This document shows positions 1 through 46,120 of a stretch of DNA of 46,120 bases, piece by piece (position 1 is the first letter of the stretch; every line of letters starts with the position of its first letter). The position numbers were made by a program, and so were the translations under genes. Location of the stretch: NCBI GenBank assembly GCA_027063065.1, contig JAMOSO010000031.1, positions 1 to 46,120 on the forward strand, written 5' to 3'. The stretch comes from Planctomycetota bacterium. Its GTDB lineage: Bacteria > Planctomycetota > JAMOSO01. The notes below the pieces were generated by a model. The model saw nothing but the letters and a program-made list of their open reading frames with translations, ran no database searches and was not told the origin of the DNA.

Positions 1-1
1 A

Positions 2-532
2 ATGCAAGGTGCGATAGAGTTAGCCTCACATCATAAGTTAAGCTTAAAACCTCAGTTTTATTTACTGATAAAAGCAGCGACAACTATTGAAGGATTAGGA
101 CGTAAATTAGATCCTGATTTTGATATTATCAAACATTCTCAGCCTTTTATTACTAGTGTTTTATTAAAAAAGTATGCTCCTAAGCGCATTTTAAGTGAGT
201 TGGTAGATACAGGTTCTGAAATTGCCCATTTGTTACATGATATACCCTCTAGTCTACAAGATGTGCTTACATTAACTCGCAGTGGCAAAATTAAAATAGA
301 ATTTGAACATTCGGGATTGGATCCACTATATGCTCATTTAGAGCAAATAACTAATCGTATTGCCTTTGCTATAGTTTTAGGAGCGTTAATTGTTGGTACT
401 TCTTTGGTTATTTTAGCAAATATTCCACCATTATGGCGAGATATTCCAATTATTGGACTAGCTGGTTTTTTGTTGTCAGGCATAATGGGGTTTTGGTTGC
501 TCATTTCAATGTTGCGTCACGGTAAAATGTAA
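2..532 (+). CDS. UbiB/ABC1 (ADCK) family kinase-like protein, C-terminal part
   Basis: This is the last 176 residues of a protein whose start lies left of the window; the first in-window ATG is not likely to be the true start. The segment resembles the C-terminal tail of UbiB/ABC1 atypical kinases: a 'TTIEGLGRKLDPDFD' stretch that follows the kinase core, then a linker, then two hydrophobic helices at about residues 118-140 and 148-171 ending in a short basic tail. Family members support ubiquinone or other isoprenoid-lipid metabolism at the membrane. The kinase motifs themselves (KxGQ, DFG-like) are outside the window, so activity cannot be judged here. Confidence 0.75.
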   Translation: MQGAIELASHHKLSLKPQFYLLIKAATTIEGLGRKLDPDFDIIKHSQPFITSVLLKKYAPKRILSELVDTGSEIAHLLHDIPSSLQDVLTLTRSGKIKIEFEHSGLDPLYAHLEQITNRIAFAIVLGALIVGTSLVILANIPPLWRDIPIIGLAGFLLSGIMGFWLLISMLRHGKM

Positions 533-580
533 CTTTAGATATTAATTTGTCTTGCAAAAAAAGGGGGTATCATTACCCTA

Positions 581-913
581 ATGTCTATGTCTGAATGTTC
601 ATATTGTCACGGTAAGAAAACTTTAACCTATAAAGGTATAATCGGTTGGTATTTGTTTTCTGATCGCTTATTTGTCTTTAGTTTTGTTACGGGCTTACTG
701 ATGATGATATTAGGTAAATTTGGCTTATTTCAGGAATGGTGGGGATGGTTACTTATGTTGGTAGCTTTTTTATTTCCTATAGGTTGGGGACATTTTAAAA
801 TTTTTCTTTTGCCAGTGATGTTATTGGCACATGCTTTGGCAGGTGTGGATATTACTTGTCGCAAATGTAACCCCAATAGTTTTTTTACTCAAGAAAATAA
901 ATCAAACGATTAG
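581..913 (+). CDS. small membrane protein with two CxxC knuckles
   Basis: A 110-residue protein of unknown function. It has a CxxC pair near the N-terminus (CSYC, residues 6-9) and a second one near the C-terminus (CRKC), so the two ends could form one zinc ribbon or rubredoxin-like knuckle. Between them lie two or three hydrophobic segments (about residues 28-48, 52-66 and 72-88). It ends 7 bp before dapB and is probably co-transcribed with it. ATG codons at 581 and 587 are both possible starts; neither has a well-placed ribosome binding site. I do not recognise a named family. Confidence 0.6.
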   Translation: MSMSECSYCHGKKTLTYKGIIGWYLFSDRLFVFSFVTGLLMMILGKFGLFQEWWGWLLMLVAFLFPIGWGHFKIFLLPVMLLAHALAGVDITCRKCNPNSFFTQENKSND

Positions 914-920
914 GATTGTT

Positions 921-1691
921 ATGAATAAAATCGCAGTAAATGGTGCAGGTGGCAAGATGGGTCGCCTAATTATGGATGTTATTGACGAAAAAAGCAGTGC
1001 ACAATTAGCGCAAGCTTTAGAGTGGGATCAGCACGCCATGATTGGTAAAGAAATTGTAGAAAATGCAATCTTATCGGCAGATTTAACTGAAGATGCAGAT
1101 GTCTTGATTGATTTTTCTCAGCCCGCTGGTACTATGAAACGCTTGGCAGAATGTGTACAGTCTAAAACAGCTATGGTCATAGGTACAACAGGTTTAAGTG
1201 GCGAGCAAAACCAACAGGTTGAAAAGGCGTCAAAAATAATACCAATTTTATATTGCTCCAATACTTCTTTAGGGGTAAATCTTATTTTTAAGGTTGCAGC
1301 CCAAATTGCCAAATCCTTAGGTGAAGAATTTGATATTGAAATTATTGAGAAGCATCATCGTTTTAAAAAGGATTCGCCATCTGGAACAGCTCTTTCTATA
1401 GCAGAGTCTATTTGTAAAGCTACAGGGCGGTCTATTGAAAAAGATGTAGTCAATGGCCGTGAAGGTGTTGATACGCAACGTAAAAAAGGTGAGATTGGTA
1501 TGCATGCAGTACGTTGCGGAGATATTGTTGGAGAACACACTACTATTTTTTGTAGCTTAGGTGAGCGTATTGAGTTGACAAGTAAGGTGCATACCCGCGA
1601 AACATTTGCTCGTGGTGCTGTAAGGGCGGCCGAATTTTTAGTTGGCAAGCCCGCAGGATTTTATAACATGGAAGATGTCTTGGGTTTATAG
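921..1691 (+). CDS. dapB: 4-hydroxy-tetrahydrodipicolinate reductase
   Basis: DapB reduces 4-hydroxy-tetrahydrodipicolinate to tetrahydrodipicolinate with NAD(P)H in the lysine/diaminopimelate pathway, supplying peptidoglycan precursors in the cytoplasm. The protein starts with the nucleotide-binding loop 'VNGAGGKMGRLI' and has the catalytic and substrate-binding segment EKHHRFKKDSPSGTA around residues 143-157 (His145/His146 and the downstream Lys). At 257 aa it has normal family length. I chose the ATG at 921 rather than the upstream in-frame ATG at 831 because the family begins with this loop and AGGA lies 5 nt upstream. It is followed closely by a methyltransferase gene. Confidence 0.95.
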   Translation: MNKIAVNGAGGKMGRLIMDVIDEKSSAQLAQALEWDQHAMIGKEIVENAILSADLTEDADVLIDFSQPAGTMKRLAECVQSKTAMVIGTTGLSGEQNQQVEKASKIIPILYCSNTSLGVNLIFKVAAQIAKSLGEEFDIEIIEKHHRFKKDSPSGTALSIAESICKATGRSIEKDVVNGREGVDTQRKKGEIGMHAVRCGDIVGEHTTIFCSLGERIELTSKVHTRETFARGAVRAAEFLVGKPAGFYNMEDVLGL

Positions 1692-1702
1692 ACGGTTAAG
1701 TT

Positions 1703-2353
1703 TTGTCTTTAGCAAAGATAGTTTGTCCTTTATGCTTTGGTACGAGTATTCATAAGTATCATAAAGAAAAACACCAGCAACATTATCTATGCGATACTTG
1801 TGCATTAGTGTTTGTTTCTAAAGATTGTCATTTGGATAATAAAAAAGAACGCGATATTTACTTGCTCCATGAAAACGACTTGCAAAATGATGGTTATGTA
1901 TCAATGTTTAGGCGTGCCTTGGCTAAGATTTTGCCTTATATAGATAATAACAAAAATGCAAAAATATTAGATTATGGTTGTGGTTATGAGCCTGTATTAC
2001 AGCAAATATTACAGATGGAAGGCTATAAGTGTGATGTTTATGACACGTATTTTTTTGCTAATATGCCAAATGGACCGTGGGATTTAATTATATCTACCGA
2101 GGTGTTTGAGCATTTTGCCAATCCTGCTCAAGAAATAGAAAATATCATTAAAAATCTTAACCCAAATGGTATCATTGGCATTATGACAAGTTTGCTGAGT
2201 GCTCAAATTGAATTTAGCAAGTGGTATTATATGCGTGATGAAACACATATAAGTTTTTATTCTTTAAAGTGTTTTAATTGGATAGCTAAAAGGTATGGGT
2301 TAAAGCTTTTATATTGTGATAATAAAAATATAACAGTATTAGGCAAAGCCTAA
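1703..2353 (+). CDS. class I SAM-dependent methyltransferase with N-terminal zinc ribbon
   Basis: A 216-residue protein with an N-terminal four-cysteine ribbon (CPLC at 8-11, CDTC at about 30-33) followed by a Rossmann methyltransferase domain: motif I 'ILDYGCGYEPVL' near residue 90 and the post-motif 'DLIISTEVFEHFANP'. This layout is seen in methyltransferases acting on small molecules or sugars, but the substrate cannot be told. The start must be a TTG at 1703 (or a non-standard codon at 1700), because an in-frame stop lies at 1697-1699 and there is no earlier ATG. It lies 11 bp after dapB. Confidence 0.75.
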   Translation: MSLAKIVCPLCFGTSIHKYHKEKHQQHYLCDTCALVFVSKDCHLDNKKERDIYLLHENDLQNDGYVSMFRRALAKILPYIDNNKNAKILDYGCGYEPVLQQILQMEGYKCDVYDTYFFANMPNGPWDLIISTEVFEHFANPAQEIENIIKNLNPNGIIGIMTSLLSAQIEFSKWYYMRDETHISFYSLKCFNWIAKRYGLKLLYCDNKNITVLGKA

Positions 2354-2361
2354 AAATATGT

Positions 2362-2367
2362 TATAAT
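2362..2367 (+). promoter_or_regulatory. -10 box directly before cdaA (possible leaderless promoter)
   Basis: A perfect TATAAT lies 6 nt upstream of the cdaA ATG, with a weak TAGGCA 16 nt further upstream (2340-2345). A transcript starting about 7 nt after the box would begin at the start codon. There is no Shine-Dalgarno sequence. Promoter activity is inferred. Confidence 0.5.
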
Positions 2368-2373
2368 TTATTT

Positions 2374-3186
2374 ATGCAAATATTCTTAGATTACTTACAC
2401 AATTCAGGTTTAGACTTAGTTAATAATTGGCGTGCTATTTTAGAAGTTTTTATTTTAGCGTTGGGGTTGTATTCTATATTTGCTTTGATGAAAGGCACTA
2501 GGGGTGATGGTATTTTAAAAGGGTTGGGTTTAGTAGTAATCGGTTTAGTATTGGTGATGTTTTTAATTGCTCGTATGTTGGAGTTAAATTCAATAGTTTG
2601 GATTTTAGAAAAATTAATCGCTATGGAATTTATAATGTTGGTGATTATTTTTCAGCCAGAATTGCGTAGGATTTTCTTTAATATAGGTCAAAGCCCGTTA
2701 TTTCAAAAATATATTCCTAGTCAATATCCAATTATTGAAGAAATCGTGCGTGCAGTGCATTCGCTGTCATCTAAAAAGACAGGTGTATTAATTGCGATTG
2801 AGCGTACTACAAGTTTAAAGACATATATTGAGGGCGGCACGAGCATTGATGCCGAGGTTACTCCTGCTTTAATTTGTACTATTGCATATAATGGAACACC
2901 ATTACACGATGGCGCAATTATAATTCAAAATGATCGATTAACCGCTGCTGGTTGCTTATTACCATTGTCTACAAATCCTGAAATCGGCAAAAATTTAGGT
3001 ACTCGGCATAGGGCGGCAGTTGGTTTAACAGAAGAAAGTGATGCTATAGTGGTGGTTGTTTCAGAAGAAACAGGAAAAATATCTGTATCTGTACGCGGTC
3101 ATTTAACTCAGGGTTTAAATAAAGACAGTTTACGAAAAATTCTAATAGATTTAGGCGGACAGGCTGAGGGTGAATCTGATGAGTAA
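2374..3186 (+). CDS. cdaA: diadenylate cyclase (c-di-AMP synthase), CdaA type
   Basis: The enzyme condenses two ATP into cyclic di-AMP at the inner face of the membrane. The 270-residue protein has three hydrophobic segments in the first ~95 residues, then a DisA_N/DAC domain with both signature motifs: DGA at residues 179-181 and RHR at 211-213. Membrane CdaA is normally controlled by CdaR and GlmM, and both genes follow directly here, with cdaR overlapping by 8 bp. This gene order is well known from Firmicutes and also occurs in some diderm phyla. The start is the ATG at 2374, preceded by a -10 box and no ribosome binding site. Confidence 0.95.
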   Translation: MQIFLDYLHNSGLDLVNNWRAILEVFILALGLYSIFALMKGTRGDGILKGLGLVVIGLVLVMFLIARMLELNSIVWILEKLIAMEFIMLVIIFQPELRRIFFNIGQSPLFQKYIPSQYPIIEEIVRAVHSLSSKKTGVLIAIERTTSLKTYIEGGTSIDAEVTPALICTIAYNGTPLHDGAIIIQNDRLTAAGCLLPLSTNPEIGKNLGTRHRAAVGLTEESDAIVVVVSEETGKISVSVRGHLTQGLNKDSLRKILIDLGGQAEGESDE

Positions 3187-3892
3187 AGTGTTATATATAT
3201 TGCGAACAATTTTTATTACTGATTTTGTGGCTAAAGTTATTTGTTTTGGCTTAGCATATTTAATTTGGAATTATGTTTCAGACCAATATTCAGAAACACG
3301 TCCCGGTGTAGTATTTCAATTAAATTTTGATACTGACGATGAAGTTACTGTACATAGTGATGTGCACCATATAACTGCCACTTTAAAGGGTAGTAGAGGT
3401 TCGGTTATGTCAGTAGTGTCTTCCCAGCCTTCTATCACATATAAAATGAAATTAAGTGTTGAGGATATGCGCAATGGGGCGACACGGCAAATTAAATTAA
3501 CACGCGATGTTTTTAATTTGCCTCCAGATGTATATATATCAAATATCTCTCCACAGGAATTTACAGTTAATTTAGGCACAGAGCCTTACCGTTATATACC
3601 GGTAGAGGCGCATATTATTAATAGGGGGCAGGCTAAGTATCCGTTTGAAGTTAAAGTTTATCCAACTGAAGCACGAGTTTACGGTCCTGCCGAAACATTA
3701 AATTCAATCGATTCTGTACATACAGACCCTATTGATGTATCTGGTAGAGAGAAAGATTTTTCTAGGCATGTTAAAATTGCAGAGATACAGGCGTTACAAT
3801 CGTTGCGAAGTGGTGAAAGAATTCGTGTCGATGTGCATTTTGTCAAGCCAATAACTAAACAAATAAATAACGATAATTCTACAAAAAAATAG
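3179..3892 (+). CDS. cdaR: CdaR/YbbR-domain regulator of the diadenylate cyclase
   Basis: A 237-residue protein with one N-terminal membrane helix (about residues 8-32) and an extracytoplasmic part of beta-rich YbbR repeats, two of which can be traced (about 45-130 and 135-225). YbbR/CdaR proteins bind CdaA through the membrane and tune c-di-AMP output. I chose the ATG at 3179 over an in-frame ATG at 3170 because GAGGG lies 7-8 nt upstream of it. It overlaps the end of cdaA by 8 bp and ends 7 bp before glmM, so the three are translationally linked. Confidence 0.85.
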   Translation: MSKVLYILRTIFITDFVAKVICFGLAYLIWNYVSDQYSETRPGVVFQLNFDTDDEVTVHSDVHHITATLKGSRGSVMSVVSSQPSITYKMKLSVEDMRNGATRQIKLTRDVFNLPPDVYISNISPQEFTVNLGTEPYRYIPVEAHIINRGQAKYPFEVKVYPTEARVYGPAETLNSIDSVHTDPIDVSGREKDFSRHVKIAEIQALQSLRSGERIRVDVHFVKPITKQINNDNSTKK

Positions 3893-3899
3893 GAGTAAA

Positions 3900-5249
3900 A
3901 TGGCTCGTCAACTTTTTGGAACAGATGGCATTCGTGCCAAGGCTAATACGTATCCGCTTATTCCGTCTTTGGTAGTTCGCCTTGGAAAATCAATTGGGCA
4001 AATGATAGTAAATAATGCTTTGGGAGAAGGTTATAAAAGGGTAGTGATTGGCTATGATACTCGAATCAGCGGTCCGATGTTGGCTTCAGCGTTACAAGCT
4101 GGATTATTGGCACAGGGGATTGATGTTGATGTTTTAGGTGTTTGTACAACTCCGGGCGTGGCTTATTTGACTAGACATGACAATTATGATGTCGGTATTG
4201 TTATCAGTGCTAGTCATAATCCTTATCAAGATAATGGTATTAAGCTTTTTAATTACAACGGTATGAAGTTGCCAGATATCATTGAAGAAAAAATCGAATC
4301 TTTATTATTAGATGACGCCCCTTTTGCTTTACCAGAAACAACTGGGCGTTTGCGTCAGTCAGCCCATTTAATGAAAAATTATATCAAAGCAATTACGCAA
4401 GGAATGGATTTTCATAAATGGGATTTGCCAGTTTTAGTTGATTGTGCTAATGGTGCAGCCTCTGATTTATTTAAGCAAGTTTGTCACGCTTGTGGATTAA
4501 GTGTTGACTTTATGGGTGATAACCCAGATGGCGAAAATATAAATCTAAAATGTGGCTCAACATATTTAAAAACTTTATCAAAAAAAGTTATAGACGGTGG
4601 TTATGTTGTTGGTATAGCCTTTGATGGTGATGCCGATAGAGTGCTAATGGTTGATGAAAGTGGCAATGAAATAGATGGCGATTTCATTATGGCAATTTTA
4701 GCTCGTGATTTAAAAAGGCGTGGTCAGTTAAAAGGTAACGGGGTTGTAGGTACTGTTATGTCTAACTTAGGTTTAGAGGTTAGTTTAAAAGAAGCTGGCA
4801 TAGATTTATTGCGAGCATCAGTAGGTGATAAGTATGTGCTAGAAGATATGTTAAAAGATGGATATATATTAGGTGGCGAAAAATCAGGGCATATTATTAA
4901 TTTACTTAAAGGTACTACAGGAGATGGTATGTTAAGTGCTTTAATGGTTTTACGTGTTATGGATGAGCAATCTCAAAGTTTAAAAGAGTTGGCTAGTTGT
5001 ATGAGTGAATCACCGCAAATTTTAATTAATGTACCTGTCAAAGAACGTATACCTTTTGATGATATTGCAGGCTTTAAAGATTGTCGTTTACATAGCGAAA
5101 ATTTATTAGGAGAAACTGGACGATTGGTTTTGCGTTATTCTGGCACAGAGGCGTTAGGGCGTGTAATGGTAGAGGGCTTTGATCAAACTCTTGTTAAACA
5201 ATGTGCTAATGATATGGCAAATATTATTAGACAAGAAATAGGGGTGTGA
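3900..5249 (+). CDS. glmM: phosphoglucosamine mutase
   Basis: GlmM converts glucosamine-6-phosphate to glucosamine-1-phosphate on the way to UDP-GlcNAc for peptidoglycan and lipid A. The 449-residue protein has the phosphoserine loop 'ISASHNP' with active Ser105, the Mg-binding DGDADR motif near residue 243, and the sugar-binding GGEKSGH and C-terminal phosphate-binding 'RYSGTE' motifs, all intact. A clear ribosome binding site (AGGAG) precedes the ATG. In the cda operons of other bacteria GlmM also binds and inhibits CdaA, so its place after cdaR links cell-wall supply with c-di-AMP. Confidence 0.97.
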   Translation: MARQLFGTDGIRAKANTYPLIPSLVVRLGKSIGQMIVNNALGEGYKRVVIGYDTRISGPMLASALQAGLLAQGIDVDVLGVCTTPGVAYLTRHDNYDVGIVISASHNPYQDNGIKLFNYNGMKLPDIIEEKIESLLLDDAPFALPETTGRLRQSAHLMKNYIKAITQGMDFHKWDLPVLVDCANGAASDLFKQVCHACGLSVDFMGDNPDGENINLKCGSTYLKTLSKKVIDGGYVVGIAFDGDADRVLMVDESGNEIDGDFIMAILARDLKRRGQLKGNGVVGTVMSNLGLEVSLKEAGIDLLRASVGDKYVLEDMLKDGYILGGEKSGHIINLLKGTTGDGMLSALMVLRVMDEQSQSLKELASCMSESPQILINVPVKERIPFDDIAGFKDCRLHSENLLGETGRLVLRYSGTEALGRVMVEGFDQTLVKQCANDMANIIRQEIGV

Positions 5250-5324
5250 TTTCGGCAATTGTTTTTTGCTTTTTTTATGCATAAGTCAGGTTAATATAAA
5301 TGCAGTAGCTTTAGGGAAAATATT

Positions 5325-6731
5325 ATGTTTGCTAAAATTAATATAGATCCGGATGGAATGGAAGCAAGTTTAAGCTTTGCATTTGACGATGGTATTACTT
5401 TAACATTGGACGCAATTAAAATAGCTTTAAATGATGCGGGGGTTTGCTTTGGTATTAATGAGGATACAATTAATCAAGCTATTTTAGATGCAGAGTCGTT
5501 AGATGATAGCGATTTAGATAAAACTGATTTAGCGTCCAAAAAAGCTAATTTAAAGCAAACCTCTTATATTGTTGCGATGGCTAAAAAGCCAGTTGCTGGT
5601 AAACCCGGAACAATAGACTATAAAGTTGATACTAATCGACACTATAAGGTTGATATTAAGAGTGATAAGGTTGACTATCGTGAACAGATGCAAGTGGAAT
5701 CTGTTAAAAATGGTCAGGTTTTAGCGGAAATTATTCTTCCAACAGAGGGTATAGATGGTATGTCTATTATGGGACAAGCATTGCCAGCCAGAGATGGGAA
5801 GCCTGCTCAAATTAAGTGTGGTAAAAATGTGGAATTAATGGGGGATAATATTGTTGCGACTTCTGATGGTATAGTCAGTAAATTAGGCGATATTATATCT
5901 GTTTCGCCAGTGTATGAGGTTTCTGGTGCATTGGATATGAAGGTGGGTAATATAGATTTTAACGGCGCAGTTGTTATTAATGGCGATGTTGGTGATGAGT
6001 TTAGCATTAAAGCTGGGGGAGATATCCATATTGCTGGAGTTGTAGGTAAGTCTAATATAATTTCTCAGGGCAATGTAGTGATTAATGGTGGTTTTAATGG
6101 CAAAGAAAAAGGTGTTATCATAGCAAATGGTGATGTAGATATTAAATATGTGAATCATGGTAATATCAGATCAAAAGGGAATGTAGTTGTAAAAAAAGAA
6201 ATTAACAATTCAAACGTCTTTTGTTTGGGTGAAATAGAAATATCTAGAGGCTCCATTTTAGGTGGAACTGTTATGGCTTTACAAGGTGTTAAGGTGGCTC
6301 ATTTAGGTTCTGAAATGGGCGTGAAAACCACGGTTATTGTAGGTACTCATTATGAGTTGTTTGCCTTAGAAGAAAAACTAATGGGTTTAAATCAGATATT
6401 TGCAGAAATCGAAAAAAAAATAGACCCTTATGTTGGCAATTCATCAAAATTTAAAGCTTTGCCCGACAATAAAAAAATGGAAATCAAAAAGTTGCGAGAG
6501 TTATGCTTAGAAACTCGTATCAAATTTTTAGATATAGAAGCTAAGATGTTGCCATTAATAGAGGATGCTAAGCACGGTACGGCAGAGGCTATTATTGAAA
6601 AAACTATTTATCCAGATGTAACATTGCGCAGTAAGCATTGTTTTAGGTTATTTAATGAAATATTGTTAGGACCTTTAAAAGCTGTCGAAGATATAGAAAA
6701 TTCAACTATGCATATTGGTCAGGTAAATTAA
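5325..6731 (+). CDS. FapA/DUF342 family protein
   Basis: A 468-residue protein of the DUF342/FapA family. The N-terminal part (about 1-100) is acidic. The middle (about 190-330) is rich in short beta repeats such as 'GDVGDEFSIKAGGDIHIAG' and 'GNVVINGGF', which fold as a right-handed beta-helix. The C-terminal part is helical and probably coiled coil. Family members are often linked to cell-surface polymers or signalling, but their biochemical role is poorly known. The ATG is preceded by AGGGA. Its stop overlaps the start of the receiver gene by one base, so the two are made together. Confidence 0.75.
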   Translation: MFAKINIDPDGMEASLSFAFDDGITLTLDAIKIALNDAGVCFGINEDTINQAILDAESLDDSDLDKTDLASKKANLKQTSYIVAMAKKPVAGKPGTIDYKVDTNRHYKVDIKSDKVDYREQMQVESVKNGQVLAEIILPTEGIDGMSIMGQALPARDGKPAQIKCGKNVELMGDNIVATSDGIVSKLGDIISVSPVYEVSGALDMKVGNIDFNGAVVINGDVGDEFSIKAGGDIHIAGVVGKSNIISQGNVVINGGFNGKEKGVIIANGDVDIKYVNHGNIRSKGNVVVKKEINNSNVFCLGEIEISRGSILGGTVMALQGVKVAHLGSEMGVKTTVIVGTHYELFALEEKLMGLNQIFAEIEKKIDPYVGNSSKFKALPDNKKMEIKKLRELCLETRIKFLDIEAKMLPLIEDAKHGTAEAIIEKTIYPDVTLRSKHCFRLFNEILLGPLKAVEDIENSTMHIGQVN

Positions 6732-7180
6732 TGAATACAAAACACTATAAAATAGATGATATAGATGCAATTATTAAAAATTTTGCAACTTTTATGCATG
6801 ATGGTAAACCTCATTTTTTAGTAGTGGATGATTCTGGTGTTAACCGCAAAATGATGGTGCGCGTTTTAAAAGAATTAAATTACCTTGATATTACTGAAGG
6901 TAAGGATGGTGTAGAATGTATTGCGCTTTTAAATGATTTGATGAATAAAGATGTGATTATTTTATTAGACTTAAATATGCCTAGAATGGATGGTTTGCAG
7001 TGTTTAAAGCAAATAAAATCAAAAGAAGATACTAAACATATTCCAGTGATCATAGTGAGTACAAATACGTCTCGTGAAAAAATAGTATCATCAGTAGAAT
7101 TAGGCGCCGAGGCTTATGTGGTTAAACCATTTACTGCTGCTCAAATATCAGAGAAAATAGAACAAATATTAGATAAATAA
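6731..7180 (+). CDS. single-domain response regulator (CheY-like)
   Basis: A 149-residue receiver with about 28 extra N-terminal residues. The acidic pair (Asp33/Asp34 in VVDDSG), the phosphoacceptor Asp80 in LLDLNMPRMDG, the conserved Thr/Ser region 'IIVSTNTS' and the Lys of 'VVKPF' are all present, so phosphotransfer looks intact. There is no output domain; it must act by protein-protein contact. It overlaps the FapA-like gene by one base and lies before a STAS gene, which suggests a local signalling chain. The cognate kinase is unknown; the PAS histidine kinase at 26853-28430 is one candidate. Confidence 0.9.
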   Translation: MNTKHYKIDDIDAIIKNFATFMHDGKPHFLVVDDSGVNRKMMVRVLKELNYLDITEGKDGVECIALLNDLMNKDVIILLDLNMPRMDGLQCLKQIKSKEDTKHIPVIIVSTNTSREKIVSSVELGAEAYVVKPFTAAQISEKIEQILDK

Positions 7181-7261
7181 ATACAATTTGGTCAGTAAAT
7201 AGTATTTTGTCTAAAAATTTTAAAAAAATGTTAATAGTTGGTGTTTTCGTGTATAAAGTCT

Positions 7262-7289
7262 TTGACAGGAGGGGCTGTTAGATTACAAT
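7262..7289 (+). promoter_or_regulatory. sigma70-type promoter before the STAS gene
   Basis: A perfect -35 TTGACA (7262-7267) is separated by 16 nt from a -10 TACAAT (7284-7289). The -10 box ends 6 nt before the ATG at 7296, so the predicted transcript starts at or next to the start codon. An AGGAGG at 7267-7272 lies too far upstream (22 nt) to serve this start. Confidence 0.6.
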
Positions 7290-7295
7290 TCTGGA

Positions 7296-7808
7296 ATGAA
7301 TGAAAACACTAATATAATAGAATTTGCCATGGATGGTAATGTTTGTTATCTAAAAACATCACCATCTTGTACACATATAGTGGCGCCAGATTTAACGGCT
7401 TTTGTCGAAAATTTATGCAATAACCATAGTTGTTTAGATATCCGTTTTTTGTTGACGCAAACAGAATATATGGACTCGACAATTATGGGGACTTTGTTAA
7501 GTCTTTATCAGCAATGTCAGGAAAGTGAAGGTGCTACTTTTAAATTAATTAATCCTTCTAAAAAAGCAATGGGTCATTTAACTACAATGGGTTTACATAT
7601 TGTTTTAGAGATAGAGGAAAATGTTGAAATCCCCGATAATTTAGAATTTGGTATTATTGATGGTAGTATGATATCAACAATATCTCGTGAAGCTTTTGTG
7701 TTAAAAGCCCATGAGAAATTAAGTGATATTAACGATGAAAATAAAAAACAATTTAAACTTCTTATTGATTCTTTAACAGCAGATATTAAACGTAAAGAAA
7801 AATCATAG
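7296..7808 (+). CDS. STAS-domain protein (anti-sigma-factor-antagonist type) with C-terminal extension
   Basis: A 170-residue protein. Residues ~5-105 form a STAS domain of the SpoIIAA/RsbV type, with the switch serine in 'EYMDSTIMGTLLSLY' (Ser61). Residues ~110-170 are an extra, charged helical tail. In partner-switching systems the unphosphorylated STAS protein titrates an RsbW-like kinase; such a kinase is encoded at 28489-28920. The gene has its own promoter and lies 8 bp before a coiled-coil gene, with which it is probably co-transcribed. Confidence 0.75.
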   Translation: MNENTNIIEFAMDGNVCYLKTSPSCTHIVAPDLTAFVENLCNNHSCLDIRFLLTQTEYMDSTIMGTLLSLYQQCQESEGATFKLINPSKKAMGHLTTMGLHIVLEIEENVEIPDNLEFGIIDGSMISTISREAFVLKAHEKLSDINDENKKQFKLLIDSLTADIKRKEKS

Positions 7809-7816
7809 GGGCATGT

Positions 7817-8635
7817 ATGGGGTTTTTACTTGATTTGTATAATGTATTTGTCAAAAGTCTTTTGGGTGAAAGTGAGCAGGAAAAAGAATATCGCCATATA
7901 TTAGATGATTCTAAAAAATTGTATGACTTAGGTTGGCAGTATGGTAAAAAAGAAGATTTAAAAGAGGCGTCAAAATTAGCAGAACGTCTTTTAGATGATA
8001 ATGCCCCTAGTGCAAATCATGTATTTAAAAAATATCGTTTGCTGGCTATGATTAATATCAAGCAAGTTGCTTTGGTATTAAAAAATTATAAGCTTGCAAT
8101 GAAAAACTATATCGAGCATTTGCAAAATTTAAATACTTATGATGTAGCAAAATTAGAATCTGATTTGGAAAATATTTCTCAACAAATGCAGGCGGTACGT
8201 AGTGAAATAGATAAGATATTAACTATGCCACAAAGTAGAAAGCATGATAATGAAATCACTGCTAAAGAAGCTATCTTTGAAGATTTACGTACTCAACAGC
8301 AGTCTTTATCAGATAAAATTAGGGAAATTACTAATTTAAATACTAAAATAGAACAGTTAAACATTGAGTTTAACAATGATATTGAGAAATATGCTCAAAA
8401 ATTGATGAAATATTTTTCTGCGGCTAAAGAAGTAAGCGGTTTAAATTCGGAAGAAAAAGTTCGTCGAGATTTATTGCTAAAAAGTAATTGGACTGAGTTT
8501 AAGCAAATTCAATCTGATTTAGAAGCGACTCAGGCAGAGTATGCTAATATATTAAATGCTGGTGATGAAGAAGATTTAAATACAGATCAAGATGATACAG
8601 AAGAATCAATTACATCAGAGACAGACCTAGAATAA
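7817..8635 (+). CDS. coiled-coil protein of unknown function
   Basis: A 272-residue hydrophilic protein. The N-terminus (about 2-17) is weakly hydrophobic and may touch a membrane or partner. Residues ~20-90 resemble helical hairpin (TPR-like) packing, residues ~105-250 are predicted long coiled coil, and the last 25 residues are strongly acidic. I do not recognise the family. It follows the STAS gene by 8 bp and ends 5 bp before the convergent oleD stop, so it closes the FapA-receiver-STAS cassette and may be its structural effector. Confidence 0.65.
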   Translation: MGFLLDLYNVFVKSLLGESEQEKEYRHILDDSKKLYDLGWQYGKKEDLKEASKLAERLLDDNAPSANHVFKKYRLLAMINIKQVALVLKNYKLAMKNYIEHLQNLNTYDVAKLESDLENISQQMQAVRSEIDKILTMPQSRKHDNEITAKEAIFEDLRTQQQSLSDKIREITNLNTKIEQLNIEFNNDIEKYAQKLMKYFSAAKEVSGLNSEEKVRRDLLLKSNWTEFKQIQSDLEATQAEYANILNAGDEEDLNTDQDDTEESITSETDLE

Positions 8636-8640
8636 CTTTA

Positions 8641-9642
8641 TTACAAGTTGTTTTTAATCCATTTAACCGTGCGTTTAAGCCCTTCTTCGGTAGAGATTGT
8701 TACATTATAACCTAAATCTTGTTTGGCCATTGTTATATCAAAAAAATGGCTTTTAGATAATTGTAAAGCAATAAACCTGCTCATTGGAGGTTCTTTTTGT
8801 TTGTTAAAAAGTTTATAAATCCATTCAATTAACGCCCCAACAATGTATGCAGTTTTAAAACCTATTTTTGATTTTATGCTAGGTATATCCGATTGCTTAA
8901 ATAGGTTATCAATCCAATCCCATAAATTTACCGGTTCACCTTGTGAAATAAAATATGCTTTACCTGCGCCAGACAAGCTAGTTTGCAAATTTTGCCAAGC
9001 TAAAATATGAGCATCGGCAGCGTTATCGACATATATTATATCTACTAGATTTTGACCATTGCCAACTTTTTTTAACTGTTTAGCTTTACCTTTGGCAACT
9101 AATCTAGGAATTAAATTTGTATCTTCTGGTCCCCAAATAAGATGTGGGCGTAAAGCGATGGTGTGTAATGTGTTAGAATTGGCATTAATTATTAATTGTT
9201 CAGCTTTTGCTTTAGTACTTGCATAATGGCATAAAAATTTATTTGGATATGGTAGTGTTTCGTTGCCGTTATATATATCTTTTTGATTAAAAATAACTGA
9301 TGGGGTTGATGTATATATTAAATTTTTAATACCGTATTCTTTGCAAGCATTTATTATATTTTGTGTGCCTTTAATATTGATATTGGCATAACTGTCATAA
9401 CTACCCCAAATACCCGTCTTAGATGCAACATGAAAAACAGCCTCCATTCCCTTTACCGCTTTTTTTACATCATTGTAATTTTGTAAATCTCCTATGATTT
9501 CTTCTACACCTAGTTCTTTCAGAGAGGTATAGCTATTGCGATTTAAAGAGCGTACATATATTTTTTGAGCAATTAATTTTTTGGTGATAGCTAATCCTAA
9601 AAAGCCACCAGCTCCTGTTACAAGTACTTTTTGATTTTGCAT
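8641..9642 (-). CDS. oleD: OleD-type 2-alkyl-3-oxoalkanoate reductase (NAD(P)-dependent SDR)
   Basis: OleD reduces the 2-alkyl-3-ketoacid made by OleA to the 2-alkyl-3-hydroxyacid used by OleC. The 333-residue extended SDR has the cofactor loop 'VTGAGGFLG' (8-16), the OleD/3beta-HSD-like segment 'HVASKTGIWG', the catalytic Tyr140 and Lys144 in HYASTKAKAE, and the OleD-type 'YTSTPSVIF' strand. It lies on the same strand as oleABC but is separated from them by ygiQ, a DUF4380-like gene and lysS. A hairpin lies just upstream of it. A different 3beta-HSD-like reductase remains possible, but the presence of oleA, oleB and oleC nearby makes OleD the best reading. Confidence 0.85.
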   Translation of the reverse strand: MQNQKVLVTGAGGFLGLAITKKLIAQKIYVRSLNRNSYTSLKELGVEEIIGDLQNYNDVKKAVKGMEAVFHVASKTGIWGSYDSYANINIKGTQNIINACKEYGIKNLIYTSTPSVIFNQKDIYNGNETLPYPNKFLCHYASTKAKAEQLIINANSNTLHTIALRPHLIWGPEDTNLIPRLVAKGKAKQLKKVGNGQNLVDIIYVDNAADAHILAWQNLQTSLSGAGKAYFISQGEPVNLWDWIDNLFKQSDIPSIKSKIGFKTAYIVGALIEWIYKLFNKQKEPPMSRFIALQLSKSHFFDITMAKQDLGYNVTISTEEGLKRTVKWIKNNL

Positions 9643-9653
9643 GTGTTATAAGA

Positions 9654-9685
9654 TAGCCAGGCAAATGTTTTTATTTACCTGGCTA
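9654..9685 (-). terminator. hairpin between lysS and oleD
   Basis: A 13-bp stem (arms 9654-9666 and 9673-9685, loop of 6 nt) with one position that is a G-U pair in the minus-strand RNA. It sits just after the lysS stop and 12 nt before the oleD start. No long U tract follows on the minus strand, so it may be a weak terminator or an RNA-processing hairpin rather than a full stop. Confidence 0.5.
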
Positions 9686-9691
9686 ATAAAA

Positions 9692-11500
9692 TTAACCGTC
9701 TAAACCTAGTTGTTTGATAATATTGGCAGTTTGTTGTGTACCGTCATTATCTAATGCTATACGTTGCAAATATTTTTGATTTTTAGCATCGATACTGGTA
9801 ATTTCTAATACATTATCTTGCTTATTGACATTTGTGTGGATTTTAACAGCTTTTGTTTTTTTTGCAGATGCAAATTTTATAAACTCATCCTCACTAATTA
9901 TAGATGATTTTATAAATTCTTCTCTATTTGCAGATACTTCTCTAAAGCGTGTAATTACAAAATCTTTATCTAGCACGCCAAGTAAATTTCCAGCCTTTGG
10001 CCCTGAAGAACGATTTAATAGTACACAATAAATAGCGTTAAAGGCATCATTTTGGTTGATAGGTGTTTGTCGACATAAATCAAATGCTAATGTTTGAATT
10101 TTTTCGTCTTCCCAATCATCACCAGTTAATTTTTCTAGTTCATTGGCAAATTGATTAAGAAAAAACTTTTGTGCTAGAGTTAATTGTTTGGCTTTTTCTG
10201 GCAATGATTTTTGTAAAATCATTTTCTCGTCTTCATCAGCTAGGTTTTCTACCCAAAATTTAGCAGAATCAATGCGTTGTTGTAGATGTTTTAGTTCTAA
10301 ATCTGTCAATGGCGCACCTTTGCGTTTGGCCATTTCGGCTATAGCATCTAAATGTGGTAGCTGAGCGTATGTTGTTACTAATTGAAAATTACCGTCAAAA
10401 TATGCTCCTTCTGGTTTTACTTCACATAGTTCCCACATTGCTTTAGCGTCGTTAGCTTGTGGTTTATCGCTGTAGGCAACCTGATGGGTGCGATCCATTT
10501 CATTAAAAATTTTAGTGATATTTTTTTCAGTAGGTTCAAAGTTGACAGGTCTATTTGGTAATGTTTTTAACATTAAATAACGTAATGTTTCTGGAGGCAG
10601 TAAATCTGCCATATCTCGCGCACTGACTCCAATACCTTTTGATGATGACATTTTAGCCCCACCAACCAAGAAAAATTCGTATGGGCAATTGATAGGAGGC
10701 TCTAAATTAAATAGATTTTTAAGCACTCCAGCACTGACGTCACGACTGCCACCTTTTGTGCTATGGTCTTTGCCAGCTCCTTCGATTGTTACAGGAAATT
10801 CTTTCCACTTAGCAATCCATTCTAATTTCCAAGGTAATTTACCACCACCGTTAAAGGGGCTTCGTTTTCCTTTATATCCACAGCCTGTTGCCCAGCTCAC
10901 TAGGTTTTTTTCGCAAGAATAAGTTACTTCTTTACCGTCAAAATCAGTAACTAATACAGTGCCAACCCTACCGCAGTTTTCACAGATAGCTTGAAATGGT
11001 ATCCAACTATCTGGTTTAACAGAACCACTGACATTTTTATATACTTCACGAATCATATCTGGATGGCTTAATATACGCTCTATAGCATCATTAAACTGTC
11101 CAGATCGATAAATATCACGCATATGATAGAAGGAACAATTTACGCCTAATTCTTTAAAGATATCAAAAAATTCTTTAATAAAATGATTTGCCATATCTGG
11201 AGCATCGCTACCTTTTGGGGCAGGAGTATTGCATAGTGGTACTCCTAAATATTTACTAAAGTGTTCGTCTTCACCAAAGGGTATTTCATCGACGGCATCA
11301 TAATCGTCAACACCAAAACGGTACTCCACAGGTATGCCACGTTCTTTGCATGCTCTAAAAATAGCATCATGAATTAATACCCCTCTAAGAGCACCTACAT
11401 GAACACGTCCAGAAGGTGTTTTAGAGTCATTAATAACATGAACACCACCACGGGGTTCTGTTTTGGCGGCAAGTTCAGCGATTTCTTCAGCCCAATTCAT
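9692..11500 (-). CDS. lysS: lysyl-tRNA synthetase, class I
   Basis: The enzyme charges tRNA-Lys with lysine. This is the class I (archaeal-type) enzyme, not the common bacterial class II form. The HIGH-like motif is 'RVHVGA' (32-37) and the KMSKS loop is 'KMSSSKG' (283-289). Cysteines in CENCG (about 173-177) with later Cys residues (about 196 and 207) look like a zinc site. At 602 aa it is somewhat longer than many class I LysRS, with an extended C-terminal part. The ribosome binding site GGAG lies 8 nt before the ATG. Class I LysRS occurs in archaea, alphaproteobacteria, spirochaetes and scattered other bacteria. Confidence 0.95.
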   Translation of the reverse strand: MNWAEEIAELAAKTEPRGGVHVINDSKTPSGRVHVGALRGVLIHDAIFRACKERGIPVEYRFGVDDYDAVDEIPFGEDEHFSKYLGVPLCNTPAPKGSDAPDMANHFIKEFFDIFKELGVNCSFYHMRDIYRSGQFNDAIERILSHPDMIREVYKNVSGSVKPDSWIPFQAICENCGRVGTVLVTDFDGKEVTYSCEKNLVSWATGCGYKGKRSPFNGGGKLPWKLEWIAKWKEFPVTIEGAGKDHSTKGGSRDVSAGVLKNLFNLEPPINCPYEFFLVGGAKMSSSKGIGVSARDMADLLPPETLRYLMLKTLPNRPVNFEPTEKNITKIFNEMDRTHQVAYSDKPQANDAKAMWELCEVKPEGAYFDGNFQLVTTYAQLPHLDAIAEMAKRKGAPLTDLELKHLQQRIDSAKFWVENLADEDEKMILQKSLPEKAKQLTLAQKFFLNQFANELEKLTGDDWEDEKIQTLAFDLCRQTPINQNDAFNAIYCVLLNRSSGPKAGNLLGVLDKDFVITRFREVSANREEFIKSSIISEDEFIKFASAKKTKAVKIHTNVNKQDNVLEITSIDAKNQKYLQRIALDNDGTQQTANIIKQLGLDG

Positions 11501-11604
11501 GGGTTATCTCCATATAGTATAATAATTTAAGTAAATAGTTTATTGTATAAAGTCAAAAAAAGGTTGCAACTTCTTTTGGTTTTAAATCAGGTTAATAATT
11601 TGTA

Positions 11605-12498
11605 TTAATCAAATAAAGCTTTAGCTGCTTTTCCAGTTGATTCACAAAGGCAATTATTTTTTATAATCCATATTTCTACATGATGCGATATCTGAGCTGG
11701 TTTTAGACAAGTTTCACTGCCCATTGTTTCCATTTCAACCATGAAATTATCAGGACCTATATATGCTGCGACATTTGTGCTTAAAGGATATTTTTCTAAG
11801 CTTGAAAACTCTCTTTTTTTACCAAAACATATATTGCGATTTTTATCATTCATAACAATAATTCCAGCTGCACTTTGAACCATTCGTTTGTTTTCTTTGC
11901 CGTTAGGTTTGATTACCATAGCGTCTTCTTCAATCAGAAATTGATCGTCTTTAAAATGTTTTTGACCGTGTCCAGCCCATTCTTTAAAAAGTACAATAGT
12001 TGCTGTATCAAAACTACTATTGTCTCCTAGTGGAATAATATATTCAGTGTTATCACTGGGTATTGTACAAGTAAGCGCCCATGGGACTACGCCAAAAAGC
12101 AAATCACTATCGTTAATAGTAAAGCTGTCAACTTCTAAGCGATTTTCATTAGTTACGGTTACTTTTATGCCACGTCTTATTTTATTTGTCGATTCAGGCG
12201 CTCCAGTTAAAATAAAACCATTAGATAATATTTCGCAAGTGGCTGGATTATTATCCGTGTTATATGTCATTTCGCATTCATCAGCATTAATACCTGCGTG
12301 CCAACACCTATGACCACCGCGTAAATCCCAATCACCTCTAGTATATTTTTGAGGTTCCCATAAAAGTATGTTTTCACCATCGATAGTTTTTAAAGAACTA
12401 ATACGAGGCCCGTAAGAATATACGCCTATGATGTGTAATTTATTTGTAGTGATTTCAACAGCGTCTAAACCATTCCATGTTATTTTTTGTATATTCAT
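11605..12498 (-). CDS. DUF4380-like protein with probable galactose-mutarotase-like fold
   Basis: A 297-residue soluble protein with no signal peptide. The N-terminal 'EITTNKLHIIGVYSYGPRISSLKTI' region and the later 'RGDWDLRGGHRCWHAG' and 'PWALTC' segments recall DUF4380/aldose-1-epimerase-like beta-sandwich proteins that bind sugars. The function is unknown. It is flanked by 186 bp upstream and 104 bp downstream, so it is probably its own transcription unit. Nothing ties it to the lipid genes except direction. Confidence 0.6.
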   Translation of the reverse strand: MNIQKITWNGLDAVEITTNKLHIIGVYSYGPRISSLKTIDGENILLWEPQKYTRGDWDLRGGHRCWHAGINADECEMTYNTDNNPATCEILSNGFILTGAPESTNKIRRGIKVTVTNENRLEVDSFTINDSDLLFGVVPWALTCTIPSDNTEYIIPLGDNSSFDTATIVLFKEWAGHGQKHFKDDQFLIEEDAMVIKPNGKENKRMVQSAAGIIVMNDKNRNICFGKKREFSSLEKYPLSTNVAAYIGPDNFMVEMETMGSETCLKPAQISHHVEIWIIKNNCLCESTGKAAKALFD

Positions 12499-12684
12499 AA
12501 TATTCCATTATTATCAAAAGCGCATGTTAAAGTAATATGCTAGTTAAAAAATCAGATGTGATTATATTTATAGATATTAGTTTTGTTGATGTATATTAAT
12601 ATATTTATTTTATATATTAATATAGTATAAGTATTTTACCTTGTTTATAAAATTAAAAGTGATGAAGTCTATGGTAGAAATTAT
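12499..12684. other. short AT-rich spacer
   Basis: The 186 bp between ygiQ and the DUF4380-like gene are very AT-rich, including repeated TATTAATAT-type tracts at about 12585-12625. No ORF or strong hairpin is visible. It probably holds the promoter of the downstream gene, and may mark the end of the lipid operon. Confidence 0.4.
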
Positions 12685-14388
12685 TTAATGTTTTCTTTTT
12701 ATATTGGCTTTACCTACTACGATTGCCTTTTGTTTTTCTTTTTTTCTAAAATCTTTTTCTACAAATATTTTTTTGCCAGTAAATGGGTTGATTTCTGTAT
12801 AATACATTAATGTAGAGTATGTAGAAGGGGTAGGCGTAAATATCTGTACTTGTTCAGGAGATAAATTTAAATGCGAACTGGTATATTTTTTTAAATTACG
12901 CATTTCTGTTTCATTACAACCTGGATGCGCTGCTATCATATAATAGGTTAAAAACTGTTTTTTACCTATTTTCTTATTAATTGTATTAAATGAATTTACA
13001 AAATCTAATAATGAATTTTTATCAGGTTTACCCATTAATTTTAATACATTATCTTCTGAGTGTTCTGGAGCAATTTTTAATTGACCTGAAGTATGATATT
13101 GCACAATCTCTTCTAAAAAACGTTGACCATATTTTTTGTCATCAGCTACTAAATCATAGCGTATACCAGACGCAACAAAAACTTTTTTGATTGCTTTTAA
13201 CTGACGTATTTTTCTTAAGAGTTTCAATTGTGGTAAATGATTTACTTTTAGACTTTTGCAAGTTATCGGCTCAGTACATCGTTTATCTTCGCAAGTTCCA
13301 TATTGTATTTTTTTTTGACATTCATAATCATACATGTTGGCTGTGGGTCCACCAATATCATGTATATAGCCTTTAAAGCCTTTAGTTTTAGTTAGTTTTT
13401 TGGCTTCATTGATAATTGATTGCTCTGAGCGACTTTGAATAGTTTTACCTTGATGTACTGTAATGGCGCAAAAATTGCATTCTCCATAACAGCCTCTATG
13501 GGTTAAAATCGAAAATTTTATCGTGTCTATAGCTTTAACATAGCCAAGTTTTTTATAATATGGGTGAGTATCTAATTCAAATTCTAAATCAGATATTTTA
13601 TCCATCTCTTTTTTGTTTAGATGCAATGCGGGAGGGTTTTGGATAAGATAGCGACTGTCTTGTTTTTGTGCTAATCCAAGAGCTGTTAGCGGATCCATAT
13701 TATGATAAAAATTATCAAACATTTCTATAAAATCATATTTATTTGCAATACATTTTTCATAGCTATTGATTTCTAAATAATCTGTGGGTATTTTACGACT
13801 TAAATAGCATATACCTCGCACTTTTGTAGCATCTAAGTTTTGTTTTAAGGCATGGCTTAATTCTATAATGCTAGTTTCACCCATTCCGTAAACTAAATAA
13901 TCGGCTTGGGCATCTATTAAAATTGAACGTCTAAGTTTATTATTCCAGTAATCATAATGAACTACTCGGCGCAGACTAGCTTCAATACCTCCTAGTACTA
14001 CGCAAGAGTCTTTGCCAGCCTTGCGTTTGATTAATGTAGAATAAACTATTACGGCTCTATCGGGACGCCGATTGTTTATTCCTCCAGGTGTATAATCGTC
14101 TTTATTGCGACGTTTTTTTGTGGCAGTGTAATTGCTAACCATGGAGTCTACCGAACCACCGCTTACTCCCCAAAATAAAGTAGGTGTTCCAAGTCTTAAG
14201 ATATCATCATTGTCAATATTAGGTTGTGCTATGATGCCAACCTTGTAACCTGCTTTTAATAATAATTTACCTATGACGGCAATACCTATAAATGGCGAAT
14301 CTATATAAGCATCACCTGTAATTAAAATAATATCAAGTTTAGTCCAGTTAAGTTTGGACATTTCTGTTTTGGTGGTTGGCAAAAACAT
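12685..14388 (-). CDS. ygiQ: YgiQ-family radical SAM protein
   Basis: A 567-residue member of the YgiQ (UPF0313) radical SAM family. The N-terminal ~280 residues are the conserved YgiQ region ('GDAYIDSPFIGIAVIG', 'GVSGGSVDSMVSNYTATKK'). The iron-sulfur motif CxxxCxxC is at Cys300, Cys304 and Cys307, followed by a TIM-barrel region with 'IAPEHSEDNVLKLMGKP'. The reaction is unknown for the family. It begins directly after the oleC stop with no spacer, so it is read from the same mRNA as oleC, and a role in making or modifying the lipid product should be considered. YgiQ is also widely distributed outside such loci, so the link could be chance. No ribosome binding site is seen for 14388 or the in-frame ATG at 14361. 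Confidence 0.9.
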   Translation of the reverse strand: MFLPTTKTEMSKLNWTKLDIILITGDAYIDSPFIGIAVIGKLLLKAGYKVGIIAQPNIDNDDILRLGTPTLFWGVSGGSVDSMVSNYTATKKRRNKDDYTPGGINNRRPDRAVIVYSTLIKRKAGKDSCVVLGGIEASLRRVVHYDYWNNKLRRSILIDAQADYLVYGMGETSIIELSHALKQNLDATKVRGICYLSRKIPTDYLEINSYEKCIANKYDFIEMFDNFYHNMDPLTALGLAQKQDSRYLIQNPPALHLNKKEMDKISDLEFELDTHPYYKKLGYVKAIDTIKFSILTHRGCYGECNFCAITVHQGKTIQSRSEQSIINEAKKLTKTKGFKGYIHDIGGPTANMYDYECQKKIQYGTCEDKRCTEPITCKSLKVNHLPQLKLLRKIRQLKAIKKVFVASGIRYDLVADDKKYGQRFLEEIVQYHTSGQLKIAPEHSEDNVLKLMGKPDKNSLLDFVNSFNTINKKIGKKQFLTYYMIAAHPGCNETEMRNLKKYTSSHLNLSPEQVQIFTPTPSTYSTLMYYTEINPFTGKKIFVEKDFRKKEKQKAIVVGKANIKRKH

Positions 14389-16005
14389 TTAAGATAGTTC
14401 TTGTTCAGCCCATATTTTTAGTTTTTCTCTAAAAATTTTGGCATTATGGCGGATATCAACAGGAAAATTAGGATGTATTAAAAAGTGTTTAATGTCTTTG
14501 GTAAGAGGGTGGCATTTGGCTAAATTTGCGATTTCTTTTAATAGGCTTTCGCCATCTATCTGATTATTGATAGGTTCTACAATTAATGCAGGTTCTTGGT
14601 TATGAGTGTCTCCAATGCCAACTAAAGCTGTGCGTTTAACTGATTTGTGAGTATTAATAGGTGCTTCACACGGAATGGTATACATAATTTTATTTTTAGT
14701 TATAACTCTGTGAGCTTTACGTCCACAAAACCAAAGACGTCCCTGAGTATCTTTATAACCCATATCACCTATGCGATGCCATAATTTTGCCCCGTCTTTA
14801 ATTTTGGCTTTTTTTGTTTCTTGTGGATTGTTGTAATAAGCAGGCGTAACCATATCACCTTTGATAACGATTTCGCCTATTTCCCCAGTTGGTAAAATTA
14901 AATTATCATCCCAGTATGCAATATTATTCTCAGTTGCTTTTATTATTTCAATGCGTACATTTGGCAGAGCTTTGCCTACACATGTTCCAGACCCTTGACA
15001 GGTTTTTTGCCATGTTTCATCGGTTATTTCTTTGCCTTCAATCGAAGCAGATGGTAGTGATTCTGTAGCTCCGTATGGTGTATGAATTTGTGCATCTTTA
15101 GGTATTATTTTTTGTACTCGTGTTATTAACTCTCCAGATATGGGTGCGCCAGCCATTAATATCAGTCGTATGGAGTCTAAAACGATATTGTTCTCTATAC
15201 AGTAATTTGATATCACATCCCAGATTGCAGGCGAGCCAAAGCTGTATGTAACGCGGCGGTTTTTTATGCTAGTAATAAATTTTACTGGATCAACCTGTGC
15301 TGGTTTAGCCGCATCCATATCAGGTATGACAGCCGATGCTCCCAAAGCAATGGCAAATAAGCCAAATAAAGGGAAACCTGGTTGATCAATATCATCAGAT
15401 GTTATTTTGTAAAAATTTTTAATAAAATCCAATTGTGTATTAAATACTCTATGGGGGTATTCAACGCCTTTAGGTGGGCCTGTACTGCCTGTTGTAAAGA
15501 CAATGGCGGCTAAGTCATTTTGTGCCACGGCACAATCGTTAAAGATGTGTATATCGCTTGTTATTTTGGTTATATCATTGCCAAAAAAACCTAATGAATT
15601 ACCTACGCATAAAGATGTTGTTACAGTTTTAAAAGTTTTAGGGCAAGTTAGTTTAAATAGATGAGCTAGTGGGATTCCAATAAAACCTTGCGGTTTTACA
15701 TGAGCAATACATTTGCGTAAATTTTTAAACCCCATACCAGGATCGATTAAAATTGCGGTAGCCCCAATGCGAAATAATGCAAATGAAATAGCCATAAAAT
15801 CAAACCCTGGTTTAATCATTAGCATAATGCGATCTAGTTTTTTAATGCCGTTTGCAGTTAATATATGACTATAGTTATTAACTGCATCATTTAATTGTTT
15901 AAATGTGTAAGATTTATAAAGACCTTTTTGATATGTTACAACAGCTTCTGCAAAAGGATTGTTATTAGCTAAATGGCTAAGTCTGGATGCAATGTTGACC
16001 TTCAT
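14389..16005 (-). CDS. oleC: OleC, beta-lactone synthetase (AMP-dependent synthetase superfamily)
   Basis: OleC adenylates the 2-alkyl-3-hydroxyacid and closes it to a cis-beta-lactone. The 538-residue protein has the adenylation loop 'FTTGSTGPPKGV' (170-181), the 'YGATESLP' motif (311-318), and 'GDMGYKDTQGRLWFCGR' near the C-terminal domain. It also has segments I associate with OleC rather than ordinary acyl-CoA ligases: 'LIDPGMG' (86-92) and 'FPLFGLFAIALGASAVIPDM' (211-230). It begins 3 nt after oleB and ends where ygiQ starts. A fatty-acyl ligase is the alternative, but the context favours OleC strongly. Confidence 0.92.
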   Translation of the reverse strand: MKVNIASRLSHLANNNPFAEAVVTYQKGLYKSYTFKQLNDAVNNYSHILTANGIKKLDRIMLMIKPGFDFMAISFALFRIGATAILIDPGMGFKNLRKCIAHVKPQGFIGIPLAHLFKLTCPKTFKTVTTSLCVGNSLGFFGNDITKITSDIHIFNDCAVAQNDLAAIVFTTGSTGPPKGVEYPHRVFNTQLDFIKNFYKITSDDIDQPGFPLFGLFAIALGASAVIPDMDAAKPAQVDPVKFITSIKNRRVTYSFGSPAIWDVISNYCIENNIVLDSIRLILMAGAPISGELITRVQKIIPKDAQIHTPYGATESLPSASIEGKEITDETWQKTCQGSGTCVGKALPNVRIEIIKATENNIAYWDDNLILPTGEIGEIVIKGDMVTPAYYNNPQETKKAKIKDGAKLWHRIGDMGYKDTQGRLWFCGRKAHRVITKNKIMYTIPCEAPINTHKSVKRTALVGIGDTHNQEPALIVEPINNQIDGESLLKEIANLAKCHPLTKDIKHFLIHPNFPVDIRHNAKIFREKLKIWAEQELS

Positions 16006-16008
16006 AAT

Positions 16009-16884
16009 TTAGTGATTTATATCTGTAATAAATTGATTAATTAAAGGATAAATTTCTTCGCCGACATCTTCCATTAAATAATGCCCTGCATTTTCAAAGT
16101 AATAATTAGGAGCGTCTGGAAATCTTTTTATCCATGTTTCATAAAACGAATCATTAAAACAAAAATCTTTTCCTCCCCAAATGATTTGTTTTGGCATAGT
16201 TGATAATGTAAATTTTTTGTCTATTTCTTGCATTAATTTGTACGAATAATCATCGGGGTGTAAAGGTATGTCGGCAACAAACTGATATGTAGCTATGCGA
16301 CTTTGCCAATTATAATATGGGGCAATAAATTCTTTAGATATATCATTAGGTAACGGATTTACAACGGCCATTTTAGTTGCACCTGCGGCAAAAGCATTAA
16401 ATTGGCGTATTAAAATTTCACCAATTATAGGAAGACGACAAGCGTTAATGCTCACAGGAATACGCGAAGATAAAAAAGCAGAGGTATTCATTGCAGTATA
16501 GCTCTTAACCTTTTCTGGATATTTGATACTTATGCCAGCGCCTATTGCTCCGCCCCAATCGTGCACGACAAGGTTAAATGACTTTAAATTTAGACGTTTA
16601 ATTAAAATTTCAATGTTGGCTATATGTGTTTCTAAATGATATTTATAATCTTGTGGTTTATCAGAGTTACCACATCCAATGTGATCAGGTGCAATACATC
16701 TAAACTTATCTTTTAAATTTAAAATTAAATTTCTGTATAAATAACTCCAACTTGGGTTACCGTGCAACATTAAAACTACGGGTTTATCGTGATTACCTTC
16801 GTCTATATAGGCTAAGTTATGCCCGTCTATATTTAAATGATTTGGTATAAACGGATAATTTTTTGTATTTTCTAATATAGTCAT
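16009..16884 (-). CDS. oleB: OleB, alpha/beta hydrolase (beta-lactone decarboxylase)
   Basis: OleB removes CO2 from the beta-lactone to give the cis-olefin. The protein is a haloalkane-dehalogenase-like hydrolase with 'HGNPSWSYLYRNLI', the nucleophile Asp in 'VVHDWGGAIG', an acidic residue in 'WGGKDFCFND' and the catalytic His in 'FENAGHYLMED' (Asp119, Asp250 and His278 when numbered from the upstream ATG at 16914). I place the start at the ATG at 16884, which overlaps the oleA stop as ATGA. The upstream ATG at 16914 adds ten residues that do not look like family sequence. The tight overlap implies coupled translation with OleA. Confidence 0.9.
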   Translation of the reverse strand: MTILENTKNYPFIPNHLNIDGHNLAYIDEGNHDKPVVLMLHGNPSWSYLYRNLILNLKDKFRCIAPDHIGCGNSDKPQDYKYHLETHIANIEILIKRLNLKSFNLVVHDWGGAIGAGISIKYPEKVKSYTAMNTSAFLSSRIPVSINACRLPIIGEILIRQFNAFAAGATKMAVVNPLPNDISKEFIAPYYNWQSRIATYQFVADIPLHPDDYSYKLMQEIDKKFTLSTMPKQIIWGGKDFCFNDSFYETWIKRFPDAPNYYFENAGHYLMEDVGEEIYPLINQFITDINH

Positions 16885-17918
16885 CGAGGATATTCCATAG
16901 CTAACATTAAACAATTTATGCCACTACCAATACCAAGCATAGCAGCTTTGTCACCCTTTTCAAAATAGCCTTGTTCAATTGCCATTGCAGTGCCAAGAGG
17001 GGCAGCTACACTGCCAGTGTTGCCCATAACTTCAACTGTTGGAAAATTTAACTTAGGGTTGATGCCTAATGTTTCAAATAATAATTTGCTGTGCGCTATG
17101 CCAACTTGATGAGTAAAAAAACGATTAGGTGTTTTGGGATTCCATTGTAAGTTTTGCAAAAATAATGGCCATGTATTTGCTGCTGTTTCAATGCCACGTT
17201 TAAGTAATTCTTCAGAATCTGTTTGCATTAAAGTGCCATTGTTACCATCGGCACCTTGACATAAATTATTGTGTTTTGTATTGGTATTTAATGCTCCGCC
17301 AATTAGTTTTATGCCTTTGGGGTTTAAAGAGCTATGTTGCATTACAACTGCAATAGAGCCAGATCCAATAGTTAAAGATGCAAAATGACCTTTAATTGAT
17401 TTACGAGTTAACTCAGTGTCATTTAAAATATTGGTGATGGTAGAATTAATTAAATTTTCGGCAGTTTCACCTGCTACCACTAAACCTGTTTTTATTTGTC
17501 CAGTCTCAATCATATTGGCAGTCATAACCATAGCGTTTAAAAAACCTAAGCAAGCATTGGATAGATCAAAGGCATGACAAGTAGCTGGTAAATGTAGCCC
17601 AGAATGTACAAATGATGCTGTGGCAGGTTCCATCATATCTCTTGAGACAGAGCTAAAAATCAAACTTTCTATTTGTTCTGGCTTGACCTTGGCGTTTTCC
17701 ATAGCTTTGGTACCAGCTAAAATTGCAGCTTCACTTGGTTTTGTGCCAGCGTTCCACAGGCGTCTCTCCTTAATGCCAGACATTAATTCTAAGCGACCTT
17801 CGGGTAATTTAAGTTTCTTGTACACAGCGGATAATTTTTTTTCTATAGATGCAGAGCTTAAAATATTTGGTGGCAGTACATAGCCAAACTCAGTAATAGT
17901 TGTATTGATAAATTTCAT
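16881..17918 (-). CDS. oleA: OleA, acyl head-to-head condensing thiolase
   Basis: OleA joins two fatty acyl thioesters by non-decarboxylative Claisen condensation to a 2-alkyl-3-ketoacid. The 345-residue thiolase-fold protein has the nucleophile Cys123 in 'LSNACLGF', His270 in 'THQVG', Asn300 in 'GNTGS' and a Glu97 in 'MMEPATAS' that matches the glutamate OleA uses as base; FabH lacks this glutamate. Together with oleB, oleC and oleD this is firm. It starts immediately after the FabI-like stop (TAA then ATG) and ends inside oleB. Whether it takes acyl-CoA or acyl chains from the locus ACP cannot be read from sequence. Confidence 0.92.
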   Translation of the reverse strand: MKFINTTITEFGYVLPPNILSSASIEKKLSAVYKKLKLPEGRLELMSGIKERRLWNAGTKPSEAAILAGTKAMENAKVKPEQIESLIFSSVSRDMMEPATASFVHSGLHLPATCHAFDLSNACLGFLNAMVMTANMIETGQIKTGLVVAGETAENLINSTITNILNDTELTRKSIKGHFASLTIGSGSIAVVMQHSSLNPKGIKLIGGALNTNTKHNNLCQGADGNNGTLMQTDSEELLKRGIETAANTWPLFLQNLQWNPKTPNRFFTHQVGIAHSKLLFETLGINPKLNFPTVEVMGNTGSVAAPLGTAMAIEQGYFEKGDKAAMLGIGSGINCLMLAMEYPR

Positions 17919-18722
17919 TTATGAATTTACTTTTTTGATAATATTGGCGTCAAAATAATTAATACTCATACCGGCATCGACAGTTATTGTTTGTGCTACT
18001 ATACCAGATGAACGTGGCGATAGTAAAAATATTGCTGTATTTGCAGCCTCTTTGGTGGTGATAGCTTTTTGACGAGGGATTATTTTTTCAGCATACATAT
18101 AACTGTCGATATATCCTGGTATGCCCGCACTGGCGGATGTTTTTAGTAAACTTGGGCAAACGGCGTTAAATCTAACATTAGAAAATTTAGAAAAACTTTT
18201 ATTTAAAAAGGCTAATGAGCTTTCCAAAGCAGCTTTAACAGGTGCCATATAACCGTAGTTTTCTGATGCCATACGAGTAGTAGAAATTGAAATAGTGATG
18301 ACAGACGCATTGTTTTCAAGTTGTTCTTTAAAAGCGTTTGCTAAAGCAATTAAAGAAAATGCCGAGATATTTATAGCCTGTAAAAAATCTTCTCTGATAA
18401 CTTCGTGAAAGGGCTTTAGACCTTGGCTATAGTTTGCAAATGCTAAAGAATGCACCATACCATGTATGGGTGCATTAAGGTGTTGTTTGATTTGCATAGC
18501 TACATTGTCAATCTCTGTTTGTTTTTCTACATCACAGGTAAACACAGGTATGTCAGGAAACAGTTTTTTAGAATTGGTTTTTAAATTATCATCTTTAACT
18601 ATGTTTATTAAATTTGCACCAGCATCAATGGCTTCTTTGGCGATGGCAAAAGCTACAGACTTTTTATTAGCCAAACCAAATATTAAAATATTTTTATTTT
18701 TTAATTCTAAAAAATCAGACAT
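17919..18722 (-). CDS. divergent FabI-like enoyl-ACP reductase (SDR)
   Basis: A 267-residue SDR close to FabI in layout: '[17 protein letters not shown]' at the cofactor site, 'VHSLAFAN' in the middle, catalytic-type Tyr156 and Lys163 with the FabI spacing (Y-x6-K), and 'ITVDAGMSI' at the end. FabI reduces trans-2-enoyl-ACP. The second conserved tyrosine of FabI, ten residues before Tyr156, is replaced by Ile146, and the usual YxGxxR block reads 'SISTTRMAS'. It may therefore be a specialised or altered reductase for the locus rather than housekeeping FabI. A good ribosome binding site (AAGGA) precedes the ATG. It abuts oleA. Confidence 0.85.
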
Positions 18723-18743
18723 GGTTTCCTTTTTAAGAGATTT

Positions 18744-19163
18744 TTAAGTTAGCATTACAGCAAACTCTACACTTAGAGCTAATTTCGAGTTTATACGCAT
18801 TTTGGCTTTCATAAACCATGCAGAAGATAATGTTTCTGTGTGGTTTACCTCTATTTCCACTTTATCATTGGGTAGTACTTCTTTTTTAAATTTTGCACCT
18901 AAAATACGAGTTAATACAGGTACGCCTTTAAAAGAGTTACCATTGGCTTGCATTTGTTTAGAAATCATCGCAGCGCCACTTTGAAAGCAGGCTTCACACA
19001 GGATGACTCCAGGGACTATTGGGTGCTCAGGATAGTGTCCATTAAAAAAATCCAACGTATCTGGAAATTCTGCCGATGTTTTAATATATCCTTCACGGTG
19101 TTCTAGAATATCGCTGACCCATAAAAATGGATCGCGATGGGGGATTAAATCTTTAATATCCAT
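18744..19163 (-). CDS. fabZ: FabZ-like 3-hydroxyacyl-ACP dehydratase
   Basis: A 139-residue hot-dog-fold dehydratase that would remove water from 3-hydroxyacyl-ACP to give the 2-enoyl-ACP. The N-terminal 'LIPHRDPFLWV' and the active-site His43 in 'FNGHYPEHPIVPGV' and Glu57 in 'LCEACFQ' match FabZ. It lies between fabG and the FabI-like gene (5 and 21 bp gaps) in the order reduction-dehydration-reduction, and is thus likely part of a dedicated elongation cycle. A GGAGG sequence at the end of fabG is about 12 nt upstream of its ATG. Confidence 0.9.
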   Translation of the reverse strand: MDIKDLIPHRDPFLWVSDILEHREGYIKTSAEFPDTLDFFNGHYPEHPIVPGVILCEACFQSGAAMISKQMQANGNSFKGVPVLTRILGAKFKKEVLPNDKVEIEVNHTETLSSAWFMKAKMRINSKLALSVEFAVMLT

Positions 19164-19168
19164 CGATA

Positions 19169-19906
19169 TTAAAGACCTCCGTTAATTTCGAGGGTTGTTC
19201 CAGTAATATAGCTGGCTTCTTTTGAACATAAAAATTTTACGCCATTTGCTATATCTTGTGGTTCACCAAATTTTTTGGCAGGTATTTGTTTTAGGTATTC
19301 TGCTACTAAATCTTCAGGTAAATCATCAATTAATTCTGTACCTATAAAGCCAGGCAAAACAGAATTAACTGTAATATTACGTTTAGCAACTTCTTTCGAC
19401 AAAGAACGAGCCATTGCTATTTGTCCCGCTTTTGACGCAGAGTAATTAGCTTGACCAGGCAATCCCATATATGAGGCTGGACTAGAAGTAAACACGATAC
19501 GTCCATAACGTTTTTTTGCCATACGCTTGACAGCTTGTTTGGCCATTAAAAAGCTACCTGTTAAATTGACATCAATGACGCGGTTCCACTGTTCATCTTT
19601 CATTAAAGCCATAAATGCATCTTGGCGAATACCTGCATTGCACACTATGATATCAATTTTGTCTACCAAGCTATCGACTTCTTTATAAAAATCATCCACG
19701 GCATCAGTTTTAGATACATCAAATTTTCTTATGTGCATTCTATCAGGGGCAGAGCTAGAGGCTTTCATCTCTTCAGCTACGGCATCGTTGCCCGCATAGG
19801 TTACTATGACAGTGGCACCTTCGTTTAAAAACATTTCTGAAATGGCGCGCCCAATACCTCGTGTGCCTCCAGTTACAATTGCTACTTGATTTTTAAATTG
19901 TGACAT
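19169..19906 (-). CDS. fabG: FabG-like 3-oxoacyl-ACP reductase
   Basis: A 245-residue SDR that would reduce 3-oxoacyl-ACP with NADPH. It has the cofactor loop 'VTGGTRGIGRAI' (10-21), NAG, the catalytic Ser in 'FTSSPASYMG' and the YSASK catalytic block, plus 'VNSVLPGFIGTEL'. The length is typical. The ribosome binding site AAGGA lies 6 nt before the ATG. It follows the first CrtI-like gene by 35 bp and precedes fabZ by 5 bp. Many SDRs share these motifs; the neighbours make the FabG role likely, with the locus ACP as carrier. Confidence 0.9.
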   Translation of the reverse strand: MSQFKNQVAIVTGGTRGIGRAISEMFLNEGATVIVTYAGNDAVAEEMKASSSAPDRMHIRKFDVSKTDAVDDFYKEVDSLVDKIDIIVCNAGIRQDAFMALMKDEQWNRVIDVNLTGSFLMAKQAVKRMAKKRYGRIVFTSSPASYMGLPGQANYSASKAGQIAMARSLSKEVAKRNITVNSVLPGFIGTELIDDLPEDLVAEYLKQIPAKKFGEPQDIANGVKFLCSKEASYITGTTLEINGGL

Positions 19907-19941
19907 ATATTTTCCTTTTTATTATTTTGATATATAAAAAA

Positions 19942-21375
19942 TTATTTTCTTAAATAGGCATCTGCGTCATTGCAGACAATCGCCCCGTAATTCATAGCTC
20001 CAAGCCAACCAGACATAATAATGCCTACACTGCCTACATGAAATAATCCAGCTACTTGTTTATGTAAATTGCGAGAATATTCTAAACCTTCAAATTTTGT
20101 TCCGAAGGAAGAGCCTCCTCTGTGTAAGGTATAGCGTTTAAATGTTTTTGGTGTGGCAGCCTCAATCCAATCGGATTTTTCTACAATGCCGGGTATAAAT
20201 TTTTCTAAGTCGCTGCTGGCTCTTTTAATCAGGTTTTCTTTTGCTATAGCGTAGTCATCTTTGCTTAAGTTGACCCAGTCTTCATATCGTGCATTTAAAG
20301 ATGATACAACAGCGTAGTGATTTTCGTATTTAGAATTGTCTGCACGACATTCTGGATAATATATTGAAAATGTTTGACTGGTGGTATTAAAGTCAAACAG
20401 TTCATCTGTGGTAAATGTTTCGGCTTTAGAAGTAAAAACTAAGTCGCCCAAAAATGGAAATGACTCACCTTTTTTGATGCCAAAGTAAACTTGTGAACTC
20501 GAAGAATTAACCCTGATTTTTTTTGCCTGGCAAATCCAATCTTGTTTAAAATGCTCTTTGTCAGTTAAATCAAATATGGTATTAACTAATCCAGCGTTTG
20601 ATACAACAGATTTAGCAGGGATAAATATTTGTTGGTTTTTGTATGTAACGCTTACCCCTTGCACTTTTTTATTTTCTATTTCTATTTTATCAACTTTGGT
20701 ATTAGTGCAAATTGTGCCGCCATTACGTTGTATCTCTTCTGCCATGAGGGCTATCATTTTGTCTGTACCACCTTGAAATGTATAGACACCTTTAGACATA
20801 AAATTAGAAAAAACAATACCATAAGTTAAGGCGAGATCTTCTAGAGTAGAGCCGTTGGCGTATGTTATAGGCTCTAATAAAAAACGATGGACATCGTTGC
20901 GGTTTGGAAAATATTTTTCGAATAGCTCACCAGTGGTCTGGGTGTTGTCTTCGTAATAATTCATATTAAAAATGGTTTCAAAAAAACCATCAATATTTTT
21001 GCGTGGTATTTTAAAATGATTTTCTAATAATTCGGTAAAATGTTCGCGTGTGAATGTACTTTCTAGTTGATATTGAGGATTGACAAAACGAATTCCTTTA
21101 AGTTGGACAATACGGTTTTTTATTTCTTTGTTCCAATATCTACGGCAACTTTTAATCATACCATATGGAAATCCATGTAGGCTAACATCAAAAATATGTC
21201 CATTTGGCCGTGTAAACCAAGTTGCCAGTCCGCCAAGTTGAAAATGATGTTCTAATAATAAAACTTTATGTCCTTGACGTGCCAGCATATTGGCACAAGT
21301 TAATCCGCCAAGTCCTGAACCTATGATGACAGAATCATAAGTAGATTTTAAATTTGTAAGTTTTGATATTGGCAT
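19942..21375 (-). CDS. CrtI/CrtISO-like FAD-dependent oxidoreductase 1
   Basis: A 477-residue flavoprotein of the phytoene desaturase/carotenoid isomerase/retinol saturase superfamily. The FAD loop 'VIIGSGLGGLTCANMLARQG' starts near residue 16, followed by 'LLLEHHFQLGGLATWF'. The C-terminal 'GLFHVGSVGIIMSGWLGAMNYG' closes the FAD site. There is no carotenoid synthase (crtB/crtE) in the window, and the gene sits between fatty-acid genes, so an acyl-chain substrate is more likely. The reaction could be desaturation, isomerisation or saturation. It is 124 bp downstream of its paralogue, a gap holding a possible internal promoter. Confidence 0.85.
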   Translation of the reverse strand: MPISKLTNLKSTYDSVIIGSGLGGLTCANMLARQGHKVLLLEHHFQLGGLATWFTRPNGHIFDVSLHGFPYGMIKSCRRYWNKEIKNRIVQLKGIRFVNPQYQLESTFTREHFTELLENHFKIPRKNIDGFFETIFNMNYYEDNTQTTGELFEKYFPNRNDVHRFLLEPITYANGSTLEDLALTYGIVFSNFMSKGVYTFQGGTDKMIALMAEEIQRNGGTICTNTKVDKIEIENKKVQGVSVTYKNQQIFIPAKSVVSNAGLVNTIFDLTDKEHFKQDWICQAKKIRVNSSSSQVYFGIKKGESFPFLGDLVFTSKAETFTTDELFDFNTTSQTFSIYYPECRADNSKYENHYAVVSSLNARYEDWVNLSKDDYAIAKENLIKRASSDLEKFIPGIVEKSDWIEAATPKTFKRYTLHRGGSSFGTKFEGLEYSRNLHKQVAGLFHVGSVGIIMSGWLGAMNYGAIVCNDADAYLRK

Positions 21376-21409
21376 GCAGTCTTAAGTCCAACTATATAAT
21401 AAACCTTTA

Positions 21410-21415
21410 ATTATA
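21410..21415 (-). promoter_or_regulatory. possible internal -10 box before CrtI-like gene 1
   Basis: The 124-bp gap between the two CrtI-like genes holds a TATAAT on the minus strand, about 35 nt before the downstream ATG, with only a poor -35 (TTTAAC, 16 nt upstream). It may let the downstream part of the operon be transcribed on its own. Weak evidence. Confidence 0.3.
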
Positions 21416-21499
21416 GAGGCTTGTTTTTTTTGTTAAACTTTTTTTTTTAGCAAACTGATGTGTTAAAGCGTCAGTGTTTTTAGATGAAATGAGATTTAA

Positions 21500-22864
21500 T
21501 TATAGCAACTGTTGATTGACTATAGTTAACCCGCTTAACATAGCGCCTACAATACCTAGATAACCTTGATCGGTACCTGCTATAAAACAGTTATCGTAAT
21601 TGGTTAATCCCAAGCGGTTTTTAATCGGCGAACCGTAAATAGAACCATTTTTCTTGCCAGTGTATCTTTCTACGGTTGTAGGTGTAAAACTGTCTTGAAA
21701 AAAGGCTTTGTGTGAGGGGGGGGGGATTGGGATAGCCTTTAAACTTTGCTTGGCAAGGGTGTCTTTTTGTGTTTTATACGATTGCTTATCCAGCACTTTC
21801 CAGTTTGTGTAATTTGCTAGATGAGTTATGCGTAATTGTCCTCGTTCAGGTGTATAGTTTTTAAAATTGCCAGGAAAGCAGATAACGCCAGAGTTGTAGT
21901 CTACTAATGTTTTGGGGCTAGCGTAATTAAAATGGTTAGAATTATTAAAAAATGTGATGGCAGCCTCAGTTGAGAATTTTGTATTATAGTCGTATATAAA
22001 TAGGCTTTCTACATAAGCTAAGCGCCCGCTAGTTGCGATAATTTCATCTTGATTATTTTCTTCTAAAAACTCTAAAGTATTAGGTGTTCCCGCAGTTGAT
22101 ATAATTGCATCGCAGGTAATTTCAGTGCCGTTTTCTAAACGTATGCCTAAGACTTTATTTTTATTTTTGAGTATTTTAGCTACTTTTGATTTGAATTTTA
22201 TTTCTCCACCTTGATTGGCATATCCTGATAACAATCGTTCTAGAAGCCATTTAATACCTCCAGAACATCTAAAAAAACCTTCTTTAAATAAGGCTTCAAA
22301 CATAATAGTAAATTGAGCCCAATCTAAATCATTTTCTTGGTATCCACCATAAAATTGTATGGGACAAAGTAGCATTTCAATTAAAAGTGGATCTGTTATA
22401 TATGTAGATAATATTGTACGGGCAGATATGTATTTGCTAGGGGTGAAAGCATCAAAATCATTAATTGCAGTTACTAAATTTTTAAAATTATCAATTTGTT
22501 TAGGAAATTGCTTGGCGATTTCTGATATAAACAGTTCAAAATCGTTAGAAAATTTTAACTTTGTATCTGGAAATGCAATTTCACTAAATTTGTGGGGGTA
22601 AATTTCAAATTCGTGATGTTTTATTTTTAACTGTCTTAGTAATCTTGTTAAAGGAGCAGAGCGTTGTGCTTTTGTAGCGTAATTTGTGATGGCGTGCAGG
22701 CCAGTTTCTAACAACAAACCTTTGCGAGTGTAGTAAGAATTTAACCCGCCAGCAATGCTGTGTTGTTCAACTATAAGCGTTGATTCTCCAGTGCGCGCAT
22801 GACGCAATCCAGCTGATAAGCCAGAAAGCCCAGCCCCAATTATAATAAGTTTGTAATGTTCCAC
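21500..22864 (-). CDS. CrtI/CrtISO-like FAD-dependent oxidoreductase 2 (contains C10 tract)
   Basis: A 454-residue paralogue of the flavoenzyme downstream. The N-terminal 'LIIIGAGLSGLSAGLRHARTG' is the FAD loop and the C-terminal 'GTDQGYLGIVGAMLSGLTIV' the closing FAD-binding segment. The first codon is a GTG at 22864 without a clear ribosome binding site; a hairpin lies 7 nt upstream. The coding strand holds ten C in a row at 21716-21725 (codons ~380-383, reading IPPP). A one-base slip there would remove the last ~70 residues, including the C-terminal FAD segment. As read here the frame is open. The paralogue pair without carotenoid genes points to acyl-chain chemistry. Confidence 0.85.
   Translation of the reverse strand: MEHYKLIIIGAGLSGLSAGLRHARTGESTLIVEQHSIAGGLNSYYTRKGLLLETGLHAITNYATKAQRSAPLTRLLRQLKIKHHEFEIYPHKFSEIAFPDTKLKFSNDFELFISEIAKQFPKQIDNFKNLVTAINDFDAFTPSKYISARTILSTYITDPLLIEMLLCPIQFYGGYQENDLDWAQFTIMFEALFKEGFFRCSGGIKWLLERLLSGYANQGGEIKFKSKVAKILKNKNKVLGIRLENGTEITCDAIISTAGTPNTLEFLEENNQDEIIATSGRLAYVESLFIYDYNTKFSTEAAITFFNNSNHFNYASPKTLVDYNSGVICFPGNFKNYTPERGQLRITHLANYTNWKVLDKQSYKTQKDTLAKQSLKAIPIPPPSHKAFFQDSFTPTTVERYTGKKNGSIYGSPIKNRLGLTNYDNCFIAGTDQGYLGIVGAMLSGLTIVNQQLL
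21716..21725. repeat. 10-bp G/C homopolymer inside CrtI-like gene 2
   Basis: Ten consecutive G on the plus strand (C on the coding strand) inside an otherwise AT-rich region. The next longest G/C runs I noticed in the window are 5-6. Such tracts mutate by slipped-strand mispairing in other bacteria and switch genes on and off. The tract is in frame as given. Confidence 0.9.
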
Positions 22865-22871
22865 TTTTTTG

Positions 22872-22896
22872 TGCGAGCAGGTTTAACCTGCTCGCA
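22872..22896. other. perfect inverted repeat between ACP and CrtI-like gene 2
   Basis: Two perfect 12-base arms (22872-22883 and 22885-22896) around one central base; as RNA it would form a stem of about 10 GC-rich pairs with a 5-nt loop. It fills the 38-bp gap inside the operon. No U tract follows on the minus strand, so it is more likely an mRNA-stability or partial-termination element that raises ACP relative to downstream genes, or an operator. Confidence 0.7.
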
Positions 22897-22902
22897 ATTA
22901 AT

Positions 22903-23154
22903 TTATTTATCGGCTAATAAAGGCTCTAAATAATTAACTGATTTGTTTAGAGTCTCAAAGTTGCCGTAATCTTCTTCGGGAATTTGGATTTGAAACCGTT
23001 TACGCAATTCCATCACAATGTCTAAAAAATCCATTGAATCCAACTCTATTTGGTCTCTAAGTGCTTTATCTCCGTCAATTTTTGAGAGGTCTTCCTCATC
23101 GTTAATGTCTTCGATAATTTCAAGTACTACGTCTTTAATGTCGTCGCGTGTCAT
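22903..23154 (-). CDS. acyl carrier protein of the lipid locus
   Basis: A small acidic carrier protein of 83 residues. The phosphopantetheine attachment serine is in 'ELDSMDFLDIVMELRKRF' (DSMD instead of the usual DSLD), Ser40 counted from the chosen start. I chose the ATG at 23154, which has GGAG 6 nt upstream, over the in-frame ATG at 23175, which lies inside fabF and has no ribosome binding site. It follows the KS gene by 10 bp. It is not clearly the housekeeping AcpP and probably carries the growing chain of this pathway. The holo-ACP synthase at 34103 could load it. Confidence 0.92.
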   Translation of the reverse strand: MTRDDIKDVVLEIIEDINDEEDLSKIDGDKALRDQIELDSMDFLDIVMELRKRFQIQIPEEDYGNFETLNKSVNYLEPLLADK

Positions 23155-23164
23155 TATTACTCCG

Positions 23165-24412
23165 TTACTGCTCAAATTTAGTCACAATAATTACTGAATT
23201 AATACCAACCATTCCAAAAGAATTATTTAAAATGGTTTTTACGTTTACACCTTCTTTGGGTTTGTTAACTACAAGGTTGGGGCAATCGCATTCAGGATCA
23301 ATATTATTCAGATTTATTGTTGGATGTACACAGGAATCTTCAAAAGAACCAAGGTTGCCTGCTAATTCTAATGATCCAGCCGCACCCATACAGTGACCGA
23401 TATAACCTTTTGTAGCATTTATATATGTATTTTTGCAATTTTTGAAAACTTCCCTAATTCCTCGCATCTCTTGTACGTCACCTTGCGGTGTGCCAGTGGC
23501 GTGGCAGTTGACAATGTCTATGTCTTCTGCATTTAGCCCGGCTTTTTTTAGAGCAGCTTGCATACACTCTATTTGTCTAGTTGTATTGGGCAATACAAAA
23601 TCTGTAGCATCACTATTGGTATGGTAACCAGTAATTTCACAGTAAATTTTTGCTCCGCGTTTTTTTGCATCTTCTAGGCGCTCTAAGGTATATAGACAAG
23701 CTCCTTCAGATACAACAATTCCATTGCGCTGGGTATCAAATGGTCTGGAAGCTTTGTTAGGATCTGGGTGCTTTGCTAACGCTTGTTGAGCTTTAAATCC
23801 TGCAAATATTCCAAAGCTAGATGTTGATTCGCTTACTCCTCCAGTTAATGCGACATCAACTTCACCTAACCTAAGCATTTGCAATCCGTGTATTAATGCT
23901 GTATTGCCAGCGGCACAAGCGGCTCCGATTGAATAGTGTGGGCCAGTAATACCAAGGTTTAAGGTTATTTCACCAGCGGGGCTGTTTAGGACTGTGCGTG
24001 GGTTATGATGATGTGTCCAATAGTCGACGTTGTAGTCAAATTGACTAATGTTGTAAACTTCGTTTTCAGTTTCAACATTACCGTGTTCAGTTAATCCAGT
24101 ATAAACGCCAATGCGACTTTTGTCACAGTTATTCAAATCTATATTAGCATCATTAATGGCTTCGTTTGCTGCATAAACAGCTAAACATCCAGCTCTTGTG
24201 CCACGTTTGTTTTCTTTGCGTTTGCGATATTTAGTTTCTTCAAAATTGCAAATACCTGCTGGCACTTTGCCTATATATCTATGTTCAATTTCTTGAATGT
24301 GATTGCGTCCATCAAGTAATGCTTGACGAAAATCAGTTAGATTGTTGGCGTTTGGTGCTACAAGACCAACGCCAGTTATAACGATACGTTGAGAATCAGG
24401 TAATTGTGACAT
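23165..24412 (-). CDS. FabF-like beta-ketoacyl-ACP synthase (KAS II type)
   Basis: A 415-residue condensing enzyme that would extend the acyl-ACP chain with malonyl-ACP. The Cys-His-His triad is intact: Cys166 in 'GAACAAGNTAL', His304 in 'CHATGTPQGD' and His340 in 'KGYIGHCMGAAG'. The nucleophile motif is GAACAAG rather than the GTACATS of FabF, and HATGT replaces HGTST, so it is a divergent, probably specialised, KS. There is no second KS or chain-length factor beside it, unlike aryl polyene loci. It is the first gene of the minus-strand lipid block, with a promoter in front of it. Confidence 0.92.
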   Translation of the reverse strand: MSQLPDSQRIVITGVGLVAPNANNLTDFRQALLDGRNHIQEIEHRYIGKVPAGICNFEETKYRKRKENKRGTRAGCLAVYAANEAINDANIDLNNCDKSRIGVYTGLTEHGNVETENEVYNISQFDYNVDYWTHHHNPRTVLNSPAGEITLNLGITGPHYSIGAACAAGNTALIHGLQMLRLGEVDVALTGGVSESTSSFGIFAGFKAQQALAKHPDPNKASRPFDTQRNGIVVSEGACLYTLERLEDAKKRGAKIYCEITGYHTNSDATDFVLPNTTRQIECMQAALKKAGLNAEDIDIVNCHATGTPQGDVQEMRGIREVFKNCKNTYINATKGYIGHCMGAAGSLELAGNLGSFEDSCVHPTINLNNIDPECDCPNLVVNKPKEGVNVKTILNNSFGMVGINSVIIVTKFEQ

Positions 24413-24442
24413 AAGTTCTTCAAAGATAATAAAAAAAATACA

Positions 24443-24470
24443 ATTATAGAAGATATTATAATTATGTCGA
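24443..24470 (-). promoter_or_regulatory. promoter of the lipid operon
   Basis: On the minus strand a -35 TCGACA (24470-24465, one mismatch to consensus) is separated by 16 nt from a perfect -10 TATAAT (24448-24443). The predicted start is near 24436, leaving about 24 nt of leader before the fabF-like ATG. The divergent glycosyltransferase gene starts 106 bp from that ATG. Confidence 0.6.
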
Positions 24471-24505
24471 GGTGTTATATGTTTTCATTCTTAATTTATC
24501 TTTGT

Positions 24506-24511
24506 TATGAT
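24506..24511 (+). promoter_or_regulatory. -10 box directly before the glycosyltransferase gene
   Basis: TATGAT lies exactly 6 nt before the ATG at 24518. No ribosome binding site is seen, and the -35 is poor (TTTTCA, 18 nt upstream). The arrangement matches the putative leaderless promoters at 2362 and 7284. Confidence 0.4.
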
Positions 24512-24517
24512 GTGTTT

Positions 24518-25615
24518 ATGAATAAAAAATTAACAATTTTACATACAGAAGCATCTTTGGGTTGGGGTGGACAAGAAAAACGCATTATGCGAGTTATGCT
24601 TGGCAGTTTACAAGCGGGACACAATGTATTGTTGGCGTGTAATCAAAAGTCTAAAATATACAAAGAAGCTAAGGCGGTCGGTATTAAGGTTTTACATATA
24701 TGCCATCGTTCAACTATAGATCCTTTAGCAATTTTTAATTATATTAAGATTATTAAAAAATATAGTGTTGATTTAGTGCATACGCATAGTTCTAGGGACG
24801 CTTGGAATGCTGGTATTGCAGCGCGTTTAAGTATGTGTAAACCAATTGTAATTAGAACTAGGCATTTGGCAGGTAAGATAGCAAACCCATTTGTGTATAA
24901 GTATTTAGCTGACAAGGTAGTTACGGTTGGTGCTTATATGGCGCGGGTTTTTGTGGATAAATATGGGCTTACAAAAGATAAAGTTTTAACCATTAGAACG
25001 GGCATAGATTTAGATTTTTTTAATCCAAATAAGTCGTACCGTAATTTGCGTGATATGTGGGGGTGTTCGCAAGAAGATATAATTATAATACAGGTGGCTG
25101 TCTTACGTGGTAAAAAAGGTCATAAAGTTTTGTTTAATGCGCTTAGATTTTTAATAGATAAAGGGTATAGCAATGTAAAAGTTGTCGTTGTGGGTGATGG
25201 ACCAATGAAAGACTACTTAAACGATTTGATAGTAGAGTTATCGTTGCAATCTAACGTTGTTATGGTTGGTCATCGGGAAAATATACCAGAATATTTGGTA
25301 AACGCTGATATTTTTTGCTTGCCGTCTTTTGAAGAGGCCTTAGGAACATCCATTTTAGAAGCTATGGCAATGGGTTTGCCAGCAGTGGCATCAGATGTTG
25401 GTGGTATCCCAGAATTAATTGATAGCAGTAGAGGCGGTTTGTTTGCAGTTGAAAATGATGTGGAATGTGCCAAAGAGTTAGAGGTGTTATTGGATAAATC
25501 AATTTTGGATGAAAAAGGAACTGCTGCTAAAAAATATGCTCAATCTACTGCCAGTTTACATCTTATGGTTGAGCAAACTTTAAATTTGTATCAAAGCTGT
25601 ATTTCGGGTTGTTAA
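24518..25615 (+). CDS. GT4-family glycosyltransferase
   Basis: A 365-residue retaining glycosyltransferase with two Rossmann halves. The N-terminal half has 'ILHTEASLGWGGQEKRIM', and the C-terminal half has the GT4 donor-binding motif EALGTSILEAMAMG with the E-x7-E glutamates, followed by 'PAVASDVGGIPELI'. Such enzymes build lipopolysaccharide or other surface glycans. I place the start at the ATG at 24518, where the family begins; an ATG at 24464 would add 18 residues and fall in the promoter region. It is transcribed away from the lipid operon. The sugar and acceptor are unknown. Confidence 0.85.
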   Translation: MNKKLTILHTEASLGWGGQEKRIMRVMLGSLQAGHNVLLACNQKSKIYKEAKAVGIKVLHICHRSTIDPLAIFNYIKIIKKYSVDLVHTHSSRDAWNAGIAARLSMCKPIVIRTRHLAGKIANPFVYKYLADKVVTVGAYMARVFVDKYGLTKDKVLTIRTGIDLDFFNPNKSYRNLRDMWGCSQEDIIIIQVAVLRGKKGHKVLFNALRFLIDKGYSNVKVVVVGDGPMKDYLNDLIVELSLQSNVVMVGHRENIPEYLVNADIFCLPSFEEALGTSILEAMAMGLPAVASDVGGIPELIDSSRGGLFAVENDVECAKELEVLLDKSILDEKGTAAKKYAQSTASLHLMVEQTLNLYQSCISGC

Positions 25616-25628
25616 TCTATGGTTTGCA

Positions 25629-25653
25629 AAACTATAAGTTTAAAGTTATAGTT
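25629..25653 (+). terminator. weak AT-rich hairpin after the glycosyltransferase
   Basis: Eight-base arms (25630-25637 and 25646-25653) with an 8-nt loop lie 15 nt after the stop. The stem is AT-rich and is not followed by a clear U tract, so it is at best a weak terminator. Confidence 0.25.
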
Positions 25654-25682
25654 GTTAAAAATTTAGGTGAGGAGAAAGGTAT

Positions 25683-25976
25683 ATGAAGCAAATACCGGTT
25701 GAGCAAGCCGAGGAAGGAATGGTTCTTGCCAGTAATCTTAGTGATAGTATGGATCGCGTTATTATGCGTGAGGGGTCAGTACTTACAGCGCCATATTTGA
25801 AAAAATTAGCTCGTTGGGGTGTTGATGTTGTCTGTATTGAAAGCGAAGGTGATGATGGATCTTCTGATGAGATTAGTGAAGAGCGTATCGCAGCTGTAGA
25901 AAAACTTTTTGGCAATTTAACGGATAAAAAATATATGATGGCATTAAAGCCGATAGCTTTGGGGTATGAATTCTAA
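25683..25976 (+). CDS. small protein resembling the N-terminal domain of HD-GYP proteins
   Basis: A 97-residue protein. Residues 1-60 ('KQIPVEQAEEGMVLASNLSD', 'GSVLTAPYLKKLARWGVDVV') resemble the DUF3391-like N-terminal domain that precedes HD-GYP phosphodiesterase domains, but the catalytic domain is absent. An HDOD protein (also HD-derived) is encoded 2 bp downstream, so the pair may work as a split version. A good ribosome binding site (GGAG/AAAGG) precedes the ATG. The function is unknown. Confidence 0.65.
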   Translation: MKQIPVEQAEEGMVLASNLSDSMDRVIMREGSVLTAPYLKKLARWGVDVVCIESEGDDGSSDEISEERIAAVEKLFGNLTDKKYMMALKPIALGYEF

Positions 25977-25978
25977 AT

Positions 25979-26842
25979 ATGGCAATAGATTCTGCAAAAT
26001 TAAGAACAAAAATAGAAGCTATTGAAAGTTTGCCTACCTTGCCGACAGTGGTTTCAAAAATATTAGAAGCCACTAGAAATCCTAAGGCCGATGCTAATAT
26101 GATTGGTAAGATTTTGATGCAAGATGCGGCTTTGTGTTCTAAAATACTAAAATTAGTTAATTCTTCTTTTTATGGATTTCCTGGTAAAATTAAGACTATT
26201 ACTCATGCGATTGTTATCTTAGGTTTTGGTAAGGTAACCAATATAGCTATTGCGACATCGGTTTTTGATATGAGTAAAAAAGCGGCATCTGATGAATTTC
26301 AAGTAGGTGCGTTTTGGGAACATAGCCTTTGCACTGCTATTGTTGCTAGGGTATTGGCTAAAAAGAAAAAAGCTGGCGACCCAGAAGAGTTTTTTATAGG
26401 GGGGTTATTGCACGACCTAGGCAAAATGATTATGTATGAGTTTATCCCACAGCTTTCTGCTAAGGTGTATGAAATTCGCACGCAAAAAGATTGTTTAATT
26501 ATAGAATCAGAAATGGCCATTATGGGTTTTACTCATGCTAGAATTGGTGAATGGATAGGGGCAAAATGGAAGTTGCCAGATGCAATACAAAATGCCATTC
26601 GTTATCATCATAGCCCAGATAAGATAAAGGCGTCTCAGGACATAGTATACGCAGCTCATTTAGGTGATATTATAGCCAGATTGATGGGTGTTGGTTCAGG
26701 AGGTGATGACAGGTTACCGCCTATCTCTGCTACTGTTTGGAAGGCGTGGAAATTAAGTCCAGATTTTATTCGTGATGTGGTTGATGAAGTGAAAGTAGAG
26801 TTAGTTAAAGCTAAACCCTTTTTTGATTTAATACCTAAATAA
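25979..26842 (+). CDS. HDOD-domain protein
   Basis: A 287-residue protein with an HDOD domain from about residue 15 to 210: 'IESLPTLPTVVSKILEATRNP', 'LCSKILKLVNSSFYGFPG', and 'GGLLHDLGKMIMYEF' with an HD pair at His145-Asp146. HDOD proteins are non-catalytic or poorly defined relatives of HD hydrolases, commonly found beside signalling genes. It is the second gene of a cassette with a histidine kinase 10 bp downstream, and probably acts as an adaptor or regulatory partner. Confidence 0.85.
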   Translation: MAIDSAKLRTKIEAIESLPTLPTVVSKILEATRNPKADANMIGKILMQDAALCSKILKLVNSSFYGFPGKIKTITHAIVILGFGKVTNIAIATSVFDMSKKAASDEFQVGAFWEHSLCTAIVARVLAKKKKAGDPEEFFIGGLLHDLGKMIMYEFIPQLSAKVYEIRTQKDCLIIESEMAIMGFTHARIGEWIGAKWKLPDAIQNAIRYHHSPDKIKASQDIVYAAHLGDIIARLMGVGSGGDDRLPPISATVWKAWKLSPDFIRDVVDEVKVELVKAKPFFDLIPK

Positions 26843-26852
26843 AGGCGATAAT

Positions 26853-28430
26853 ATGAATGAAGAAGATATGCAGGCATTAAAAGATGAAAATTGTGATTTG
26901 CGTGAAGCGTTTGATTCTTTGGCTAATTATCAAAAAGCCTTGGATGAGTTAAATTTTGCCGTTAATGAAGAGGAAATCCTTAGTTTTTCTAAGGAAGCTT
27001 TAAAATCTGGTTTAGGTGCTTTGGATTGTGATATATATTTAAAATCAGTTAATTTAGAGCAAGGCTATTATAACTTGAAAAATAAAACAGAAGTATTAAA
27101 TCCTAAAATATTAGAAATGATTAAATGGTGCATTAGCAACAAACATATATCTTGTCTGCCAAAAGAGCTATTAATTCACTCGGACAAATCTACAGTTTTA
27201 TGCCCATTAATGGCAAGAAATTCAGATATAGGTGTGGTTGCTATCCATATGCCATTTAATGAAGAGTGTTATAGTGAGCATATTAGAGTTATGATGCGGC
27301 TGTTTTCTTTATCATTGTCAACGGTATTAGAAAATTTGCGTATGCGTTTAGCATTGAAGGATGCCATGACACGTTTCTCAATGATTTTAGAATCGGTTCC
27401 TCATGCTATTGTGACTACAGATTTAGACGGTATTATTTCTACGTTAAATACGGCTGCTGAGGTTTTGTTTGATATTATGCAAATAGAAGCGTTAGAAGAG
27501 TCTTATAATACGGTATTTAAGCCTAATGTTGCTGATGTGATTAAAAGGTTGATTAGTAATCAAAAAAATAGAGAGGGTGATTTAGAGTTAGAGGTAACTC
27601 ATAAATTAAGTGAGGAAACTGAAATTACTTTAGCTATTGCAATTTCACCGTTAATGAATGGTCAAAAAGAGATAAGTGGCTATGTGTTTATTTGCCGTGA
27701 TATTTCATTGTCCCAAGAAGTAGCGAAGTTACGTCAATTAGATCATATGAAAAACGAGTTTATATCGCTGGTTTCTCATGAGTTACGTACTCCTATTGCC
27801 GCAATTATGACTTATACCGAATCTCTTATGATGGAGGGTATGGTTGAAACTGACGAAGAGCGCACAGAATTTTATCAAACGATTTATTCTGAAAGTGAGC
27901 GTTTGACTCGCTTAGTTAATGATATATTGGATTTAACAAAGATGGAATCTGGTAAGTTGGATTATCAATTTGCAGATACAGATGTGATGAAGATAGCCAA
28001 AAATTCAGTGATGCAAAGTACTGCTATGGCCGAAAAACAAGGGTTGTATTTAAAGTTAGAAGAACCAACAGAAGAGTTGCCGTTAATTCGTGCCGATGGC
28101 GACAGGTTGACACAGGTTTATCTTAACGTATTGTCAAATGCAATTAAATTTACAGATGAAGGCGGTATTACTGTTAGTCATTCGCTTATAAATAATGGAG
28201 ATCAAATTCAAATAGCTATTAAGGATACAGGGCATGGTATAGATCCTGCTAATTATTCTCGTATTTTTAACAAGTTTGAACAAATAGAAGATATGAAGCA
28301 TCATTCCACTGGTACAGGTCTTGGTATGCCAATATGTAAACAGATAGTAGAGGATGGGCATGGTGGTAAATTGTGGTTTGAGAGTGAATTGGGTAAAGGC
28401 ACAACTTTTTTTATTACTTTAGACGTATAG
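26853..28430 (+). CDS. sensor histidine kinase (GAF/PAS-HisKA-HATPase)
   Basis: A 525-residue kinase without membrane segments. Residues ~20-170 look like a GAF-type sensor, ~180-295 a PAS domain ('RFSMILESVPHAIVTTDLDG'), then the HisKA helix with phospho-His309 in 'SHELRTP', and a HATPase domain with the N box 'QVYLNVLSNAIKFTD', 'IKDTGHGI' and 'GTGLGMPICKQIVEDGHGG'. The signal is therefore probably cytoplasmic. No receiver is fused. The CheY-like protein at 6731-7180 is a possible partner but is 20 kb away. It lies between the HDOD gene and the RsbW-like gene. Confidence 0.9.
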   Translation: MNEEDMQALKDENCDLREAFDSLANYQKALDELNFAVNEEEILSFSKEALKSGLGALDCDIYLKSVNLEQGYYNLKNKTEVLNPKILEMIKWCISNKHISCLPKELLIHSDKSTVLCPLMARNSDIGVVAIHMPFNEECYSEHIRVMMRLFSLSLSTVLENLRMRLALKDAMTRFSMILESVPHAIVTTDLDGIISTLNTAAEVLFDIMQIEALEESYNTVFKPNVADVIKRLISNQKNREGDLELEVTHKLSEETEITLAIAISPLMNGQKEISGYVFICRDISLSQEVAKLRQLDHMKNEFISLVSHELRTPIAAIMTYTESLMMEGMVETDEERTEFYQTIYSESERLTRLVNDILDLTKMESGKLDYQFADTDVMKIAKNSVMQSTAMAEKQGLYLKLEEPTEELPLIRADGDRLTQVYLNVLSNAIKFTDEGGITVSHSLINNGDQIQIAIKDTGHGIDPANYSRIFNKFEQIEDMKHHSTGTGLGMPICKQIVEDGHGGKLWFESELGKGTTFFITLDV

Positions 28431-28488
28431 GGGTTTAATGTATACGCAACTTGATTTTTATACAAATTAATATTAAGATAAGAGATAT

Positions 28489-28920
28489 ATGAGTAAATCA
28501 ATCCAAAGAGAATTAACAATACCTAATAGAAGTGAAGAATTATTTAATGCGCGTAAGTTTGTTAAGGGGTTTATTGACGACTCTCCTGCTATTGATAAAA
28601 CCAATGGCAATCGTTTAACCCTGGCAATTGACGAGGCTTTAGCGAATATCGTTGAGCATGCAGAGAGTATGATTCAAAATAGTGATATAGAAATATCTTT
28701 GCAGTTAATGGCAGATGATAAGCAATTTGAAGCAGTTATAAGAGATACAGCGGTACGTTTTGATCCTACGAATATGGCAGATGTAAATCTGGAACAACAT
28801 TTGCGTTCGGGAAAAAATGGTGGTTTGGGGGTTTTTTTGATGCGACAAATTATGGATAAAGTGAGCTATACCTATGAGGAAGGCTCAGTTAATGAATTAC
28901 GTTTGGTAAAATTTTTATAG
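28489..28920 (+). CDS. RsbW/SpoIIAB-like serine kinase (anti-sigma type)
   Basis: A 143-residue GHKL-fold protein. The N box is 'LAIDEALANIVEHA' with Asn53, and the G-box region 'GKNGGLGVFLMRQIMDKVSY' follows. Such proteins phosphorylate a STAS antagonist and bind a sigma factor or other target. The STAS protein encoded 8 bp downstream is the natural partner. No sigma factor or PP2C phosphatase gene is in the window, so the output target is not known. Confidence 0.85.
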   Translation: MSKSIQRELTIPNRSEELFNARKFVKGFIDDSPAIDKTNGNRLTLAIDEALANIVEHAESMIQNSDIEISLQLMADDKQFEAVIRDTAVRFDPTNMADVNLEQHLRSGKNGGLGVFLMRQIMDKVSYTYEEGSVNELRLVKFL

Positions 28921-28928
28921 GATATGCA

Positions 28929-29285
28929 ATGAGTAATTTTTCTCTTACAACAGAAGATAAAGGTGATGGCATTTTTGTGTTAAAAGTTGCAGGGTATTTA
29001 GATGCGCATACTTTTGAAGAGTTTGACAATGCAATTAATGATCTTTACGACGCAGATAACTATAAAATTATAGTTGATATGCAAGATGTCGACTACATTA
29101 GTAGTGCGGGATGTGGTGTGTTTATTGGTGCACTTGGTACGGCAATGGAAAACGGTGGCAATATTGTGCCTGCTGCACCCAGTGAAAATGTTAGAGAGGT
29201 ATTTGATTTGTTGGGTTTAGGTCAAGTCCTTACTATTGTTGATTCTGTAGAAGATGCTATTAAAGAAATTAGCGCAGAGTCATAG
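28929..29285 (+). CDS. STAS anti-sigma-factor antagonist
   Basis: A 118-residue single STAS domain of the SpoIIAA/RsbV type, with the phosphorylatable serine in 'VDYISSAGCGVFIGAL' (Ser58 or Ser59). It would bind the RsbW-like kinase when unphosphorylated and release its target. It overlaps nothing but is only 8 bp after the kinase gene and 8 bp before dxr, so the cassette and dxr may share a transcript. Confidence 0.88.
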   Translation: MSNFSLTTEDKGDGIFVLKVAGYLDAHTFEEFDNAINDLYDADNYKIIVDMQDVDYISSAGCGVFIGALGTAMENGGNIVPAAPSENVREVFDLLGLGQVLTIVDSVEDAIKEISAES

Positions 29286-29293
29286 ATTAAAGT

Positions 29294-30454
29294 GTGTCTG
29301 TACAATTAATTACCTTACTTGGTTCAACAGGTTCTATAGGTCAAAGTGCATTAGATGTTATCCGTAGTCATTCCGATAGGTTTGAGGTATATGCATTAGT
29401 TGCAGGTCGCAATGTTGAACTTTTAATTAAACAGGTGCAAGAATTTAAACCTGTTTATGCTATATTAAACGATAAATCAAAATTATCACAATTGAAATCA
29501 GCGTGTGCTGGTTTAAAGACAAAAGTATTTGTTGGCTCTGATGCTATTGCAGACATAGCAAAATCAACAGATGTTGATATAGTAATCAGTGCAATGGTTG
29601 GGGCGGCTGGATTAAAGCCAACTTTAAATGCTATACAAGTTGGTCATCGTGTGGCAATAGCTAATAAAGAGCCGTTAGTGATGGCTGGCGAATACATGAT
29701 TAACACGGCAAAAAAGACAGGCGCAGTAATATTGCCAATTGATTCTGAACATTCAGCTATTTTTCAGTCTGTGGTGGGTTCTAAATTATCTGAAGTATCT
29801 AAAATACGCTTGACAGCCTCAGGAGGTCCTTTTAGGGGTAAAACCAAGGCAGAATTGTCAAAGGTAAGCATTGCAGATGCATTAAATCATCCCACTTGGA
29901 ATATGGGGCCAAAGATTACAATAGATTCAGCTAGTTTAATGAATAAAGCCTTAGAAGTTATAGAGGCTCATTGGTTATTTGATATGCCAGCCAATAAAAT
30001 TGCTGTTACTGTTCACCCTCAGTCTCTTATACATTCTATGGTTGAGTACAATGATGGTTCAATTATTGCTCAAATGGGTTTGCCAGATATGAGAGTTCCC
30101 ATTCAGTATGCTTTGTCTTGGCCAGATAGGTGGCAGGGCACAACTGATGTTCCCAATTTAGCACAAGTAGGCAATTTAATTTTTGAAGATGTGGATCATG
30201 ACACTTTTCCATCTATAAAATTAGCGTGGGAGGTGTGCGATAGGGGTGGTGTGGCTGGTGCAGTATTAAATGCAGCTAATGAGGTTGCAGTAGAGCGTTT
30301 TTTAAAAAACGAAATCAGTTTTTTAGATATTTTTGAATTGGTAAAATTTGTTGTTAATAGTATAAAAAGTGGTATTGTAAGTCCTGATTTAGATGTTATT
30401 TTAGAGGCTGATAAAGAGGCTAGAGATAGAGCTAGAATCTGGAAGGTTAAATAA
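29294..30454 (+). CDS. dxr: 1-deoxy-D-xylulose-5-phosphate reductoisomerase
   Basis: Dxr makes 2-C-methyl-D-erythritol 4-phosphate from deoxyxylulose phosphate with NADPH, the committed step of the MEP isoprenoid pathway. The 386-residue protein starts with the NADPH loop 'LLGSTGSIGQSALDVI', has the metal/substrate motif 'IDSEHSAIFQ', 'ASGGPFRG', and 'MGPKITIDSASLMNKALEVIEA'. The length is normal. The start is a GTG at 29294. The gene is the first of a housekeeping run (fliW, csrA, murB) and lies right after the STAS cassette. Confidence 0.97.
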   Translation: MSVQLITLLGSTGSIGQSALDVIRSHSDRFEVYALVAGRNVELLIKQVQEFKPVYAILNDKSKLSQLKSACAGLKTKVFVGSDAIADIAKSTDVDIVISAMVGAAGLKPTLNAIQVGHRVAIANKEPLVMAGEYMINTAKKTGAVILPIDSEHSAIFQSVVGSKLSEVSKIRLTASGGPFRGKTKAELSKVSIADALNHPTWNMGPKITIDSASLMNKALEVIEAHWLFDMPANKIAVTVHPQSLIHSMVEYNDGSIIAQMGLPDMRVPIQYALSWPDRWQGTTDVPNLAQVGNLIFEDVDHDTFPSIKLAWEVCDRGGVAGAVLNAANEVAVERFLKNEISFLDIFELVKFVVNSIKSGIVSPDLDVILEADKEARDRARIWKVK

Positions 30455-30483
30455 CAATATGTTATTTGAATATAGGAGCTGTT

Positions 30484-30927
30484 GTGGAAATTGAAACAAC
30501 TAGATTTGGTGTTATTGCTTTAACTGATGAAATTAAAATTTTTGCTTTTACTGAAGGTTTGTTGGGTTTTCCTAATCAAAGTCGTTATGTGGTTCTGGAT
30601 AATCCATCTGGTGGTGTATTTCAGTGGTTGCAATCAACAGAAGTTCCTGATTTAGCTTTTGTAATTTGCGATCCGCTATCTTTTTTAAGTGAATATAATG
30701 TACCCGTAACGCGTTCAGATTTGGATAAAATAGGTGCTGAGTCATTAGATGATGTAATTACGCGTTGTATTATTACCGTTCCAGAAAACCCTCAAGATAT
30801 GACAGCAAATTTGCAGGGCCCTGTTATTTTTAATTTTAAGAAAAAATTTGGCAGACAATTAGTTTTGCCCGATGAAATGGGATTTAGCACTGTTTATCCA
30901 ATTGTGCCTAAGAGTCAACCATGTTAG
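30484..30927 (+). CDS. fliW: flagellar assembly factor FliW
   Basis: FliW binds flagellin and, when free, binds CsrA and blocks its action, so coupling flagellin export to translation. The 147-residue protein has the family pattern 'FAFTEGLLGFPNQSRYVVLD' and 'PVIFNFKKKFGRQLVLPD'. I chose the GTG at 30484, which has AGGAG 5 nt upstream; a TTG at 30466 is an alternative but would place the ribosome binding site inside the gene. It overlaps csrA by 7 bp, the usual partner. No flagellar structural genes are in the window. Confidence 0.93.
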   Translation: MEIETTRFGVIALTDEIKIFAFTEGLLGFPNQSRYVVLDNPSGGVFQWLQSTEVPDLAFVICDPLSFLSEYNVPVTRSDLDKIGAESLDDVITRCIITVPENPQDMTANLQGPVIFNFKKKFGRQLVLPDEMGFSTVYPIVPKSQPC

Positions 30928-31157
30928 TTTTGTCGCGTAAAAAAGAGGAATCTATTGTTATAGGAGACTCTGTAATTATTACTATTATAGATATAAAAAA
31001 TGACAATATTAGGATAGGCATAGATGCACCTCGTGATGTGGCTATCTATCGCAAAGAAATATATGACCAAATTCAAAAGCAAAACAAAGAAGCCGCTAAA
31101 GCTCCTAAAGATATAACTACATTTGATGCGTTAGCAAATTTTTTACCAAAAAAATAA
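30921..31157 (+). CDS. csrA: carbon storage regulator CsrA
   Basis: A 78-residue RNA-binding protein that represses or stabilises mRNAs by binding GGA-containing leaders. The start 'MLVLSRKKEESIVIGD' and 'NIRIGIDAPRDVAIYRKEIY' are typical, including the Arg of 'APRDVAI' needed for RNA binding. The tail (about 55-78) is a longer, mildly basic extension that FliW-regulated CsrA proteins often have. It overlaps fliW by 7 bp and murB by 1 bp, so all three are linked in translation. Confidence 0.96.
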   Translation: MLVLSRKKEESIVIGDSVIITIIDIKNDNIRIGIDAPRDVAIYRKEIYDQIQKQNKEAAKAPKDITTFDALANFLPKK

Positions 31158-32047
31158 TGTCTAGTTTAATTGTCCCGCCTTCTTACTTTAGAGCATGGCA
31201 GGAATTTAGTTATCCACTTAGTCAATTTTCGACTTTTGGCGCAGGTGGTATCGGCAAAAATGTATTTTTTCCTCGCAGTTTAGAAGAATTAACACAAAGT
31301 TGGGATTGGGCAATGCAATCTAAATTGCCAGTGGTGGTGGTTGGCAATGGGTCTAATTTGTTGTTTCCAGATGGAGAATATTTTAATCCTATCATTTGTG
31401 TTAAGCGTCTTAATAATTTGATTGTTGATGATAATATCGTATTTGCACAATGTGGGGTAACGTTGTCTAAGTTGGTAAAGACTTCTGCTCAACATGCTTT
31501 GTCAGGATTAGAATTTGCTATTGATATTCCAGGGTGTGTAGGAGGTTCTGTTATGGGCAATGCTGGAGCCTATGGTAGCGATATGTTTAAACGCTTACAT
31601 AATATAGAATATTTAGATGAAACAGGAAAACGTGGCAATAGTGAAGTTGGTGAGTTTGATTGCGGTTATAGAAGCTCAGGGATAAATCCTAAGTGGTGTA
31701 TTTTGGGCGCTAGTTTTCAGTTGCAAAGAGATTGTTCGGATAATATCTATGCAAAAATAAAATTAAATCAGCAAAATAGGCGTCAAAATCAGCCTCATGG
31801 TTCAGGTACGGCTGGAAGTATTTTTAAAAATCCAAATGGTAAATCGGCATGGCAGTTAATAGAGGCTTGTGGTTTAAAAGGTTTTAGAAAGTCTGCAGTT
31901 GGAATATCTCAAAAACATGCCAATTGGATTGTTAATTATGGCGGTGCCACCAGCGTGCAAATTGTTGAGTTGATTGATTACATAAAAAAAGTAGTGCTAG
32001 ATAAGCAAGGTGTTCTGTTGGAGGCTGAGGTACGTTTAGTTACATAG
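31157..32047 (+). CDS. murB: UDP-N-acetylenolpyruvoylglucosamine reductase
   Basis: MurB reduces UDP-GlcNAc-enolpyruvate to UDP-MurNAc with NADPH and FAD in peptidoglycan synthesis. The 296-residue protein has 'STFGAGGIGKNVFFPRSLEEL' at the FAD domain, 'IPGCVGGSVMGNAGAYG', the Arg of 'CGYRSSG', the catalytic Ser in 'GTAGSIFKNP' and the catalytic Glu in 'LLEAEVRLV' (Glu291). It is a type II enzyme (no long Tyr insertion). The ATG overlaps the csrA stop by one base. Confidence 0.95.
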   Translation: MSSLIVPPSYFRAWQEFSYPLSQFSTFGAGGIGKNVFFPRSLEELTQSWDWAMQSKLPVVVVGNGSNLLFPDGEYFNPIICVKRLNNLIVDDNIVFAQCGVTLSKLVKTSAQHALSGLEFAIDIPGCVGGSVMGNAGAYGSDMFKRLHNIEYLDETGKRGNSEVGEFDCGYRSSGINPKWCILGASFQLQRDCSDNIYAKIKLNQQNRRQNQPHGSGTAGSIFKNPNGKSAWQLIEACGLKGFRKSAVGISQKHANWIVNYGGATSVQIVELIDYIKKVVLDKQGVLLEAEVRLVT

Positions 32048-32127
32048 GAGTAAATTTCCATAGAGGATGTAAATTATTCCTTTTTTTTATAAATAATGTT
32101 ATTATTTAAGGTTTTAAGGTTGTTTGT

Positions 32128-32155
32128 TTGGCATATCAATTGCTTTTAATATAAA
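32128..32155 (+). promoter_or_regulatory. promoter of the TolB-like lipoprotein gene
   Basis: -35 TTGGCA (32128-32133), 16-nt spacer, -10 TATAAA (32150-32155). The predicted start near 32162 leaves a short leader with GGAG 5 nt before the ATG. It begins the unit that runs to rlmN. Confidence 0.55.
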
Positions 32156-32175
32156 TTAAATTATTTGGAGTCGTT

Positions 32176-33276
32176 ATGAAAATGCGTTTGTTTATATATA
32201 TCTGCTTATCCGTTTTAGCTATAGCTTGCCAACCAATGAAGAATACTGGCAATGGTGGTAATTTTGGTCCTGAAGAAGATTTTGGTGTCGATCCTGGGAT
32301 GGGGCCAACTGGAATGACTTATCAGGATTTACGTCAACATACTTATAGTCGGGCGGGGGTTGATATTGACCCTGTAATTAGTAAAGATGGTAAGTGGATT
32401 TTGTTTGCGTCTACTAGGCATAACCAACATCCAGATATTTATATAAAATCAATTTACGGTCCTGCTGTTACTCAAAAGACGGCTGATTTATCTAGTGATT
32501 TACATCCTAGTTTTTCACCAGATGGTAAGAGGTTTGCGTTTGCATCTAATCGTAATGGTAATTGGGATATATTTGTAATGAATACATTTAATCGTTCTAC
32601 GCCTATGCAAATTACTCGTTCTCTGATGGATGAAATACATCCTGATTGGAGTCCTGATGGTAAAAAATTAGTTTATAATACTTTTTCAGACCAATCTAAT
32701 CAGTGGGAAATCTGGGTGCTAGATTTTACAACTAATCAATCTTCAGTATTGGGTCAAGGTCTGTTTCCTAATTGGAGCCCCGATGGTAAAAAGATATTAT
32801 ATCAACGAGCCAGACAGCGAGGAACACGCTTTTATTCGGTGTGGACGATGGATGCAGATGGTGATAATGTAACTGAAATAGTTCATGATAATAATTGGGC
32901 GGCCATTAATCCGACTTGGAGTCCTGATGGTAGTAAAATCGTCTTTGCGACAGTTTTTAAATCTATGGTATCTAAAGATCAAAATGGCAAGGAACGTGGC
33001 GATGATATTTGGATGGTCAATGCTGATGGCACTAATTTGATTAGATTGACAACTCATGATAAACCTGATTGGAATCCTACGTGGGGTCCAGACGGTAGGG
33101 TATATTTTAGTTCTAATCGCAATGGATTTACTAATATTTGGAGTGTGAAACCTATTTCTATTGATTTGGTTCCAGATGAATTACGACCTGTTGAACAGCC
33201 TTTGCCTAATATAAATCCTGCTGTTAATCTTAATCAAACAGATGCTATTGCTTTGCCACAAAAAATTAATCCCTAA
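32176..33276 (+). CDS. TolB-like beta-propeller lipoprotein
   Basis: A 366-residue exported protein. It starts with a lipoprotein signal peptide; the acylated cysteine is Cys18 in 'SVLAIACQP', so it is anchored in a membrane facing the periplasm. Residues ~60-330 are TolB/WD40-like (PD40) propeller repeats with the recurring 'SPDGK' blade motif (at least four clear copies: FSPDGKR, WSPDGKK twice, WSPDGSK). TolB itself is a soluble periplasmic protein with an extra N-terminal domain, so this is a lipoprotein relative, not TolB proper. A promoter and ribosome binding site precede it. Confidence 0.8.
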   Translation: MKMRLFIYICLSVLAIACQPMKNTGNGGNFGPEEDFGVDPGMGPTGMTYQDLRQHTYSRAGVDIDPVISKDGKWILFASTRHNQHPDIYIKSIYGPAVTQKTADLSSDLHPSFSPDGKRFAFASNRNGNWDIFVMNTFNRSTPMQITRSLMDEIHPDWSPDGKKLVYNTFSDQSNQWEIWVLDFTTNQSSVLGQGLFPNWSPDGKKILYQRARQRGTRFYSVWTMDADGDNVTEIVHDNNWAAINPTWSPDGSKIVFATVFKSMVSKDQNGKERGDDIWMVNADGTNLIRLTTHDKPDWNPTWGPDGRVYFSSNRNGFTNIWSVKPISIDLVPDELRPVEQPLPNINPAVNLNQTDAIALPQKINP

Positions 33277-33281
33277 AATTT

Positions 33282-34103
33282 ATGTTTAGGTTTTTTGTCA
33301 GTTTGTGTTTTATTGTTTTATTTTTAGTAGACGTTAAGGCTTCGTCTGGGTATGGGGCTGAGTTTGAAACATCAGCGACTACTATTGCATACCAAAGTCC
33401 TTTTAGAGGTATCAAAAAAGTGGCGATTGTGCCGTTTTTTTCGTTAACGGACAATATTGATGTGCATAGATTTGATTTGGCATTTGCGGGTCAAATGGAA
33501 AATTATCCTGGGTGGGAAATTATATATCCACAATTGGTGAATCAATTGGCAAGTGCACAAAAAAAAACAATTTTAACATCACATGATGCCATATCTATTG
33601 CAAGGGAGTTGGGTGCAGATGCTGTTATAATAGGTGAAATAAGAGATTTTGATGCTTACTACCCGCCTAAGATAGTTTTAAAAGTTGCGTTATATCGTAC
33701 TAATTTTGATGATTCTTCAAGAGATATTATGAATTTGGCACGTCGTGGAATAGATTCGTCTAAATATGGTTTAAAGAGAGGTGAAGCGGTTTATACTTTA
33801 AGTGAAAGTTATGATACGGGACGTGAACATGTTATGAATTTAATTAAACGATATGCTGTATTATTTAATCAGCAAAAAGATCCTATGCGTTATGATTTGT
33901 TTTTACGTTCTCAAGAGCGTTTTTTTGAGGCAATAAGTTATACGATACGTCAAGATATGTTGTATGCGCAAAATGCTAGTTATGCCAAAGAAGGTGAGCA
34001 GGATAGTCCTCTACAGTATAAAAGTAGCGCAGAAGCATATAGGCAAGCAAATCCAGGCTATATAAAAGCCAAGCAAAGACGTCAATCTAGAGGTCATAAA
34101 TAA
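33282..34103 (+). CDS. exported LpoB/CsgG-like protein
   Basis: A 273-residue protein with an N-terminal signal peptide (about residues 1-21, hydrophobic 'FFVSLCFIVLFLVDV'). The segment 'KKVAIVPFFSLTDN' followed by 'YPQLVNQLASAQ...' and 'ISIARELGADAVIIGEIRDF' is the alpha/beta fold found in LpoB, CsgG-N and GNA1162-type periplasmic proteins. The role is unknown; family members support outer-membrane or cell-wall machines. It follows the TolB-like gene by 5 bp and overlaps acpS by one base. The C-terminus (about 240-273) is basic and low in complexity. Confidence 0.65.
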   Translation: MFRFFVSLCFIVLFLVDVKASSGYGAEFETSATTIAYQSPFRGIKKVAIVPFFSLTDNIDVHRFDLAFAGQMENYPGWEIIYPQLVNQLASAQKKTILTSHDAISIARELGADAVIIGEIRDFDAYYPPKIVLKVALYRTNFDDSSRDIMNLARRGIDSSKYGLKRGEAVYTLSESYDTGREHVMNLIKRYAVLFNQQKDPMRYDLFLRSQERFFEAISYTIRQDMLYAQNASYAKEGEQDSPLQYKSSAEAYRQANPGYIKAKQRRQSRGHK

Positions 34104-34456
34104 TGGATGTAGGTACTGATATTGTTGATATAGAGCGGATAGCAAAATTAATAGACAGACATGGTAAGGGGTTTTGTTATCGTTTTTTTACTGATTTAGA
34201 ATGCCAATACTGTTTTTCTAAACCGCAACCAGCCCAACATTTTGCGGGTAGATTTGCAATAAAAGAATCGATTATAAAAATATTAGGGGCGCAAACATTT
34301 AAAGAGATAGAAGTCGTTAATAGGGAAGATGGAAAACCAATTCTAAATTTATATGGCACAGCAAAAAAAGTCGCAGAAAAATTGGGATATACAAATATTT
34401 CAATATCAATTTCTCATGCTCAAAAACAAGCTGTCGCTATAGCTGTAGCATTGTAA
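34103..34456 (+). CDS. acpS: holo-[acyl-carrier-protein] synthase
   Basis: AcpS moves 4'-phosphopantetheine from CoA to the serine of acyl carrier proteins. The 117-residue protein has the Mg-binding Asp in 'VGTDIVDIERI' (Asp6) and the 'HFAGRFAIKESIIKILG' motif with the conserved Glu. The size is that of the small bacterial AcpS type. Start and stop overlap the neighbours by one to three bases. It is the only phosphopantetheinyl transferase in the window, and could activate both housekeeping ACP and the ACP at 22903-23154. Confidence 0.95.
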   Translation: MDVGTDIVDIERIAKLIDRHGKGFCYRFFTDLECQYCFSKPQPAQHFAGRFAIKESIIKILGAQTFKEIEVVNREDGKPILNLYGTAKKVAEKLGYTNISISISHAQKQAVAIAVAL

Positions 34457-35457
34457 TGAAATTTAATTTATTTGATGTGCCAGTAGAGCCCATAGGTGGT
34501 AAAAAATTTATCTATGGTCAAATAATGGATTGGATTGTAGACAAAAAAGTGTTTGATTTTGATTTGATGACTAATTTATCTAAAAAAGTACGCCAAGAAT
34601 TGCATGATAATTATATAGTCTCTAAATTAAAATTAGTTACTAAACAGATAGATAAAGATGATGGCACTATTAAATTTTTGTTTTCATTATCTGATAATAT
34701 AACAGTAGAGTCTGTGATGATACCTTCTAAAGATCATTATACTGCATGCGTGTCTACTCAAGCTGGTTGTGCTGTGGGGTGTAGATTTTGTGCTACTGGC
34801 CAGGGTGGTGTAGGTCGTAATTTGCATTTTGGTGAAATTATTATGCAATTTTTAACTATGGAAAAAGAAATTTCACAACGCATCAGTCATGTAGTTTTTA
34901 TGGGTATGGGTGAGCCGTTTCATAATTATGAAAATTCCAAATTGGCGGTTAGGTTTTTGCAAGAGTCAAAATTAAATATTAGTGCTAGACGCATAACGGT
35001 TTCTAGTGTTGGTTTCCCAGATAAAATTAAACAATGGGCAGACGAAGGTGTGCGCTCAGAGTTGGCGATTTCTTTGCACTCAGCCATAGAGTTTAAACGC
35101 CGTGAATTAATTCCTTATGCTAAATTATGTAGCATACCAGAGCTTATGGATGCGATTAATTATCATTTTTTAAAAACAAAACGCTTGCCTACATTTGAAT
35201 ATGTTATGCTTCAAGGCGTTAATGATGGCGTTGATGATTTAAATGCATTGGTTAGATTGGTTAGAAATATTGACTGTAAAATTAATTTGATTGCCATGAA
35301 TGGTAGCACTAATGGATTTGTTAGTCCAGACCGAGATGCAATTAAAAAGTTTTGTAAGCAATTAAATGAAAATCGCGTTAAAGCTACTTTAAGGCGTAGT
35401 GCAGGAGCTAATATTTTTGCAGCTTGCGGTCAATTAAAGGCTCAATCCAAGTTGTAA
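34456..35457 (+). CDS. rlmN: 23S rRNA / tRNA adenine-C2 methyltransferase RlmN
   Basis: A radical SAM enzyme that methylates C2 of A2503 in 23S rRNA and A37 in tRNAs. The 333-residue protein has the CxxxCxxC motif in 'QAGCAVGCRFCATG', 'HVVFMGMGEPFHNYEN', and the methyl-carrying Cys in the C-terminal 'ANIFAACGQL'. Its ATG overlaps the acpS stop (TAATG). It ends the unit that begins at the TolB-like gene. Confidence 0.93.
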   Translation: MKFNLFDVPVEPIGGKKFIYGQIMDWIVDKKVFDFDLMTNLSKKVRQELHDNYIVSKLKLVTKQIDKDDGTIKFLFSLSDNITVESVMIPSKDHYTACVSTQAGCAVGCRFCATGQGGVGRNLHFGEIIMQFLTMEKEISQRISHVVFMGMGEPFHNYENSKLAVRFLQESKLNISARRITVSSVGFPDKIKQWADEGVRSELAISLHSAIEFKRRELIPYAKLCSIPELMDAINYHFLKTKRLPTFEYVMLQGVNDGVDDLNALVRLVRNIDCKINLIAMNGSTNGFVSPDRDAIKKFCKQLNENRVKATLRRSAGANIFAACGQLKAQSKL

Positions 35458-35586
35458 AACCGTATTTAAAATTTATCGTATAAATTTGTATAAAAATGTT
35501 TTTGGTGCTATTTTATATTTTGTTTTTATTAATGTCAAAAAATATATATAGCTAAGCTCTTATGCTGTAGGTGTTTACAATATATG

Positions 35587-35614
35587 TTGACAAGTTGGCT
35601 AATATAAGCATACT
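35587..35614 (+). promoter_or_regulatory. promoter of the alpha-mannosidase gene
   Basis: -35 TTGACA (35587-35592), 16-nt spacer, -10 CATACT (35609-35614, four of six). The rest of the 199-bp gap is AT-rich without an ORF. A ribosome binding site AAGGA lies 5 nt before the ATG at 35657. Confidence 0.45.
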
Positions 35615-35656
35615 TATGAAGTTATCATATATCTGTTATCTATCATAAGGAATTGT

Positions 35657-38600
35657 ATGCCAGAATTACGCCAAACCAAGTTAGCATATAACAATGTAGA
35701 AAAAACAATCAATAATTTAAAAGATGCTATTTATACTAAGATACATGAATTAGAAATTGATGCTTGGGTAAGTCAAGAGCCCAATTCTTATCAAAATCGT
35801 AAAGCAGGTAAACATACTAAGTTGCATATTGGCTCAGTCTGGGGAAAGTTGTTTGATTGTGCTTGGATGAATTTTACTGGTAAAGTACCAAAGGAGGTGG
35901 TAAATAAAGAATTGGTTCTTTTATTAGATGTTAATGGCGAAATGTGTGTATTTAATGATGATGGAGAGCCAATACGCGGTTTGACATCTACTTCGTCTAT
36001 CTTTGACCCTACATTAGGACGACCTACTAAAAGAGTGTTTTCGTTTATTAAAAAATCACAAGGTGGAGAAGATATCGATATTTGGGCAGATTGTGGTAAT
36101 AATTGTTTGTTTGGTAGTTTGCAAAAAGGTGGAGCGATAGAAACAGCATCTTTGGCTATTTGTAATAATCAAGCTAGAGATTTATTTTATGATATGACAG
36201 TTCTGTATGAATTAGCTGATATTTTACCTAAGGATTCTGCACGTTCTGCTAAAATAAAAAGAGTTTTGCAAAATGCTTGTTATGAATTAGTAAGTATAAC
36301 ATCGCAAAGTATAGCAATAGCTAAAAAGATTATTGAGCCAGAACTTGCTAAAACTAATGGTTCTCCATCCTTACAGATATCTGCTTGTGGTCATGCGCAT
36401 ATGGATTTGGCTTGGTTATGGCCTATCCGAGAAACTAAGCGCAAAGGGGCGCGAACTATCTCAACTTCTATAGAACTTATAGAACGTTATCCGGATTATG
36501 TTTTTGGTATTTCACAACCACAGTATTTTCAATGGATAAAAGAATCTTACCCTTCTTTATATGCAAAAGTTGTAGAAAACGTCAAAAATAAACGCATTGA
36601 AGCGCAAGGTGCAATGTGGGTTGAATGCGATACCAATGTTCCATCTGGCGAATCTTTGGTAAGACAAATATTATATGGAAAGGCTTTTTATAAAGAAGAA
36701 TTTGGTGTCGATATGGATTATGTTTGGTTGCCAGACGTATTTGGTTATAGCGCATCTTTGCCTCAAATTATGAAAAAATCCGATATTAATTATTTTATTA
36801 CACAAAAATTATCTTGGAATGAAATTAATAACCATCCACACCATTCATTTGTGTGGGAGGGCAATGACAAGTCTAAAGTTTTAGCTCATTTATTGCCGGA
36901 AAACACTTATAACGGTCCTGCAATGCCTAGAAGCTGTCGAGATATAGAAAAGAACTATCTCGATAAGGATGTGTCATCTTATGCTTTAATGGCATTTGGT
37001 ATTGGAGATGGCGGTGGTGGACCTGGTGCTGAACATTTAGAACATCTTAAAAGACTTAAAGATTTAAATGGTATTGCGCCTGTTAAACAAGAGACAGTAA
37101 CTGCTTTTTTACAAAAATGGCAAAGTGAAGCCGAAAATTTTAGCACTTTTAAAGGTGAATTATATTTAGAAAAACATCAAGGTACTTTTACGACACATAG
37201 TCGCAATAAGTGGTTTAATCGTAAGATGGAGTTAGCTTTACGCGAATTAGAATTTTTAGCTTCTATAACTAATGTAGAATATCCTAAGCAATTTATTGAA
37301 GATACTTGGAAGGAAGTTTTATTATATCAGTTTCATGATATATTGCCTGGCTCTTCAATTAAGCGTGTATACGATGAGAGTATTGCTAGATATTCTAGTA
37401 TGCTAGAAGATACACAGCATAAAATTTTGGGAATTAAAAAAGCATTAATTTCTGAAATTAACGCTAAAACTCAACAAGATTCGTTTGTAATTTTTAACAC
37501 TACTTCTTTCTCGCGCAATGAATGGTTGAAGGTTGATGATGTTTGGATGTGTCCAGACGTGCCAGCTATGGGTTATAGAGTCTCTGAATTGACGCCCGCA
37601 TTAATTGATGATCAGTCATTAAAAGCATCTTCTGATATATTAGAAAATAATAGGGTTAAAATTTCTTTTAACGATAAAGGTCATATTGTTTCTATTTTAA
37701 ATAAAGATATAGATCGTGAATTTATAGCAGAATCTTTAAGTGCTAATGTTATTAAGGTATTTCATGATGATGGCACAGCGTGGGATTTTGCGCCAGATTA
37801 TAATAATTTTCAGCGAGGAGAGTTTGTATTAGAAAAAGTTACGGCACATATAGATGGACCTAAGGTTTCTGTAATCCAAGAATATACTTACGAAGGTTCT
37901 AATTTATTGCAAACAATTTCTCTAGTACAGGGTAGCGCAAGAGTAGATTTTGACACAATATTAAATTGGACTGGTGAAAATAAAATGATTCGTACGAGTT
38001 TTCCAACCAATATTATGAGCGAATATGCTACTTGTGAAATTCAATATGGCACATTAAATAGGCCAACTGGTAATAATACATCATTAGATATGGCTAAAGA
38101 TGAAGTGCCTGTGCAAAAATATGTGGATTTATCTGATAATAGTTCAGGTATAGCATTGTTAAATGATTCAAAATATGGTTATAGGGTTAAAGATGGTATT
38201 TTGGATTTAAATTTATTGCGTTCTATGCCATATACTGGACCTATGATTTATAAAGATCAAGTAGGTAAAGATTTGTCGGGAAATTTTGGCGACCAAGGAG
38301 AACATAAATTTACATATTCTATCTATACTCATGCAGGTAATCATATTGCTGGAGATGTTGCGCGTGAAGCATTAAAACTTAATATTCCTTTAACATCTAT
38401 GGCGATACCTAAGTCAAATGTTAGTTCATCTAATCAAATAGAACTGGAAAAATCTTATTTTAATGTTGATAAAAATAATATATTTATTGATGCTGTTAAA
38501 CAATCAGAAGATACAGAAGGTAAGGTAGTAAGGATGTATGAGGCCTATGGAATGCCAACTAAAACGGTTTTATCTTTTGCTGATGATGTAAAAAAATTAA

Positions 38601-38707
38601 AATTGATTAATTTAATAGAGTGTGATATTAAAGAGTTAGAAATTATCGACAATCAAGTAGAATTGTTTTTTAAGCCCTTTGAAATTATATCAATTAAGCT
38701 TATATAA
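35657..38707 (+). CDS. alpha-mannosidase, glycoside hydrolase family 38
   Basis: A 1016-residue GH38 enzyme that hydrolyses alpha-mannosides, with retention of configuration and a zinc ion. The metal site is in 'CGHAHMDLAWLWP' (His246, His248, Asp250), the nucleophile is Asp360 in 'WLPDVFGYS', and 'EDTWKEVLLYQFHDILPGSSI' completes the active-site domain. The C-terminal half (about 620-1016) is the mannosidase beta-sandwich part. There is no signal peptide, so it acts in the cytoplasm, probably on mannosides taken up or on internal oligosaccharides. It has its own promoter and terminator. Confidence 0.95.
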   Translation: MPELRQTKLAYNNVEKTINNLKDAIYTKIHELEIDAWVSQEPNSYQNRKAGKHTKLHIGSVWGKLFDCAWMNFTGKVPKEVVNKELVLLLDVNGEMCVFNDDGEPIRGLTSTSSIFDPTLGRPTKRVFSFIKKSQGGEDIDIWADCGNNCLFGSLQKGGAIETASLAICNNQARDLFYDMTVLYELADILPKDSARSAKIKRVLQNACYELVSITSQSIAIAKKIIEPELAKTNGSPSLQISACGHAHMDLAWLWPIRETKRKGARTISTSIELIERYPDYVFGISQPQYFQWIKESYPSLYAKVVENVKNKRIEAQGAMWVECDTNVPSGESLVRQILYGKAFYKEEFGVDMDYVWLPDVFGYSASLPQIMKKSDINYFITQKLSWNEINNHPHHSFVWEGNDKSKVLAHLLPENTYNGPAMPRSCRDIEKNYLDKDVSSYALMAFGIGDGGGGPGAEHLEHLKRLKDLNGIAPVKQETVTAFLQKWQSEAENFSTFKGELYLEKHQGTFTTHSRNKWFNRKMELALRELEFLASITNVEYPKQFIEDTWKEVLLYQFHDILPGSSIKRVYDESIARYSSMLEDTQHKILGIKKALISEINAKTQQDSFVIFNTTSFSRNEWLKVDDVWMCPDVPAMGYRVSELTPALIDDQSLKASSDILENNRVKISFNDKGHIVSILNKDIDREFIAESLSANVIKVFHDDGTAWDFAPDYNNFQRGEFVLEKVTAHIDGPKVSVIQEYTYEGSNLLQTISLVQGSARVDFDTILNWTGENKMIRTSFPTNIMSEYATCEIQYGTLNRPTGNNTSLDMAKDEVPVQKYVDLSDNSSGIALLNDSKYGYRVKDGILDLNLLRSMPYTGPMIYKDQVGKDLSGNFGDQGEHKFTYSIYTHAGNHIAGDVAREALKLNIPLTSMAIPKSNVSSSNQIELEKSYFNVDKNNIFIDAVKQSEDTEGKVVRMYEAYGMPTKTVLSFADDVKKLKLINLIECDIKELEIIDNQVELFFKPFEIISIKLI

Positions 38708-38746
38708 AATTTAACAACCCCATCGTTAGGTGGGGTTGTTAAATTT
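38707..38746. terminator. bidirectional terminator between the mannosidase and HupE-like genes
   Basis: A perfect 16-bp inverted repeat (38707-38722 and 38731-38746) with an 8-nt loop; the stem is CCCC/GGGG at the top and A/T-rich at the base, so T-rich ends are present on both strands. It lies between two convergent genes, only 3 bp from the second stop. Confidence 0.85.
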
Positions 38747-38749
38747 AAA

Positions 38750-39325
38750 TTATATATTAGTTAAAAAATAACAGCCTATCATAAAAATTACAGAACCAAT
38801 ATGTTGTAAACTGATTAGGCTAGTTTGTAATTTAGAACAATATTTTGCTAATAATATGCCTGCAATATGCAATGTTATGGTTGAGCATATAAATCCAACA
38901 ATATAAATAGTTGGACTTGTTAATGATGGTATTTCTATGCCATGCGCATATCCGTGGAATATTGCAAACATACTTACAATTGCTAAGGCTAGTGTACGTG
39001 GTATTAAAGTATGTTTAAAAATCATAATGCCTAAAGTTACAAGAGATAGAGCGATGCCAAGTTCTACTATAATCATAGGCGTTGAGAATATCCCCCAAAT
39101 GCCACCTAGGCACATAAATACCACAAATGCTAATGGAAGTTTCCAAATAAAACCTTTTTTCATTTGATAACTTAGTATGCCCACGGCTAGCATGGCAATT
39201 AAATGATCTAATCCCAACAGAGGATGTAAAATTCCAGATGTTAAGCCAACTTGATGTGCCACATTATGCGCAAAACAACTAGATGACATGGTTATTAAAA
39301 CAAAAGTGCAAAAGATTTTTAACAT
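38750..39325 (-). CDS. HupE/UreJ family membrane protein
   Basis: A 191-residue protein with an N-terminal signal-like segment and about six membrane helices. The family motif 'HPLLGLDHLIAMLAVG' (about 34-49) and 'HGYAHGIEIP' are present, with the histidines thought to bind nickel or cobalt. HupE/UreJ proteins are metal permeases, usually beside hydrogenase or urease genes; none is seen here, so the metal user is elsewhere. AGGA lies 6 nt before the ATG. pdxJ ends 16 bp upstream, and they may be co-transcribed. Confidence 0.85.
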   Translation of the reverse strand: MLKIFCTFVLITMSSSCFAHNVAHQVGLTSGILHPLLGLDHLIAMLAVGILSYQMKKGFIWKLPLAFVVFMCLGGIWGIFSTPMIIVELGIALSLVTLGIMIFKHTLIPRTLALAIVSMFAIFHGYAHGIEIPSLTSPTIYIVGFICSTITLHIAGILLAKYCSKLQTSLISLQHIGSVIFMIGCYFLTNI

Positions 39326-39341
39326 TATTTATCCTAAGAAA

Positions 39342-40076
39342 TTAATTTGATTGTGTTATATGTAGGTATTTTTCAACAGTTTTATTAATTGTGAACTGCC
39401 ATGATTCGCACACAAATGCATGACCAATGGATACTTCTAAGATATTTGGAACTTGCTCTAAAAAATATTGTAAATTTTCTAAACTTAAGTCGTGCCCAGC
39501 GTTTACACCTAGGCCTGCATCTTGTGCTGCTTTAGCTGTTGCTGCATAGTCCGTTGTAGAGGTTTCTTTTGCTGTTTTATAATTATGTGCATAACCTTCT
39601 GTATATAATTCTATTCTGTCAGCCCCTGTGGCTGCTGCATGAATGACTTGTAGAGGATCTGGGTCCAAAAATAATGAAACGCGCATACCGTGCAAGTGTA
39701 GTCTATCGACTATGCTTTTTAAAAAGGCTGCATTTTTTTGACAGTTCCAACCATGGTCAGAAGTAAGTTGTCCTGGTTCGTCAGGTACTAGCGTTACTTG
39801 GTGTGGTTTAATGGAGCATACCTCATCTAAAAAAGTTTGATTTGGATATCCTTCTACATTAAATTCAGCATGGTTATATTTTCTTACTAATTCATTAAGT
39901 ATAGGTAAGTCGTCATAGCGGGCGTGGCGTTGATCAGGCCTAGGGTGAACCGTTATACCTTTGGCGCCACAGTTTAATATTTGTTTGCATAAGCTAGCCA
40001 AATTTGGTGTATCTGCTCCACGTGAGTTGCGTACTAAAGCAAATTTATTTACATTTACAGAAAAAGCTGTCTTCAT
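39342..40076 (-). CDS. pdxJ: pyridoxine 5'-phosphate synthase
   Basis: PdxJ condenses deoxyxylulose 5-phosphate with 1-amino-acetone 3-phosphate to pyridoxine 5'-phosphate (vitamin B6). The 244-residue TIM-barrel protein has 'VNVNKFALVRNSRG', 'GAKGITVHPRPDQRHARYDDL', 'NVEGYP', 'VTLVPDEPGQLTSDHGW' and 'GADRIELYTEGYAH', all typical. The usual HLRPDRRHI reads HPRPDQRHA, a small change. This shows the DXP-dependent B6 route and fits with dxr at 29294. Confidence 0.95.
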   Translation of the reverse strand: MKTAFSVNVNKFALVRNSRGADTPNLASLCKQILNCGAKGITVHPRPDQRHARYDDLPILNELVRKYNHAEFNVEGYPNQTFLDEVCSIKPHQVTLVPDEPGQLTSDHGWNCQKNAAFLKSIVDRLHLHGMRVSLFLDPDPLQVIHAAATGADRIELYTEGYAHNYKTAKETSTTDYAATAKAAQDAGLGVNAGHDLSLENLQYFLEQVPNILEVSIGHAFVCESWQFTINKTVEKYLHITQSN

Positions 40077-40150
40077 AGTATCTCTTAAAAAAAATAATAC
40101 CTAAATTGTATATTTAGCATTATTTTCTTCAAGCTATTAGCTTTTATTTC

Positions 40151-42334
40151 TTAACTTTTTTGTAAAGGCTTTATAATTGGTTCAGGCAAGCTACCATTTA
40201 ATCGATGCTTTAATGCACAATATCTAGTTTGAGAATTGTCATTTTCGATTGCCATTTGCATAGCTTTTTTTGATCCAATTAGTATTACAGCCGAACGCCC
40301 TCTAGTTATAGCAGTGTATATTAAATTACGTTGTAGCATTACATAATGTTGTGTATGTAAGGGTATGACAACAACAGGGTATTCCGATCCTTGCGATTTA
40401 TGAATAGTACATGCATAAGCTAGAGTTATTTGATCTAATTCGCTATAGTTGTATTCGATATTTTCACCGTCAAAGTTTATGATGATTTTTTTTTCATCAG
40501 CTAAATGATATTTAATAAAACCAATATCTCCATTAAAGATGTCCTTATCATAATTGTTTTGAGTTTGCATTACTTTATCGCCGACATAAAAACATTTCTG
40601 GGCATTTGTGATGGCGTCATTATGTTTGGGATTTAAGGTTTGTTGCAATGCGTTATTTAAAGCTATATTGCCGATGGGGGTGTGATTCATAGGTGTAAGC
40701 ACTTGAATATCTGTTAAAGGGTTGTATTTGTATTTGTTTGGTAATCTCGTGCTTACAACATCTACCAATATTTTTGCTATTTCATGGGGTTCGTTGTTTT
40801 CTATAAAAAAGAAATCAGATTGTTGTGAATTATCTATAATTGGCAACAAGCCAGAGTTTATTCTATGCGCATTACTGATGATGAGCGATTTTGATTCTTG
40901 TCTAAAAATTTCTGTCAGTTGGCTAGTGCATATTGTTTGGGAATCTATTATATCTTTTAAGACAGAGCCTGGACCTACAGATGGTAATTGATCGACATCA
41001 CCAACTAAAATTAAAGCTGCGTGTATTGGTATGGCACGCAATAAAAAATACATTAGATTAATATCTACCATAGATACCTCGTCAACTACTACGACATCGG
41101 TATTTAATGTGGATTGATTATTTTTTACAAATCCACCATTTGTGGGCTCGTATTCTAATAAGCGATGTATGGTTTTAGCAGTGTCTCCTGTGCTTTCTGA
41201 TAGTCGTTTTGCAGCACGCCCAGTTGGAGCCGTGAGACTAACGCGTAAATCTTTTGCTTTTAATATGGCTACAAGGCTGTTGACTAGGGTAGTTTTGCCA
41301 ACACCTGGTCCGCCTGTAATAACAAAAACTTTTGATGTTAAACCTTTGATTATTGCATCTTGCTGTGAAGGTGCTAATGGAAATCCCGTTTTTTTTTGAA
41401 CCCAATTTAAAGCTTTTTGCGTATCTACTTGTCCTAATGGATGCTGGCCTTGATTGAGGCGTTTGAGCATTTGCGATGTGCCTAATTCTCCATAAAATAG
41501 TCCGTATGTATATATCCATATATCATTATCAATATCTTGTTGAATAAATATGTTGTTTGCTAGCTGTTCTTTTAGTGCTTTAGTTAAGCTATCTGCTTGT
41601 ATATTTAATGTTTCTGTTGCATTGTTTAATAAAATTTGTTTTGGCACAGCACAGTGTCCGTTGAGGCTAAATTCTTCTAGTATATGCACTAATGCTGCCT
41701 TAGCTCTTAAAATTGAATTAACTCCTAAGCCTATACTTAAGGCGATATTATCAGCAGTTTTAAAACCTATTCCTTTAATATCACTATATAGACGATAGGG
41801 GTTTTGTCTGATAATGTTTATGGTGTCGTTGCCATATGTTTTGTAAATATTGGCTGCTCGTGTCGAGCCGATATTATGTTTTTGTAAAAACAGCATAGTT
41901 TCGCGCATAGCTGAATGAGATTGCCAAGAAGAGCATATTTTAGTTAATTTATTTTTACCTATTCCATCGACTTCTTTTAAGCGTTCTGGGTGATTATCTA
42001 AAATATCAAACGTTTCTTTGCCAAAATGTTTAACAATGCGCCAAGCAAATTTTGGTCCTATTCCCTCAATTACTCCGCTAGCTAAATATTTACATATATT
42101 ATCTAAATTCGATGGAGCGGTTAATTGGATTGAAATAGCTTTTAATTGTCTACCATAGGTTTTGTTTTCAATCCAATTGCCTGTTGCAATGCAACTTTCG
42201 CCAATAGCTACACTGATAACTTTGCCAACAACACAGATTTTTTTTTGTTCATCATTTATAATTTGTAAAACACAAAAGCCGGTATCTTGATTATGAAAGG
42301 TAATATGTTCTACACTACCGTTTACGGTTTCCAT
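40151..42334 (-). CDS. recD2: RecD2-type ATP-dependent DNA helicase
   Basis: A 727-residue SF1 5'-3' helicase of the RecD2/TraA-like family. The N-terminal OB-like and helix-hairpin-helix regions (about 1-200, with 'GVIEGIGPKFAWRIVKHFG' and 'EVDGIGKNKL') precede the motor: Walker A 'GGPGVGKTTL' (341-350), Walker B 'VVVDEVSMVD', and the late motifs 'LTPMNHTPIG' and 'LAYACTIHKSQGSEYPVVV'. RecD2 works outside RecBCD in replication-fork and repair work. It starts 7 bp after tyrA ends. Confidence 0.93.
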   Translation of the reverse strand: METVNGSVEHITFHNQDTGFCVLQIINDEQKKICVVGKVISVAIGESCIATGNWIENKTYGRQLKAISIQLTAPSNLDNICKYLASGVIEGIGPKFAWRIVKHFGKETFDILDNHPERLKEVDGIGKNKLTKICSSWQSHSAMRETMLFLQKHNIGSTRAANIYKTYGNDTINIIRQNPYRLYSDIKGIGFKTADNIALSIGLGVNSILRAKAALVHILEEFSLNGHCAVPKQILLNNATETLNIQADSLTKALKEQLANNIFIQQDIDNDIWIYTYGLFYGELGTSQMLKRLNQGQHPLGQVDTQKALNWVQKKTGFPLAPSQQDAIIKGLTSKVFVITGGPGVGKTTLVNSLVAILKAKDLRVSLTAPTGRAAKRLSESTGDTAKTIHRLLEYEPTNGGFVKNNQSTLNTDVVVVDEVSMVDINLMYFLLRAIPIHAALILVGDVDQLPSVGPGSVLKDIIDSQTICTSQLTEIFRQESKSLIISNAHRINSGLLPIIDNSQQSDFFFIENNEPHEIAKILVDVVSTRLPNKYKYNPLTDIQVLTPMNHTPIGNIALNNALQQTLNPKHNDAITNAQKCFYVGDKVMQTQNNYDKDIFNGDIGFIKYHLADEKKIIINFDGENIEYNYSELDQITLAYACTIHKSQGSEYPVVVIPLHTQHYVMLQRNLIYTAITRGRSAVILIGSKKAMQMAIENDNSQTRYCALKHRLNGSLPEPIIKPLQKS

Positions 42335-42341
42335 ATTTTAA

Positions 42342-43187
42342 TCATTTTTCAGAATCAATTACTTTAAGAACACGGTCACTTTCTTCCATGGCTGTTTTTG
42401 TAAAATCTCCCATCCATGTGGCAGTATCTTTGAACTTGTTTATAAACTCATCACGTTTTTTTGCTTCAATATCACTACAAGCATCGTCTATATGGTTGAC
42501 AAAGGAGCGTATCATTTTTAGACGATCTTCATCGGCCATAATAATATCAGCATATAATTCAGGGCTTTGAGAAAATATTCTACCCATCATATCCATTTCT
42601 AGGCGATAAATAGGGCTAGCAATTTTGCGTGTGGTTTTTAAGTCAATGCCTTCTTTATGTAAAAATGTTCCCAAACAATATGCACTAAAATGTTTTAATG
42701 CTTGTATTATTGTCATAAACTGATCGTGTATTTTGGCTTCCATCTCTACCATGGTAAAGCCCGCACACTCAAAAGCGTCAATTATCCATTGGCTTTTGGT
42801 ATGATGGCGTCCTGGGCAATGAACAATAACTTGATTGTGAGGATCTGTAATTGAAGGTCCAAAAACGGGGTGCAAGCCTATTACTGCTCCGGTATGTGCT
42901 TTGCACATCTGTTGGACAGGTTGTTGTTTGATGCTTGTAATATCACTTAAAATTGTTTGCGAACCAATTTGTTTGGCAACTTTTTTTATAGTGTCTGCTG
43001 TAGCGTCAATTGGCACCGAAATAATAACTAAATCAGCATCTTTTAATTTATGACAGTTTTCTTGCCAATCGGCTCGTCCTATTGCCATCACGGAATGACC
43101 GACACTTTTGAGGTGTTTAGAGCATAATTGTCCCATGCCACCACGTCCACCGACTATTATTATATTTTTAGCATTTGACTTGTGCAT
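42342..43187 (-). CDS. tyrA: prephenate dehydrogenase (TyrA family)
   Basis: The enzyme turns prephenate into 4-hydroxyphenylpyruvate with NAD in tyrosine synthesis. The protein has the cofactor loop 'IIVGGRGGMGQL' and 'VIGLHPVFGPSITDP', which match the dehydrogenase half of E. coli-type TyrA; there is no fused chorismate mutase and no ACT domain. I chose the ATG at 43187, where family similarity begins; an ATG at 43217 would add ten residues inside the upstream gene. It overlaps the small membrane gene by 20 bp. An arogenate-specific form cannot be excluded. Confidence 0.85.
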   Translation of the reverse strand: MHKSNAKNIIIVGGRGGMGQLCSKHLKSVGHSVMAIGRADWQENCHKLKDADLVIISVPIDATADTIKKVAKQIGSQTILSDITSIKQQPVQQMCKAHTGAVIGLHPVFGPSITDPHNQVIVHCPGRHHTKSQWIIDAFECAGFTMVEMEAKIHDQFMTIIQALKHFSAYCLGTFLHKEGIDLKTTRKIASPIYRLEMDMMGRIFSQSPELYADIIMADEDRLKMIRSFVNHIDDACSDIEAKKRDEFINKFKDTATWMGDFTKTAMEESDRVLKVIDSEK

Positions 43188-43365
43188 AAATACCAGAAAT
43201 AACAATCCCCAATCCAAAAATTAGCTCGCTAAAGGCTATTTTATATATATTAATATCCATAGGCATATTTTTAAACATATATTCTTTTACAAATTTATGA
43301 TTAATTAAGGAAAAAACCCCATCTACAATCATTAAAGTGCCGATAAACATTGCTGTCCAAATCAT
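43168..43365 (-). CDS. small membrane protein
   Basis: A 65-residue protein with two hydrophobic helices (about residues 2-21 and 40-60) joined by a short polar loop. I do not recognise the family. I chose the ATG at 43365; a TTG at 43380 would add five residues but contains the -10 box. It overlaps the start of tyrA and is likely in the same transcript. Confidence 0.5.
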   Translation of the reverse strand: MIWTAMFIGTLMIVDGVFSLINHKFVKEYMFKNMPMDINIYKIAFSELIFGLGIVISGIYAQVKC

Positions 43366-43371
43366 TTTTTT

Positions 43372-43377
43372 ATTATA
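43372..43377 (-). promoter_or_regulatory. -10 box directly before the small membrane gene
   Basis: A perfect TATAAT on the minus strand lies exactly 6 nt before the ATG at 43365. No ribosome binding site and no good -35 are seen. This is the fourth case of this spacing in the window. Confidence 0.4.
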
Positions 43378-43416
43378 CAATATTTGTGTTAATCTTCATC
43401 TTTTTTATGGGTCAAA

Positions 43417-43551
43417 ATGCAATCAAAAAATTTATATAATTTTTTTAAAATAATAGCTATTTTTATATTTTCTGTGTGTGTTGTAACTATAATTTTTTTT
43501 GCTAGTGGCTGTCCATTAACTCAGACGGCTCAATGTATTTTTAAACCGTAA
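43417..43551 (+). CDS. possible 44-residue membrane peptide
   Basis: A short ORF with one hydrophobic helix (about residues 9-30) ending 'FFASGCPLTQTAQCIFKP', with two cysteines after the helix. It starts at an ATG with only a weak GGGT upstream and ends 15 bp before the metal permease gene, so it may be the first gene of that operon. The two cysteines outside the membrane could bind metal. No family is recognised; it may also be chance. Confidence 0.4.
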   Translation: MQSKNLYNFFKIIAIFIFSVCVVTIIFFASGCPLTQTAQCIFKP

Positions 43552-43566
43552 GCATAAATATTAATA

Positions 43567-44817
43567 ATGATTTATATAAAAGATTTTATTTTAAATTTTT
43601 GGATTTTATCATCTCAAATGGCGCCATACTTGCTATTGGGTTTTATTATTGCAGGTATTTTAAGGGCGTATATTAGCGATGCATTGATTGAACAGCATTT
43701 ATGGTCTAATACTTTAACGGGCATTATTAAAGCCAGTTTATTGGGTATACCATTGCCTTTATGCTCATGTGGAGTTATACCAGTTGCTACGTCTTTGTAT
43801 AAACAGGGGGCTAGTAGGGGGGCTACGGTTTCTTTTTTAATATCAACACCGCAGACAGGTGCTGATAACTTAATGATTACATGGTCATTTTTTGGACCTT
43901 TTTTTGCAATTTATCGCATTTGTGTTTCTTTTGTGTCAGGGATTTTAGGTGGTGTATTAGTTAGTAATTTTGTAACTGGAGTATCGCCAAGTATACCTGT
44001 TAATCGTTCAATACCAAGATCTGTACCTCGCTGGAAAGCCTTTAAAAAAACTGCTTTGATTGATTTGCCTAGAGATATAGGCAAAGCTTTATTAGTGGGT
44101 TTAATTATAGGAGCTTTTATTTCGATGTTATTATCGCCCGGTCAACTGGATGGAACTATGTCCAATTGGACTGGTATGTTATTAGCTTTAATAATTGGTT
44201 TACCCCTATATGTGTGTGCAACAGGCTCTGTGCCTATTGCTGCAGCTTTAGTGGGGGCTGGGTTATCGCCAGGCGCTGCTTTAGTCTTTTTAATGACAGG
44301 TCCTGCAACAAATATCACAACAATTGCAACTATTACAGTAACTCTTGGTAAACGCACGGCATTGATTTATTTGGCAACAATATCGGCTATAGCATTGTTG
44401 TCTGGTTTATTATTTGATTGGTTTTTATCGAGTGTTAATAATTTAACTGTCTTACCTGATTTTCATAAAACAGATGTAAGTGTTTTAGGTGGTACTTCGG
44501 CAATATTTCTATTTTCATTATTAATGGCAAATATTTTATTTAGAAATAAGGCTAAATTAGAATGTTGTAAAAAAGAGCCGGTTGTAAAAAAAGAAGATAA
44601 AAAAATGCCTAAACGCTATAAAAAAATCAAAATTTATATAGATGGTATGCAATGTGAAGGTTGTGCAAATTCAATTGAGCGCGTTATAAGAGGTATTAAA
44701 GAAGTTCATGAAGTAGACGTTAATTTTGATTCATCATCAGCTAAGATAAAAGCTAAATGCAAGTCATCAGTTTTGATTAAAGCTATTGAGGATTTGGGAT
44801 ACGAAGCAAGAATATAG
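43567..44817 (+). CDS. YraQ/SO_0444-type metal permease fused to a C-terminal HMA domain
   Basis: A 416-residue protein. Residues ~1-335 are a permease of the DUF318/YraQ (SO_0444-like) family with about eight helices and the conserved 'PLPLCSCGVIPVATSLYKQG' and 'STPQTGADN' and, in the second half, 'GLPLYVCATGSVPIAAAL' and 'MTGPATNITTIATI'. After a charged linker (about 335-352, many Lys) comes a heavy-metal-associated domain with 'GMQCEGC' (Cys363, Cys366), as in copper chaperones and P-type ATPases. Related proteins export copper, zinc or arsenicals. The fused HMA domain may deliver or sense a soft metal. Confidence 0.85.
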   Translation: MIYIKDFILNFWILSSQMAPYLLLGFIIAGILRAYISDALIEQHLWSNTLTGIIKASLLGIPLPLCSCGVIPVATSLYKQGASRGATVSFLISTPQTGADNLMITWSFFGPFFAIYRICVSFVSGILGGVLVSNFVTGVSPSIPVNRSIPRSVPRWKAFKKTALIDLPRDIGKALLVGLIIGAFISMLLSPGQLDGTMSNWTGMLLALIIGLPLYVCATGSVPIAAALVGAGLSPGAALVFLMTGPATNITTIATITVTLGKRTALIYLATISAIALLSGLLFDWFLSSVNNLTVLPDFHKTDVSVLGGTSAIFLFSLLMANILFRNKAKLECCKKEPVVKKEDKKMPKRYKKIKIYIDGMQCEGCANSIERVIRGIKEVHEVDVNFDSSSAKIKAKCKSSVLIKAIEDLGYEARI

Positions 44818-44818
44818 T

Positions 44819-44959
44819 CTAAAACGTGCTAAAGTAATTACAATAATTATTTGGTATGGACTTATCTAATACCATATTAAGTGTGTTAAAGTTGTTATAA
44901 AATGTGTAATAGACTATACCTGCTATAGAAATAAATATTAATTCTAGCAAAAGTGACAT
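44819..44959 (-). CDS. possible 46-residue membrane peptide
   Basis: A small ORF in the 255-bp gap after the permease, opposite strand. It has an N-terminal hydrophobic stretch 'LLLELIFISIAGIVYYTFY' and a polar tail. There is no ribosome binding site and no family. It lies downstream of the cytochrome gene but beyond its terminator. Its existence is uncertain. Confidence 0.22.
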   Translation of the reverse strand: MSLLLELIFISIAGIVYYTFYNNFNTLNMVLDKSIPNNYCNYFSTF

Positions 44960-45017
44960 ATGATTAATAATGTATCAAGGTCATGATATGGCTGATGTAC
45001 AGGTATAATTTTGCATA

Positions 45018-45051
45018 AAAAAAGGGTGCCATTTTATTAGCACCCTTTTTT
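45018..45051 (-). terminator. intrinsic terminator of the multiheme cytochrome gene
   Basis: Perfect 12-bp arms (45018-45029 and 45040-45051) with a 10-nt loop; the base of the stem gives a run of seven U in the minus-strand RNA. It lies 21 bp after the cytochrome stop. Confidence 0.85.
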
Positions 45052-45072
45052 ATAGTTTAAGAAAAAGAAAAA

Positions 45073-46119
45073 TTATTCTTCAATTTTTCCTGATTTCAAA
45101 CGTGCTTTATAGATCTTTTGTAATTCTTTAAGGTCTTGCATCACTTCGAAACTACCATGCCAATGTGCATAATCTGGACCACCCATCATGGCACCCATAC
45201 GCATACGACGACCTTCATGGTGCCATAAGTGATAGAATGTTTTTTGAAAAGGATCAGACCAAGGATCTTTCATTAGTAGACCTTTAGCTTTTAATTCGTC
45301 ATACATCTTTTTGGCTGGTGCCCAGTATGCTTCATTGTAAAGGTTCACCATACCATCAGCTCTAGTAAAGAAGTTGTTTACCATATTAGATGAGTGGCAA
45401 TTAGTGCAAACTTCTTTCATTTCTGCACGACCTTTTATGCCATCCCCAAACCACATATTGATTGGGTCGTTACTATTGCGAACTTTAGAAACTTTAGCCC
45501 ATAAATTCCAGTGTAAACGTTTTGAAACATTATGAGTTGTTTTTACTTTACCGATGCCAGACATATGACAGGTGGTACAAGTAGGGGCGCGATAGTCGCC
45601 TGGTTGCCAAGCACCTGCTGGAGCATCCCATTTATACTGATGACCTTCTGTTCTAAAAATTTGTCCGTGTTTAGACGATACAAAAATTTCATAATTTGGA
45701 TGATCAGGTCCTAGATGACAACTTGCACAAGCTTCTGGTTTCCGAGCTTCGGCAATATCAAATTTATGGCGTGTATGGCATACTGTACAGTTTCCTATTG
45801 AACCATCAGGCCATAGAGTACCAATGCCAGAGCTTGGCCATGTACCTGCTGTAGGACGTTTAGTTTTAGGGTCGATTTTAACTACACTACCATGACATTG
45901 AGCACAGCCGTTTTGATCGACAGCATCTTTAAATTTAGGATGGTTTTGTCCTTCATGGTATTTCATTAATTTTTGCATACCTTCTTTGCTATCAACCTGT
46001 ATGCGAGCTCTAATATGTCCAGAGTTTTTAAACTCATGAGCTTCGGCAGGGTGACATTTGCTACATGTAGCAGGTGTTACTATAGGTGATATAAAAGTAT
46101 TGGTACCTTTAACGCCTTC
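45073..46119 (-). CDS. octaheme hydroxylamine-oxidoreductase-like cytochrome c, C-terminal part
   Basis: The open frame runs to the right edge, so the N-terminus (signal peptide and first hemes) is missing; the ATG at 45978 is internal. Six CxxCH heme sites are visible (CSKCH, CAQCH, CTVCH, CASCH, CTTCH, CTNCH), in HAO-type spacing; the family has eight, so two would lie upstream. 'TPATCSKCHPAEAHEF' and the C-terminal 'GRRMRMGAMMGGPDYAHWHG' are HAO-family features. It works in the periplasm. HAO-like proteins oxidise hydroxylamine or hydrazine, or in many anaerobes reduce nitrite or hydroxylamine; sequence here does not decide. The tyrosine in 'PDYAHW' lies in the region where HAO has its heme-crosslinked Tyr, but alignment is needed. 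Confidence 0.88.
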   Translation of the reverse strand, partial: EGVKGTNTFISPIVTPATCSKCHPAEAHEFKNSGHIRARIQVDSKEGMQKLMKYHEGQNHPKFKDAVDQNGCAQCHGSVVKIDPKTKRPTAGTWPSSGIGTLWPDGSIGNCTVCHTRHKFDIAEARKPEACASCHLGPDHPNYEIFVSSKHGQIFRTEGHQYKWDAPAGAWQPGDYRAPTCTTCHMSGIGKVKTTHNVSKRLHWNLWAKVSKVRNSNDPINMWFGDGIKGRAEMKEVCTNCHSSNMVNNFFTRADGMVNLYNEAYWAPAKKMYDELKAKGLLMKDPWSDPFQKTFYHLWHHEGRRMRMGAMMGGPDYAHWHGSFEVMQDLKELQKIYKARLKSGKIEE

Positions 46120-46120
46120 A

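Follow-up and report, generated by a model that had tools for sequence, protein, structure and literature searches.

A dedicated set of fatty-acid enzymes, which includes two CrtI-like flavoproteins, is joined to the oleABCD genes in the window (the whole stretch of 46,120 nucleotides analysed here, contig C31 of a 2.13 Mb genome that is ∼90% complete), and this FAS/CrtI/Ole set is a conserved unit and no accident. The best explanation, with a probability of roughly 0.7, is that the set forms a dissociated, oxygen-independent substitute for the Pfa synthase which supplies polyunsaturated acyl-ACP to OleABCD, resulting in a polyene of the C31:8 or C31:9 type. The set recurs in several bacterial phyla, seemingly in place of the giant polyunsaturated fatty acid (PUFA) synthase on which other bacteria rely for this task. 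How Pfa-free anaerobes such as Desulfotalea synthesize C31:8 and C31:9 without oxygen is a question standing since at least 2009. With acyl supply and coupling enzymes in one conserved operon, the route can be tested directly by one expression experiment. If the proposal is true, it provides a plausible biochemical role for the CrtI-like proteins beside fatty-acid genes, which would indirectly inform work on the ladderane pathway, still unsolved, and it offers a compact replacement for the Pfa megasynthases.

The genes are transcribed from the minus strand in the order KS, ACP, CrtI1, CrtI2, FabG, FabZ, FabI, OleA, OleB, OleC and YgiQ, followed by an aldose-epimerase-like ORF, lysK and OleD. 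All ORFs are at their predicted positions on this strand and profile searches bear out the family assignments; the layout and families of the original prediction stand. Intergenic gaps from KS to YgiQ range from -34 to 124 bases: KS/ACP -11 (the TTG start of ACP overlaps the end of KS), ACP-CrtI1 38, CrtI1-CrtI2 124, CrtI2-FabG 35, FabG-FabZ 5, FabZ-FabI 21, FabI-OleA 0, OleA/OleB -34, OleB-OleC 3 and OleC-YgiQ 0. The gaps had been described as mostly 0-38 bp, a description to be corrected by the 124 bp between CrtI1 and CrtI2. The overlap of OleB with OleA belongs to the listed TTG start of OleB, and the true start may be later. OleD does lie further along as claimed, with the correction that ygiQ, the epimerase-like ORF and lysK sit between OleC and OleD. 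None of these three accompanies the cluster in the 80 other loci examined (the best 80 of at least 581); given this lack of recurrence, all three are likely passengers. YgiQ was also considered as a pathway enzyme and rejected, being an ordinary YgiQ equivalog that is not conserved with the set in the 80 related loci.

Table 1. Features of the window, with positions, strand and basis of assignment.
Feature	Position	Strand	Basis
Ketosynthase (KS), FabF/KAS II-like	23165..24412	-	PF00109/PF02801; alignment to FabF structures
ACP, DSM phosphopantetheine serine	22903..23175	-	PF00550
CrtI1, CrtI/CrtISO-like FAD protein	21500..22864	-	PF01593; TIGR02730 84 bits, below cut-off
CrtI2, second CrtI/CrtISO-like FAD protein	19942..21375	-	PF01593
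FabG-like 3-oxoacyl-ACP reductase	19169..19906	-	TIGR01830 284.5 bits; YxxxK present
FabZ-like dehydratase, second copy in the genome	18744..19163	-	TIGR01750 87 bits; His/Glu present
Divergent FabI-like enoyl-ACP reductase	17919..18722	-	PF13561; Tyr/Met/Lys motif
OleA, acyl-acyl Claisen condensing thiolase	16881..17918	-	NF006720; 3row/3s21; tree
OleB-like beta-lactone decarboxylase, haloalkane-dehalogenase fold	16009..16914	-	D119/H278
OleC, beta-lactone synthetase	14389..16005	-	NF006754 over cut-off; AMP-binding loop TGSTGPPKG
YgiQ family radical SAM	12685..14388	-	TIGR03904 788 bits, over cut-off
OleD, 2-alkyl-3-oxoalkanoate reductase	8641..9642	-	NF042423, YxxxK
Permease-like protein, C-terminal heavy-metal-associated-like domain with CEGC motif	43567..44817		read from sequence
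Multihaem cytochrome, close to contig end	45073..45978		PF13447

Catalytic residues of KS, FabG, FabZ, FabI, OleA and OleB are intact by alignment or motif. OleA scores 409.6 bits with NF006720 against an NCBIfam cut-off of 285, matches the OleA structure 3row with 202 bits, and carries the thiolase residues C123, H270 and N300 with the second-site Glu E97. These OleA residues, like the OleB pair and the OleC loop (Table 1), had all been named in the original prediction and were recovered. OleB is an alpha/beta hydrolase matching related haloalkane dehalogenase models; OleC reaches 507 and 501 bits with the olefin beta-lactone synthetase models NF045785 and NF045786, below cut-off, and OleD 410 bits, under its cut-off of 580. 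The catalytic motifs of OleB, OleC and OleD are intact and their order is conserved. The OleABCD of Xanthomonas and Stenotrophomonas are homologous enzymes with the same conserved catalytic residues, but they use the general fatty-acid pool, and no dedicated KS, ACP or flavoproteins have been described for them.

The window KS retains the Cys-His-His triad (C166/H304/H340, aligned to FabF structures) and matches the Desulfocapsa KS at 72%. FabI scores ∼168 bits with FabI models, below their cut-offs, and gave no match against solved structures at E 1e-40; it is 60-65% alike to the OleA-adjacent FabI of Desulfobulbaceae. Elsewhere in the genome, contig C63 holds a separate plsX-fabD-acpP-fabF (genes named from their translations) whose FabF shares 33% identity with the window KS, and contig C3 holds a canonical FabZ with 173.8 bits for TIGR01750, twice the score of the window copy. 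The window set thus supplements housekeeping synthesis and does not replace it.

Both CrtI-like proteins belong to the CrtI/CrtISO flavoprotein superfamily, with its flavin amine-oxidase/CrtI fold and dinucleotide-binding motif, by PF01593 and structural similarity to 4rep. The AF2 model of CrtI1 (pLDDT 90.6) has gamma-carotene desaturase 4rep as its best match (Z 32.0, rmsd 3.2, 425 aligned), and that of CrtI2 (pLDDT 84.3) matches 4rep nearly as well (Z 31.9, rmsd 3.2, 433 aligned); CrtI (4dgk) and a fatty-acid double-bond isomerase (2b9w) are also among the structural matches of the two models. CrtI2 is the more strongly conserved of the pair. Carotenoid desaturase or isomerase proper was rejected for both, with a best score of 101 bits against a cut-off of 549.7, and 92 against 238 for TIGR02734. 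CrtI1 is a putative acyl-ACP double-bond isomerase or desaturase, and we infer that both flavoproteins react on acyl chains. We know of no flavoprotein of this type acting on acyl-ACP, a point against the best explanation. Pantoea CrtI has been described as an oxidase/isomerase (PMC3382138), so that isomerization, dehydrogenation or both may be possible for CrtI1 and CrtI2. Two anammox CrtI-like proteins gave no lycopene (PMC4790861), a result that also counts against it.

Scanning with an alignment of the KS gave at least 581 related loci. Desulfobulbales supply most of the best 80, followed by Opitutae, Nitrospinota, Chloroflexota and Planctomycetota. Within these best 80, ACP stands beside KS in 79, CrtI1 is present in 74 and FabG in 46. 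Four Desulfobulbaceae contigs (L124, L125, L132 and L156) show ks-acp-crtI1-crtI2-fabG-fabZ-fabI-oleA-B-C as in the window, and in three of them the order runs on to OleD, with oleD directly after oleC in L125, L132 and L156. Beyond Desulfobulbaceae the order recurs partially, in Opitutae and a DeMMO deltaproteobacterial MAG, and most of it is present in L106 and the Opitutae contig L166. Since the order is conserved in other phyla, chance adjacency is excluded.

Other arrangements also occur. In several other Desulfobulbales, oleBCD are encoded on the strand opposite to fabZ and downstream of it, past tol-pal genes, with oleA elsewhere. The stretch from fabZ to oleD in Desulfobulbales encodes Tol-Pal, FtsJ and M48 proteins, which were rejected as parts of the set. 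Neighbours of OleA in one Desulfobulbales locus and two others were considered as alternative tailoring enzymes and rejected as housekeeping or unrelated (histidine kinase, RlmKL, AMMECR1, MsbA-like transporter and antiporter subunits). The CrtI-like pair adjoins KS in Desulfocapsa, Desulfopila, Desulforhopalus and Desulfosediminicola. Among named KS-positive genomes, mostly from other phyla, OleA of the window type is present in 44 of 50, and OleC in 46 of the 52 tested. In some Nitrospinota and marine Opitutales (L221, L222, L215-L217, L219) OleA stands with OleB, OleC elsewhere in the genome. The KS of L159 and L063, one a Pseudomonadales NORP220 record and the other the same-phylum genome G017, are identical; the title or binning of the NORP220 record is probably wrong.

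Co-occurrence was examined in 392 genomes of the same phylum. KS was found in 93, CrtI2 in 94 and both in 91 (Fisher p 7e-83, which ignores shared ancestry). OleA is present in 92 of the 93 KS genomes and in 50 of the 299 without KS (p 2e-51, again ignoring shared ancestry), and KS or CrtI2 in 90 of the 91 genomes with OleA matches of at least 270 bits, the window included. In 36 of 91 genomes KS and OleA are separated by no more than 20 kb, where chance placement would give ∼0.8% per genome; in the other 55 the distance exceeds 20 kb or the two genes occupy different contigs. The original prediction would have taken oleABCD lying elsewhere in related genomes as evidence against it; linkage holds in the 36 and fails in the 55, yet the genes still almost always co-occur.

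These data bear on two alternatives. That the FAS/CrtI genes and oleABCD are mere neighbours, with OleABCD making an ordinary olefin from common fatty acids, agrees with the use of the general pool by Xanthomonas and other OleABCD (PMC6463001) and with a KS-OleA linkage that is not universal. It is nevertheless very unlikely, given an order conserved in distinct phyla, the 36 of 91 genomes linked within 20 kb, and near-perfect co-occurrence together with the exclusion of Pfa described below. It is also unlikely, if less strongly so, that the main output of the set is a membrane lipid, either a polyunsaturated fatty acid or some other polyene, of which OleA diverts only a part to hydrocarbon. 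The 55 unlinked genomes, and many Desulfobulbales in which the set is located apart from OleA, are in its favour, but OleA accompanies KS in all except one of the 93 KS genomes, and in Desulfotalea psychrophila the hydrocarbon is polyunsaturated while the listed fatty acids are saturated or monounsaturated.

Of 29 same-phylum genomes that have OleA but lack the set, 23 hold a PfaA match (TIGR02813) above cut-off. None of 32 KS-positive genomes of the phylum has such a match (Fisher p 1e-11 for these two groups), and none of 19 named KS-positive genomes does either. The window genome, at ∼90% completeness, has no TIGR02813 match over cut-off and so does not qualify as a carrier of a Pfa-type PUFA synthase. 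In many of the 23 genomes PfaA is on the oleA contig, often 10-15 kb away. One family (f46) contains both Pfa-type and set-type genomes, and the pattern is therefore not simply clade against clade. Alongside the set, G195 and G423 carry strong PfaA-like matches that stay below cut-off, and these two genomes count against the best explanation. The OleA tree separates eight sequences of Pfa-type genomes from the remaining 55 with support 100/100. Two long-branched sequences of genomes lacking the set, G003 and G005, are grouped away from these eight, a position that is unsure. Conserved order, co-occurrence and Pfa exclusion together favour the earlier suggestion that a dedicated FAS/CrtI-like set makes a special acyl chain and that OleABCD join such chains; the hydrocarbon so formed is probably polyunsaturated.

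Trees place the window KS and OleA each with Thermodesulfobacteriota (support 100/99), away from the window's own phylum, and CrtI2 and FabI of the window likewise resemble Thermodesulfobacteriota proteins more closely. From this shared resemblance of four proteins, the simplest reading would be that the set moved as a unit.

In the Pfa and OleABCD systems of Shewanella and Photobacterium, which make hentriacontanonaene, OleA is likewise fed polyunsaturated chains by a dedicated second synthase, and the pfa and ole genes are often linked (PMC6463001, PMC3098273). The original claim that OleABCD are not found with their own acyl supplier was accordingly too strong. The window differs in having no PfaA, and in place of a multidomain megasynthase holds discrete KS, ACP, FabG, FabZ and FabI with two CrtI-like flavoproteins. 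Pfa plus OleA gives a 31:8 ketone, and OleA has been proposed to accept acyl-ACP in that system (PMC6463001). D. psychrophila makes C31:8 and C31:9 hydrocarbons without Pfa; its FASII clusters contain the phytoene-desaturase-like genes DP1860, DP2405 and DP2406, as the window combines FAS and CrtI-like genes, and a novel anaerobic PUFA route was proposed (Rattray 2009, PMC2649909). A text search of that paper gave no mention of OleA. In the window, by contrast, the set and oleABCD are physically joined, and the present analysis follows the set through several phyla. Desulfocapsaceae, the family of D. psychrophila, carries the set, although D. psychrophila itself is absent from the retrieved loci; a C31:8- or C31:9-like product is expected, in line with the hydrocarbons of this Pfa-free member of the family.

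In the proposed mechanism, a dedicated type II line would build a polyunsaturated chain on its own ACP and pass it to OleABCD. KS would elongate with malonyl units, presumably transferred by the housekeeping FabD, and in each round FabG would reduce and FabZ dehydrate. FabI could then saturate the enoyl group, or the CrtI-like pair could move or retain the double bond by isomerization or dehydrogenation without oxygen, akin to the FabA-like domains of the Pfa synthase. OleA would join two chains, OleD reduce, OleC make the beta-lactone and OleB remove CO2, leaving a long polyene, e.g., C31:8 or C31:9. We infer this product, its chain length and the expression of the genes. On a broader scale, we consider it somewhat more probable than not that polyunsaturated acyl chains are made without oxygen in many bacteria by a small type II line in which two CrtI-like flavoproteins act on ACP-bound intermediates, a route that supplies OleA and is the dissociated equivalent of the Pfa synthase. 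OleABCD, the Pfa-ole linkage, the D. psychrophila polyenes with their CrtI-like FAS genes, and the proposed anaerobic PUFA route are already known. What is new, as judged from the literature searched, is a FAS/CrtI-like set that is tied physically and phyletically to OleA, exchanged with Pfa and spread over several phyla; a search mostly outside subscription journals found no paper joining CrtI-like genes to oleABCD.

In Dehalococcoidia OleA stays next to KS; G433, a complete genome, has no OleC match, so that the end product may vary there, being a ketone or something else. In three Dehalococcoidia loci (L160, L154 and L218) two OleA-KS pairs stand in tandem ahead of the CrtI pair. A conjugated polyene or polyene ketone, aryl-polyene-like and coupled head to head, is quite unlikely as the product. 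KS, ACP, FabG and FabZ alone would yield conjugated chains, conjugated carotenoids are substrates of CrtI-like proteins, and G433 has OleA without OleC; but FabI, needless for a fully conjugated chain, is kept beside OleA in the conserved order, and the sole relative with a measured product has acyclic C31:8 and C31:9 hydrocarbons.

The original prediction also allowed a cyclised hydrocarbon; such a product, or one of the ladderane type, now appears highly improbable. Anammox ladderane candidate loci (Kuenenia kuste3336 and kuste3607) do contain FabF-like, ACP and CrtI-like genes together (PMC2649909), as in the window, but theirs hold radical SAM/B12 and methyltransferase genes. The window genome has no match at E 1e-60 to the B12-binding radical SAM model TIGR04072, and membership in the ladderane clusters was rejected on this basis; YgiQ, the radical SAM protein at hand, does not recur with the set in the 80 related loci. 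Family f42, the richest in TIGR04072 matches, has neither the KS nor the CrtI2 of the set in the search of 392 genomes. TIGR04072 matches occur in 57 of these 392 genomes, 12 of them with the KS set, and so extend beyond a single family of this phylum.
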